A DNA stretch of 64,000 nucleotides from Euphorbia lathyris (taxonomy: Eukaryota; Streptophyta; Magnoliopsida; Malpighiales; Euphorbiaceae): NCBI RefSeq assembly GCF_963576675.1, contig NC_088910.1, forward strand, positions 109,396,807-109,460,806. Reading direction: 5' to 3'. A model generated the notes under the pieces. The model saw nothing but the letters and a program-made list of their open reading frames with translations. It was not told the DNA's origin and made no database searches. Made by a program: the position numbers and the translations under genes. This document shows positions 1 through 64,000 of this stretch, piece after piece (the first letter of the stretch is position 1; the number at the start of each line of letters is the position of its first letter).

Positions 1-2
1 TT

Positions 3-731
3 GTACATAACGCTGATAGTGATAGTGATGATTTTGAGGATATTGGGGACAATGGTGCCTTTAGAACTGTGAGGAATGGTGGACCGATTGATAACCGGCG
101 TATGGGTATGGCTAGGGTAGAAGCAGACCTAGGAAACTTTGACAGAGATGATGCCTTTAAGCTAAAAATAGATTTACCATCTTTTGGTGGCGAGCTGGAT
201 ATAGAGGGATTCTTAGATTGGTTATCGGAAGTTGAGCGTTTCTTTGAGTATGCTGGTATTCCTGATGAGAGGAAAGTTAGACTGGTGGCGTATCGCCTGA
301 AGGGTGGCGCATCAGTTTGGTGGGATCAGATGAGGGAGGAAAGAAGAAGAGGGGGCAGAGATCCGATTAGATCTTGGCTACAGATGAAGGCGATGTTGAG
401 GGAGCGGTTCTTACCGTCGGATTATGAGCAGTATATTTACAGCTCCTACAGGGGATGTTCTCAAGGGACCCGAAGTGTCCATGAGTATACTTCAGAGTTC
501 TTGAGGCTTTCGGCGAGAGCCAACCTGTCTGAAACTGAAAGCCAAAAGACCTCTAGGTATCTAGAAGGGTTGAGATACAATATCCAGGATCGTATTGGCA
601 CACAGATGGTGGTTAGAGTGCAAGATGCTAGGAATTTAGCCCTCAAGGCTGAGTCCCAACTGACCGGGAGATCTAGGAGATCCGCCACTACTGAGTATAC
701 GCCTGGAGGAAGAGATAACACGAAGTCTTAA
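3..731 (+). pseudogene. gag: gag capsid domain of the CRM-like element (5' truncated by the window)
   Basis: An open frame runs from the window edge to a TAA at 729-731. The protein has the retrotransposon gag pattern: an F-x-G-x-LD start to the domain, WL-x-EVERFFEY, a GGASVWWDQM segment and LRERFLP-x-DYEQ, followed by a basic tail. This domain forms the capsid of the virus-like particle. The TAA lies between the capsid and the zinc knuckle in the same frame, so it looks like one point mutation in a former continuous gag-pol frame rather than a natural gene end. No ATG is needed because the true start lies left of the window. Confidence 0.85.
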
Positions 732-1565
732 GACAAAGGCAAGCAGGTGGCGAGTGCCAGTGGGGCCAAGGTTAACAGTGTGGGAAGGGGATCCGTTGGA
801 GATACTAGACCATACAAAGAAGCACCTATACCACCCAAGAGCAACAATCCGTATGCAAGGCCAGCACCTTTCAAATGTTTTCGGTGCAATGAGCCGGGAC
901 ATAGATCCAACGAGTGTCCTAGAAGGAAGAGCGCCAACATGGTGGAGAGGTATGAAGATGACTATGACGAAGAGGAGGAAGTATTTTATGAACCGTTGGG
1001 AGAAGATGATGAGGTGGCGGGTGAAGAGAGGTACACCATTCATGTGGTACGGCGTTTGTTAGTCTCCAGCCGGATAGAGGGCGATCAGAGGCACCGACTA
1101 TTCAGGACCCGCTGTCTTGTGAAGGGCGGGCGATGTAATGTGATAATAGATAGTGGGAGCCAAAAGAACATTATGAGTAGCAGCGCCGTTCAGAAGTTTG
1201 GGTTGTTGGTAGAGGCGCACCCTGATCCCTACAGGGTGGGATGGATCAAGAACGTGGGCGAGTTGAGGGTGACCCAGAGATGCAAGGTACCGATTGAGAT
1301 TGGTAACTATCATGATGAAGTCTGTTGTGATGTGGTCGATATGGACGCATGCCACCTATTGTTGGGCCGACCCTGGCAGTTTGATAACAACGTCACCCAC
1401 ACCGGAAGAGAGAATACTTACAGATTTGTGAAGGATGGAGTGAAGTTTGTCCTTACACCAATGGTGAGAGAGCCAAAGGCCGACGAGAAGTCTACCTTGG
1501 TAGTCTGTCCTACACACAAATCGTTCGCAACGAATGTGAAGAGAGCCAAATGGTATATGTGGTAA
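732..1565 (+). pseudogene. pro: gag zinc knuckle and aspartic protease of the CRM-like element
   Basis: This continues in the same frame as the capsid segment after its stop codon. A CCHC zinc knuckle (CFRCNEPGHRSNEC, about 878-919) binds RNA in the family. An acidic linker (EDDYDEEEE) follows. The aspartic protease is recognised by IIDSGSQ (about 1142-1162), where DSG is the active-site triplet, and by the later HLLLGRPW motif near 1352-1375. The frame ends at TAA 1563-1565, where the following pol sequence shifts to another frame, so a frameshift lies near 1550-1565. Confidence 0.85.
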
Positions 1566-4375
1566 TGGTTAAGGCGAATCACGAGTCTGCCCAAAAGGAC
1601 GAAAGGGAGATGCTGAGTGAAGTGACCCGCCTACTTGGCGAATATCAGGATCTGTTCCCTAACGAACTGCCAAGTGGGTTACCACCTTTGAGGGACATCC
1701 AACATCATATCGATCTTGTGCCCGGGGCTAGTTTACCAAGCCTCCCACACTATCGAATGAGCCCAAAGGAGAATGACATCATGAGATAGAAAGTGGAGGA
1801 ACTCATCGAGATGGGATACGTTAGGGAGAGTATGAGTCCTTGCGCTGTTCCAGCGTTACTTACACCGAAGAAGGATGGGTCTTGGCGGATGTGTGTTGAC
1901 AGTAGGGCTATTAACAAGATCACCATCAAGTATAAGTTCCCGATTCCAAGGTTGGATGATATGTTGGACCAACTTGGCGGATCTTGAGTCTTCTCCAAGA
2001 TTGATCTCAGGAGTGGGTATCATCAGATACGAATCCGATCTGGGGATGAGTGGAAGACTGCCTTCAAGACAAGAGATGGATTGTATGAATGGTTAGTTAT
2101 GCCCTTTGGGATGACCAACGCCCCTAGTACTTTTATGAGACTGATGAATCAGGTGCTTCGCCCAGTAATTGGGAAGTTCGTAGTTGTGTATTTTGATGAC
2201 ATTTTGATCCATAGCCAGACCTTGGCGGAACATGAAGAGCACTTGCAGACAGTGTTTGACCTGTTACGGAAACACCAGCTATACGCCAACACCAAAAAGT
2301 GTGACTTTGTCATGGAGAGCTTGGTTTTCCTTGGATTCGTGGTCAGTGGGAATGGAACCCAAGTTGATGGGGAAAAGGTAAGAGCCATCCGAGAATGGCC
2401 TACCCCGAGGAACTTTCATAGGCTAGCAACGTTTTATCGCCGATTCATTAAGAACTTCAGTTCCATAGTGGCCCCGTTGACAGAATGTTTGAAGAAAGGA
2501 AGGGGGTTCGAGTGGGCGGACGCCCAAGAAGAGAGCTTCGCCTTGATCAAGGAAAAGCTGAGTACATCGCCAGTGCTGGCGTATCCCGATTTTGACAAAC
2601 TGTTTGAAGTTGAGTGTGATGCCAGTAGAATTGGGATTGGTGGTGTCCTGATGCAAGAGAAGAGGCCCATTGCATACTTCAGTGAGAAGCTCTGTGAGGC
2701 ACGGCAAAGGTGGGCAACGTATGATCAAGAGTTTTATGTTGTAGTGAGGGCGTTGAAAGTGTCGGAACATTACTTGGTGGGAAAAGAGTTCATCCTCTAC
2801 ACTGACCATCAAGCTCTCAAATACCTAGGAAGTCAGAAGCAACTTCGAAGCGCCATGCACGCCCGGTGGTCTGCCTTCATAGATAAGTTCCCCTATAAGC
2901 TTATCCATAAGGCGGGAAAACAGAACATAGTGGCGGACGCCTTGAGTCGGAGGGTTGCACTAATAAAAACAGTCAACCTGGAGACCGATCGTTTCGAACA
3001 CATCAGAGGAGAGTACCTGGCGGATCCTGACTTTGGAAGTATCTGGGAGAAGTGCCAGCGCCAACCTGGGGATGGGGCGTATCACGTGATGGATGAGTAC
3101 CTAATGAGGGGCAACCAACTTTGTTTACCCTGCACTTCTATCCGCGAGAAGGTGGTCAGAGATCTACATGGCGGATCCCTGGGGGGACATTTTGGGCGAG
3201 ACAAGACATATGCTGCAGTGAGTTCCCGTTATTTCTGGCCCAAAATGAGAAGAGACGTGGCGTACCTGGTAGAACGATGCTATATCTGCCAGACCGCCAA
3301 GGGACACGCTACAAATGCTGGCTTACAGCTACCCTTGCCTGTACCAGAAACCATATGGGATCATCTGTCTATGGATTTTGTCCTAGGGTTACCCAGAACT
3401 CAGAGAGGCATGGATTCCATCTTCGTGGTTGTTGACCGGTTTTCGAAAATGGCACACTTCATACCATGCCGTAAGACTAATGATGCCTCAGCGACTGCCA
3501 AGCTATTCTTCAAAGAGGTTGTCAGACTACGTGGTGTACCAAAGAGCATTGTCTCAGACCGTGACACAAAGTTCCTGAGTCACTTCTGGCGGACCTTGTG
3601 GGCTCTTTTTGATACTTCTCTGAAGTTTAGTACCACCGCCCACCCTCAGACTGACGGACAGACAGAAGTGGTCAATCGGACTCTGGGAAACTTACTGCGC
3701 AGCAAATGTAAAGATAAGCCCAGGATGTGGGACGTGGTTTTGGCACAAGCTAAGTTCGCCTACAATGGATCTCTACACTCGGGAACTGGGAAGTCACCCT
3801 TTGAGGTGGTATACACTAAGACCCCGAATCACGTCCTTGATATAGCCCATCTTCCCAAAGGAAACGTGATTGCAAACCAGCTAGCCAAAGACTATGTCCA
3901 GATGCACCAAGAGGTAAAGGAGACTCTTGAGGAGAGAAACCAGAAACTAAAAGCTAAGGCGGATGAGCACCGTAGGGACCTACAGTTCGAAGTGGGAGAT
4001 GGGGTTATGGTTCACTTGGGAAAAGAGAGACTCGCCAACGCCACAAGTAGCAAGCTTCGACCGAGAAAGTACGGGCCATATAAGATCACCAAGAAGGTCA
4101 ATGCCAATGCCTATCACATAGCTTTGCCAAATTGGCTTGGTAAAGTCTCACCGGCGTTCAATGTTCGTGACCTTAGCCCGTGGAAGTCATATGGCCCTTT
4201 GGAGAACAACACAGACCAGCCAGTGCCGAATTCTTTTAAAGAAGGAGAGAATGATGCGGACATCCTAACTGGGATCAATAATAACACGCGCCTTGGCGGA
4301 TCTCCAATCCGCGTTCCCACAGAGGTTGTACCTAAGAGGGCGGATCCCCTGGACACGCGAGCGGGGCGGATCTAG
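1550..4375 (+). pseudogene. pol: reverse transcriptase, RNase H and integrase of the CRM-like element
   Basis: One frame runs from 1550 to 4375, broken by TAG at 1787-1789 and TGA at 1985-1987. The reverse transcriptase has [10 protein letters not shown] at 2187-2216. RNase H follows with VECDAS near 2609-2626 and [10 protein letters not shown] near 2800. The integrase has an HHCC zinc finger (about 3160-3300) and a core whose catalytic D, D and E are all present (MDF, VSDRD, GQTE) with 35 residues between the second D and the E. The tail ([10 protein letters not shown], then F-NVRDLSPW) is chromovirus-like, but no classical chromodomain is visible. The final codons lie inside the 3' LTR. Confidence 0.88.
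4238..4251 (+). promoter_or_regulatory. Polypurine tract of the CRM-like element
   Basis: This uninterrupted purine run lies directly against the TGATG that I take as the LTR start. In LTR retrotransposons such a tract primes plus-strand DNA synthesis. It lies inside the pol reading frame, as expected if the frame enters the LTR. Confidence 0.7.
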
Positions 4376-4746
4376 GCGTACGCCATGAGGCGTACCAATA
4401 ACTACACTGGGCGGATCTCCAATCTACTTCCTGGCGAAGGAATTTACCAACAACCTCTGATGCTCCGTACCTGCACCTCTGTACCTGTTGTCTGGGCGCA
4501 TTACCTATCTTACCCTCTTATTACCTAGTAGGGGTAATCCTGGTCCTTTGCTTATCTTTTAGAGGTTGTATTTAAACCCTCATTTTGTAAGGATATGGCA
4601 ACTTTTATCAATCAAATATCATTTCTCACTGAGATTAAGGTTTATACCTTTGTTTATCGGGATTCACTCCTTCTAGTCTAGCTAGAGAAGAAGATCTTTG
4701 TTGGTTTACGATTAAAACCTCCATTTATCGCTTTCAATCTGTATCA
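4252..4746 (+). repeat. 3' LTR of the CRM-like element
   Basis: The LTR starts TGATG after the polypurine tract and ends ...TGTATCA, giving TG...CA ends and a length of 495 bp. The right boundary is supported by comparison with three other copies of the flanking repeat, in which the sequence after 4746 (gcggcttgtcgcttggctcg-like) continues from DNA not present here. The first 124 bp are coding. The 5' LTR is outside the window, so the target duplication (possibly TGTGG) cannot be confirmed. Confidence 0.7.
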
Positions 4747-6021
4747 TGTGGCTTGTCGCTTGGCTCGATAAACGCTCAATCGTGTTCAGCTTAATTTATA
4801 AAATGAGCCGAACTAGAGCATGAAAAATTTCAGCTCAAAACCTTGAAAGCAGATTGGATTACAGGTTTATAAATAAGTTCATGGATAAGTTTGATTATAA
4901 TGTTCATAAAAATCTTATGAGCAAACTCGGTTTGATTATATTTTTTAATAATATTATAATTATTATTTTTAAAAGAGGGAGATAATAAAGAACATGTCCT
5001 TGTGGTGGTGGTTGTTAACCTACCTCAGGCTGCACCGATTGCCACTGCTACACCGTAATCCTCTTCTATCGATAAACCGATGGGAATCACCTATTCTAGA
5101 CTGAAAGCCACGAACCTTACCCTTAAACTAGGAAAACTAATGTTGGACGAACCAGCCACATAATTTCATCTAAAAACATTTATGATGGATCAGGACTAGT
5201 ATTGGTTCCAATTATACAAATGTTGACATGTGAGCTAAACCGCTGACATGTCATCATTTGGGTTGTCGGATCACTACTACCCTTGGTCCACCAAATAATT
5301 TGTCAAAAAATAAATGAGAAGTAATTAATAATTAATAATTAGACGATAATATTTATTGGTTGGATCACCACTAGAAATACGTTGGAAAAATATTTTTATT
5401 ATTGACTATGATTTATTAGACTTTGTAAGTTTTTTCTTTACATGTATCATTTTTCAATAAAAGGTTACATCTCAATTTTCATTCATCCAATTCATTACTC
5501 CCAATACTTTGTTTGATGAAAGGCTGGACGAGTTCATACTTGTATTCGGACATCCCAACTATGTTAGCACCCCCTAGGGCAAGCCTAAACAAACCTAAAT
5601 ATTATTAAAAAAAAGGAAAGAATGGTAGAAGAAAGAGTCAAAGAATGCGTAAATAAGAAACGTTACATAAATCGTCAAAAATAAAAGCCTGACAGAAGTA
5701 AGGAGCAGAGTGCCACCAAAATAGAGATGAATCTGTGACCCGAAAGAGAGCCAATGCGTCCGCTGGTCTGTTGCCCTCGCGGTAAATGTGAGTTACGATG
5801 AGTTACATCTGAGAGCATAATTGTAAACAATTTAACCATTGCTGCCTTATAGTCCATGGGATTGATTATGAGCGATTTTTTAGTAATTGAACAGTCAGGC
5901 TTGAGTCTGATTCGATCTAGAGTTTGAGCCAACCTTTCTCCCAAGCCATTTCTACCACAAAAATCACTGCCCGAAGCTCTGCAATGATCGCAAAGCTATC
6001 AGGAATCAGAAAGGCAAAAGA
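4747..6021. repeat. Q-block copy 0: non-coding repeat plus LINE 3' end
   Basis: This stretch matches 12181-13450, 52566-55310 (minus an inserted LTR) and 61172-62267. The first 850 bp are AT-rich, with a clock of imperfect inverted words (ggctcgat...gagccgaac), and I recognise no gene in them. The last 400 bp are the 3' end of an L1-type LINE on the minus strand. It is cut on the left by the CRM-like LTR and on the right by a copia fragment. Confidence 0.8.
5620..6021 (-). pseudogene. LINE RNase H C-terminus, copy 0
   Basis: Read on the minus strand this gives the end of a plant LINE RNase H (RVT_3-type) domain, with THIYREGNRPADALALF, the usual H-x-x-R-x-x-N-x-x-AD-x-L pattern near the C-terminus. 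The frame has stop codons (for example in the KNRS-x-SIPW stretch), so it is a pseudogene. The N-terminal side is cut off by the copia fragment at about 6022. The same domain occurs at 13087, 54945 and 61969. Confidence 0.75.
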
Positions 6022-6027
6022 ACTAGA

Positions 6028-6657
6028 CCTGACGTAGCGTTCGCGTTAAGTTTGATGAGTCATTACCAGGGTAATCCAGGAGACGAGCACTGGAATGCCA
6101 TCAAGAACATTCTTAAGTACTTGAGAAGGACTAAAGACATGTTCATAGTGTACGGAGAAGGGGACCTGAAAATAGAAGGATTTTCAGATGCCAGTCATCT
6201 CACAGATGAGAACGATTTTAAATCCCAATCAGGATACCTGTTTATCTTGAATGGGGGTACGGTCAGCTGGAAGAGTTCCAAGCAAGGAAGCGTAGATTTC
6301 TCTTCGACCGAGTCAGAGTATATCGCTGATGCGAAAGCAGCAAAGGAAGCGGTTTGGATTAAGAAGTTCATTACAGAACTTGGTGTGGTGCCTGACATTG
6401 TAAATCCCATTACACTGTACTGTGATAACAATGGAGCCATTGCGCAAGCAAAGGAACCACGGTCTCATAATGCATCCAAGAATTACCTGAAGCGATACCA
6501 CATTATTAGAGAAATTGTGGCAAGAGGAGATGTGAGAATAGAAAGAGTACCTACTGAGGACAATGTTGCAGATCCGTCGACAAAGCCCTTAACCCAGAAA
6601 GTATATGATCGTCATCTTAGTTCTACTGGGATAAGTTGTAGAAACAATTGGCTTTAG
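6028..6657 (+). pseudogene. pol: Copia I RNase H fragment
   Basis: The open frame of about 205 residues encodes the C-terminal RNase H of a copia polyprotein. Visible motifs are YQGNPGDEHWNAIKNILKYL, the SDAS aspartate, STESEY, YCDNNGAI and the terminal NVADPSTKPL. The catalytic acidic residues are present. The frame closes with TAG just before the polypurine tract. Reverse transcriptase, integrase and gag are absent, so it cannot act alone. Confidence 0.88.
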
Positions 6658-6671
6658 TCCAAGTGGGAGTA

Positions 6672-8413
6672 TGTTGGGGTTTAGTGTCCTATAGACAATT
6701 GTGCTAGGATACAAACTTAATGTAAATGAAGTGTTTTATATATCATTTGTTTTAATAAGATATGGTTTCATAACTATATAAAGGCAATCCCTTTTAAGAA
6801 CTAAATAAAGTCTAAATAAAAGGAAATCCGTAAGTTTGTTTAAAGTGATTATAAAGTGTTCATACAAGCATGAAGTGAGACGAAACTTTATAATAAACTA
6901 ATAAACTTAAAACCACCCCAAGTCGAGTAATATGTTTAGGATTGACATATCACTGTTGAGACTTGCATGTAACAATGTCTTCTGTCGAGATAGAAAGCTG
7001 ATCTCACAAGCTTCATATATACAGATATCTAGACAGTTACGTGGATCCAATGAAAAGGAGTTCATTAGGATTGGGGACCCGACTTGAGATAACAGGATGG
7101 GTAGATTCATCCTTGTCACATGTTCATCTCATTGGTATTAATAGATATAAGTAATCCTCAGACTCAAAGGAATGTTAATTGGTCATTCTGGATTACGGAA
7201 TGTGATGCTTTGATCCTATTGTAACACGATCCTTAACAGAGATGACTCTGGGGTGTGAACGGCAGACGTTGGGTATCACAGGAAGTAATTGCAGGATAAT
7301 TATACATTGGATTCAACATTTATCACTCCCGATAAATGGGAGATACATCCATGGATCGCTTGTGGAAGACTCGACTCTAAATCCTTGCAAGGTGATAGCT
7401 TAAGATTGAAATATAGATTTCTCTTAACCTATCTAATTGGAGTTGACTCGGCCTGTACAAGTAAAACGAACGTCTCACTATATGTGATTTGACATTATCC
7501 ATAGTCATAAGATTCAGTTCAAGGATGTAGTTGATAAAGGATCGAATTATACTGTAACTAATACGGAAAGGTCAACAACAGAATCAACCTGTCTTCTTAT
7601 AACTCTTTTTGGATTTGCCAATCACATTTTGCGTACTCATTCCGTTATGCAAAGATTAAATATAATTCTGTGAAAATTAATTTAATAGTTGCATACGGCT
7701 AGAAGCAATAAGAACCTAATGGGTCACACATAAGACTTGGAACCCAAAAGAGAAACAGATGTTAATTAATTGATGGAAGCCCAACTGAGCCCAATAAGGC
7801 CCAGTTAATGATGGGGGCAATTTTATGTATATAAAATACATAAATAATTAATTTGGTTTTATCAATTCTAATTAGATTAGGATTATGAATGAAATTAGTT
7901 AAAGGACAAATAAGTTAGGAGTTTTAATTAGATTATATTACTCCTATTATTATCCTATAAGGTTACTAATATTATCTTTATATTTAAGATATAATTATAG
8001 ATAATAAATAAGAATTATATTCGGAATTAAATTCTTATTCAGTAACCTAATTCTATCTAACTAGGGTTTAGATACAAGAGGATATAAATACCCCCTTATA
8101 TGCAATTTTCGAAATACACTTAGTAAGACGGGAGAGAGAATTTTGACCCACACCATAAGGACGAGATTATCTACCGCTTCCTTCCGTTCAATTGATTTTC
8201 ATCTCTTTCTCTTTATCTTTGATCTTGTGTTGATTAATTAGAGACAATTTATTTTGGTTTTTATAAACGGTTGAATTCTAACTTGATCTTCGATTGTTTT
8301 GTTTTGCGCTCGGGAACTCGAAGTAAGAGTTGTGGGCACTTCGTTTACAACGGTAGATAGAACTCCTAAAAGGTATTTCTTTCTATCCCTCTTTATATGA
8401 AATAACGATTAAC
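6672..8413 (+). repeat. Copia I 3' LTR, truncated
   Basis: The LTR starts TGTTGGGGTTTAGTG directly after the purine tract ccaagtgggagta (6659-6671). It lacks the last part, which in the minus-strand relative at 14613-16475 ends as the complement of TGTTGGGAATTAGGC. A TATAAATA box lies at 8083-8090, followed by the presumed transcript start. The length is 1742 bp, against 1863 bp for the full copy. No gene lies in it. Confidence 0.85.
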
Positions 8414-8755
8414 AGATCTTGGGTTTATGGAAATAGGTTAAAAAATTTATATATCCGCTGCCATACGTTAGCCTATTTTCTTTCATATATATCATAAAGG
8501 AGTGAACCAGCGCTCCAGCAAGTGCAGATTTAACAAGAGTTAGCCGACCAGCGAAAGAGAGAGAGGTTCCTTTCCAACAACTGAATTTTTTCAGATAACG
8601 GTCCACCAGAGAAAGTAGATGGCGGCTTTTAGGGGCACCCTGAAATAACGGGACCCCAAGGTAAGTAAACAGAACCTCAATGTTCCTTAATCCCAGAACA
8701 TAAGATAACTGATTGGCCCGACGGCAGGACATTATGCTGCCAAAGTAGATTGAAG
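8414..8755 (-). pseudogene. LINE reverse transcriptase C-terminal fragment
   Basis: The minus-strand frame reads KSSIYFG..., YLGVPLFQGAPKSRHLLSLVDRYLKKFSCWKGTSLSFAGRLTLVKSAL, the conserved post-catalytic region of plant L1-type reverse transcriptases. In protein order it lies upstream of the GGLGI-containing fragments found at 14590 and 56440. Its position and strand suggest it is the continuation of the LINE piece at 5620-6021, separated from it by the copia I fragment. The frame is open but partial. Confidence 0.8.
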
Positions 8756-9298
8756 ACTTTAACAATAATTACAATTTTTGCTTGAACATCCAAATCCTGA
8801 CCATTCACGTTGTACCAACACTCCTTTATAACATGTTACCTACACATGGATTGAAATCTAAAATTGTTCCTTCAAAGGATTGGATTATGATAGAAAGAGA
8901 TACTGGAAGAATACGCACTATTGACCAAGGACACGTCTCAAACATACCTTTATAGGCCAAGAATTTGTCCACAACTTTTTTATGCTTGTACATTTCATCT
9001 TAATTAAAAAATTACTAAGAGAAAACCAACATGATATTAGCAGGTTAATAGTTTATTAATAGATTTATGGTCAAACTTTTGAATTGTCTAGGTTAAAATG
9101 TTAATCCAAAAAGGACATAAAGTTTTTCAAGCCATAGTAACACCATTACCTAATTCAGTAATGTATAAACAGATCTAATTCACTTATGAACAAATGAAAA
9201 TAAAATGTTTTATTAAGATACAATTGTAGATATATTTACATCATAAGAATCTTAGAAAGCCCTAATCCTAAGAGAGATATATACAAGTCTCTTTAATT
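8756..9298. other. 3' flank of polygalacturonase copy 1
   Basis: This AT-rich non-coding stretch is shared with 49460-50002 and 58066-58607 at very high identity. It marks the beginning of the conserved block that carries the polygalacturonase gene. On the minus strand AATAAA occurs at 9209-9214, about 85 bp beyond the stop codon, a reasonable polyadenylation signal. I see nothing else in it. Confidence 0.6.
9209..9214 (-). terminator. Candidate polyadenylation signal, polygalacturonase copy 1
   Basis: AATAAA on the minus strand, about 85 bp after the stop codon. The same word lies at the matching place in copies 2 and 3. Confidence 0.45.
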
Positions 9299-11788
9299 TT
9301 AACATCCCGCTGGTAAGACAGGCCCTGTAAATTTGGGTTTGATATTGACACATTCTGCTATTGCACGACTCGGTGTTTTACCAACGTATCGTAGATTAAT
9401 GCCACCCAAGTCCACTTCTTCACATGGATATTGTTTGCTACAAATTAGTTGAATAGCTTTAGGAGTAAAAGAAGTGCCTCTTATATTTTTAAAGGAAATT
9501 TTGGAGAGCTTGACATTGGATTGAGTCTGGCAAAATCATCAAAAAACACATAAAAAGTTAAATGTTATGAAATAATACAATAAAATTTATATTAGAAGTA
9601 TTGTGGTTAAAAAGAAAATTATTCTTATTTTATTTGAGTAAGTAGTTATACTCTTAATACTTATTAAGGGTGCAACAATACTTTCTTTCTTTTTTCTCTT
9701 AATAGATACGATTATAATTATAATTACCTGTTTATTGCAATGATTGCTAGGGCAATACATTTGATCAATGAGGATAGGATTGGAGACATTGTTCATGGTA
9801 ATATCTTCAAACACCATGTTAGATGCAATGCTTTTATACATTCCTGGCCATGTTTTGATCCTAACACCATTATCTGCATTATTGATAACGCATCTCTTAA
9901 TTGATACCCCGCTCACAGGTTCTTCATTCTGATACTTCCCTAAACTTCCAATACTAATTCCATGGCCAGGTCCACATGATACGTCAACAATGTTAATTCT
10001 TGAGCTACCATCCCCGATTGAAATACAATCATCGCCGGTACCAATTTTAGTACTCTCAATATTTATTCCTTCACAACGTCCCATATGAATTCCATCTGTA
10101 TTGGGACTCATTGCGGGTGCTTGTATTATAACGCGTCTGATAGTTATGTTACGACACTCTAATAGATTGAAATGGAAATTCTTACTATCCATAGATTTTA
10201 TGTTCTCCACCGTGCCATTCTCAACGTAATCCAGCCTAAGATTCTGAAAAGAAAAAATATTTTTAGAAATACTTATAATGATTTTAGTTACGTTATTGTT
10301 AAGAAATTATCAATATAAAAATAAGAAAAAGAAGAGGAAAAAAATCATACCATGGGAAGATTCTTGCAATTAGGGTTCTTTTGACAAATGTTGTGTTTCC
10401 ATGCACTAGATCCATCACCATTTAATATGCCACCTCCTGTAATTCTGAAATTATTAACATGACTCACTCTAATCCAATAGTCTCCTGTATGAGCTGCAAG
10501 GCTATTTGGCGCTTTTAGATTTCCTTTAATAACAAGAACTATTGGAGCTTTGCAAGGACCATTCAAAGATATTTCCCCTAATAAATAATTCCCATTCGGA
10601 ATAAGAATTTCGCTAGATGATGGGCTTCCACAAGCTTCTTTCCAAGCATTCAACAACGCCTATAAATAAAGTTATGAATCAATTATTTGAATTTATCAAA
10701 GTATATGCTTTTATTGTATAGTATAAACAAAGTTAAACATAGCAAGTTCCAACAATGTCTTCATAAAATGATATTGTCCTTCTATTAGTTTTTATCGAAT
10801 CCTGATTTTTTTTTGTCAAAATTGAAAAAATTACACATTCAAATATCATTCATGAACATTTTTAATACTAACAGAAATAAGAGAAAATTCAAAAGACATG
10901 TTTATCTCCTTCGGTAAAATAAGTAAATAAATGGGTTCCGAATAGGAAGCTTGCAGCAGAGGGCTCGCTACTGACTGACTAGACTTACATCCAGAAGGTT
11001 CTCTATTGATTCAAACGCTGTACCTATGGGATAGGGATAGCGAAAGAGGAAAAAACCGAAGATTTCACATAGTACTTTTGATCGAAAAATCAATCTGATT
11101 TATTTTGTACCCTTCGCTCAATGAGAAAATGGGTCAGATTCTACAGGATCAAACCTATGGGCTTTTTCTCAGAACTGTTTTGGGGAGAAGAAAGACTCAC
11201 AAGGCGGTTAGGTGAGGTGCCAAGAAAGGATGATCTTCAAATATTACGTATCAAACTGATTTGAAATTCTAGACAATTCGATAGGATCCTACGTGGACAT
11301 CAAATTTTAAGGTTTCAATTTTTTTACTTTTTAATGGGTAACAATCATGTTGCTTCATTTTTAATAAAGTACTAATTACTTTGCAAATTAATTACTGTCG
11401 GATGGTTCCAATAATAATGACAAAGTCATCTTGCTCTATATAAATAAAGACGAATTTATAAGTAAATAAAAATTGTAACATATTTTTGGAGAAATAATTA
11501 AGAAAAACTATAACTTAATATACATATTATAAGCATAATTAATATCTAGAAATCATAAAGCGTAAAGGAAAAAAAAGTTATATATATAGCATTTTAATTA
11601 GTTTGATGGAAGATTTTAGTTGAAATGAAGATAATATTGATGTATAAACACAAATTAATAACCTGATCGATATTTGAGGTTTGGCTAGCTTTACCACCAT
11701 ATTTTGTAATATCGAAGATAGCTGCCTCTACAATTGAACCTAACAATAATAAGAAGGGAATTGTAAAATAATTGATGATTGGACTCAT
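9299..11788 (-). CDS. Polygalacturonase (GH28, exopolygalacturonase-like), copy 1
   Basis: The four exons are 11663-11788, 10351-10659, 9728-10243 and 9299-9526; all introns are GT-AG and in phase 0. They encode 392 residues, the usual size of plant exopolygalacturonases. Residues 1-22 are a signal peptide (hydrophobic FLLLLGSIVEA), so the enzyme should be secreted to the cell wall, where GH28 enzymes hydrolyse galacturonan. All four GH28 signatures are present: SPNTDGIH (191-198), GTGDDC (213-218), GPGHGISIGSLG (236-247) and VRIK (272-275), giving D195, D216, D217, H239, R273 and K275. The C-terminus is PAGC. The start is the only ATG before the signal peptide, 50 bp below a TATA box. Exo- rather than endo-activity is inferred from length and overall likeness. 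Confidence 0.92.
10926..11220. other. Extra 295-bp segment in intron 1 of polygalacturonase copy 1
   Basis: Copies 2 and 3 read straight through (...aaaataagta then ctcaagaaagg), while copy 1 has about 295 bp here. The segment is clearly richer in G and C than the AT-rich intron around it. From memory it resembles plant organelle (plastid) DNA, in words such as the stretch around 10990-11160, but I cannot verify this. No target duplication is evident. It leaves the splice sites intact. Confidence 0.6.
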
Positions 11789-11836
11789 CTTTAATGATTT
11801 TCCAATTCCCTTAATTTTCTACTTACTCTACTAGAT

Positions 11837-11845
11837 ATATTTATA
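11837..11845 (-). promoter_or_regulatory. TATA box of polygalacturonase copy 1
   Basis: TATAAATAT on the minus strand, about 50 bp upstream of the ATG at 11788. It is conserved at 52222-52230 and 60826-60834 in the other two copies. The implied 5' leader is short. Confidence 0.55.
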
Positions 11846-12180
11846 CTTGTAATTTATCATTCAATTTGCGATAATTTCTACAAGCATGCTATTTTTATAA
11901 TTTTAGTCGTTTATTGTTTAGAATTAATGGTAAGATTTTAGTTAAGAACAAGTCAAGCATGTTTGTTTCAATTTTCTACCAATTTTCTGTTTTCATTTCC
12001 TTCATATATATCATTATGGAATGTATATCTAAATTAAGATTCATTTCCTAATAATTTTGTAATATTTTATTATAATTATTTCATTATATTATTTTTACCA
12101 TATTTTTAAGAATTAGTTATTATTCGATTTGAGGAAATAAATAGAAGAGTTTGACTAATTTAAATCTAACTTTGATATCA
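11846..12180. other. Upstream region of polygalacturonase copy 1
   Basis: This AT-rich region is shared with copies 2 and 3 and ends where the Q block begins at 12181. The duplicated unit therefore carried at least 390 bp of 5' flank with each gene. No further element is recognised. Confidence 0.5.
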
Positions 12181-13086
12181 GGGTTGTGCGGCTTGTCGCT
12201 TGGCTCGATAAACGCTTAATCGTATTCAGCTCGATTTATAAAACGAGCCGAACTAGAGCATTAAAAAGTTCAGCTCAAAACCTTGAAAGCATATTTGATT
12301 ACAAGTTCATAAATAAGTTCATGAATAAGTTTGATTATAATGTTCATAAAAGGCTTATGAGCAAACTCGGTTTGATTATATTTTTTAATAATATTATAAT
12401 TATTATTTTTAAAAGAGGGAGATAATAAAGAACATGTCCTTGTGGTGGTGGTGGTCGTTAACCTACCTCAGGCTGCACCGATTGCGACGGCTACACCGTT
12501 ATCCTCTTCTATCGATAAACCGATGGGAATCACCTATTCTTTCCTGAAAGCCACAAACCTTACCCTTAAACTAGGAAAACTAATGTTGGACGAACCCGCC
12601 ACATAATTTCATCTAAAAAATTCATGATGGATCGGGACCATTATTGGTTCTAGTTATCCAAATGTTGAAATGTCAGCTAAACCGCTGACGTGTCATCATT
12701 TGGGTTGTCGGATCACTACTACCCTTGGTCCACCAAATAATTTGTCAACAAATAAATGAGAAGTAATTAATAATTAATAATTAATAATTAGACGATAATA
12801 TTTATTGGTTGGATCACCACTAGAAATACGTTGGAAAAATATTTTTTATTATTGACTATGATTTATTAGACTTTGCAAGTTTTTTCTTTACACGTATCAT
12901 TTTTCAATAAAAGGTTACATCTCAATTTTCATTCATCCAATTCATTACTCCCTATACTTTTTTTGATGAAAGGTTGGGACGAGTTCAGACTTGCATTCGG
13001 ACATCCAACTATGTTGGCACCCCCTATGGCAAGCCTAAACAAACCCAAATATTATTAAAAAAAAGAAAGAATGGTACAAGAAAGAG
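12181..13086. repeat. Q-block copy 1, non-coding part
   Basis: It matches 4747-5640, 52566-54945 (without the solo LTR) and 61172-61968. It opens with imperfect inverted words around ggctcgat and gagccgaac, followed by AT-rich sequence and several short direct repeats (aattaataatt). I recognise no coding gene; the short open frames here are not conserved in the other copies. Confidence 0.7.
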
Positions 13087-14612
13087 TCAAAGAATGCGTA
13101 AATGAGAAATGTTACATAAATCATCAAAAACAAAAGCCTGACAGAAGTCAAGAGCAGAGTGCCACCAAAATAGAGATGAAGCCGTGACCCCAAAGAGAGC
13201 CAGCGCATCCGCTGTTCTCTTGCCCTCGCGGTAAATGTGAGTTACGATGAGTTCCATCTGAGAGCATAATTGTAAACAATTTAACCATTGCTGCCTTATA
13301 GTCCATGGGACTGATTTTGAGCGATTTTTGAGTAATTGCACAGTCAGGCTTGAGTCTGATTCGATTTAGATTTTGAGCCAACCTTTCTCCCAAGCCATTT
13401 CTACCGCTAAAATCACTGTCCGAAGCTCTACAATGAACGCAAAGCTATCAGGAATCGAAAAGGCGAAACAACCTTTCACAAAGCCTCTGTCGTTTTTGTA
13501 AATTCCGCCCGCGCCTGCTGCCCCTGAGGAACCCGAACAAGAACCGTCCGTATTTACTTTTATCCATCCAGTGCCTGGAGCAAGCCACCGTACCTGGATG
13601 ATATTGGGAGCCGGAGAAGGGCGGGCTGACGCCGGTTGTGTTCCCTGCAGATGGAAATGAAGAGCAGCGATAGCATTTTGGATTGAAGGCAGCTCGCCAT
13701 TGAAGATGGCGTTATTTCGGAACTTCTAGATGAGCCATGGGCAAGTCACGACACCCACAGCCCAAGCCTTTACAGCGCCTTCCCGAACCCGACATCGAAG
13801 AATGACAGAGAAAAAGTTCGCGATACTAGACGCGCGAGGCACGGACAACTCAAATCTTGAGCAAATAAAGCACCATAGTGCAGCCGTAAAATTACAGGTC
13901 ACAAACAGGTGGTCCGAGGATTCCACGCTTCCGTTACAAAGAACACAGTTGCTAGCCAAGTAGAAGCCAAATTTCTGCAGAATATCATGAGTTGCAAGTT
14001 TACCGTGGAGCAGTTTCCAGCAGGACGTCGACCTACATGAAGGAATACATCCGCGCCAAATAAAAGGAGCCCAAATTACCTTATCAACCGTGTAGGCCCT
14101 AAGGTTATAGAAGTCCTTGGCCGTGTAGGCGCCGCTTGCCGATGGGATCTCGACATAGAAATCCATCTCGTCAATTCCCCACTTACCTGCAAGACGTTGT
14201 TACGAACGCTAAGGGGCAGAAAGTCGATATTGATCCATTGATCACCGTCTAAAAATTCCTTGACATTGTTGTAGAGGTCAGTCTGCCATTTTTCTGTGAT
14301 ATTCAATTGGTTCGCCATCGTAGGCTCCACCCATGTGTCCGTCCAGAAATTAAAATTAGAGAGAGATCCAATCCACCAGCGGATATTAGTACGGAAGGTT
14401 GTGTAACAAACCTTGCAAGAAGCCCCTACACTTGAATTAGTCAAATAGTTATTAGCCTGGAAAAATTTATAAAGGAATTGGGTTTTCAGCAGTCTAATCA
14501 CGAAAGAGTCCCCCTGAATTAGGTCCCAACAAAGCTTTCCCAGCATAGCCTCGTTAGAGATTCTGTAATTTTTAATTCCGAGCCCCCTGCATCAAGGGTC
14601 CGACCACAAATC
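13087..14612 (-). pseudogene. LINE 3' half: reverse transcriptase end, zf-RVT, RNase H, copy 1
   Basis: On the minus strand, from 14612 downwards: GGLGIKNYRISNEAMLGKLCWDLI (after the reverse transcriptase catalytic core), a spacer, the zf-RVT domain (WRGCIPSC... WKLLHGKLATHDIL, C-x2-C, SSDHLFVTC), then RNase H (NTDGSCSGSSGAAGAGG, ending THIYREGKRTADALALFG). This is the C-terminal part of an L1-type non-LTR retrotransposon ORF2. Frameshifts and stops separate the pieces. It is interrupted at 14613 by the copia II 3' LTR; the same LINE-copia junction recurs at 56459. Confidence 0.85.
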
Positions 14613-16475
14613 TGTTGGGAATTAGGCTAAGGTATAGCAGCGGAAATATAAAAATTTTAGCCTACTTTCTTTTAACCATAGGATCCGTTAATCGTTATTT
14701 CATATAAAGAGGGATAAGAAGAAATACCTTTTGAAGAACAATCTACCGTTGTTAATGAAGTTCCCACAACTCTTCTCCGAGTTCCCAAGCACACAGTAAA
14801 ACACTGTGAGATTAAGTTAGAATCAACCGTATGAGATGCAACCAAAATAGATTGCCTCTTATTAATCAACACAAGATCAAAGAAAAAGGAGATAGATGAA
14901 ATTAATCGATCGATGGAAGCCGTATGAATTCTTGTCCACGAACTAGGGGAGTCGAATTCTCTTTCTCTCTCTAACTTGCAAATTTCGAAAATCACAAAGG
15001 GGAGTAATAATGGCTTGGTCGAAATTCTCATGTAGTAGGGGGTATATATAATCACTTGTATCTAAACCCTAGTTAGATAGGAATAGGTTACTTAATAGGA
15101 ATTCAATTTGGAATAGAATTCCTAATTATTATCTCACTATATATCTAATATATCTAGGATAATAATAAATAACCTTATTGGATAATAATAGGAGTATATT
15201 AATCTAATTAAAACTCCTAACTTAATTATCTCTTAAATAATTTAATTTATATTCCTAATCAAATTAGGATTAATGGAATTAAAATAATTCCTTACTAATT
15301 ATATATAAATTTCGCCCCCCCCTTAATTAAATGGGCCTTACTGGGCTCAATTGGCCTTCCATCAATTAATAACATCCATCTCTCTTTTGGTTCCAAGTCT
15401 TATGTGTGATCCATTAGGTTCTTACTACTTCTGGCCGTATGCAACTATTAAATTAATTTCTTCAAGAATTATATTTAATCTTTGCATAACGAAATGATGT
15501 ACTGAGTATGTTATTGGCAAGTCTGTAATCATTCCCCCAGAGTCCGTTAAGAAGACAGGTTGATTCTGTCGTTAACCTTTCCGTATTAGTTATACTATAA
15601 TTCGATCCTTTATCAACTACATCCTTGAACTGAATCTTATGACTATGGATGATGTCAAGTCACATATAGCGAGACGTTCATTTTACTTGTACAGGCCGAG
15701 TCAACTCAAAAAGATAGGTTAAGTGAAATCTGTATTTCTTACTCTTAAGCTATCACCTTGCAAGGATTTAGAGTCGAGTCTTCCACAAGCGATCCTTGGA
15801 TGTATCTCCCATTTATCGGGAGTGATAAATGCTCAATCCAATGTATAACTACCCTGACATTACCTCCTGTGACACCCAACCTTTGTTGTTCACACCCCAG
15901 AGTCATCTCTGTTAAGGATCGTGGGATAACAGGATCAAAGTCTCACATTCAGTAATTCAGGATGACCAATTAACATTCCTTTGAGTCTGAGGATTAGTTA
16001 TACCTATTAATACCAATGAGATGAACATGTGACAAGGATGAATCTACCCATCCTGTTATCTCAAATCGGATCCCCAATCCTAATGAACAACTTTTCATCG
16101 GATCTATGTAACTGTCCAGATATCTGTATATATGAAGCTTGTGAGATTAGCTTTCTATCGGACAGAAGACATTGTTACATACAAGTCTCAACAGTGATAT
16201 ATCAATCCTAAACATATCACTTGACTTGGGGTGGTTTTAAGTTTATTAGTTTATTATAAAGTTTTGTCTCACTTCATGCTTGTATGAACACTTTATAATC
16301 ACTTTAAATAAACTTACGGATTTCCTTTTATTAGACTTTATTTAGTGCTTAAAAGGGATTGCCTTTATATAGTTATAAAACATATATCTCATTAAAACAA
16401 ATGATATAAAGAACAATTCATTTACATTAAGTTTGTATCCTAGAACAATTGTCTATAAGACACCAAACCCCAACA
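14613..16475 (-). repeat. Copia II 3' LTR (complete)
   Basis: It begins TGTTGGGAATTAGGC and ends ACCAAACCCCAACA on the plus strand, perfect TG...CA ends with inverted TGTTGGG/CCCAACA termini, 1863 bp. The purine tract complement follows at 16476-16488. A minus-strand TATA-like run lies near 15036-15046. It is nearly identical to 31832-33047 over the shared part. It sits in the LINE with ...acaaatc to its left. Confidence 0.9.
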
Positions 16476-16488
16476 TACTCCCACTTGG
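16476..16488 (-). promoter_or_regulatory. Copia II polypurine tract
   Basis: On the minus strand the sequence ccaagtgggagta abuts the 3' LTR. The same tract precedes the copia I LTR at 6659-6671. Confidence 0.75.
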
Positions 16489-16489
16489 A

Positions 16490-17181
16490 CTAAAGCCAAT
16501 TGTTTCTAAAACTTATCCCAGTAGAAGTTAAATGAGGATCATATATTCTCTGGGTTAAAGGCTTTGTCAACGGATCTGCAACGTTGTCCTCTGTAGGTAC
16601 TCTTTCTATTCTCACATCTCCTCTAGCCACAATCTCTCTAATGATGTGGTATCGCTTAAGGTAATGCTTGGATGCATTATGAGACCGTGGTTCCTTTGCT
16701 TGCGCAATGGCTCCATTGTTATCACAGTACAGTGTAATGGGATTGACAATGTCAGGCACCACACCTAGTTCTGTAATGAACTTTCTAATCCAAACTGCTT
16801 CCTTTGCTGCTTCTGCAGTGGCGATATACTCTGACTCGGTCGTAGAGAAAGCCACGCTTCCCTGCTTGGAACTCTTCCAACTGACCGCGCCCCCATTCAA
16901 GATAAAAGGTATCCTGATTGGGATTTAAAATCGTTCTCATATGTGAGATGACTAGCGTCTGAAAATCCTTCTATTTTCAAATCTCCTTTTCCGTAGACTA
17001 GGAACATATCTTTAGTCCTTCTCAAGTACTTAAGAATGTTATTGACGGAAATCCAATGCTCGTCTCCTGGATTCCCTTGGTAACGACTTGTTATAGATAA
17101 CGCAAACGCTACGTCAGGTCTAGTGCATAGCATAGCATACATAGTCGAACCGATTGCGCTGGCATACGGGACTACAGCCAT
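16490..17181 (-). pseudogene. pol: Copia II RNase H
   Basis: Minus-strand frames cover the whole copia RNase H: VPYASAIGSTMYAMLCTRPDVAFAL, then LKYLRRTKDMFLVYG, SDAS, and, after a frame change near 16900, VSWKSSKQGSVAFSTTESEYIA, YCDNNGAIAQAKEPRSHNASKHYLKRYHIIRE and NVADPLTKPL. The acidic catalytic residues are present. The frame change between the two halves shows it is broken. It is very close to the copia I RNase H at 6028-6657. Confidence 0.88.
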
Positions 17182-17203
17182 GCGTCGTTTATCATCATCG
17201 GTT

Positions 17204-17917
17204 TTAGGACATTGATGATTTTTTTAACTTTACTCCATGTAACATGGGTAAGTTACCTCCTTTCGATTCAAGCATGCTAAACCGATTTAGCACCTTATCA
17301 ATGTATGTAGCCTGTGAAAGACCAAGCAGTCTTCTCGATCTATCTCTATAGATCTTTATACCAAGTATATAAGCTGCTTCACCAAGGTCTTTCATTGAGA
17401 AGTTACCAGATAACCATACTTTCACTGACTATAAGAGAGCAACGTCATTTCCCATTAATAATATATCGTCCACATATAGTATGAGAAATGCTATAGAGCT
17501 CCCACTTGCTTTCTTGTCAATTCAAGCTTCTTCGCAATTTTGTTCGAAACCAAATTGTTTTATGGTTTCGTCAAAACGCTTATTCCAGCCTCTAGATGCC
17601 TGCTTGAGTCCATAAATGGATCTCTAAAGTTTGCAAACTTTATTTGCATCCTTCGATATGAAACCTTCAGGCTGCATCATATATACATCCTCAAGCAGGT
17701 TTCCGTTCAGGAAAGCTGTTTTCACATCCATTTGCCAAATCTCATAATCAAAATGAGCGACAATTGCAAGCATGATTCTGATTGATTTGGACATAGCCAC
17801 AGGAGAGAAAGTTTCGTCATAATCAATTCCTTGCTTCTGACGATATCCTTTCGCTACTAACCTAGCTTTGTAGGTGCTAACCTTTCCATCCATGTCTGTC
17901 TTCTTTTTGAAGATCCA
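17204..17917 (-). pseudogene. pol: Copia II reverse transcriptase, main part
   Basis: Reading the minus strand from 17917: KARLVAKGYRQKQGIDYDETFSPVA, QMDVKTAFLNG, YGLKQASR, then the catalytic YVDDILL (about 17470), and the thumb region GNFSMKDLGEAAYILGIKI. At least three stop codons interrupt it. The N-terminal edge of the domain (a GCRW motif) lies across the Athila-like insertion at 26129 onward. Confidence 0.87.
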
Positions 17918-18152
17918 TGGTAGGGGCGTTTCGTCCCTATCTTTTAGCGTGGTTTACGGTTTATTTTCGAGTTAAATAAATAAGTTTATTACAAAAATAG
18001 AGTGTTTTAATAAAATAATGAAATAAAAATAAAATCCGAGCTTTCGGTTAATTTCCTTTATTTTTAGTTGAATTTAGAGAATAAAATGTCAAGCTAACTC
18101 GGCTCGTGAGAAGTGTATTTCGCAGGAACAATAAGGAGCAAAAATCCACTCA

Positions 18153-18552
18153 TACGCGGGGCGTATCAACCCTTACGCGGGACGTGTAGACAAGTGTGTC
18201 AGAAATGATTGATCAATCCTGAACCACCACATGGAATCTACTCAGCATACGCGGGGCGTATGACACACTACGCGGGGCGTATGACACATGTCGGCAATAA
18301 TTGGCCTAATCCTGAAGTCAGACTGCATTGTCTCCCGGAGTCAACTCTCCATACGCGGGGCGTATCACTATGTACGCGGGGCGTAAGAGGCAGTTCTTCA
18401 ATGTAAAAAGATCAGAGACTCAAACACGCGGGGCGTACTTCAGCTACGCAGGGCGTGTTTGAGATAATTGGACATAGAATTGGTCCACATGCAGGAGATT
18501 TCTGACAGAATGGGCATATACGCGGGGCGTGTATTACCATACGCAGGGCGTG
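18153..18552 (+). repeat. Array of palindromic 13-bp doublets in U3, element A 5' LTR
   Basis: Units start at 18153/18174, 18248/18269, 18352/18373, 18425/18445 and 18519/18540. Each unit is TACGC-GGG-GCGTA or a one- to two-base variant. Within a doublet the starts are 21, 21, 21, 20 and 21 bp apart and both cores read GGG. The 7-8 bp spacers differ in sequence. The array lies directly upstream of the TATA box and is repeated in the 3' LTR at 24609-25008. Confidence 0.93.
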
Positions 18553-18629
18553 TCCTGAGATTTCTGCACCAAATAATGTTGCTCCATACTTGTACCTTGT
18601 GAAGATACAATTCTACCCCTAGCTTGATG

Positions 18630-18637
18630 TATAAATA
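18630..18637 (+). promoter_or_regulatory. TATA box of element A LTR
   Basis: TATAAATA, 78 bp after the last palindromic unit. The same spacing (79 bp start to end) is seen in element B, where TATAAATA is at 39444-39451. Confidence 0.7.
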
Positions 18638-19673
18638 AGAGTGACTAGCACTCATTTAGGGACACTACCAGGTACTACCTTCTACTATCTATCTCATACC
18701 TTTACCTTATAGTTGTTGTATAGTTTTGGTTTTAGATTCGGTGTATGTAATAAAACTCTCCCCTTTCGGGCTTGTTCGTTGATCCCGTCACTCCGTCAAG
18801 TTCCGCTCCATCATTCGTCACCAAGCTCGAGAGTTCCACCTCCAAGTCCTGAGCGACGGCCTTGAGTCCGGTTGGCTAGTTCCGAGGGCCGATTCTTCCC
18901 TCTTCGCTTGCTAACTAGCTTGCACTCTTCCTATGTACTAGGCTTGGTTGTATTCATCATTTTTATTCTCCATATTTATAATATATGATTTGTAATTTCT
19001 GTTTCTATATACGTGTTAATGTTTATTACTTGCTTTGATACTTATAATTGACTATTGTGTAGGGGAACGCGATTTCCGACGCCATCCGGGCTATCTTTAG
19101 GGATTCATATAGGTGTTGCCTTACTGGAAGTGACGCTCTGGAAACCGTAGGAATTGACACACCACGGAACTTACGGGCCCTAGTTTCTGATCCCCAGCAT
19201 TAGACACGCCTTGACTAGGAATCACGTAGTCTAAGTACTTCACGGGTCGGTCGAACTACACATAGCCGTCTTTGCAAGAATAGATTATCAATCGCATATA
19301 TATTCGGAGTCTTTGTTTGTCATATTTATAACTTATCGTCGCCATTGCACTTCGTAGAGTATTTGTTATATAAAATCTGCCTCACCAATAGTTTAGGAGT
19401 AGTTAGTAGTTGTCACCAAAACCCCTTTAAAGTATTCACCGCTTAAATAACGTATAAAACCGAGTCGTTTAATACTTGTAGTTATAAATCCCGTGGATTC
19501 GATACCCGATCTTAACCGGATTATTACTTGATACGACGGGGTACACTTGCCCCTAAGTAGTGACGTCTAGTGAATTTAGAGCAATTAGAAAGACCACATC
19601 CATAGTTCCATAGCACACTCATATCACACTACATCCGTAAACACACCGCTAGACGAAACACACATCAAGTTTT

Positions 19674-19691
19674 TGGCGCCTTTGCTGGGGA
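19674..19691 (+). promoter_or_regulatory. Primer binding site of element A
   Basis: TGGCGCC followed by TTTGCTGGGGA, a few bases after the LTR end. It resembles the tRNA-complementary site that follows the 5' LTR in Athila and Tat elements. Element B has the cleaner version TGGCGCCGCTGCCGGGGA at 40473-40490. Confidence 0.7.
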
Positions 19692-19782
19692 TTTATAATT
19701 TCTTGCAATATTAGACAAAAACGTTTTATTGTTAGTTTAAGCATTCGTAAATATTACTTTCTTTTTGTGTGAATAAGTTATT

Positions 19783-20235
19783 TTGTTTCGTGTTGTTACT
19801 AATGATTTGTTTCATGGTATGATGCTTCATAGTCGTCATCGGTGGGACGACCGCATGGATGACGAATGCCCACACTCAACCTCGCAATTCGATGTGATAA
19901 ATCCTTTGCTTAACGATATTCATGAAAGATTATCTAACACTGAGACATATTTCAGGGAAATAGGAAATCTATGGGCTAGATTGAAGTCTCCTCTTGATTC
20001 CACCGCGGATGAATCAATTCGAGATTCCAATTCGGTTCGCCAAAATGGGAAGCTCGGGTTAATTAAGTTTTCTCAAAAGGATCCCCCAAGGAATAAAAGT
20101 CGTTTCAGTTGTGGGAAAACGGACATCGATGAGTCGGTTGTGCGCGGACCCATGGAAATAAATCCAACATTAGAAGAGTCGGAGGTTCCTTCTACATCAG
20201 AACATTTCGCTCTTTTTGAACTACCAAAGGAGTAA
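19783..20235 (+). pseudogene. gag: gag C-terminal remnant of element A
   Basis: A 150-residue frame lies where gag should be. It has no capsid or zinc-knuckle motif. Its middle (INPLLNDIHERLSNTETYFREIGNLWARL) has the same shape as the C-terminal end of element B gag (SLLKDILTHLSDSEVFCRDLSRQVAHL), and downstream DNA from about 20399 (gtcgagctactccgactc) matches 42103 in element B. I read it as what remains of gag after a deletion of about 1 kb. A new small protein cannot be excluded. Confidence 0.55.
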
Positions 20236-20619
20236 AAAAGGGAGCAAACCAAACTCTTCGATAATTTCTGTAAATATAGTTTTTGGTTTTTGTTAAATTC
20301 TTTTGAAGCTAACAATCCGTTTTGTAGGTACGGGTTGTTTATTCAAGAATTTGGATATCTTACGCGATTAGAGGCATTCACCTAGGATGGGAAGAAGTCG
20401 AGCTACTCCGACTCTAAACGTAGCATCGGTTTGAGTTTCTCAAACCACTTGTTTATATATATCTAAACCGTATTTTTTTTCTATTTGCACGCTTTCTTTA
20501 TTTTTGCGTGTGACATTTTTCCCGTGTCTTGTTATATTGGTACTATTTTTATTTTTATTTTTATCTTTATCTTTTCTCAAAAATTAAAAGAAAAACAAAT
20601 CCCTTTAGAAATCCAAATA

Positions 20620-21221
20620 TACGCGGGGCGTACACACCCTTACGCCCCGCGTGTTCCGGGCTCTGCTCTTTTTCATAGCAAAAATTACAGAGGATGCGGG
20701 GCGTCCCTACTCCACGCCCTGCGTGTTTCCCTGTTCTACAAAGAATAAAAAGGCCACGTGTAGGGATACGCAGGGCGTCCCTTCAGACACGCCCCGCGTA
20801 TCCTGGGGAGCTGCGAAATGCAGATTCCCCATGGCAACCTTTCCTCTTTCCTCTCCCATCAATCACCTCTTCCCCAAAAATCTTTCCCACTTCTCCACTC
20901 CACATCCCTTTCTCTCCAATCACATCACAACCTTTCCAAATCCATAATAAATTCATCTTAATTACTCATTAGAATAATAAAAACATTAAATACACCATTA
21001 AAACCCATAAAAATTTGAAAAGACTAAATTCAAAAAAAAAAAACGAGCACTCACGCGGGACGTACCCATGAGTACGCCCCGCGTCTCCGCCTTCTCCCAG
21101 AAAAAAATCTAACTAGGAGACTTGACACGCAGGGCGTCCCACACGGTACGCCCCGCGTGTCCAACCGAAATAAAGTCATAAGGCGGGATACGCAGGACGT
21201 GGCCCCTTCACGCCCCGCGTG
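20620..21221 (+). repeat. Inverted palindromic doublets upstream of the element A ORF
   Basis: Six doublets: 20620/20641, 20693/20713, 20767/20788, 21052/21073, 21126/21147 and 21189/21209 (starts of the 13-bp units). Here the first unit has a GGG-type core and the second a CCC-type core, so each doublet can fold as a 13-bp stem with a 7-8 nt loop. The last is extended by AGGCGGGA/TCCCGCCT arms. DNA between them is AT- or CT-rich and non-coding. Confidence 0.9.
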
Positions 21222-21360
21222 TCCCGCCTAGGAATCCGAACACTCTTGGATTCCCCCTTCTTTTTCTATTTAAACTTACCCTCCTTTTCCCCTTTCTTCC
21301 TCACAAATCACTCTAACCTTCCCCACTATCTCTTCATTCTTACTTCCCCCTCATACAACC

Positions 21361-22574
21361 ATGACCCAAAGCAAGTGACCCGCGATTGACCACCCCCCAC
21401 GGGCCACTCGTGCTCGCTCCGCTCGTTCTACCCAAAATCAACCATCCCCCGACCGGGAAGAAACTCCACCCCTCACCCGACAATACCGGGCACCCTTCCA
21501 CCTTCTCTCCGAGGCCAAAGCCGAGGCTTATCACACCCTCTCCACCAATCAGCCCTTGATCCTCCCGTACTTCACATTGGACATTCTCGAGCATGACAAC
21601 GTGCGTGATGCTTTTGTAGAGCGCCTCCGCACTCTTGGTTTGGAGGACCACTTCCGGGCTCGTCATCATGTTTATCCATCTTTGGTGTTGGAATTTTTCA
21701 CCACCATGGCTTCCAACAATGTCCCGGGTGCAGCCCTTTTCACCTTCCGTCTACATAACAACCCCTTCTCCATTGACACTCAATGGATCCGCACTCACTT
21801 CACCAAACAAACCGAAGAGGGCATCACTGTATGGCCGGATGGCGTCTCCGCTAAGGAATTCTGGACCTCCATCACCGGGTCCAACAAATTTGACGTCTCC
21901 AACCTTCGACCATCATGCATCCGAGACCCCGGCCTCCAACTTCTCCACCGGTTCATCAATTATTATTTCTCGGGAAATCGGAGGCCGTCAAGGTGAACAT
22001 ACACGAACTACTTGCCCTCTATTGTGCCGAGAATAAGCTCGCTTACGATTGGTCCTATCTTGTGGCGGTCCACCTCCACGCAATGCCACGACGGAAGCGG
22101 GCTCAACTCGGTTTGGGCCACCTCATCACTATCTTCGCCACCTCCGCCCTCGGCGCAAACACCTTGGATCACCTCCCAAGCCACGAACCACGGCCGCTAA
22201 GTAAAAACGCTTTCAAATCCCTTGGGCAGCCTACTTCCGGTCCGGGGGAGAGTTCGGGGGCAGCCCGACATGCGGGGGAGGCCCAATATCAAGGGGATAG
22301 CGGTTCGGACTCGGACATGGGGCTTAATTTTAGTCCTCCACCCAACCATGACTTTAACGCCATTTATGGTCGGTTGGATATCTTGGAGGATAACCAACGG
22401 CGGGACCGGGTTCATTATGACGCCCAATTTGCCACCCTCAACACCCGCTTCGATACCATTGAGGCACAACAACGTGAGGACCGGACCCATATCGATACTC
22501 GTTTCGATGCCCTCACCGCCTCCTTCGCTTCCTACTTCAACCTCCATGGCAATCCGCCTCCACCTCAACACTAG
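21361..22574 (+). pseudogene. ATHILA-ORF-like protein of element A, frameshifted
   Basis: A frame from ATG 21361 is stopped at codon 6 (TGA 21376-21378), runs on to about 21970, then continues in another frame to TAG 22572-22574 after what looks like a one-base deletion. The product resembles the plant ATHILA ORF-1 or putative plant transposon protein families: DREETPPLTRQYRAPFHLL, VYPSLVLEFFTTM, DTQWIRTHF, WPDGVSAKEFWTSITG, LLHRFINYYF and a C-terminal heptad-like segment (GRLDILEDNQRRD). Function is unknown. Element B has a matching frame at 43067-44274. Confidence 0.75.
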
Positions 22575-24372
22575 TTCCCTTTCCTTTTTGTTTTTCTTAT
22601 GATGTTTTTGTTGTTCTTTTTGTTGTTGTTAATGTACTTTCTGTTTATTTTATTATTTTAGTGATTTTCGTTTATGTTTCGTATTGTTTTTCGTTTATTT
22701 TTGTAATAACACGACGCAGGGCGTACCCCATGGCACGCCCCGTGTCCCTTCATTTTTATGTTTAAAAATGGTTCAGAAACTCAAACACGCGGGGCGCCTC
22801 TTTCCCACGCCCCGCGTATTTGAGTCTCTGCCCAAAAACATTGCAAAACGTACTGGTTACGCGGGGCGCCCCTGTGGGCACGCCCCGCGTAACCCCTGAC
22901 CACTAAGGGTCCTCTTTTTCTTTTCCTTTCTCACTTTATTTTCGTTTTTGTTTTTGTTTTCCTTTCTTTTTGCGACGCCCTTGGAATAGGCGTCATTTTA
23001 AATAACGCGGAGGGACGTGCAACCCCGCACTTAACATTTGTTTTGCACTACCAAAAACAAAAATAAAAATAAAATAAACAACAAAATAATTAAACTAATT
23101 TATTGACTCTCTTAAATTTTCCCGACACGCTATCCCTCCTTTGAAAATTAATTAAAGTTCCGTTATTTGTCATCAAAAATAAAAGTATCGGAACATAAAA
23201 GGAATGATTCGATGAAGAAATTTTAGTCTTGGTTTTGAAATTAGGGAATTTGTGCAAAGCTTAGGTTAGTACTAAACTAAGGCATTGAGTCCTAACCCAA
23301 TTGTTATCTCCATAATGAACTTTAAAAAGGCAATAAAAACGGGATAGTTGAGAATTTAGCGAAAACTTGATAGTGCACAATTTGAACCCGAATCTTTGTG
23401 AGGTATTTTTGAGCCTAAAAGAGTTCGTACGAGAACTCTAATTCTTTCACAATTTTTCGAGAGCTTTGACTTCACTCGACTCATAGAATTTGCATCAAAT
23501 ACCGGGTTAAGTATACTTATTTGTGGTGAAAACGGCAATAGATGATCAACCGAACCCACTTAGGCTAATTTTTCTTAATTTATTTTTCTCGTTTTCATTA
23601 AACATTAGGAAACCCCTTCGAGCCTAATAACCCATTTTTTTGTTAATACCCTTTTATCATTCAACCCCTTTTTCCTCTTGTCCAAATACCGACAAAATCA
23701 ATTTGCACCCGAATTATCCGAAATAAGTCACGACCTTAGCAAATGAGCACCATAAGATTTCAAAATTTTGTTTTTGTGCCTCTATCAAAACAAAGGATAC
23801 AATAAAAGTAAAAAGGCATTCTCAAGCTCCACCCGAGCAATTTTGAAGTATATCTTGTAAAATTCGCTAAGGCCGAAGCAAAATGCGGTGCGATCATAAG
23901 TCAGTATTTTGGAACTTGAGTTTCTCAAAAACTAACCACTGAAAAACCTCCCACATTACAACCCCACTCCGGGTTCATTTTTAATATTGCCTAACCATAT
24001 TTTAAGAGGAAAAACCCGGATAAAAATGCAAAATTCAACATGATCTCGAGTAAGTGCAAAGAAGAGCGATAAAGCACCGACCCACCTAAAATTGAGCGTA
24101 AGAGCGAAATTCCGTGGTGAGGTACTATCGGGTTCTCATAAGATAATCAACCCCCATTAATATTGCCTATTAATCTTGATCATGGAGGTTTCAAACAAGT
24201 TTTGTACTCAATTGTTTGCGTAGGTACTTACCGAAACTTTTGCATAAAACCGTAACTTTGAAACCACGCACTTGGTAAAACCCCGAAGGTTTGTTTCTTA
24301 ATCATCTCAATCCCTTGTCTTTCGATTTCTTTTTACTTGAGGACAAGTAAAACTTTAAAGTCCGAGGAGGTT
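22575..24372 (+). other. Non-coding 3' internal region of element A
   Basis: No gene is visible. Three inverted doublets of the 13-bp unit lie at 22713/22734, 22786/22806 and 22858/22879. From about 22915 to 24372 the sequence is shared at high identity with 44630-46087 of element B, including the phrase ggaataggcgtcattttaaa and a short GC word pair around gcggagggacgtgcaacc. The purine-rich gaggaggtt at its end probably serves as polypurine tract. Confidence 0.75.
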
Positions 24373-26123
24373 TGATAGGGGCGTTTCGTCCCTATCTTTT
24401 AGCGTGGTTTACGGTTTATTTTCGAGTTAAATAAATAAGTTTAATTACAAAAATAGAGTGTTTTAATAAAATAATGAAATAAAAATAAAATCCGAGCTTT
24501 CGGTTAATTTCCTTTATTTTTAGTTGAATTTAGAGAATAAAATGTCAAGCTAACTCGGCTCGTGAGAAGTGTATTTCGCAGGAACAATAAGGAGCAAAAA
24601 TCCACTCATACGCGGGGCGTATCAACCCTTACGCGGGACGTGTAGACAAGTGTGTCAGAAATGATTGATCAATCCTGAACCACCACATGGAATCTACTCA
24701 GCATACGCGGGGCGTATGACACACTACGCGGGGCGTATGACACATGTCGGCAATAATTGGCCTAATCCTGAAGTCAGACTGCATTGTCTCCCGGAGTCAA
24801 CTCTCCATACGCGGGGCGTATCACTATGTACGTGGGGCGTAAGAGGCAGTTCTTCAATGTAAAAAGATCAGAGACTCAAACACACGGGGCGTACTTCAGC
24901 TACGCAGGGCGTGTTTGAGACAATTGGACATAGAATTGGTCCACATGCAGGAGATTTCTGACGGAATGGGCATATACGCGGGGCGTGTATTACCATACGT
25001 GGGGCGTGCCCTGAGATTTCTGCACCAAATAATGTTGCTCCATACTTGTACCTTGTGAAGATACAATTCTACCCCTAGCTTGATGTATAAATAAGAGTGA
25101 CTAGCACTCATTTAGGGACACTACTAGCTACTACCTTCTACTATCTATCTCCTACCTTTACCTTATAGTTGTTGTATAGTTTTGGTTTTAGATTCGGTTT
25201 ATGTAATAAAACTCTCCCCTTTCGGGCTTGTTCGTTGATCCCGTCACTCCGTCAAGTTCCGCTCCATCATTCGTCACCAAGCTCGAGAGTTCCACCTCCA
25301 AGTCCTGAGCGACGGCCTTGAGTCCGGTTGGCTAGTTCCGAGGGCCGATTCTTCCCTCTTCGCTTGCTAACTAGCTTGCACTCTTCCTATGTACTAGGCT
25401 TGGTTGTATTCATCATTTTTATTCTCCATATTTATAATATATGATTTGCAATTTCCGTTTCTATATACGTGTTAATGTTTATTACTTGCTTTGATACTTA
25501 TAATTGACTATTGTGTAGGGGAACACGATTTCCGACGCCATCCGGGCTATCTTTAGGGATTCATATAGGTGTTGCCTTACCGGAAGTGACGCTCCGGAAA
25601 CCGTAAGAATTGACACACCACAGAACTTACGTGCCCTAGTTTCTGATCCCCAGCATTAGACACGCCTTGACTAGGAATCACGTAGTCTAAGTACTTCACG
25701 GGTCGGTCGAACTACACGTAGCCGTCTTTGCAAGAATAGATTATCAATCGCATATATATTCGGAGTCTTTGTTTGTCATATTTATAACTTATCATCGCCA
25801 TTGCACTTCGTAGAGTATTTGTTATATAAAATCTGCCTCACCAATAGTTTAGGAGTAGTTAGTAGTTGTCACCAAAACCCCTTTAAAGTATTCACCGCTT
25901 AAATAACGTATAAAACCGAGTCGTTTAATACTTGTAGTTATAAATCCCGTGGATTCGATACCCGGTCTTAACCGGATTATTACTTGATACGACGGGGTAC
26001 ACTTGCCCCTAAGTAGTGACGTCTAGTGAATTTAGAGCAATTAGAAAGACCACATCCATAGTTCCATAGCACACTCATATCACACTACATCCGTAAACAC
26101 ACCGCTAGACGAAACTTACATCA
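24373..26123 (+). repeat. 3' LTR of Athila-like element A
   Basis: This 1751-bp LTR starts TGATAGGGG, ends ACTTACATCA and repeats every feature of the 5' LTR, including the doublet array at 24609-25008. Several differences from the 5' copy are C-to-T or G-to-A changes at CG sites inside the 13-bp units (for example TACGTGGGGCGTA). It is followed by the target duplication ATCCA. Confidence 0.92.
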
Positions 26124-27376
26124 ATCCACCTGCACCCAATGGGAATTATCCCTTCGGGTGGATCAACCAAAGTCCACACTTGGTTAGTATACAAGGAATC
26201 CATTTCAGAATCCATGGCCTCAAGCCATGCTTTAGAATCTGGACTTGTAAGAGCCTCTTCGTAGTTTTTGGGTTCGTCGTCTAACACGGGAACCTCATTA
26301 TCATCTCCCACTACAAAACCATATCTAACTGGGAGTTCACGAACTCTTCGTGATCTACGAATAGGTGGCACTGGAGTCTCATCTAATGGGACTACTTCGG
26401 GTACCTCAACCGCTTTTGTTGTTTCAGTCGGTGTTTCTTCTTCTTGAACTTCGTCAAGTTCAATCACACTTCCCTTTTGTGTTTCTTCGAGAAACTCTTT
26501 CTCTAAGAAGGTTGCGTGCTTGGATACTATTACTTTCTGATCATCTGGATGATAAAAGTAATACCCTACGGTTTCCCTGGGATATCCAATGAAGAAACAT
26601 TTATCAGATTTAGAATCTAGTTTGTCGGACGCAATGCGTTTGACATACGCTGAACAACCCCATACTCTCATAAATGAGAACACGGGTTTCCTACCAACGA
26701 ACAATTCATATGGTGTGGAACTAGCGGATTTAGTTGGTACTCGGTTCAGGGTGAAGAGGGCAGTTTCTAAGGCATAGCCCCAGAACGTCTTTGGAAGTAA
26801 GGCCATGCTCATCATGGATCGTACCATATCCAATAGGGTACGGTTCCTCCTCTCGGATACACCATTGTGTTGTGGTGTATAGGGAGGTGTCCATTGTGAG
26901 CATATCCCACATTCAGTTAGATAATTCAGAAAATCATCCGAAAGATATTCGCCACCTCGATTGGATCGAAGCGTCTTTATTTTCTTTCCTAATTGATTTT
27001 CCACTTCATTCTTGAAGCATTTGAACTTGTCAAAAGCTTCTGATTTGTGCCTCATCAAGTAGATGTAACCATATCGAGTATGGTCATCTATGAAGCTTAT
27101 GAAGTATCTGAATCCTCCTCTTGCTTGGACCGACATAGGACCGCATACATCTGAATGAATGAGTCCTAGAGTGTCTGATACACGCTCACCTTTATTGCTA
27201 AAGGGTGTCTTTGTCATTTTACCTTTTAAACATGATTCGCATGTTTCCAATGATTCGGAATCGATTGGATCTATAAGCCCATCTGAATGTAGCTTTAGCA
27301 TGCGTCTCTTGTTTATATGGCCTAAGCAACAATGCCACAAGTAAGTTGAATTATCTAGCTTATGTCTTTTGGTATC
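26124..27376 (-). pseudogene. pol: Copia II integrase and reverse transcriptase N-terminal edge
   Basis: One open minus-strand frame of over 400 codons. It carries the GAG-pre-integrase zinc site (WHCCLGH...CESC), the integrase core with HSDVCGP and GVSERRNRTLLD, the copia linker, and the start of reverse transcriptase (WLEAMDSEMDSLYTNQVWTLV, IIPIGCRW). The second catalytic aspartate is Asn here: the codon at 26960-26962 reads AAT in TLRSNRGGEY, where the family has SDRGGEY. The frame continues at 17917 across the Athila-like insertion and at 28871 across the solo LTR. Confidence 0.88.
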
Positions 27377-28865
27377 TGTTAAGCCCAAAATATACCTAAT
27401 ATATCATTAGTAATTACATCAATATTGCTACGAATTTATGTTATTTATACCTATTTAGAATACTTTTACTCTCGAATATGTTTCTTTCTTGCAAGGTACA
27501 TAAATATTTGGTAAAATCCAAATAGGAGTAAAAAGAGCTCAAAAACAGAAGAAAAACCTACAAAAGGAGTCGAAGACGACGAAAATTAATAACGCCAAGT
27601 CGAGGACACGAACGAGAGCAGAAATTCAGAAAAAGCTCCGTGCCGCGACCGCGGCCCCCCTCTTTCACGGCCGCGACACGCGTCCTTCAGCCACTTCTTC
27701 CCTTCGTCCGAAGCTCAACTTAATGCTCCCCCATTCACGGTAGTGAATTTGGATTCTCGGTAAGACCATGAACCTTTGCAGCACAATAAACACATGTCCG
27801 ATTTCAACGAAACACGACTGTTCGGGTGGATAAAGACGTCCTTCCGCAGCGGACACGATCCTTCATAACGGACACGACATTTCGATCAAGACTCTTCAAC
27901 ATCTATAAATAATGAGTTGATGGAGAGTTGAAGAGATATGTGTGATATGTAGAAGAAAGAGATTAGTGTAGAATTTATGTAGAAATTCTGAATCAAGTGA
28001 TTCAGAAGATAGATTTTGATTCTGTTCAAAGCAATATGATGTACACACATTGTTTACAAATTAATAACAAAATTCAGTAACGTTTAGACATTGTTCCAGT
28101 TTAGTTTTCATTTTGGTAGAGGCCGACCGTATCCCTATTACGAAGTTACAGCGAGAAGATTGAGTAGAGGATTCGCCCCTGAGTCTGACAAACTCTAACG
28201 AAACCCAAGGAAAGGATTGATCAACCCGTTCACTTGCACGCCGTCGAAGAATTCGATGCTCCATGTTCTCTGTAAACTTGTATCAATTTATATTTCATCT
28301 AATAAAGTCTGTTTTATTCGATACATCGTTATGCAGCACTTATGGTAACCAATCCACTAAAGTGACTGCTGGTGTTTTCATTAAAACGTAGTTTAATTCA
28401 AAATCTTTACAAGGAAACTTTGTTGAACACTTAGGCAAATTATCATCTCGAAAGAGTTTTAATTTGATTAAGGGCAACTATCCCGAAAGGGTTTTGTCGC
28501 GTTCAAAGCCAATTAATTAGAGGTTCCGTCATTTATTTCATCATTATAATTCATACAAAGTTTAAAGTTGTTTCTTTGCTTAATGCAAACAAATATACCT
28601 GCTTACTTTTCTAAAAGTACTAAAACGTTCCTGTTTTGCAAATTCATCCTTAAATCAGATATTTTCTAACATCTTCATATTCTAATCTAATTCTTGTTCT
28701 AGCAATTTCAAAACCAAAACCGATTAAACGATTTTCCATATTATAAACCTTTAAAAGTAAACTTAACCGAATTAAAATAAGTTTTTGTTAAAAAACGTTC
28801 CCTGTGGGATCGATATCTTTTATTACTACAAGCGTATACCGTGCACTTGCGGAAATCGTACAACA
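27377..28865. repeat. Solo LTR inserted in copia II
   Basis: It begins TGTTAAGCCC and ends GTACAACA (TG...CA), 1489 bp, flanked by GTATC at 27372-27376 and 28866-28870. It contains no gene and no second LTR, so it is a solo LTR left after recombination. On the plus strand it holds a TATA-like tctataaataat near 27899-27910 and a GC-rich palindrome CCGCG-AC-CGCGG at 27643-27654. The strand and family are not certain. Confidence 0.88.
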
Positions 28866-30108
28866 GTATCAATTGCGAAAACAGAAATATTATCATCCAA
28901 CACATAAATCCCATTTTGTGATATTCCTACGAAATAGAAAATCGAATCTCTATAAAAATCGCAACGTTTGTCTTTTATTGAAATATGAAAACCGTCGTCA
29001 ACTAGACGGCTAATAGAAATAATGTTATGAGACATCTCAGGAACGTATAAACAATTCCTTAATTCTATTACAAGCCCAGAGGGCAAAGTTAAAACATAAT
29101 CTCCAATTGCGAGGGCGACAACTCTTGCTCCATTTCCCACTCGGAAGTTTATGCTTTCTTTCTTTAGTTCCTTAGTCTGTTTTAGCTCCTGCATATTTGT
29201 ACAAATATGAGATCCACATCCGGTATCAAGTACCCAAGATTCAGACTGTGAAACTGTATTTATTTCAATATAAAACATACCAGATGTTGAAGCACCGCCA
29301 TTTCCCTTCTTAAGGGCGGCTAGGTACTCCTTGCAGTTTCTCTTCCAATGCTCGTCTTTACCACAGAAGTGGCACTCTCCTTTGGGCTTCTTCACTTCCT
29401 TTCCATTATCTTTGTTGGGCACGGCTTTACCTTTCTTGGGATATTTAGGATTAGGAAAATTCCCTTTCCTCTTCTTTGATCCCTTAATGACAAGAGCCGG
29501 TATGGTCTTGTCTTTCTTCATATTAGGTTCAACCGACTTGAGCATATTTGCAAGCTCTTCAAGAGAGGTTTGCAAGTCATTCATCTGATAGTTCATGATG
29601 ACCTGTGAATAACTCTCTGGGAGGGACTGAAGAACCAAGTCTGTACTTAATTCGTTGTCCATCGCAAATCCAATACTAGAAAGTTTGGTAATGTAGCCAA
29701 TCATCTTGACACAATGTGTCATGACTGATGTGCCCTCTTGCATCCTGCAACGATATAGCAACTTGGATATCTCGTAGCATTCGCACCTGGTCTGTTTCCC
29801 AAACAGTTCCTTTAGGTGCACGATGATGGAATAGGCATATCCATTTCCTCATGTTGCCTTTGTAATTCCGATGTCCTCGATGCAAGTATGATGCATCCGG
29901 CATGATCGTCATCAGCCTTGTGCTTCTGATAAGCATCTATTTCCTCGATGGGAGCATCAACCTCAGGGACAAGGGGTATCGATGTATCAAGTACATACCC
30001 AATTTTCTCGAACTTCAAAATGATTTTGAGGTTACGAAACCAGTCGGTGAAGTTTGAACCATTCAGTTTGTTATCGGTAAGAATGTTTTGCAGATTGGTT
30101 TTAGTCAT
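28866..30108 (-). pseudogene. gag: Copia II gag and protease
   Basis: The presumed gag start is the ATG of MTKTNLQNIL near 30108 on the minus strand, giving the copia gag pattern LNGSNFTDWFRNLKIIL. A frameshift near 29830 separates it from HLKELFGKQTRCECYEISKLLYRCRMQEGTSVMTHCVKMIGYI. A CCHC knuckle (CHFCGKDEHWKRNC) and the protease motif WVLDTGCGSHIC follow, then the start of the GAG-pre-integrase region (NGIYVLDDN). The frame is cut by the solo LTR at 28865. Confidence 0.87.
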
Positions 30109-30165
30109 GATTTTAAGATTGTGTTTAATTAAACCTGAGAGTGAGAAAGAGTAAACGTATGTCAT

Positions 30166-31816
30166 TCATTTGCTTTAAAGTATATCAATCTAAAATTATA
30201 GGACTTTTAGTTTATTTTAGATTGCTCCCACTATTTTGCCAAATTAATAGCCCTCCATATTAATTCGAAGAATTTCACAAATCCTTTAGTGAGCTAGGAA
30301 CCTAACTCCTGAGATTTCGCCTTGAGTTTGCTCAACAAGCTAGTCTCATTTGTTAGGTAGATTCATGTAATCAATCACATCTCGAATGTGACTCCTAAGT
30401 TATTGGGTTACTAACCACATTAGTAACTAATATGCTACTCATATTAATCCTAACCATATTGCCCATTAGTTTATGACAACATGAGTTTGCTCATCCAATT
30501 ATCATAATCTAATTTAAGTATTACCCCATATTCATGAAAGAACGATTTTCGATAATTCAGGTGTTACCATAAGACCCCGAGCTTGAGTTTGCTCAACAAC
30601 CCAAAGGCCCCAGTACTTATTTACTTAACTTTTTAACGAGGGATTTTTATTTTAAGTCTCATAATCTAACTTAGTCTTGATTTGCTTTAGCATACATCAG
30701 ACACATACATTCACATACATTGGGGTTATGGACATATCATGTAAATTATTCCGTCGAGCCAGAGACGGAATAAAAGGGCAAACCTAAGGAAATACTAACT
30801 ATTACATATTTCTCTTTAGGTCCCCCGTCTTCTCCATGGCGCCTTGAAATTACATATTACTTTCTATACTACTATAAGAAAACTTCAATTGAATTGAAGG
30901 GAATCAGATGAGAGGAGAAATTACAATAGATAGTAGAAAGGCAGGACGCGCAGGCCCTATTTCAAAAATACCAAAAGACTAAAAGATGGTCCAAATATGT
31001 CCATAACTCCAAGCATGCATAGACTCAATTAAATAAATTTAATTGGTTGATTACATAACCGTCTTATGTAATATTTAGGTTAATCACATTAACTCGTCAA
31101 ATTAACTTTCATCCAATTTTACTTCTAATCGTTTTGTATCTTTATATTAATTCTTAGATTAATATAACCATATAAAACGTCGATTATGCATGTCCCAATT
31201 ATTTTGATTTCAATTCATTTAAAACTTTGATTTACAACTTGGTAAAAACAAACTTTTAAACGAATTTTCATTCGATAATCAAAACAGAAAATTATTAATT
31301 TCCGAAACATATATATATATATACAAATTATATTCAAGCCGATTTTAACAATTAAAATCAAGTGGGATTCGGGCCGAGGGCCCGAAGCCGGGCTGCTGCC
31401 GTTGGGCAGCAGCCGCGCGACGGCGGCTGGTCGTGCCTTGAGGCGCGACCCGAGCCGCTGTCGTATTTTTTTTAAATATATAAACATATATATATATATA
31501 TCAGATTTTAAAACGGTTTTAAAAACGATTTTCAGAAATAGGAAAAACTACAATAGATTTCCGTTTTATCTTTAGAATTAATAAAACTAGTTTTATTAAC
31601 ATAACCATAAAACTAATAGATTTTGTTATAATGATTATCAATCGAAATAATCAGGAACATACGCATAATCTATTTTAATTAACAATTAATTAAAACTTAT
31701 TTATCTTTAGAATCAATTAATCAAAACAATTTGTTAATTAATCCTAACTATAAATATTTATTCAATCCTATTGAAAAACTTCTAAATTTTCATATATGAA
31801 ATAACGGATTTAATGA
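30166..31816 (-). other. Long untranslated leader of copia II
   Basis: About 1.65 kb lie between the primer binding site and gag, long for a copia element. No coding frame is recognisable. Direct repeats of tgagtttgctcaacaa-like words occur near 30323, 30484 and 30582. A GC-rich island (about 31370-31465), flanked on both sides by (TA)n runs, contains a perfect hairpin at 31391-31414. Confidence 0.7.
31391..31414. repeat. Perfect GC-rich hairpin in the copia II leader
   Basis: GGCTGCTGCC, loop GTTG, GGCAGCAGCC: a 10-bp perfect inverted repeat with a 4-nt loop, about 400 nt downstream of the primer binding site on the element strand. It could be a dimerisation or packaging structure in the element RNA; that is inference. 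Confidence 0.8.
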
Positions 31817-31830
31817 TGGCTCTGATACCA
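31817..31830 (-). promoter_or_regulatory. Primer binding site of copia II
   Basis: On the minus strand TGGTATCAGAGCCA, complementary to the 3' end of plant initiator-methionine tRNA, one base from the 5' LTR end. This fixes the orientation of the element. Confidence 0.92.
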
Positions 31831-31831
31831 C

Positions 31832-33047
31832 TGTTGGGAATTAGGCTAAGGTATAGCAGCGAAAATATAAAAATTTTAGCCTACTTTCTTTTAACCATAG
31901 GATCCGTTAATCGTTATTCCATATAAAGAGAGAGAAGAAGAAATACCTTTTGAAGAACAATCTACCGTTGTTAATGAAGTGCCCACAACTCTTCTCCGAG
32001 TTCCCAAGCACACAGTAAAACACGGTGAGATTAAGTTAGAATCAACCGTATGAGATGCAACCAAAATAGATTGCCTCTAATTAATCAACACAAGATCAAA
32101 GAAAAAGGATAAATGAAATTAATCGATCGATGGAAGCCGTATGAATTCTTGTCCACGAACTAGGGGAGTCGAATTCTCTTTCTCTCTCTAACTTGAAAAT
32201 TTCGAAAATCACAAAGGGGAGTAATAATGGCTTGGTCGAAATTCTCATGTAGTAGGGGGTATATATAATCACTTGTATCTAAACCCTAGTTAGATAGGAA
32301 TAGGTTACTTAATAGGAATTCAATTTGGAATAGAATTCCTAATTATTATCTCACTATATATCTAATATATCTAGGATAATAATAAATAACCTTATTAGAT
32401 AATAATAGGAGTATATTAATCTAATTAAAACTCCTAACTTAATTATCTCTTAATTAATTTAATTCATATTACTAATCAAATTAGGATTAATGGAATTAAA
32501 ATAATTCCTTACTAATAATATAAATTTCGCCCCCCCCCCCCCCCTCCTTAATTAAATGGGCCTTATTGGCCTCAATTGGGATTCCATCAATTAATAACAT
32601 CCATCTCTCTTTTGGTTCCAAGTCTTATGTGTGATCCATTAGGTTCTTACTACTTCTGGCCGTATGCAACTATTAAATTAATTTCTTCAAGAATTATATT
32701 TAATCTTTGCATAACGGAATGATGTACTGAGTATGTTATTGGCAAGTCTGTAATCATTCCCCCAGAGTCCGTTAAGAAGACAGGTTGATTCTGTCGTTAA
32801 CCTTTCCGTATTAGTTACAGTATAATTCGACCCTTTATCAACTACATCCTTGAACTGAATCTTATGACTATGGATGAGACGTTCGTTTTACTTGTACAGG
32901 CCGAGTCAACTCAAAAAGATAGGTTAAGTGAAATCTGTATTTCTTACTCTTAAGCTATCACCTTGCAAGGATTTAGAGTCGAGTCTTCCACAAGCGATCC
33001 TTGGATGTATCTCCCATTTATCGGGAGTGATAAATGCTCAATCCAAT
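31832..33047 (-). repeat. Copia II 5' LTR, truncated
   Basis: The sequence matches 14613-15839 of the 3' LTR with few differences. One is an 18-bp loss near 32875; another is an expanded poly-C run (15 C at 32530-32544 against 8 at 15315-15322). The remaining 630 bp of the LTR are missing because a Tat-like element begins at 33048. The missing part does not reappear in the window. Confidence 0.88.
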
Positions 33048-33798
33048 TGATAACTTGGGGAAAAATCCTTGATCGGAGCCCTTCCCTGTGAGGCGCCGTT
33101 GGGATCGGCCGGGGACACTCCGATGCCAAAGTCAGTATAGAGGAACAAGAGAGCAAACTGAATTGACAAAGGTTGTGAGAATGTGTACCTTGATAGCCTA
33201 GGGATGTAGGCTATATATAGCTAGGAAGTCGTAACCTTCAGCAACTAGAAGGTCTCTATTAATGCTCCATTAATGGCGGTTACAGGTTATCTTTAACCTG
33301 GCGGTTAGCTAATTGATAGCTCATTAATGGTCTTTATGGCCGAGTCGGCGGTTAGCCGCTACTGTGATGAATCAGGTGAAAGAGGAGATTCGCCTCATAG
33401 GTTCACCAGCGGATCTCACTGAGCTGAACCGTGGAGATCCGCCATCCGGTTCTCCTTGCGGCGTTCTCAAGGTGAATATCCCTTTTGGTCCTTGGGATAA
33501 TATTCTTTGATCCGTCAAGGCGTATGTACGCTCTCCTTGAGAGCTATGGCGGGTCTCCGCTACTCGCTCTCATCGGGCGTATCTCGTTATGGCGTATCTC
33601 GCCATGGTTCACGTGGCGTGGCATAATGCTAGAAACTCCTTCCTTTTCCTCATTATTTGCATATTCACCCCTGCATTAATTATCATTAATTCCACATTAA
33701 TCATACATAAATATCTCTTTTAGAAGGAATAATGGTTTGCCATTATTTCTATTAATTTTCCCTTATTCCTTATTCAAGAATAATTTGGGTTGTTATCA
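33048..33798 (-). repeat. 3' LTR of the Tat-like element
   Basis: The ends are TGATAAC at 33048-33054 and GTTATCA at 33792-33798, perfect 7-bp inverted termini; length 751 bp. The left boundary is exact because the interrupted copia LTR is known from 15839. To the right, ccccccct is the complement of a G-rich polypurine tract, giving minus orientation. No gene lies in it. Confidence 0.8.
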
Positions 33799-35200
33799 GA
33801 AGCCCCCCCTAAAGGTATAAAAAGCTCTTTAGGGCTGTCTAAATGGTGTTTTATTTTTCTATCTTGGAGGAAAGTGGACCCGCCCTAGATGGGGGATCAT
33901 ATATGGAAATGATGCGCCTTTTGGGGCTTCCTTATGCGGTATCTTATGAACAAGATCCGCCCTATGTGGGATCATATACGGATATGATGCACTTTTAGGG
34001 GCTTTTGATTCCTTGTGGATAGGTGGCCAACCGTATCCATTGTTATCCTCTAGGGGCTTCTTGAGAGTTATATTTCCTTTAGAAAGGGAATAACCCGCCC
34101 TTTATGGGACCATTTGTTCCTACCGCATAGGATTACGATTCGCCTTAGGGACTTCTTTCAGTTCTGCCATATTGAGGAGAATGACCCGCCCTTAGGGATC
34201 AGTAAGAATGATCAGCCATTTAGGGACTTTTGTGCATTTTGTGGAGGCGAGACTTTGTTATTTCTATGATGAAGATGAGGATTCATTACTTTGATGAAAA
34301 CGAGACTTCATTGTTTGGATAAAGACGAGACTTCATGAATTGGATGAAGACGATGCTTCATGAATTTGATGAAGACGAGGCTTCATTGTTTGGAGATGAA
34401 GACGAGGCTTCATTACTTGGAGATGAAGACGAGGCTTCATTACTTGGAGATGAAGACGAGGCTTCATTACTTGGAGATGAAGACGAGGCATCATTATTTG
34501 GAGATGAAGACGAGGCTTCATCATTTGGAGATGAAGACGAGGCTTCATCATTTGGATGAACCCTTTGCTTTCCAGAACTATTTTTACTAATGCATTATAT
34601 CTTTCAGCAAGTAATTTTTTAGAATCTGGTTTAGGATTTCTCTGATTGTTTAGGGTAGGTGGCCAGCCGTACCCCAATGTGTGAACCTTTGTGAAGGTTA
34701 GAAGCTGTTTTATTCCTTCTAGAGGAAGTAAAGCTGCCTAGGGGATCAACTTGCTACCTATCTTTGAGGTGAAGCGATCCGCCCGTAGGACTTGTGAACC
34801 CTTCTTTGGGAAGGGAGTGAGAGAGTGTAAAGTCCTTGCGTCCAATGAATGTTTTAACTCTTTCTCGAATGGTGATCATCTAAAGATGGATCCGCCCATG
34901 AGAGTGTTCTCCTATCTTTGAGGAGAAAGTTGAGGGTGTAATGATCTCATGTTTGAGACGATTCTAACCCGCTTTTGATGGTGGTCAATCCTTTTCCTGT
35001 CTTTGAGGAGAGAGTTGAGCTCATTTGAAAGCTCCTGAGGGTCTGTGCTTCTTATCTTTATGGAAAGGGGATCAGCCCGTGATGGGATCAATTGTGCTAT
35101 CTTTGAGGTAATTGATCCACCTGTGGAACTTATGATTCGCCAGCCACTGGGCGTATATCAGCACTAAAAGCTAGGCAAATGAATATAAGAAGTATGGCGA
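33799..35200 (-). other. Non-coding 3' region of the Tat-like element
   Basis: No coding frame is supported. Degenerate direct repeats of roughly 60-100 bp recur (ccgccct...gggatcat...atgatgcgcct...ggggctt at 33879, 33958 and beyond; ggtggccaaccgta at 34024 and ggtggccagccgta at 34659). The 27-bp minisatellite lies in the middle. Tat/Ogre elements are known for tandem repeats between pol and the 3' LTR, which fits. Confidence 0.6.
34368..34556 (+). repeat. 27-bp minisatellite
   Basis: Six full 27-bp units (starts 34392, 34419, 34446, 34473, 34500, 34527) plus a partial unit at 34368, preceded from about 34266 by degenerate 18-24 bp units. Each unit contains ATGAAG-acgagg-CTTCAT, a 6-bp inverted repeat with a 6-nt loop (one unit has CATCAT). 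Both strands are open across it, giving GDEDEASLL-type and LHLQMMKPR-type repeats, but I see no evidence that either is translated. Confidence 0.92.
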
Positions 35201-35269
35201 GAAAGAATAAATTATAAAATATAGGATACTATAACAGTTTAATGCACATATAAGAATATGTAAAAATAC

Positions 35270-36390
35270 TGATTTTTAGGCCCATGGTTCCGTCTTTTCT
35301 GAGCAACTAGAACCGCATCCTCAATGATGTTTAACTTATGAGTAATCACATCTAGGCTTACTCCTGTGGGGATCTCATTCTCCTATGTAAATACGCTTTC
35401 AGACTAAATGAGAACTTTTTTAACATCCTCTTTGATCTCAAGTTTTAATCCTTTGGCGATCCGCACCCGCTTTCCATCAGCAATAAGGAGCGTTTCTGTG
35501 TCGCCCAAAGCTGTAGTGACAAGTTAATATTTCTCACCTTCGTCCTCTTTGGATTGTGGGCGGATTGATAGTGACGCCGAGTATAAGTCTCTTTAGCCAC
35601 CTTTTGGTTCCCGCTAATCATTACTCCTCCTTTGCTGGTGGGAATGTACATTGTCAGACGACGGATGGAAATTAGGGCTGCAACCTCTGGCCCTTGGTCT
35701 GGATAGTGTGACCCGTCACTCTAATGATGTCAACAATGGTTGTTTTTATTTGGATCGGATCAACCTTTAGTTTGGCGAATGCACCTTTGGTGATGACATT
35801 GCAAGAACTGCCCGTGTCTTTACTCGCTTTATTTTATCTCCCATCCTTGAATCGCCATTGTTACTACCAATGCATCTGCATGTGGAGAGATTACTGGACC
35901 TGTTTCTGCAAAAGGAGCAATGGAGGGATGTTTTATCCAGAGCGGATATTTTTGCTTTTTCCACGGGTGGCTGATACACTGGTCCATCTGCTATCTAGTT
36001 TGCCAGCTCCCAATAAGCTTCAGTGTGGTGGCCAACCTGTAGTACGCTTTGGCGTTTCTTCCAACGGTTACATGCTCCCCTCCTTTGGGTTCGGGATATG
36101 TAATGTCCCGTTTATATTGACTCTTCTCCTTTATATTGTGGCAAGTTGGAAGCGTTAAACATTCTGTCCGCCTCGTACCTCAAGATCTGTGCTGTGAATG
36201 GCGAATTCCTATTAACTTGATGGCGTACCTTTCTGCATTGTTCTCTTGTCTATATAGAGCGGCATGCACTCGCCTTTCAATCTCATCATTCGTGTGTTCA
36301 ATGTTGAATCATGATGGTGAAGCCGGCTCTTGATCTTGATCTCGATCATGTTGAGGTTATGCTTGGAGCTATGCTTTAACGCGGATGGAT
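35270..36390 (-). pseudogene. pol: Tat-like gag end, protease and pre-RT region, frameshifted
   Basis: In mixed minus-strand frames: a gag C-terminal stretch with ...HHTEAYWELANQIADGP (about 36000), HADALVVTMAIQ followed after a frameshift by DTGSSCNVI (aspartic protease, about 35780-35890), and near 35280-35400 ITHKLNI...QKRR, the segment that precedes reverse transcriptase in Tat elements. Many stops and frame changes; no product can be made. Assignment rests on these short motifs. Confidence 0.6.
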
Positions 36391-36950
36391 GTTGTCACAA
36401 CCGTGGGAGCCATTTTATCTAGCTTCGAATATCTTGTCTCCGCATCCTTCAACATTTTGCTAACATAATAGATGGAGAACTGCTGACCTTCTTCTTCTTG
36501 AATAACCACGGTGCACATAGCTTTATCCATGACAGATTGATACAAATGTAGGTCTCCCCTTCAGATTGGTCTGCTCATCAAGGGTGGTTCTGCTAGGAAT
36601 TTTTTTATACCTTGATATGCTTGTTGACAATCTTTCAGTACGATGATCTGCCCGTTCAACCTCTGGATCTTTCTCACCCATTGTGGGGTTTTCATTTAGG
36701 CGCTCTTTTCACCTTTTTCCTCGCATGGCTTTTATTTAGGCGCTCTTTTCACCTTTTTCCTCGCAAGGCTTTTATTTTATCTGGATTTGATCTAACTCCT
36801 TTTTTGCTAATGACATAGTCAAGGAATTTTTCTGAAGTGACTCTGAATATACACTTCTCTGGATTGAGCTTTATTTTTCATACTAGTGTTTGGCACTGGT
36901 TGCATTATTAGCAATTCCCTTGTACCTGTGGGTTAGCACTGAAAGAACTC
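36390..36950 (-). pseudogene. pol: Tat-like reverse transcriptase end and RNase H start
   Basis: Minus-strand fragments read FLDYVISKKGVRSNPDKIKAL, IQRLNGQII, CQQAYQGIKKFLAEPP, then VIQEEEGQQFSIYYVSKMLKDAETRYSKLDKMA. These are the reverse transcriptase thumb and RNase H start of Ty3/gypsy elements of Tat type. Stops and frameshifts are frequent. It lies on the 5' side of the gag and protease remnants, the reverse of normal order. Confidence 0.65.
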
Positions 36951-38653
36951 CAGAAGTGGGGCATACTCTGTCCATTATTAAAGATTGTGGTAAGGCATAA
37001 AAGCTATATTCACTTACCTTGGGGATCAATGGCTTGATCCATGGAACATACTTCATAGCAAAAGACTATTTGCATTGGCCTTGTTGGCAAATATCATGTA
37101 TGATGCAATGTCTCTTTATGGAATTTTTAGTTCATATTGGAATCAACTTAATAATTCCTTCGCGTTGGTCCCTGACTCTAGAATGAACTTAGTCAAAGGA
37201 TAAAACCGAGTAAATATTATATGTCAAACAAATTCATAATAGAATTTTAATCGTGCTTGTTTTAATAATAATATCACGTATAACGGTCATAACCATAAAG
37301 ATTGCTACTGCACATGAATATCATAATGAATTCTTAATAAATAACCATAATGAGAATTGTTTAAGAATAATGTCCTTTTGTATTTCAATGCACATTAATA
37401 TCCAAGATAGCATATTTATTTTAAACATCATAAAAGTTATGACATTCTATATTGGGAAAGATATCTTACATAGTTGCTATTTACTTGCAATTAATATTGT
37501 GCATCCATACATTAATGACATTCAGAGATCATTAAAGCCTTATTTGAATGAGGTGTAATTAAAGAAATATAGTTATATATGAAATTACTCTTATATAAAT
37601 AAAATAAATATAAAGGGTAATTTTGGAAGAAAAATACATGTACCATGATTCTCCTCCAATTTGGAGTGTAAGGAAAATTACTCAAAATTCACTCTTACCT
37701 ACCTTCACATACAATCCTCCAATCTTTAAGGAATTCTCATGTATATCCTAAGAATTTTGCATAAATTAATGTTCTGGTCCGAAACCGACACTTGCACTAT
37801 TTTGTAGTTAGCTCAGGGATTGAAAGTTTTGTTTATCCAATTTGGTAATTCATCAACCCATAATGGCCTTATAGTTAGGGACAATTACATGATAATTACA
37901 AATAGACTCAATATTTTCAAGTCTCTTGTGTTGGTAACAGAAATTCTAACAATGTCAAATAAACAGTTTTTATATGAATAAACACATCCTTGTAAAAAAG
38001 GGGATGAAATAACTGTTTGACAAAACAATATTCAAAAATATGAATTTCTGATATTAAAAGTACTTTATATGAGAAAAGCCATACATAGATGGTGGTGAAT
38101 AGATGATGGTGAATTGTACCCTAAAAAACCAAATATGATTTTCTTTGTAATTTCTTCTAATAATTATATGCACGTTCATCCAAAAGACTGATCAGACCTG
38201 ACCTAAGTAATCTGTAATTACACGAGCCTTTTATGATATCTTAATATTAAGTGATATAATCACCTTGAATGGATGAATTTTTTATAAAACTCCAAGATCA
38301 CGGAGCTTATACATGCATCTTGTACTAATTCAATGATAATGGCATGTTACACTTGTCATGCATAGAAATATAAGGCATATTGAGCATGCAAGATTTAATG
38401 ACAGATTTGTGTCTATGACTTTATCTTTCACAATTTATTAGATTTATCATAATAACATGTAATGATATTCATAGCACTTTATAAGAGTGAGGGATCTCAA
38501 TTTTCTTTAATTAAAAATGGAATAAGAAAGGGGAGGAAACTTATCTTTTTCATCATAAAATTCCAGATTTAATGTAGAAAACTCTTTCCCACCAATATAT
38601 GGAGAACTGTATATTTGGATAGATTTGTTGTACTGATTGAGCCAAAGAACTGC
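36951..38653. other. AT-rich stretch without recognisable gene
   Basis: About 1.7 kb of AT-rich sequence between the Tat-like remnant and element B. Short open frames (the longest about 100 codons near 37253-37558) have AT-rich composition and no motif I know. Neither the missing copia II LTR part nor a second end of the Tat-like element is found here. Confidence 0.5.
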
Positions 38654-38658
38654 GAGAC

Positions 38659-40466
38659 TGATAGGGGTATTTTACTCCTATCTTTTAGCGTGATTTACGG
38701 GATGATTTTGGATAAAATGAATAAGTTTAATTACAAAAATAGAGTGTTTTAATAAAATAATAAAATAAAAATAAAATCCAAGCTTTCGGTTAATTTCCTT
38801 TATTTTTAGTCGAATTTAGAGAATAAAATGTCAAGCTAACTCGGCTCTCAAGTTGTGTATTTCAGGTACGAGAAAGGAGCAAAAATCCACTCAATACGCG
38901 GGGCGTAGTACCCTGTACGCGGGGCGTGAAACATGGTGCCAGAAATGATTGCCTTATCCGCAGGCACCATGTGGAACTGTCTCAGCATACACGGGGCGTA
39001 TGCCATTTTACGCGGGGCGTATGACACATGTCGGCAATAATTGTCCTAATCCTGAAAGTCAGACTGCATTGTCTCCCGGAGTCAACTCTCCATACGCGGG
39101 GCATATCATTACTTACGCGGGGCGTAAAAGGCAGTTCTTCAACGTAAAAAGATCAGAGACTCATTTACGCGGGGCGTACTTCAGCTACGCACGGCGTAAA
39201 TGCTCCAATTCTAGCAATAAAACTTCAGAGACTCAAACACGCGGGGCGTATTTCAGCTACGCAGGGCGTGTATGAGACAATTAGACAAGGAATTGGTCCA
39301 CATGCAGAAGATTTCTGACGGAATGGGCATTTACGCGGGGCGTAAACCACTTTACGTGGGGCGTATCATGGGATTTCTGCACCAAATAATGTTGCTCCAT
39401 GCTTGTGCTTTGTGAAATTACCAACCTGCCCTTGCTTGATGCCTATAAATAGATAGTTCTTGAACTTCATTTGACACCAATTGCATACTAGAGAGCTATA
39501 CTATACTCTTTTCTTTCCTTGTAATTTAGATTCAAATTTTGTAGTTAAACTCTCCCCCTCGAGAGCTTGTTCGGTTGTTCCGGCGTTCCATCGAAGTTTC
39601 GCTCCATCATTCGTCACCAAGCTCGAGAGTTCCACCTCCACGACCTAGGAGACGGCTTTGAGTCCGGTTAGCTAGTTCCAAGGGCGGATTCTCCCTTTTT
39701 ACATGCTAATTAGCTTGTACTCTTCCTATGTATTAGGCGTGGTTGTATTTCATCTAAACATTCTCCATATTTATAATTCATGGTTTATAATCTCCATTTC
39801 CCTTTACGTGTTAATGTTTATTGCTTGTTTTGATATTGATAATTGATTATTGTGTAGGAGCACGCGATTACCGCCGCCATCCGGGTTATCTTTTGGGAAT
39901 TATATAGGTGTTGCCCTACCGGAAGTGACAAACCGGAAACCGTAGGAATTGACAAGCCACGGAACTTACGGGCCCTAATTTCTAGTTCCCCCGCATTAGA
40001 CATGCCTTGACTAGGAATCACGTAGTCTAAGTACTTCACGGGTCGGTCTTGCTACACTTGGTCGTCTTTGGAAGAGTAAACCATTATCCGTATACATTTG
40101 GAGTTATTATCTATCGTGGTTATAACTTATCACACACACCCCCACTTCGTAGAGTTTTAGCTACATGAGTCTGTGTCGCCAATAGTTAGGAATAGTGTGT
40201 AGTTGTGTCTTACTTTCCTCCAAAGTAATCACCGCTTAAATAACATACGAAACCGAGTCGTCTAATACTTGTAATTATAAATCCCATGGATTCGGTACCC
40301 GGTCTTAACCAGATTATTACTTGATACGACGGGGTACACTTGCCCCTAAGTAGTCGTTGCGTCTAGTGAATTTAGAGCACTTAGAAAAGACCACATCCAT
40401 AGTCCCATAGCACACTCATATCACACCACATCCGTAAACACACACCGCTAGACGAATTACGCATCA
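38659..40466 (+). repeat. 5' LTR of Athila-like element B
   Basis: 1808 bp, TGATAGGGG...ACGCATCA. Six doublets of the 13-bp unit lie at 38895-39365, followed by TATAAATA at 39444-39451. The rest is non-coding and similar to the element A LTR. It is 21 bp longer than its 3' partner because it keeps one more 13-bp unit with spacer. Confidence 0.92.
38895..39365 (+). repeat. Array of palindromic 13-bp doublets in U3, element B 5' LTR
   Basis: Doublet unit starts: 38895/38916, 38988/39009, 39093/39114, 39166/39186, 39238/39258, 39332/39353, that is 21, 21, 21, 20, 20 and 21 bp apart. Cores are GGG-type in both units apart from one variant (ACGG). Two doublets (39166, 39238) share the spacer ttcagc and look like recent copies of each other. 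In the 3' LTR the array spans 46324-46773 and lacks exactly one unit of the second doublet. Confidence 0.93.
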
Positions 40467-40472
40467 AGTTTT

Positions 40473-40490
40473 TGGCGCCGCTGCCGGGGA
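40473..40490 (+). promoter_or_regulatory. Primer binding site of element B
   Basis: TGGCGCCGCTGCCGGGGA, six bases after the 5' LTR end. This is the classic Athila/Tat-type site, which I recall as matching a plant tRNA-Asp 3' end with mismatches. Confidence 0.8.
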
Positions 40491-40626
40491 TTTATAATTT
40501 CCTACAATATTAGACAAAAACGTTTTATTGTTAGTTTAAGCATTCTTTTTGTATAAATTGTTTATATATACGTTTGCTAACATTATTCCTTTTTGTTGAT
40601 AATTCTTGTATACTTGTTTTACTTTA

Positions 40627-42082
40627 TGCACACCCGATCTAAAAGTGATTCTCTCGTACCTATTGATCTCGAAATTGAACGTACTCTTTGTAGGTTACGT
40701 AGAGAGAAAATGGCAAACCCCAACGCCGAGGTCAACCAACCCAACGGAAACCCAAGGCCACACGTGAACATCATCGTCCCCAAAATCGTAACGGCATTGT
40801 CGCTCCCACGATTCCGGCCAACACATATGAGATCAAGACCGGAATGATCCAACTGATACAACAATGCGGTCAATTCGGAGGGGAACTCCATGAGAACCCC
40901 AACGAACATTTGGATAAATTTCTTATGTGTGCCGATACCTCTCGACAAAATGGTGTTCCCGTTGAGGCTGTGAGACTGAAATTGTTTCCTTTTTCATTGA
41001 CAGGACAGGCGTTGGAGTGGCTACACTCATTAGAGGCGGGATCCATCACGTCATGGGAAAAGCTTGAAAAGGAGTTCATCTCCTACTATTTCCCGCCGTC
41101 CAAAACAGTTAAGTTACGGACCGATATCACATCCTTCAGGCAGTTGGAATGCGAGGCCCTTCACGCAGCTTGGGCTAGGTTCCGGAAGTTGCTCCGAAAC
41201 TGCCCCCACCATGACATCCCAAAGCACGACTTGGTAAGCACTTTTTACCACGGGTTAACCCCCACTAACCGTGCGACCATTGATTCCGCTGCAGGTGGGG
41301 ATCTATTTCAGAAGTCAGCTAGTGAGGCCTACGAGCTCATTTATGAGCTCGCAAGGAAAAGTGTGCAATGGCAAGAGGATCGGCTTGCTGGCCCGTCGCG
41401 ACACCAGACATTCGTTGTGGAGAAAGAGGCCCCGAAAAGCTCCATAGCTGAAATGAACAAGAAGCTTGACTCGTTGATCGCCCAACTAAGCCTCAATAAA
41501 AGTGTACAGGTCATGATGTGCACTCACTGTGGTGGAGACCATGATGCGTTTAATTGCCAAATCGGTAGCCCCTTCGCAGGCGATGCCGAAAACGTAAGTT
41601 TTATAGGAGGTAACCAAAGGTATAATTCCCATCCGAACTCCTATTGTCACCACAATAATAATAATAACAGCGGATGGAGGCCGCGGTATCAACACTCGAA
41701 CTTATCATATGGCAACAATAATAACGTGTTGAGGCCCCCATCCGGCTTTGAGCAAGAATTTCGGGAAAACGGGCTCGGGCAATCACAAGCCGCGCCCGGA
41801 AATCGAAACGCTCCGCCCTCCAACAATGTATATGACCAATCGGTCACGTCTTTGTTGAAGGACATATTAACTCATCTTTCCGATAGCGAAGTGTTTTGTA
41901 GGGATCTTAGTCGCCAGGTGGCCCACCTGAACCGTCAACAACAAGAAAGGCCACTAGGAACCCTCCCGGCGAATACTGAACAAAATCCGCGGGGTAAGAA
42001 TCGAGAATCCGGACAAGTGATAACGCTCCTCAACAATAGGAGTTCGGACCCGTCAAGCTCCAACGCAGACGTCTTGCAATAA
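40627..42082 (+). pseudogene. gag: Athila-type gag of element B, one frameshift
   Basis: The likely start is ATG 40627 (MHTRSKSDSLVP). A frameshift between about 40740 and 40790 puts the rest in the frame that is open to TAA 42080-42082. The capsid part is typical: QFGGELHENPNEHLDKFL, LFPFSLTGQALEWLHSL, GSITSWEKLEKEFISYYFPP, WARFRKLLRNCPHH and FYHGLTPTNR. One CCHC knuckle (CTHCGGDHDAFNC, about 41519-41557) and an N-rich region follow. About 480 codons in total. The frame is open for 412 codons after the shift, so decay is slight. Confidence 0.85.
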
Positions 42083-43066
42083 GCCGCCATATAAGAAAGT
42101 CGAGCTACTTCGACTCAAAACGTAGCATCGGTTTGAATCCCTCGAACCATTTGTCTATATGTATCATAAACATTGTTTCTTTTCTTTATTTTGCATTATG
42201 GTGGTTTTACCTTCATCTTCAGCTTCATTTTGCTTTCTTCCTTTTTCTTTTATTTTACTCTCTTAAAAATCAAAAGAAAAACAAATCCCACATTAATCCA
42301 AAATTTTACAAATACGCGGGGCGTACAACCCATCGCGCCCCGCGTAGTTGTGTTTTCTGCCGCTTTCAATTAATAAAGAACACGCTACGCGTGGCGTACC
42401 TATATTTACGCCCCACGCCGCGCGTATCCTCGGGGAGTTGTGAATCACAACTCCCCATGGCAACTCCCCATCTCTCAAACTTCTAATCACTCCTCTTCCC
42501 TATACACCTTTTCCACTTCCACACTCCACCTCCTCTTCCACCCTATCAATTCTCACCCTTTCAAATTCAAATTCCCACCTTCCCTCCACAATAAATTATC
42601 ATTAACCACCATCATTAATTACCCATAAATAAAACATAAAAATCATAAAATAATTAAAAATCATTAAACCCTCATAAGTCCACAAAAAATTAGAAAATTA
42701 CCAAAAACCACAAAAGATCCCTCCTCTCCCGTCTGATTACGCGGGGCGTAACCCCATTTACGCCCCGCATCCCTGCCCTTTTTGCCACGAAAAGGGGGCA
42801 GGAGAACCGATACGTGTGGCGTAACCCTACTTACGCCGCGCGTATCTCACCGATTTTTCATCCAATAACGTCAGGAGGAGGGATACGCGGAGCGTGGCCC
42901 CTTCACGCCCCGCGTACCCCTCTGGGAATCCGAGCTTTGCTTGGATTCCCCACTCCTCTCCTATATATAACTCATCTCTCTTCCTCTTCTTCCCTCACTA
43001 TTCTCTCAACTCCTTCCCAACCTCTTCACACCTTCTCTCAAGCTTTCTCCATCCCTCACCCTAACC
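42083..43066 (+). other. Non-coding region with inverted doublets, element B
   Basis: Between gag and the second ORF. It starts with the gtcgagctacttcgactc word shared with element A. Five inverted doublets of the 13-bp unit start at 42313/42334, 42386/42407, 42738/42759, 42811/42832 and 42884/42904. Intervening DNA is CT-rich and AT-rich. A tatatataac TATA-like run precedes the ORF at about 42962. Confidence 0.8.
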
Positions 43067-44274
43067 ATGACCCGAAGCAAACAAGCTGCCATTAACACCC
43101 CCCTTGACCAACAAATGCAAGCTCACCGAGCTTGCACCTCACGATCCTCCCGGTCCACCCAAAATCAACAACCACCACCACCCGACCGGGAAGACACTCC
43201 ACCACTCACCCGCATATACCGGGCACCTTTCCACCTTCTCACCGAGGAGGAAGCCCTCCGGTACGAAGCCCTTTGTGCCGCCACCGTCATGGAGCTTCCC
43301 TACATCCCACGGAGCGTGCTCGATCAACACGATCTTGGCATGCCTTTTGAAGCTCGTCTCCGTGCCCTCGGGTGGTACGACATGTATAGCACGGAATACC
43401 ATGTGTATCCCTCCTTGGTGATCGAGTTCTTCACCTCCCTCACCTCCAACAATGTGCCCGGAGCCGCCCTCTTCAACTTTCGCCTCCATAACTGCCCCTT
43501 CACCATTGACACTCAATGGCTCCGCACCCACTTCACTCATCAAGCGGAGCCTAGCATCGCCCATTGGCCCGACGGTGTCTCCGCCCCTGAATTTTGGACC
43601 TCCATTACCGGGTCCAATGACTATCACGTCTCCAACCTCCACCCGGCTAGTATTCGTGACCCCATTCTCCAATTGCTTCACCGCTTCATCTCCTTCTACT
43701 TCACGGGGAAGTCGGAGTCCACCAAGGTCAACAAACATGAGCTGTTGGCCCTCTACTGTTGTGTCAACGGGCTCACCTACGACCTTGCCTACCATGTGGC
43801 TCTTCACCTCCGTGCCACTCCCATCCGGAAAAGGGCTAAGCTCGGGTTTGGCCACCTCGTCACCATCTTCGCCCTCTCCAAACTCGGCTCCGATGCCATT
43901 GAGCACCTCCCACGCCTTGTGCCTCGACCCATAGACAAAAATGCTTTTAAATCCTTGACTACACCAACTTCCGGCCCGGGTGAAACCTCGGGGGCTGCCA
44001 ACTCCGATGCGGGGGGGGGGGGGATTCGGACTCAGATTTGGGTCTCAATTTTAGTCCCCCACCGCTTCACGACTTCAATGCCCTCTACACTCGGTTGGAT
44101 ATCCTCGAGGACAACCAACGTCGTGATCGAGCCTATTTTGACACCCAGTTCAATACCCTCGAGGCACAACAGCGGGAGGACCGGGCTCATATCGACACTC
44201 GTTTCGATGCCCTCACCGCTTCCTTCGCTTCCTACTTCAACCTCCATGGCAATCCACCTCCACCTCAACAATAG
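43067..44274 (+). pseudogene. ATHILA-ORF-like protein of element B
   Basis: The frame opens at ATG 43067 and is continuous for about 315 codons, then is shifted by a run of 13 G at 44011-44023; the matching C-terminus (DILEDNQRRDRAYF... to HGNPPPPQQ) is in another frame ending at TAG 44272-44274. Recognisable segments are DREDTPPLTRIYRAPFHLL, VYPSLVIEFFTSL, DTQWLRTHF, WPDGVSAPEFWTSITG and LLHRFISFYF. It resembles ATHILA ORF-1 or putative plant transposon protein families of unknown function. Except for the G run it has no visible defect. Confidence 0.78.
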
Positions 44275-46087
44275 TTCCCTTTCCTTTTTGTTCTTCTTAT
44301 GCTGTTTTTTGTTGTTCTTTTTTTTTTTGTTAATGTACTGTCTGTTTAAATTTATTATATTAGTGATTTCCATTTGAGTTTTGTGTTCTTTGTGCATTTA
44401 TTTTACTGTTTCTAATGAAATTACGCAGGGCGTATTCCATGGTACGCCCCGCGTACCCTTTATTTTCATACGCCAAATGGTTCAGAAACTCAAACACGCG
44501 GAGCGTCCCCCAATTGCGCCCCGCGTATTTGAGTCTCTGCCCAAAAACACAACCAAATATACTGGTTACGCGGGGCGCCCCTGTGGGCACGCCTCGCGTA
44601 ACCCCTGACCCCTAAGGGTCTTCTTTTTCTTTTCCTTTCTCACTTTATTTTCGTTTTTGTTTTTGTTTTCATTTCTTTTTACGACGCCCTTGGAATAGGC
44701 GTCATTTTAAATAACGCGGAGGGACGTGCAACCCCGCACTTAATGTTTGTTTTGCACTACCAAAAACAAAAATAAAAATAAAATAAACAACAAAATAATT
44801 AAACTAATTTATTGACTCTCTTAAATTTTCCCAACACGCTATCCCTCCCTCGGAAATTAATTAAAGTTCCGTTATTTGTCATCAAAAATAAAAAGTGTCG
44901 GAACATAAAGGAATGATTCAATGAAGAAATTTTAGTCTTGGTTTTGAAATTAGGGAATTTGTGCAAAGCTTAGGTTAGTACTAAACTAAGGCATTGAGTC
45001 TTAACCCAATTGTCATCTCCATAATGAACTTTGAAAAGGCAATAAAAACAGGATAGTTGAGAATTTAGTGAAAACTTGATAGTAAACAATTTGAACCCGA
45101 ATCTTTGTGAGGTATTTTTGAGCCTAAAAGAGTTCGTACGAGAACTCTAATTCTTTCACAATTTTTCGAGAACTTTGACTTCACTCGACTCATAGAATTT
45201 GCATCAAATACCGGGTTAAGTACACTTATTTTTGGTAAAAAGGCAATAGATGATAAACCGAACCCACTTAGGCTAATTTTTCGTAATTTATTTTTTTCGT
45301 TTTCATTAAACATTAGGAAACCCCCTCGAGCCTATTAACCAACTTTTCTTTTGTTAATACCCTTGTACTAATTAACCCTTTTTCCTCTTGTTCAAATACC
45401 GACATAATAAAGTTACACCCGAATCACCCGAAATAAGTCACGGCCTTAGCAAATGAACACCATTAGCTCTCAAAATATTGTTTTTGTGCCTCTATGAAAA
45501 CAAAGGACACAACAAAAATAAAAAGGCATTCTCAAGCTCCACCCGAGCAATTTTGAAGTATATTCTATAAAATTGGCAAAGGCTGAAATAAACGATGATG
45601 CGGTGCAATCATAAAACGGTATTTTTGAACTCGAGTTTTCAAAAATTAACCACTAAAAAGCCACCCACATTACAACCCCCCTCCGGGTTCATTTTTAATA
45701 TTGCCTAACCATATTTTAAGAGGAAAAACCCGGATAAAAATGCAAAATCAACATGATCTCGAGTAAGTGCAAAGAAGAGCGATAAAACACCGACCCACCT
45801 AAAATTGAGCGTAAGAGCGAAATTCCTTGGTGAGGTACTATCGGGTTCTCAAAAGATAATCGACCCTGTTGATATTGCCTATTAAATCTTGATTATGGAG
45901 ATTTCAAACAAGTTTTTGTACTCAATTGTTGGCGTAGGTAATTACCGAAACCTTTGCACAAAACCATAACTTTGAAATCACGCACTTGGCAAAACCAACC
46001 TTCGGTTTGTTTCTTAATTTTCTCAATCCATTGTCTTTCGATTTCTTTTACTTGAGGACAAGTCAAACTTTAAAGTCCGAGGAGGTT
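44275..46087 (+). other. Non-coding 3' internal region of element B
   Basis: Three inverted doublets start at 44422/44443, 44495/44515 and 44567/44588. From about 44630 to the 3' LTR the sequence parallels 22915-24372 of element A with small indels, but no coding frame is shared. It ends in gtccgaggaggtt, the probable polypurine tract. Confidence 0.75.
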
Positions 46088-47874
46088 TGATAGGGGTATT
46101 TTACCCCTATCTTTTAGCGTGATTTATGGGATGATTTTGGATAAAATGAATAAGTTTAATTACAAAAATAGAGTGTTTTAATAAAATAATAAAATAAAAA
46201 TAAAATCCAAGCTTTCGGTTAATTTCCTTTATTTTTAGTCGAATTTAGAGAATAAAATGTCAAGCTAACTCGGCTCTCAAGTTGTGTATTTCAGGTACGA
46301 GAAAGGAGCAAAAATCCACGCAATATGCGGGGCGTAGTACCCTGTACGCGGGGCGTGAAACATGGTGCCAGAAATGATTGCCTTATCCGCAGGCACCATG
46401 TGGAACTGACTCAGCATACGCGGGGCGTATGACACATGTCGGCAATAATTGTCCTAATCCTGAAAGTCAGACTGCATTGTCTCCCGGAGTCAACTCTCCA
46501 TACGCGGGGCGTATCATTACTTACGCGGGGCGTAAAAGGCAGTTCTTCAACGTAAAAAGATCAGAGACTCGTTTACGCGGGGCGTACTTCAGCTACGCAC
46601 GGCGTAAATGCTCCAATTCTAGCAATAAAACTTCAGAGACTCAAACACGCGGGGCGCATTTCAGCTACGCAGGGCGTGTATGAGACAATTAGACAAGGAA
46701 TTGGTCCACATGCAGGAGATTTCTGACGGAATGGGCATTTACGCGGGGCGTAAACCACTTTACGCGGGGCGTATCATGGGATTTCTGCACCAAATAATGT
46801 TGCTCCATGCTTGTGCTTTGTGAAATTACCAACCTGCCCTTGCTTGATGCCTATAAATAGATAGTTCTTGAACTTCATTTGACACCAATTGCATACTAGA
46901 GAGTTATACTATACTCTTTTCTTTCCTTGTAATTTAGATTCAGATTTTGTAGTTAAACTCTCCCCCTCGAGAGCTTGTTCGGTTGTTCCGGCGTTCCATC
47001 GAAGTTCCGCTCCATCATTCGTCACCAAGCTCGAGAGTTCCACCTCCATGACCTAGGAGACGGCTTTGAGTCCGGTTAGCTAGTTCCAAGGGCGAATTCT
47101 CCCTTTTTACTTGCTAATTAGCTTGTACTCTTCCTATGTATTAGGCGTGGTTGTATTTCATCTAAACATTCTCCATATTTATAATTCATGGTTTATAATC
47201 TCCATTTCCCTTTACGTGTTAATGTTTATTGTTTGTTTTGATATTGATAATTGATTATTGTGTAGGAGCACGCGATTACCGCCGCCATTCGGGTTATCTT
47301 TTGGGAATTATATAGGTGTTGCCCTACCGGAAGTGACAAATCGGAAACCGTAGGAATTGACAAGCCACGGAACTTACGGGCCCTAATTTCTAGTTCCCCC
47401 GCATTAGACACGCCTTGACTAGGAATCACGTAGTCTAAGTACTTCACGGGTCGGTCTTGCTACACTTGGTCGTCTTTGCAAGAGTAAACCATTATCCGTA
47501 TACATTTGGAGTTATTATCTATCGTGGTTATAACTTATCACACACACCCCCACTTCGTAGAGTTTTAGCTACACGAGTCTGTGTCGCCAATAGTTAGGAA
47601 TAATGTGTAGTTGTGTCTTACTTTCCTCCAAAGTAATCACCGCTTAAATAACATACGAAATCGAGTCGTCTAATACTTGTAATTATAAATCCCGTGGATT
47701 CGATACCCGGTCTTAACCGGATTATTACTTGATACGACGGGGTACACTTGCCCCTAAGTAGTCGTTGCGTCTAATGAATTTAGAGCACTTAGAAAAGACC
47801 ACATCCATAGTCCCATAGCACACTCATATCACACCACATCCGTAAACACACACCGCTAGACGAATTACGCATCA
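46088..47874 (+). repeat. 3' LTR of Athila-like element B
   Basis: 1787 bp, TGATAGGGG...ACGCATCA, followed by the target duplication GAGAC. It carries five doublets plus one single unit where the 5' LTR has six doublets. Confidence 0.92.
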
Positions 47875-47879
47875 GAGAC

Positions 47880-48690
47880 CATATTGCAAACATCAGTCCC
47901 GATGATTGACCAAAAGTGCTGATAAAAGATCCCGCCAAAACCGTCAGGACCAGGAGCGCTATCCTTGTTTAGAGAAAAAACTGTGGCTTTAATATCATTA
48001 GTCGATGAACGAGCAATTAAGCCTTCATTATCCAGCTCACTGACAAGTGCAAGAATCACATTTCGGATAGGCTCCTGATCAGTAATAGACGAACTGCAAG
48101 TAAACAGAGTCTTGTAGTAATCCACCACGTGTTGGGCGATCCTGTCATCTTCAAAAATGGGTTCTCCGTCCATTAGAATTCCATTAATGCCTTGTTGCGC
48201 CTTTTTAATCTTTGCAGCTTTGTGAAAGTAACCAGAATTGCGATCACTAGCGTTTAACCAAGTTTCTCAGCTCATTTCCCTCAGCAACAATTCCTATCTA
48301 AACAGTTGGATATCCAATTCCGCTAGCGCCACAACCTCCCTATTTCGATAATCCGTGGAAAGCCCCATAATCGCCATATCCGATTGAATGGTCTGAAGCC
48401 GAGATTGCGCGACTTTGATGTTGTCCTCCACTCTACCAAAAACAGTTCGATTCCATGCCCTCAGAACAGGCCTAAGGGATTTCAACTTATGACATAGCCA
48501 TTATGTAGGGGGCTGGGACAGATGTGCCGAAGCCTAGTGGTTGGCAACAATCTCCTTAAATGATAGGTGAGTTAACCACATAGATAAGAAACGAAACCGA
48601 GCAACCCTTTTAATAACTGAAGAGCATCAGATAACCAGGGGGCTATGGTTCGAACAATGTCGCGGGTGAGCAATAGAGTCAATTCGATCC
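47880..48690 (-). pseudogene. LINE fragment: endonuclease-RT linker and RT N-terminus
   Basis: Minus-strand frames give LKSLRPVLRAWNRTVFGRVEDNIKVAQSRLQTIQ (about 48294-48485), then, after a stop, DGEPIFEDDRIAQHVVDYYKTLF and FSLNKDSAPGPDGFGGIFYQHFW (about 47900-48173). This is the linker and first reverse transcriptase motif of an L1-type ORF2. It directly touches the right target duplication of element B. The same sequence recurs at 56846-57440. Confidence 0.8.
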
Positions 48691-48864
48691 CAGAGTTAAT
48701 TGTTTTTTTACAATGAAATTAATTTCTCACATATTGGGTTAATTGTTTAATTGACTTTTAGTGTAATGGTAATTACATTATAATTATCCATAAATTAATT
48801 AAACTAATTAGAATAAAAATTAGAAATATAAATATTTATTCTATAAGTATTTATATAACCTAAC

Positions 48865-48912
<48 letters not shown>

Positions 48913-50002
48913 CTTTAACTATAAACTTAAAGTTTTAGTTCAAGTGGTATTTTTAACATGAAATGAGCTTATGGTGTACATATTTTAAGTTCAAGAGATT
49001 TTCTTGGGCACGAGTATGTCAGAATATATATATATATATTGGACTTTAACTATAAACTTAAAGTTTTAGTTCAAGTGGTATTTTTAACATGAAATGAGCT
49101 TATGGTGTACATATTTTAAGTTCAAGAGATTTTCTTGTGCACGAGTATGTCAGAAATAAATATACAAACTATTATTAGACTTTGGTTCCTCGACTACAAT
49201 ATTATAGGATCCTTCCATCGTGCATTGTTAAGCCTATGAATGTTGTTATTTCGTCTCTTAGCCATAGCTTTAACATGAAAAGAAGTTGTATTATGATCAC
49301 CTTCTTTCAACCACTATACTTTAGCACTCTAATGCCACTTCACTTATTCTTTATCTAATAACTTTACAATCCGGGGAGATATTCTAGCATCAACCATTTT
49401 CAAGTTTTGATAAGTTGTTTGTTGTATCATCAAGAGCCTTCGATTTCCAAGAACTTAATGATTTAACAATAATTACAATTTTTGCTTGAACATCCAAATC
49501 CTCACCATTCACGTTGTACCAACACTCCTTTATAACATGTTACCTACACATGGATTGAAATCTAAAATTGTTCCTTCAAAGGATTGGATTATGATAGAAA
49601 GAGATACTAGAAGAATACGCACTATTGACCAAGGACACGTCTCAAACATACCTTTATAGGCCAAGAATTTGTCCACAACTTTTTTATGCTTGTACATTTC
49701 ATCTTAATTAAGAAATTACTAAGAGAAAACCAACATGATATTAGCAGGTTAATAGTTTATTAATAGATTTATGGTCAAACTTTTGAATTGTCCAGGTTAA
49801 AATGTTAATCCAAAAAGGACATAAAGTTTTTCAAGCCATAGTAACACCATTACCTAATTCAGTAATGTATAAATAGATCTAATTCACTTATGAACAAATG
49901 AAAATAAAATGTTTTATTAAGATACAATTGTAGATATATTTACATTATAAGAATCTTAGAAAGTCCTAATCCTAAGAGAGATATATACAAGTCTCTTTAA
50001 TT
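48691..50002. repeat. 5' part of unit 2: AT-rich spacer with tandem duplication
   Basis: No gene. A (TA)n run of about 40 bp lies at 48867-48908. A 131-bp segment beginning ttggactttaac is present twice (from 48908 and from 49039), but once in unit 3 (57640 on). From about 49460 the sequence is the 3' flank shared by all three polygalacturonase genes. Confidence 0.8.
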
Positions 50003-52173
50003 TTAACATCCGGCTGGTAAGACAGGCCCTGTAAATTTGGGTTTGATATTGACACATTCTGCTATTGCACGACTCGGTGTTTTACCAACGTATCGTAGAT
50101 TAATGCCACCCAAGTCCACTTCTTCACATGGATATTGTTTGCTACAAATTAGTTGAATAGCTTTAGGAGTAAAAGAAGTGCCTCTTATATTTTTAAAGGA
50201 AATTTTGGAGAGCTTGACATTGGATTGAGTCTGGCAAAATCATCAAAAAACACATAAAAAGTTAAATGTTCTGAAATAATACAATAAAATTTATATTAGA
50301 AGTATTGTGGTTAAAAAGAAAATTATTCTTATTTTATTTGGGTAAGTAGTTATACTCTTAATACTTATTAAGGGTGCAACAATACTTTCTTTCTTTTTTC
50401 TCTTACCTGTTTATTGCAATGATTGCTAGGGCAATACATTTGATCAATGAGGATAGGATTGGAGACATTGTTCATGGTAATATCTTCAAACACCATGTTA
50501 GATGCAATGCTTTTATACATTCCTGGCCAAGTTTTGATCCTAACACCATTATCTGCATTATTGATAACGCATCTCTTAATTGATACCCCGCTCACAGGTT
50601 CTTCATTCTGATACTTCCCTAAACTTCCAATACTAATTCCATGGCCAGGTCCACATGATACGTCAACAATGTTAATTCTTGAGCTACCATCCCCGATTGA
50701 AATACAATCATCGCCGGTACCAATTTTAGTACTCTCAATATTTATTCCTTCACAACGTCCCATATGAATTCCATCTGTATTAGGACTCATTGCGGGTGCT
50801 TGTATTATAACGCGTCTGATAGTTATGTTACGACACTCTAATAGATTGAAATGGAAATTCTTACTATCCATAGATTTTATGTTCTCCACCGTGCCATTCT
50901 CAACGTAATCCAGCCTAAGATTCTGAAAAGAAAAAATATTTTTAGAAATACTTATAATGATTTTAGTTACGTTATTGTTAAGAAATTATCAATATAAAAA
51001 TAAGAAAAAGAAGAGGAAAAAATCATACCATGGGAAGATTCTTGCAATTAGGGTTCTTTTGACAAATGTTGTGTTTCCATGCACTAGATCCATCACCATT
51101 TAATATGCCACCTCCTGTAATTCTGAAATTATTAACATGACTCACTCTAATCCAATAGTCTCCTGTATGAGCTGCAAGGCTATTTGGCGCTTTTAGATTT
51201 CCTTTAATAACAAGAACTATTGGAGCTTTGCAAGGACCATTCAAAGATATTTCCCCTAATAAATAATTCCCATTCGGAATAAGAATTTCGCTAGATGATG
51301 GGCTTCCACAAGCTTCTTTCCAAGCATTCAACAACGCCTATAAATAAAGTTATGAATCAATTATTTGAATTTATCAAAGTATATGCTTTTATTGTATAGT
51401 ATAAACAAAGTTAAACATAGCAAGTTCCAACAATGTCTTCATAAAATGATATTGTCCTTCTATTAGTTTTTATCAAATCCTGATTTTTTTTGTCAAAATT
51501 GAAAAAATTACACATTCAAATATCATTCATGAACCTTTTTAATACCAACAGAAATAAGAGAAAATTCAAAAGACATGTTTATCTCCTTCGGTAAAATAAG
51601 TACTCAAGAAAGGATGATCTTCAGATATTACGTATCAAACTGATTTGAAATTCTAGACAATTCGATAGGATCCTACGTGGACATCAAATTTTAAGGTTTC
51701 AATTTTTTTACTTTTTAATGGGTAACAATCATGTTGCTTCATTTTTAATAAAGTACTAATTACTTTGCAAATTAATTACTGTCGGATGGTTCCAATAATA
51801 ATGACAAAGTCACCTTGCTCTATATAAATAAAGACGAATTTATAAGTAAATAAAAATTGTAACATATTTTTGGAGAAATAATTAAGAAAAACTATAACTT
51901 AATATACATATTATAAGCATAATTAATATCTACAAATCATAAAGCGTAAAGGAAAAAAAAAGTTATATATATAGCATTTTAATTAGTATGATGGAAGATT
52001 TTAGTTGAAATGAAGATAATATTGATGTATAAACACAAATTAATAACCTGATCGATATTTGAGGTTTGACTAGCTTTACCACCATATTTTGTAATATCGA
52101 AGATAGCTGCCTCTACAATTGAACCTAACAATAATAAGAAGGGAATTGTAAAATAATTGATGATTGGACTCAT
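50003..52173 (-). CDS. Polygalacturonase (GH28, exopolygalacturonase-like), copy 2
   Basis: Exons 52048-52173, 51029-51337, 50407-50922 and 50003-50230 encode 392 residues identical, by eye, to copy 1, with signal peptide, SPNTDGIH, GTGDDC, GPGHGISIGSLG and VRIK all kept and GT-AG introns of about 710, 106 and 176 bp. I count four coding differences from copy 1, all synonymous (Ser, Pro, Thr and Ala codons). Intron 1 lacks the 295-bp segment of copy 1. A TATA box at 52222-52230 lies 49 bp above the start. Role as for copy 1: secreted cell-wall pectin hydrolase. Confidence 0.92.
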
Positions 52174-52565
52174 CTTTAATGATTTTCCAATTCCCTTAAT
52201 TTTCTACTTACTCTACTAGATATATTTATACTTGTAATTTATCATTCAATTTGCGATAATTTCTACAAGCATGCTATTTTTTTAAGTTTAGTCGTTTATT
52301 GTTTAGAATTAATGGTAAGATTTTAGTTAAGAACAAGTCAATTATGTTTGTTTCAATTTTCTACCAATTTCTGTTTTCATTTCCTTCATATATATCATTA
52401 TGGAATGTATGTCTAAATTAAGATTCATTTCCTAATAATTTTATAATATTTTATTATAATTATTTCATTATATTATTTTTACCATATTTTTAAGAATTAG
52501 TTATTATTCGATTTGAGGAAATAAATAGAAGAGTTTGACTAATTTAAATCTAACTTTGATATCAG
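52174..52565. other. Upstream region of polygalacturonase copy 2
   Basis: AT-rich promoter-side DNA, colinear with 11789-12180 and 60778-61171. It contains the TATA box at 52222-52230 (minus strand). Nothing else is recognised. Confidence 0.5.
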
Positions 52566-54944
52566 GGTTGTGCGGCTTGTCGCTTGGCTCGATAAACGCT
52601 CAATGGTATTCAGCTCGATTTATAAAACGAGCCGAACTAGAGCATGAAAAAGTTCAGCTCAAAACCTTGAAAGCATATTTGATTACAAGTTCATAAATAA
52701 GTTCATGAATAAGTTTGATTATAATGTTCATAAAAGGCTTATGAGCAAACTCGGTTTGATTATATTTTTTATTAATAGTATAATTATTATTTTTAAAAGA
52801 GGGAGATTGTAATATCCCGAATTTTAGAGATGGTTCAAAAAAAAATTCTAATTACATGTATATTTTTAGTTATTTGCCTTTGAAAATAATACTAATTAGT
52901 AAATTTAAGTTTTTTTTTATACTATAATAATTTATAAATGTATGGCTTTTATATATTAAAATTTACTATGTAATTTACATACAAAAGAAACAAAAAAAAA
53001 TGTCAATGTTTCGTTTTTTTTTTAAATTAGTGGGTTTGGATTAATTATTTTATTTTGTTAATAATAATCTACTACCTTTTTATTCTCCTATATTTAAGTT
53101 ATCTAATCTGTTTGATAAAAGTATTTCGTTTAAAACATCTTTCTGTCCTTTAGTGATTAATATTAAAACGTTTGATAAATATAGTTCTATCCTATTTTTA
53201 AATTTATCTTCTCTTTTCGTTCCTTTAAAACAGTAGTGATGAACTTTCCTAAAAATGTTATTTGTTCTAGTTAGACAATAAAACCCTTTCTTGAGCTTAA
53301 ATTTATTTGTCAAATATTCTCTGCATTAGAGCGTAGGCTTTTGGGAACAGGCCCTTTATACATTAGTTTATCTGATATCATTTATCTTATTTGGAAATAA
53401 AAAATTCTTTGAGATTATATTTAATTTTGTTAATCGATTGATTTATCTGTTACCATTTGTATTGAAAATCTAAAATTCTATTCGAATTCTGTCATCTGGA
53501 TATTGAAGTTATGTCAAAAATATTATGAGATATAAATTACACACTTTAAAACCGGTACATGTGCTCAGTATTATCTGTATCTATTTTCATGTCTCACTGG
53601 CCTTCATATTAGGCTTGCATTATTTGTCATTGTTTTATCTGTGTATGTGTTTGTCTTTGTATCAGTCGTATTAGAATCATGCATAAGGTCAGTGAAGACA
53701 TTCTGTATCTGAATCTGGTAGCACTACCATCTGTGTCTGTTATCTGGCCTTTGGTGATGTGGAATATCATCACTCTGATGTTACTGTACCGTGGTTTTGA
53801 TAATTTCTGAAAATTATTTGTTATTATTCAATTTACTTGAATTGAGTAAATATCACAAATTTTGTTGATTTCTCTGCACCATCATGTTTGATAAATTCTG
53901 AAAGCAAATTTGAAACTTATCTGCATATCTGCCTGTTTCCCATCTGTTGTGCTATGATTATCACTCACTGAGATTTTCGCTCGCATAGACGGAAATCTCA
54001 TACCACGTTGATTTTATATTTTTCAGATTAAGATCTCTATAGCTGCGCAGACATTTGGGTTCGATGTTGAAGGAGGATATTATTAGTTAGATATTGCTAT
54101 TGTACTGATTTGGAGACTTTTGGATAAATTTATGGTATATACTTCTTCATAGTTTAAGTTGTATCATCAGGCTAGAAGCTTTTAATAGTTAAACAAGTAT
54201 TAATTTGTACTTTGAATTTGAGGCTAGCATAGATTGAGTTAATCTTAATTTATGCGCCGGTCATGGCTAGGTTCGGGTCATGACAGAGATAATAAAGAAC
54301 ATGTCCTTGTGGTGGTGGTGGTCGTTAACCTACCTCAGGCTGCACCGATTGCCACAGCTACACCGTAATCCTCTTCATCGATAAACCGATGGGAATCACC
54401 TATTCTTTCCTGAAAGCCACGAACCTTACCCTTAAACTAGGAAAACTAATGTTGGACGAACCCGCCACATAATTTCATCTAAAAAAATTCATGATGGATC
54501 GGGACCATTATTGGTTCCAGTTATCCAAATGTTGAAATGTCAGCTAAACCGCTGACGTGTCATCATTTGGGTTGTCCGATCACTACTACCCTTGGTCCAC
54601 CAAATAATTTGTCAACAAATAAATGAGAAGTAATTAATAATTAATAATTAGACGATAATATTTATTGGTTGGATCACCACTAGAAATACGTTGGAAAAAT
54701 ATTTTTTATTATTGACTATGATTTATTAGACTTTGCAAGTTTTTTCTTTACATGTATCATTTTTCAATAAAAGGTTACATCTCAATTTTCATTCATCCAA
54801 TTCATTACTCCCTATACTTTTTTTGATGAAAGGTTGGGACGAGTTCAGACTTGCATTCGGACATCCAACTATGTTGGCACCCCCTATGGCAAGCCTAAAC
54901 AAACCCAAATATTATTAAAAAAAAGAAAGAATGGTACAAGAAAG
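52566..54944. repeat. Q-block copy 2, interrupted by a solo LTR
   Basis: Matches 12181-13086, with 1478 bp plus a duplicated GAGAT inserted at 52807/52808. Outside the insertion it is AT-rich and carries no recognised gene. Confidence 0.8.
52808..54285 (+). repeat. Solo LTR in unit 2
   Basis: Begins TGTAATATCCCG and ends GGGTCATGACA (TG...CA), 1478 bp, flanked by GAGAT at 52803-52807 and 54286-54290. Copies 0, 1 and 3 of the Q block lack it and have a single GAGAT, which proves the insertion. The TGTAATATCCCG start is common in plant Ty3/gypsy (Tekay/Del-like) LTRs, as I recall, so that family is likely. No coding frame. Confidence 0.92.
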
Positions 54945-56458
54945 AGTCAAAGAATGCGTAAATGAGAAATGTTACATAAATCATCAAAAACAAAAGCCTG
55001 ACAGAAGTCAAGAGCAGAGTGCCACCAAAATAGAGATGAAGCCGTGACCCCAAAGAGAGCCAACGCATCCGCTGTTCTCTTGCCCTCGCGGTAAATGTGA
55101 GTTACGATGAGTTCCATCTGAGAGCATAATTGTAAACAATTCAACCATTGCTGCCTTATAGTCCATGGGACTGATTTTGAGCGATTTTTGAGTAATTGCA
55201 GTCAGGCTTGAGTCTGATTCGATCTAGATTTTGAGCCAACCTTTCTCCCAAGCCATTTCTACCGCTAAAATCACTGCCCGAAGCTCTACAATGAACGCAA
55301 AGCTATCAGGAATCGAAAGGGCGAAACAACCTTTCACAAAGCCTCTGTCGTTTCTGTAAATTCCGCTCACGCCTGCTGCCCCGGAGGAACCCGAACAAGA
55401 ACCGTCCGTATTTACTTTTATCTATCCAGTGCCTGGAGCAAGCCACCGTACCTGGATGATATTGGGAGCCGGAGGAGGGCGGGCTGACGTCGGTTGTGTT
55501 CCCTGCAGATGGAAACCAAGAGCAGCGATAGCATTTTGGATTGAAGGCAGCTCGCCATTGAAGATGGTGTTATTTCGGAACTTCTAGATGAGCCAGGGGC
55601 AAGTCACGACACCCACAGCCTAAGCCTTTACAGCGCCTTTCCGAACCCGACATCGAAGAATGGCAGAGAAAAAGTCCACGATACTAGACGCGCGAGGCAT
55701 GGACAACTCAAATCTTGAGCAAATAAAGCACCATAGTGCAGCCGCAAAATTACAGGTCACAAACAGGTGGTCTGAGGATTCCACGCTTCCGTTACAAAGA
55801 ACACAATTGCTAGCCAAGTAGAAGCCAAATTTCTACAGAATATCATGAGTTGCAAGTTTACCGTGGAGCAGTTTCCAGCAGCACGTCGACCTACATGGAG
55901 GAATACATCCGCGCCAAATAAAAGGAGCCCAAATTACCTTATCAACCGTGTTGGCCCTAAGGTTATAGAAGTCCTTGGCCGTGTAGGCGCCGCTCGCCGA
56001 TGGGATCTGGGCATAGAAATCCATCTCGTCAATTCCCCACTTACCTGCAAGACGCTGTTATGGACGCTAAGGGCCAGAAAGTCGATATTGATCCATTGAT
56101 CACCGTCTAAAAATTCCTCGACATTTTTGTAGAGGTCGGTCTGCCGTTTTTCTGTGATATTCAATTGGTTCGCCACCGTAGAATCCACCCATGTGTCCGT
56201 CCAGAAATTAAGATTAGAGAGAGATCCAATCCACCCGCGGATATTAGTACGGAGGGTTGTGTAACAAACCTTGCAAGACGCCCCTACACTTGAATTAGTC
56301 AAATAGTTATTTTATAAAGGAATCGGGTTTTCAGCAGTCTAATCACGAAAGAGTCCCCCTGAATTAGGTCCCAACAAAGCTTTCCCAGCATAGCCTCGTT
56401 AGAGATTCTGTAATTTTTAATTCCGAGCCCCCCTGCATCAAGGGTCCGACCACAAATC
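54945..56458 (-). pseudogene. LINE 3' half: RT end, zf-RVT, RNase H, copy 2
   Basis: Same parts as 13087-14612, in the same order and strand: GGLGI region at the right end, zf-RVT (WRGCIPPCRSTCCWKLLHGKLATHDIL, NCVLCNGSVESSDHLFVTCNF), and RNase H ending THIYREGKRTADALALFG. It has its own stops and small deletions (for example about 20 bp near 56311). It ends at a copia LTR at 56459, at the same base as in copy 1. Confidence 0.85.
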
Positions 56459-56845
56459 TGTTGGGAATTAGGCTAAGGTATAGCAGCGGAAATATAAAAA
56501 TTTTAGTCTACTTTCATTTAACCATAGGATCCGTTAATCGTTATTTCATATAAAGAGGGATAAGAAGAAATACCTTTTGAAGAACAGTCTACCGTTGTTA
56601 ATGAAGTGCCCACAACTCTTCTCCGAGTTCCCAAGCACACAATAAAACACGGTGAGATTAAGTTAGAATCAACCGTATAAGATGCAACCAAAATAGATTG
56701 CCTCTAATTAATCAACACAAGATCAAAGAAAAAGGAGATAGATGAAATTAATCGATCGATGGAAGCCGTATGAATTCTTGTCCACGAACTAGGGGAGTCA
56801 AATTCTCTTTCTCTCTCTAACTTGCAAATTTCGAAAATCACAAAG
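56459..56845 (-). repeat. Copia LTR fragment ending unit 2
   Basis: 387 bp equal to 14613-14999 of the copia II 3' LTR, starting at the same LINE position. It stops inside the LTR and is joined to LINE sequence through the short filler tcctat. This is the breakpoint of the tandem duplication. Confidence 0.88.
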
Positions 56846-57450
56846 TCCTATAGTAAACAGAGTCCTGTAGTAATCCACCACGTGTTGGGCGATCCTGTCA
56901 TCTTCAAAAACGGGTTCTCCGTCAATTAGAATTCCATTGATGCCTTGTTGCGCCTTTTTAATCTTTGCAGCTCTGTGAAAGTAACTAGAATTGCGATCAC
57001 TAGCGTTTAACCAAGTTTCTCAGCTCATTTCCCTCAGCAACAATTCCTATCTAAACAGTTGGATATCCAATTCCGCTAGCGCCACAACCTCCCTGTTTCG
57101 ATAATCCGCGGAAAGCCCCATAATCTCCATATCCGATTGAATGGTCTGAAGTCGAGATTGCGCGGCTTTGATGTTGTCCTCCACTCTACCAAAAACAGTT
57201 TGATTCCATGCCCTCAAAATAGGCCTAAGGGATTTCAACTTATGACATAGCCACTGTGTAGGGGGCTGGGACAGATGTGCCGAAGCCCAGTGGTTGGCAA
57301 CAATCTCCTTAAGTGATAGGTGAGTTAACCACATAGATAAGAAACGAAACCGAGCAACCCTTTTAATAACTGAAGAGCATCAGATAACCAGGGGGCTATG
57401 GTCCGAACAATGTCGCGGGTGAGCAATAGAGTCAATCCGATCCCAGAGTT
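56846..57450 (-). pseudogene. LINE linker fragment starting unit 3
   Basis: Matches 48090-48690: on the minus strand LTHLSLKEIVANHWASAHLSQPPTQWLCHKLKSLRPILRAWNQTVFGRVEDNIKAAQSRLQTIQ, the endonuclease-reverse transcriptase linker of an L1-type ORF2. The reverse transcriptase start present in unit 2 is cut off at the duplication breakpoint. Confidence 0.8.
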
Positions 57451-58607
57451 AATTGTTTTTTTTACAATGAAATTAATTTCTCACATATTGGGTTAATTGT
57501 TTAATTGATTTTTAGTGTAATGGTAATTACATTATAATTAGCCATAAATTAATTAAACTAATTAGAATAAAAATTAGAAATATAAATATTTATTCTATAA
57601 GTATTTATATTATAACCTAACTATTATATATATATATATATTGGACTTTAACTATAAATTTAAAGTTTTAGTTCAAGTGGTATTTTTAACATGAAATGAG
57701 CTTATGGTGTACATATTTTAAGTTCAAGAGATTTTCTTGTGCACGAGTATGTCAGAAATTAATATACAAACTATTATTAGACTTTGGTTCCTCGACTACA
57801 ATATTATAGGATCCTTCCAACGTGCATTGTTAAGCCTTTGAATGTTGTTATTTCGTCTCTTAGCCATAGCTTTAACATGAAAAGAAGTTGTATTATGATC
57901 ACCTTCATTCAACCATTATACTTTAGCACTCTAATGCCACTTCACTTATTCTTTATCTAATAACTTTACAATCCGGGGAGATATTCTAGCATCAACCATT
58001 TTCAAGTTTTGATAAGTTGTTTGTTGTATCATCAAGGGCCTTCGATTTCCAAGAACTTATAATGCTTTAACAATAATTACAATTTTTGCTTGAACATCCA
58101 AATCCTCACCATTCACGTTGTACCAACACTCCTTTATAACATGTTACCTACACATGGATTGAAATCTAAAATTTTTCCTTCAAAGGATTGGATTATGATA
58201 GAAAGAGATACTGGAAGAATACGCACTATTGACCAAGGACACGTCTCAAACATACCTTTATAGGCCAAGAATTTGTCCACAACTTTTTTATGCTTGTACA
58301 TTTCATCTTAATTAAAAAAATTACTAAGAGAAAACCAACATGATATTAGCAGGTTAATAGTTTATTAATAGATTTATGGTCAAACTTTTGAATTGTCCAG
58401 GTTAAAATGTTAATCGAAAAAGGACATAAAGTTTTTCAAGCCATAGTAACACCATTACCTAATTCAGTAATGTATAAATAGATCTAATTCACTTATGAAC
58501 AAATGAAAATAAAATGTTTTATTAAGATACAATTGTAGATATATTTACATCATAAGAATCTTAGAAAGCCCTAATCCTAAGAGAGATATATACAAGTCTC
58601 TTTAATT
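57451..58607. other. AT-rich spacer and 3' flank of polygalacturonase copy 3
   Basis: Colinear with 48700-50002 but with a shorter (TA)n run (57623-57641) and only one copy of the 131-bp segment. No gene. Confidence 0.7.
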
Positions 58608-60777
58608 TTAACATCCGGCTGGTAAGACAGGCCCTGTAAATTTGGGTTTGATATTGACACATTCTGCTATTGCACGACTCGGTGTTTTACCAACGTATCG
58701 TAGATTAATGCCACCCAAGTCCACTTCTTCACATGGATATTGTTTGCTACAAATTAGTTGAATAGCTTTAGGAGTAAAAGAAGTGCCTCTTATATTTTTA
58801 AAGGAAATTTTGGAGAGCTTGACATTGGATTGAGTCTGGCAAAATCATCAAAAAACACATAAAAAGTTAAATGTTCTGAAATAATACAATAAAATTTATA
58901 TTAGAAGTATTGTGGTTAAAAAGAAAATTATTCTTATTTTATTTGGGTAAGTAGTTATACTCTTAATACTTATTAAGGGTGCAACAATACTTTCTTTCTT
59001 TTTTCTCTTACCTGTTTATTGCAATGATTGCTAGGGCAATACATTTGATCAATGAGGATAGGATTGGAGACATTGTTCATGGTAATATCTTCAAACACCA
59101 TGTTAGATGCAATGCTTTTATACATTCCTGGCCAAGTTTTGATCCTAACACCATTATCTGCATTATTGATAACGCATCTCTTAATTGATACCCCGCTCAC
59201 AGGTTCTTCATTCTGATACTTCCCTAAACTTCCAATACTAATTCCATGGCCAGGTCCACATGATACGTCAACAATGTTAATTCTTGAGCTACCATCCCCG
59301 ATTGAAATACAATCATCGCCGGTACCAATTTTAGTACTCTCAATATTTATTCCTTCACAACGTCCCATATGAATTCCATCTGTATTAGGACTCATTGCGG
59401 GTGCTTGTATTATAACGCGTCTGATAGTTATGTTACGACACTCTAATAGATTGAAATGGAAATTCTTACTATCCATAGATTTTATGTTCTCCACCGTGCC
59501 ATTCTCAACGTAATCCAGCCTAAGATTCTGAAAAGAAAAAATATTTTTAGAAATACTTATAATGATTTTAGTTACGTTATTGTTAAGAAATTATCAATAT
59601 AAAAATAAGAAAAAGAAGAGGAAAAAATCATACCATGGGAAGATTCTTGCAATTAGGGTTCTTTTGACAAATGTTGTGTTTCCATGCACTAGATCCATCA
59701 CCATTTAATATGCCACCTCCTGTAATTCTGAAATTATTAACATGACTCACTCTAATCCAATAGTCTCCTGTATGAGCTGCAAGGCTATTTGGCGCTTTTA
59801 GATTTCCTTTAATAACAAGAACTATTGGAGCTTTGCAAGGACCATTCAAAGATATTTCCCCTAATAAATAATTCCCATTCGGAATAAGAATTTCGCTAGA
59901 TGATGGGCTTCCACAAGCTTCTTTCCAAGCATTCAACAACGCCTATAAATAAAGTTATGAATCAATTATTTGAATTTATCAAAGTATATGCTTTTATTGT
60001 ATAGTATAAACAAAGTTAAACATAGCAAGTTCCAACAATGTCTTCATAAAATGATATTATCCTTCTATTAGTTTTTATCAAATCCTGATTTTTTTTGTCA
60101 AAATTGAAAAAATTACACATTCAAATATCATTCATGAACCTTTTTAATACTAACAGAAATAAGAGAAAATTCAAAAGACATGTTTATCTCCTTCGGTAAA
60201 ATAAGTACTCAAGAAAGGATGATCTTCAGATATTACGTATCAAACTGATTTGAAATTCTAGACAATTCGATAGGATCCTACGTGGACATCAAATTTTAAG
60301 GTTTCAATTTTTTTACTTTTTAATGGGTAACAATCATGTTGCTTCATTTTTAATAAAGTACTAATTACTTTGCAAATTAATTACTGTCGGATGGTTCCAA
60401 TAATAATGACAAAGTCACCTTGCTCTATATAAATAAAGACGAATTTATAAGTAAATAAAAATTGTAACATATTTTTGGAGAAATAATTAAGAAAAACTAT
60501 AACTTAATATACATATTATAAGCATAATTAATATCTACAAATCATAAAGCGTAAAGGAAAAATAAGTTATATATATAGCATTTTAATTAGTTTGATGGAA
60601 GATTTTAGTTGAAATGAAGATAATATTGATGTATAAACACAAATTAATAACCTGATCGATATTTGAGGTTTGACTAGCTTTACCACCATATTTTGTAATA
60701 TCGAAGATAGCTGCCTCTACAATTGAACCTAACAATAATAAGAAGGGAATTGTAAAATAATTGATGATTGGACTCAT
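58608..60777 (-). CDS. Polygalacturonase (GH28, exopolygalacturonase-like), copy 3
   Basis: Exons 60652-60777, 59634-59942, 59012-59527 and 58608-58835, 392 residues, identical by eye to copy 2 at all coding positions I compared. All GH28 catalytic motifs and the signal peptide are present, as are GT-AG splice sites. The TATA box is at 60826-60834. Together with copy 2 it forms the younger pair of the triplication. Role as for copy 1. Confidence 0.92.
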
Positions 60778-61171
60778 CTTTAATGATTTTCCAATTCCCT
60801 TAATTTTCTACTTACTCTACTAGATATATTTATACTTGTAATTTATCATTCAATTTGCGATAATTTCTACAAGCATGCTATTTTTATAATTTTAGTCGTT
60901 TATTGTTTAGAATTAATGGTAAGATTTTAGTTAAGAACAAGTCAAGCATGTTTGTTTCAATTTTCTACCAATTTTCTGTTTTCATTTCCTTCGTATATAT
61001 CATTATGGAATGTATGTCTAAATTAAGATTCATTTCCTAATAATTTTATAATATTTTATTATAATTATTTCATTATATTATTTTTACCATATTTTTAAGA
61101 ATTAGTTATTATTCGATTTGAGGAAATAAATAGAAGAGTTTGACTAATTTAAATCTAACTTTGATATCAGG
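60778..61171. other. Upstream region of polygalacturonase copy 3
   Basis: AT-rich DNA colinear with the upstream regions of copies 1 and 2; contains the TATA box at 60826-60834 (minus strand). Confidence 0.5.
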
Positions 61172-61968
61172 GTTGTGCGGCTTGTCACTTGGCTCGATAA
61201 ACGCTCAATCGTATTCAGCTCGATTTATAAAACGAGCCGAACTAGAGCATGAAAAGGTTCAGCTCAAAACCTTGAAAGCATATTTGATTACAAGTTCATA
61301 AATAAGTTCATGAATAAGTTTGATTTTAATGTTCATAAAAGGCTTATGAGCAAACTCGGTTTGATTATATTTTTTAATAATATTATAATTATTATTTTTA
61401 AAAGAGGGAGATAATAAAGAACATGTCCTTGTGGTGGTGGTTGTGGTCGTTAACCTACCTCAGGCTGCACCGATTGCCACGGCTACACCGTAATCCTCTT
61501 CTATCGATAAACCGATGGGAATCACCTATTCTTTTCTGAAAGCCACGAACCTTACCCTTAAACTAGGAAAACTAATGTTGGACGAACCTGCCACATAATT
61601 TCATCTAAAAAAATTCATGATGGATCGGGACCAGTATTGGTTCCAGTTATCCAAATGTTGACATGTCAGCTAAACCTCTGACGTGTCATCATTTGGGTTG
61701 TCGGATCACTACTACCCTTGGTCCACCAAATAATTTGTCAACAAATAAATGAGAAGTAATTAATAATTAATAATTAGACGATAATATTTATTGGTTGGAT
61801 CACCACTAGAAATGTTACATCTCAATTTTTCAATAAAAGGTTACATCTCAATATTTGGGACGAGTTCAAACTTGCATTCGGACATCCCAACTGTGTTGGC
61901 ACCCCCTATGGCAAGCCTAAACAAACCTAAATATTATTAAAAAAAAGAAAGAATGGTACAAGAAGGAG
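61172..61968. repeat. Q-block copy 3, non-coding part
   Basis: Matches 12181-13086 but has lost about 100 bp near 61812-61860. No recognised gene. Confidence 0.75.
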
Positions 61969-62267
61969 TCAAAGAATGCGTAAATGAGAAATGTTACATA
62001 AATCATCAAAAACAAAAGCCTGACAGAAGTTAGGAGCAAAGTGCCACCAAAATAGAGATGAAGCCGTGACCCCAAAGAGAGCCAACGCATCCGCTGGTCT
62101 GTTGCCCTCGCGGTAAATGTGAGTTACGATGAGTTCCATCTGAGAGCATAATTGTAAACAATTCAACCATTGCTGCCTTATAGTCTTGGGACTGATTTTG
62201 AGTGATTTTTGAGTAATTGCACAGTCAGGCTTGAGTCTGATTCGATCTAGAGTTTGAGCCAACCTTT
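61969..62267 (-). pseudogene. LINE RNase H C-terminus, copy 3
   Basis: The RNase H end (THIYREGNRPADALALFG) matches the three other copies but is cut at 62267 by a copia LTR. A short deletion is present near 62190. Confidence 0.78.
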
Positions 62268-64000
62268 TGTTAGGGATTATAGTCGGTTAATCAACTATAG
62301 CGCAGCGGAATTGCGGTTTAAAATTTATTTCTAATCCCTTATAGTTTGATCTTTGCCCGTTAACCATTGATTGAATAAAACCTTTTGATCCGTTTAGGGA
62401 CATAAACATACCCGGACTGTCTCTTCTAGAGACGGCTGAAGAATCCACAAGGTAGTAAAATCTCCGTAGTCAGGTGCACGAACAACTATTGATCTAGAAC
62501 CGGTACTAGCCGAAGAACGAGGAAGAACTGGAGAGATTCTGATATTAGCCAAAATTCCCACTTTGCAATGTTGGGTGGCTGTGTCGAAAATCAAAATGTG
62601 ATTTTCTTCTATGGCGGCCGAACACATATATTAGTTAATTAATTTGTTTTAGGTTTTAGGCTTTTTATTATATATAGTGTAGTTATTCCTAAACCTAACT
62701 GGTTTAGGGTTAATTGGTTAATTACAAAACTAATCTAATCCTAACATAATCACTTAAATAAATACCAATAGTATTTATTCTATGCAATTAGCTACAATTA
62801 GATTAAATTTAATTACCCCAATTAAATAAATAACACTAATTAATAAATTGACGTATTAGTTTGATTAATTATTCACGAATGAAATTTCATTAATTTACAA
62901 ATTAATTAATTACATCCCGTAAACTAATTAACCAATTAAATACTCAACGCCTAAATCCATTAATCAATTACATTGATACAAAGTATCAATTAATCAATTA
63001 ATTAACCACTAATTAATTACCTTGACATTTTACTGTTAACCAATTAATTAATCTCATCCCTCCAGTGTACCGTTTTATAAGTTCTAACTCAGATGTTCAA
63101 TGTGCACGATCCTATGGGACTGTCCTTAGCTAGCAGTGGGCTCACGACCCACAGACAGTAAGTGGATTCTAGCAAACCATTACTGCCCCTAACCAATACA
63201 GCTATTTCAGCAGTCTAAAGATGCAGAGACCCTGTAGTTGTCTCTTAACTTCTTTTACCATTTGATATCGATATTATAAACTAGAGGCATGGCGGCTGTC
63301 ATCCTCTCTAATGTTTATGATATTTCTTGATCTTAAGTAGATTAATGAATCAGATAAGTAAACTACTTATCTGGGTGTGGCCACACACTTATCAATCTCA
63401 TTTATCAAGTGGCTTATGATATCATCTCAGTATTATGTGAGTGGTAATTCCATCACTTCACTATCAATACCAACGCGTTCACCTATTCACCCAATCATAC
63501 CCGTATTTGGCATCCTGTTACAGACCTGTTAGGCGTATGTCAAAGTGAACCGGATCCCACATTGATATTATAATGAAATCTAGTCTGAAGACAGTTAGAG
63601 ACCTACTTAAGAAAACTAATGACACAACCAGCATGTAGTTTTCTCGGGCGGATCGATCCAGTCACATGTATACAACATGTACCCATATTCACAACTGACT
63701 TATCAAGTGCTATGGCTAGTATCAATTACTACCATACAGTCGTCGAATATGCAAGTCTGTGGTCCTAATCATTCCCATCATAGAATAGACTTGGGATATG
63801 GTTTTACGATTATCAATCAATGGATTCTCTATTCATATTATAGCACAAGATATAAATTAACTAGATTAATGCCTTTATTAATGTGACACAAATACATTTT
63901 ATAAGAACCAATGCCTATGAACTAGGGCACACCAACAGTCTCCCACTTGAACTAGTTCCAAGCGGGTATTGCCCTAAACACTATAGATCTAGTACTACCA
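62268..64000 (-). mobile_element. Copia III: 3' LTR and start of the internal region
   Basis: A different copia family from copia I/II. The LTR spans 62268-63937 (TGTTAGGG...CACACCAACA, 1670 bp). It is followed by gtctcccacttg, the complement of a copia polypurine tract, so the element is on the minus strand and continues past the window. A minus-strand TATATATAATAAA run lies at 62664-62676. The LINE is interrupted after ...gagccaacctt. No coding frame is reached before the window ends. Confidence 0.82.

What the first reader, a model, noticed from the sequence alone, without database searches (positions are those of the whole stretch)
18153..18552. Palindromic doublets with fixed 20-21 bp spacing in the LTR promoter of element A
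Five pairs of a 13-bp near-palindrome (TACGC-GGG-GCGTA) lie directly upstream of the TATA box. Within each pair the starts are 21, 21, 21, 20 and 21 bp apart, that is two helical turns, while the 7-8 bp spacer sequence changes (tcaaccct, tgacacac, tcactatg, cttcagc, tattacca). Constant spacing with variable spacers suggests binding of a dimeric or paired protein on one DNA face, or a conserved RNA or DNA fold. I know of no such LTR array.
Basis: seen in the sequence. Interest (0 to 1): 0.88.

Follow-up and report, generated by a model that had tools for sequence, protein, structure and literature searches.

The report
Phased palindrome doublets in plant retrotransposons
Several different jumping-gene families in one spurge-like plant genome carry the same short palindrome, nearly always in pairs two DNA turns apart and usually ahead of a start-of-transcription signal, which looks like a shared docking code for an unknown protein.

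Summary
The five doublets are real and as described. They lie in U3 of element A, an Athila-like Ty3 element without a pol ORF seen, 77 bp before a TATA box. They are not confined to two copies: in the window's own genome (1.02 Gb, Euphorbia-like) the 13-mer with up to one mismatch occurs 50,788 times, its reversed control 1,056 times. In 36 fetched stretches plus the window, 509 of 528 strict sites have a partner at 20-21 bp, about 6% expected. Distances between doublets are mostly 52, 72-74 or 83-84 bp, near whole helical turns; 265 of 266 neighbour distances in 30 LTR arrays are in phase, and 19 of 23 linker clusters. Three LTR families with different primer-binding sites carry the arrays. 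Beyond the finding: internal arrays around ORF2 are inverted (GGG..CCC) and, in element A, fold as strong hairpins. Best reading: cooperative sites for an unidentified dimeric DNA-binding protein driving LTR transcription; no binding or expression data. Closest kind: palindromic repeat arrays of Sireviruses (PMC2829016). New variant of a known kind.

The parts
17913..17917 (.). target-site duplication ATCCA, left copy (right copy 26124-26128)
   Evidence: read directly
17918..19667 (+). element A, 5' LTR (3' LTR 24373-26123)
   Evidence: self-alignment 98.5%; ends read; primer-binding-site region from 19668
18153..18552 (+). five head-to-tail doublets of YACGCRGGGCGTR in U3 of the 5' LTR
   Evidence: neighbour distances 21,74,21,83,21,52,20,74,21
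18630..18637 (+). LTR TATA box (TATAAATA), 77 bp after the last site
   Evidence: 28 of 36 F1 LTR clusters have a TATA match 77-80 bp after the last core
20620..20800 (.). element A internal array i1: three inverted doublets (GGG..CCC)
   Evidence: RNA fold z -8.4
21052..21221 (.). element A internal array i2: three inverted doublets upstream of a TATA-like box and ORF2
   Evidence: RNA fold z -9.3
21267..21273 (+). TATA-like box (TATTTAA), putative internal promoter of ORF2
   Evidence: B has TATATATA at the same distance (42962); promoter activity not tested
21361..22574 (+). element A ORF2 region (frames overlap; no Pfam match), homologue of B ORF2
22713..22891 (.). element A internal array i3: three inverted doublets downstream of ORF2
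   Evidence: RNA fold z -10.4
24609..25008 (+). element A 3' LTR array (five doublets)
38659..40466 (+). element B 5' LTR (3' LTR 46088-47874; TSD GAGAC 38654-38658 / 47875-47879)
38895..39365 (+). element B 5' LTR array (six doublets, TATA at 39444)
40703..42082 (+). element B gag ORF (Retrotrans_gag PF03732, E 2e-23)
42313..42426 (.). element B array i1 (two doublets, the second rearranged)
42738..42916 (.). element B array i2 (three inverted doublets), TATATATA at 42962
43067..44377 (+). element B ORF2, weak below-cut-off matches to PF20167 and PF03078 (ATHILA ORF-1)
44422..44600 (.). element B array i3 (three inverted doublets)
46324..46773 (+). element B 3' LTR array; one doublet reduced to a single site at 46417

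Best explanation
The arrays are cis-regulatory DNA. Each 13-bp near-palindrome is a site for a dimeric, sequence-specific DNA-binding protein; two dimers sit two helical turns apart on the same face, and successive doublets lie a whole number of turns apart, so that a phased, probably cooperative assembly forms ahead of the TATA box and raises transcription from the LTR. The internal inverted arrays may do the same for ORF2, which has a TATA-like box about 45 bp after array i2. Shown: the sites, their pairing, phasing, conservation in the LTR, place before TATA matches, and occurrence in three LTR families. Inferred: a protein, cooperativity, activation, an ORF2 promoter. Unknown: whether the protein is host- or element-encoded. 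A host factor is favoured because F1 proteins tested (gag, RT, integrase, ORF2) found only one distant gag match in nine F2/F3 stretches, though those stretches show their elements only in part.
For: (1) Pairing: 509 of 528 strict sites have a partner (up to four mismatches) at 20/21 bp, about 6% expected. (2) Phasing: 265 of 266 neighbour distances in 30 F1 LTR arrays lie within 0.2 turn of a multiple of 10.46 bp. After grouping related linkers, 19 of 23 clusters are in phase, Rayleigh p about 4e-6; without clusters of modal length 52, 15 remain, p 0.004. (3) Selection: between A and B LTRs the sites differ by 5.4% (7/130), spacers by 46% (18/39), other array DNA by 13.5% (31/229) and LTR outside the array by 18.9% (250/1325); in the i1-i2 region sites 16% (22/137) against 36-45% elsewhere. 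Within LTR pairs sites differ at 8/273 (all transitions) and the rest, spacers aside, at 45/3188; McDonald-Kreitman-like Fisher p 5.6e-4. (4) In 30 F1 LTR arrays mean diversity is 0.124 in sites, 0.184 in linkers, 0.368 in spacers. (5) Position: a TATA match 77-80 bp after the last core in 28 of 36 F1 LTR clusters, 157-162 bp in 4 of 4 F3, 192-222 bp in 4 of 6 F2, and 41, 46, 46 and 66 bp after array i2 in four fetched copies. (6) Presence in F1, F2 and F3, whose primer-binding sites differ.
Against: No protein, binding, expression or methylation data. Copies are related, so most counts are not independent; the fairest phasing test has 23 clusters, one of which pools 67 linkers of several lengths, and a looser grouping gave only 7 clusters and p about 0.02. 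The centre (RGG) is kept and oriented: no diverging pair among 215 strict neighbours, 4 of 296 in the relaxed set, which a purely symmetric dimer does not need. Inverted doublets have complementary flanks and fold well, which a protein-only model does not require. In the i3 region sites (9/78) are no more conserved than DNA outside the array (26/296). Internal array i1 has a linker of 57-60 bp, half a turn out of phase. Three copies with pol ORFs (L015, L017, L026) have an internal array with no ORF2 between pol and array, and 8 of 9 i3 clusters have no TATA match within 400 bp, so the ORF2-promoter part is weak; a review states that env-like genes are transcribed from the 5' LTR (PMC7264820, passage). 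Of 36 F1 LTR clusters, 3 have the TATA match at 101-102 bp, 2 at 63 and 67 bp, and 3 none; no chance control was run for TATA matches.
Confidence: 0.6

Rival explanations
1. The doublets act as RNA (or single-stranded DNA) hairpins: in element transcripts they fold and serve packaging, translation of ORF2 or stability, or are cut into small RNAs by the host.
For: Internal arrays of element A fold far better than shuffles (z -8.4, -9.3, -10.4). Flanks of inverted doublets are complementary at six of six positions tested (p 0.026 or less, 77 distinct doublets). Palindromic Sirevirus LTR regions are small-RNA hotspots (PMC10760457 and PMC5311732, passages).
Against: LTR doublets are head-to-tail with GGG opposite GGG and fold only modestly better than shuffles (z -2.9; control stretch -1.1). 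Whole-turn spacing has no clear meaning for RNA. Covariation of the end bases across a doublet is weak: outer pair p 0.014 (head-to-tail) and 0.08 (inverted), inner pair p 0.59 and 0.13 (relatedness not removed).
Confidence: 0.2
2. The arrays are a by-product of tandem duplication of a unit of about 73 bp; spacing is inherited and has no function.
For: A start-to-start step of 72-74 bp between doublets recurs in LTR and internal arrays; B has a repeated 72-73 bp unit that A lacks; two of nine F2-F3 array pairs share linker sequence (z 11.1 and 5.5).
Against: In LTRs sites are conserved while spacers diverge at fixed length. Linker clusters of different sequence and of 31, 52, 74, 84 and 125 bp are in phase. 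CpG-rich sites persist between elements although they decay after insertion.
Confidence: 0.1
3. The arrays position or exclude nucleosomes, or form a CpG island that shapes methylation, without one dedicated factor.
For: TA steps at both ends of the perfect site and the 21-bp repeat give an approximately 10.5-bp rhythm, and 73 bp is half a nucleosome (from sequence and general knowledge). CpG observed/expected in the four LTRs is 1.10-1.16 against 0.86 for the window (0.96-1.06 in LTRs once sites are masked).
Against: The TA ends are often absent (T 0.71 at position 1, A 0.59 at position 13), while positions 2-12 hold 0.9-1.8 bits each (sites were chosen by these inner 11 bases, which biases the comparison).
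Confidence: 0.07

Closest known systems
Palindromic repeated motifs (RM) of Sireviruses, Ty1/copia (Bousios et al. 2010, PMC2829016; sections 9 and 10 and passages read)
   Same: Many copies of a CG-rich palindrome in the upstream part of the LTR ahead of the TATA box; further copies next to the env-like gene; CpG-rich
   Different: Here the elements are Ty3/Athila-like plus two other LTR families; the motif is YACGCRGGGCGTR without a CGG-CCG core; 20-21 bp doublets and whole-turn distances; head-to-tail in LTRs but inverted inside; copies also after ORF2. In that paper the words helical and spacing were found only in the reference list.
Maize Sirevirus LTR palindromes as small-RNA hotspots (Bousios et al. 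2016; not held; seen only as cited in passages of PMC10760457 and PMC5311732)
   Same: Palindromes in the LTR cis-region with predicted secondary structure
   Different: No small-RNA data here; only the internal arrays, not the LTR array, fold strongly
VANC-bound motif arrays of VANDAL DNA transposons, Arabidopsis (PMC5735166, passages; PMC10398659, abstract)
   Same: Dense short motifs in non-coding parts of an element, evolving by tandem-repeat change
   Different: VANDALs have a known element-encoded binding protein; none was identified here, and three LTR families carry the motif
Oligo-ls350 FISH probe in an Asteraceae study (PMC11598091, one table passage)
   Same: The probe contains TACGCGGGGCGTG
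   Different: One motif in a repeat probe, no doublet; may be chance. A lead only.

Membership tests
LTR retrotransposon (elements A and B) | two LTRs, target-site duplication, primer-binding site, polypurine tract | tested here: met
   LTR pairs 98.5% and 97.3%; TSD ATCCA and GAGAC; primer-binding-site region and purine-rich tract seen
Athila lineage (Ty3) | Ty3-type gag | tested here: met
   B gag: PF03732 E 2e-23; PF19259 below its cut-off
Athila lineage (Ty3) | Athila-type additional (env-like) ORF | tested here: inconclusive
   B ORF2 matches PF20167 and PF03078 (ATHILA) only below their cut-offs; no protein homologue at E 1e-3 among 7,992 candidates scored
Athila lineage (Ty3) | placement in a reverse-transcriptase tree | not tested
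   no pol domain in the A and B ORFs scanned; copies with RT or integrase ORFs exist (L015, L017, L026) but no tree was built
Sirevirus | Ty1/copia polymerase and gag | tested here: not met
   gag is Ty3-type; copies with the same LTR type carry PF00078 and/or RT_RNaseH and integrase domains, and gag PF03732
Sirevirus | palindromic repeats ahead of the LTR TATA box and near an env-like gene | tested here: met
   works-alike only, not membership
Sirevirus | CGG-CCG palindrome core | tested here: not met
   site is YACGCRGGGCGTR; one of the 13 published motifs also lacks that core (Tnd-1)
VANC/VANDAL-type anti-silencing system | element-encoded VANC protein with DUF1985/DUF287 | tested here: inconclusive
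   no such Pfam match among the proteins scanned (6, 10, 2), but not every ORF was scanned
VANC/VANDAL-type anti-silencing system | loss of methylation caused by the bound protein | not testable with these tools
   no methylation data

The most novel reading that the evidence does not exclude
One plant genome holds a retrotransposon-wide promoter code: LTR families that are otherwise unalike, with and without pol, have converged on or exchanged the same helically phased doublet enhancer, read by one protein, so that a single factor controls tens of thousands of sites; the inverted internal version adds a second promoter or a hairpin layer.
Probability: 0.35. Interest if true: 0.8.

Novelty: new variant of a known kind. 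Interest (0 to 1): 0.6.

Why it matters
How plant retrotransposons keep working promoters under silencing, and whether families share trans-acting factors, is open. A defined 34-bp doublet with strict geometry, tens of thousands of sites and at least three families can be tested directly: one pull-down or DAP-seq experiment could identify the factor and show whether it is a host protein exploited by several families. If confirmed, it would extend a feature described in Sireviruses to Ty3 elements.

Tried and rejected
Rejected: that the doublets are peculiar to one element or two copies; that LTR doublets are mainly RNA hairpins (against 43-45); that spacing is loose. Led nowhere: gag and motif searches of viral contigs (no match); protein search with B ORF2 (none at E 1e-3); tRNA scan (none); exact 13-mer in papers (none). 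Literature: searches; a statement that something was not seen in print rests only on these listings and on the parts read. Passages of PMC11963269 and PMC7264820 were also seen. A first linker grouping was too loose (7 clusters, p about 0.02) and was replaced by a stricter one; both are reported. Not done: structure prediction of ORF2, a tree of reverse transcriptases, folding of the B arrays.

Dropped or limited rows: of the 100 places listed, all on contig C1 below 9 Mb, 98 lie in the stretches fetched and two (7577551, 7581111) do not. The eight 3-kb loci overlap these stretches and were left out of all counts. One search used the 30 F1 LTR arrays with at least seven sites, a TATA match within 140 bp and 40 bp before the first site; its site columns were labelled by similarity to the motif, which favours low diversity. 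Five stretches served as their own family references (L011, L019, L020, L025, L027); L021, L034, L040 and L042 did not. F2 may hold two subfamilies: L025 aligns with L019 and L027 only in short pieces. In one search the reduced doublet at 46417 was left out. In one search the direction of search for TATA followed the majority strand of the sites, so some internal clusters, among them B i2 and L028, were searched on the wrong side; B i2 was checked, L028 was not.

Full report
Observation. The ten sites, five doublets and spacings of the finding are exact. The same array recurs in the other LTR of element A (24609-25008) and, with six doublets, in element B (38895-39365), whose 3' LTR copy has lost one member of one doublet (46417). 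Window-wide, 59 13-mers match at least 9 of 10 arm bases against 0.6 expected. In this window sites with up to two mismatches occur only in A and B.

Setting. A and B are LTR retrotransposons: LTRs of about 1.75-1.81 kb, 98.5% and 97.3% alike within elements and about 80-87% between them, target-site duplications ATCCA and GAGAC, primer-binding site beginning TTGGCGCC. B has a Ty3-type gag ORF and an ORF2 with sub-threshold ATHILA/PF20167 matches; no pol domain was found in the ORFs scanned, so they are probably non-autonomous. The right flank of A carries Ty1/copia ORFs; the left flank was not scanned. The gag's nearest named proteins are from Euphorbia lathyris and E. peplus (60% identity), and contig C1 (143.1 Mb) is close in length to the E. 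lathyris contig listed there (142.9 Mb), so the host is inferred to be a Euphorbia, perhaps E. lathyris.

Internal arrays. Between gag and ORF2 (i1, i2) and after ORF2 (i3) the second member of each doublet is inverted. Spacing is again 20-21 bp, one rearranged B doublet aside, and doublets mostly repeat at 72-74 bp; in A one linker is shorter by one turn (42 instead of 52). As RNA the A arrays fold with z -8.4, -9.3 and -10.4; the LTR array gives -2.9 and a control LTR stretch -1.1. Flanks of inverted doublets are complementary beyond shuffles: A p 0.0002 (9 doublets), B p 0.005 (8); LTR doublets p 0.24 (11). In the larger set flank positions 1-6 are each significant for inverted doublets (77 distinct), but only positions 2-3 for head-to-tail ones (177 distinct), where positions 5-6 pair less than shuffles. 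Array i2 is followed after about 45 bp by a TATA-like box in A (TATTTAA, 21267) and B (TATATATA, 42962).

Genome. The 13-mer with up to one mismatch is found 24,932 + 25,856 times in 1.02 Gb; its reversed control 502 + 554. Thirty-six stretches that hold 98 of the 100 listed places, plus the window, contain 530 strict 11-mer sites and 22 reversed-control sites. Neighbour distances of 120 bp or less number 451: 215 at 20-21, 69 at 52, 98 at 72-74, 27 at 83-84, 7 at 93-95, the rest scattered. Orientations at 20-21: 150 head-to-tail, 49 converging, 16 head-to-tail on the other strand, 0 diverging (4 diverging of 296 in the relaxed set). With partners allowed four mismatches, 509 of 528 sites are paired.

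Phasing. In 30 F1 LTR arrays 265 of 266 neighbour distances are within 0.2 turn of whole turns of 10.46 bp; the exception is 68 bp. Copies are related, so linkers were grouped by sequence: 23 clusters, 19 in phase, p about 4e-6; without clusters of modal length 52, 15 remain, p 0.004. An earlier, too loose grouping gave 7 clusters, 6 in phase, p about 0.02. Exceptions over all families: a 57-60 bp linker in i1 and single or few linkers of 28, 49, 50, 68 and 70 bp.

Conservation. Between the A and B LTRs the sites differ at 7 of 130 positions, spacers at 18 of 39, other array DNA at 31 of 229, LTR outside the array at 250 of 1,325. In i1-i2 the figures are 22/137 for sites, 17/38 for spacers, 137/356 and 127/350 for the rest. 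In i3 sites differ at 9/78, spacers 8/23, other array DNA 18/78 and DNA outside the array 26/296, so there sites are not the most conserved part. Within LTR pairs sites differ at 8 of 273 (all transitions) and the rest of the LTR, spacers aside, at 45 of 3,188 (p 0.07 for the difference). Sites therefore decay at least as fast after insertion but are kept between lineages (Fisher p 5.6e-4). Spacers vary most in LTR arrays (0.368 against 0.184 for linkers) at fixed length.

Families. All 69 clusters of two or more sites match one of three LTR families after masking of sites: 59 F1 (A/B-like), 6 F2 and 4 F3 (some F2/F3 stretches are their own references, see Tried and rejected). With sites masked, F1, F2 and F3 LTRs share no blastn alignment at E 0.01 except one exact 18-mer between F1 and F3. 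Primer-binding sites differ: TTGGCGCC (F1, window), TGGTATCAGAGC (F2; L027, L034), TTGGCACGCCCAGTGGGA (F3; L011, L020). An F3 stretch encodes a gag 29% identical to that of B over 164 residues. LTR pairs support F2 (96.9%, L027) and F3 (98.4%, L020/L021) as LTR elements. Site-masked linkers of F1 and the others are at most marginally alike (18 pairs, z up to 3.9); of nine F2-F3 pairs one is clearly alike (z 11.1) and one moderately (z 5.5), which suggests exchange of array units. F1-type copies with gag-protease ORFs (L014, L024) or RT and/or integrase ORFs (L015, L017, L026) exist; the last three have an internal array between the pol ORFs and the 3' LTR without an ORF2 match.

Mechanism. Fixed spacing with free spacers, whole-turn distances, base-specific conservation of an 11-bp core and a recurrent place ahead of TATA matches point to DNA read by a dimeric protein bound on one face. 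Shown: geometry, conservation in LTRs, sharing. Inferred: the protein, cooperativity and activation. That the internal arrays form an ORF2 promoter is less secure, since pol-bearing copies have such an array without ORF2 and a review holds that env-like genes are transcribed from the 5' LTR (PMC7264820, passage). The inverted arrays may instead work as RNA hairpins or as a dyad-symmetric assembly; the data do not decide.

Known kinds. Sireviruses carry palindromic repeats ahead of the LTR TATA box and, where an env gene is present, upstream of it (PMC2829016, sections 9-10 read); the paper also relates a hypothesis of an internal env promoter (passage). The present arrays resemble those but belong to other families, with another motif and strict doublet geometry. 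VANC-target arrays (PMC5735166, passages) are a looser parallel.

Noticed in passing
window 9587-10210, 50368-50889, 58973-59494 (-): Polygalacturonase-like (GH28) ORFs in large repeated segments: Pfam match for the first two, the third by DNA identity only.
   Followed up: partly
window 6022-8478 / 14620-17124: Large inverted repeat, 86% identical over about 2.5 kb.
   Followed up: no
window 26105-29821 (-): Ty1/copia gag and integrase ORFs next to the right end of element A.
   Followed up: partly
window 2081-4375: A second Ty3-type pol ORF (RT, RNase H, integrase); its part of the window has no site with up to two mismatches.
   Followed up: no
window 42432-42456 and 20805-20830: An extra inverted repeat after array i1 in both A and B, with different letters in the two elements, as if pairing were kept.
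   Followed up: no
window 46417: A doublet in the B 3' LTR reduced to one site by a gap of 13 site bases and 8 spacer bases, as expected from recombination between the two members.
   Followed up: partly
L019 1303-1376: Four sites in a row at 21-bp steps in an F2 array, an expansion that keeps the phase.
   Followed up: no
L020 6720-8738; L027 7016-8755: Long ORFs in F3 and F2 stretches with no Pfam match; the L020 one was read and looks acidic and repetitive.
   Followed up: partly
window 34242-34560: Short repeated stretch, 78-84% identical, not examined.
   Followed up: no
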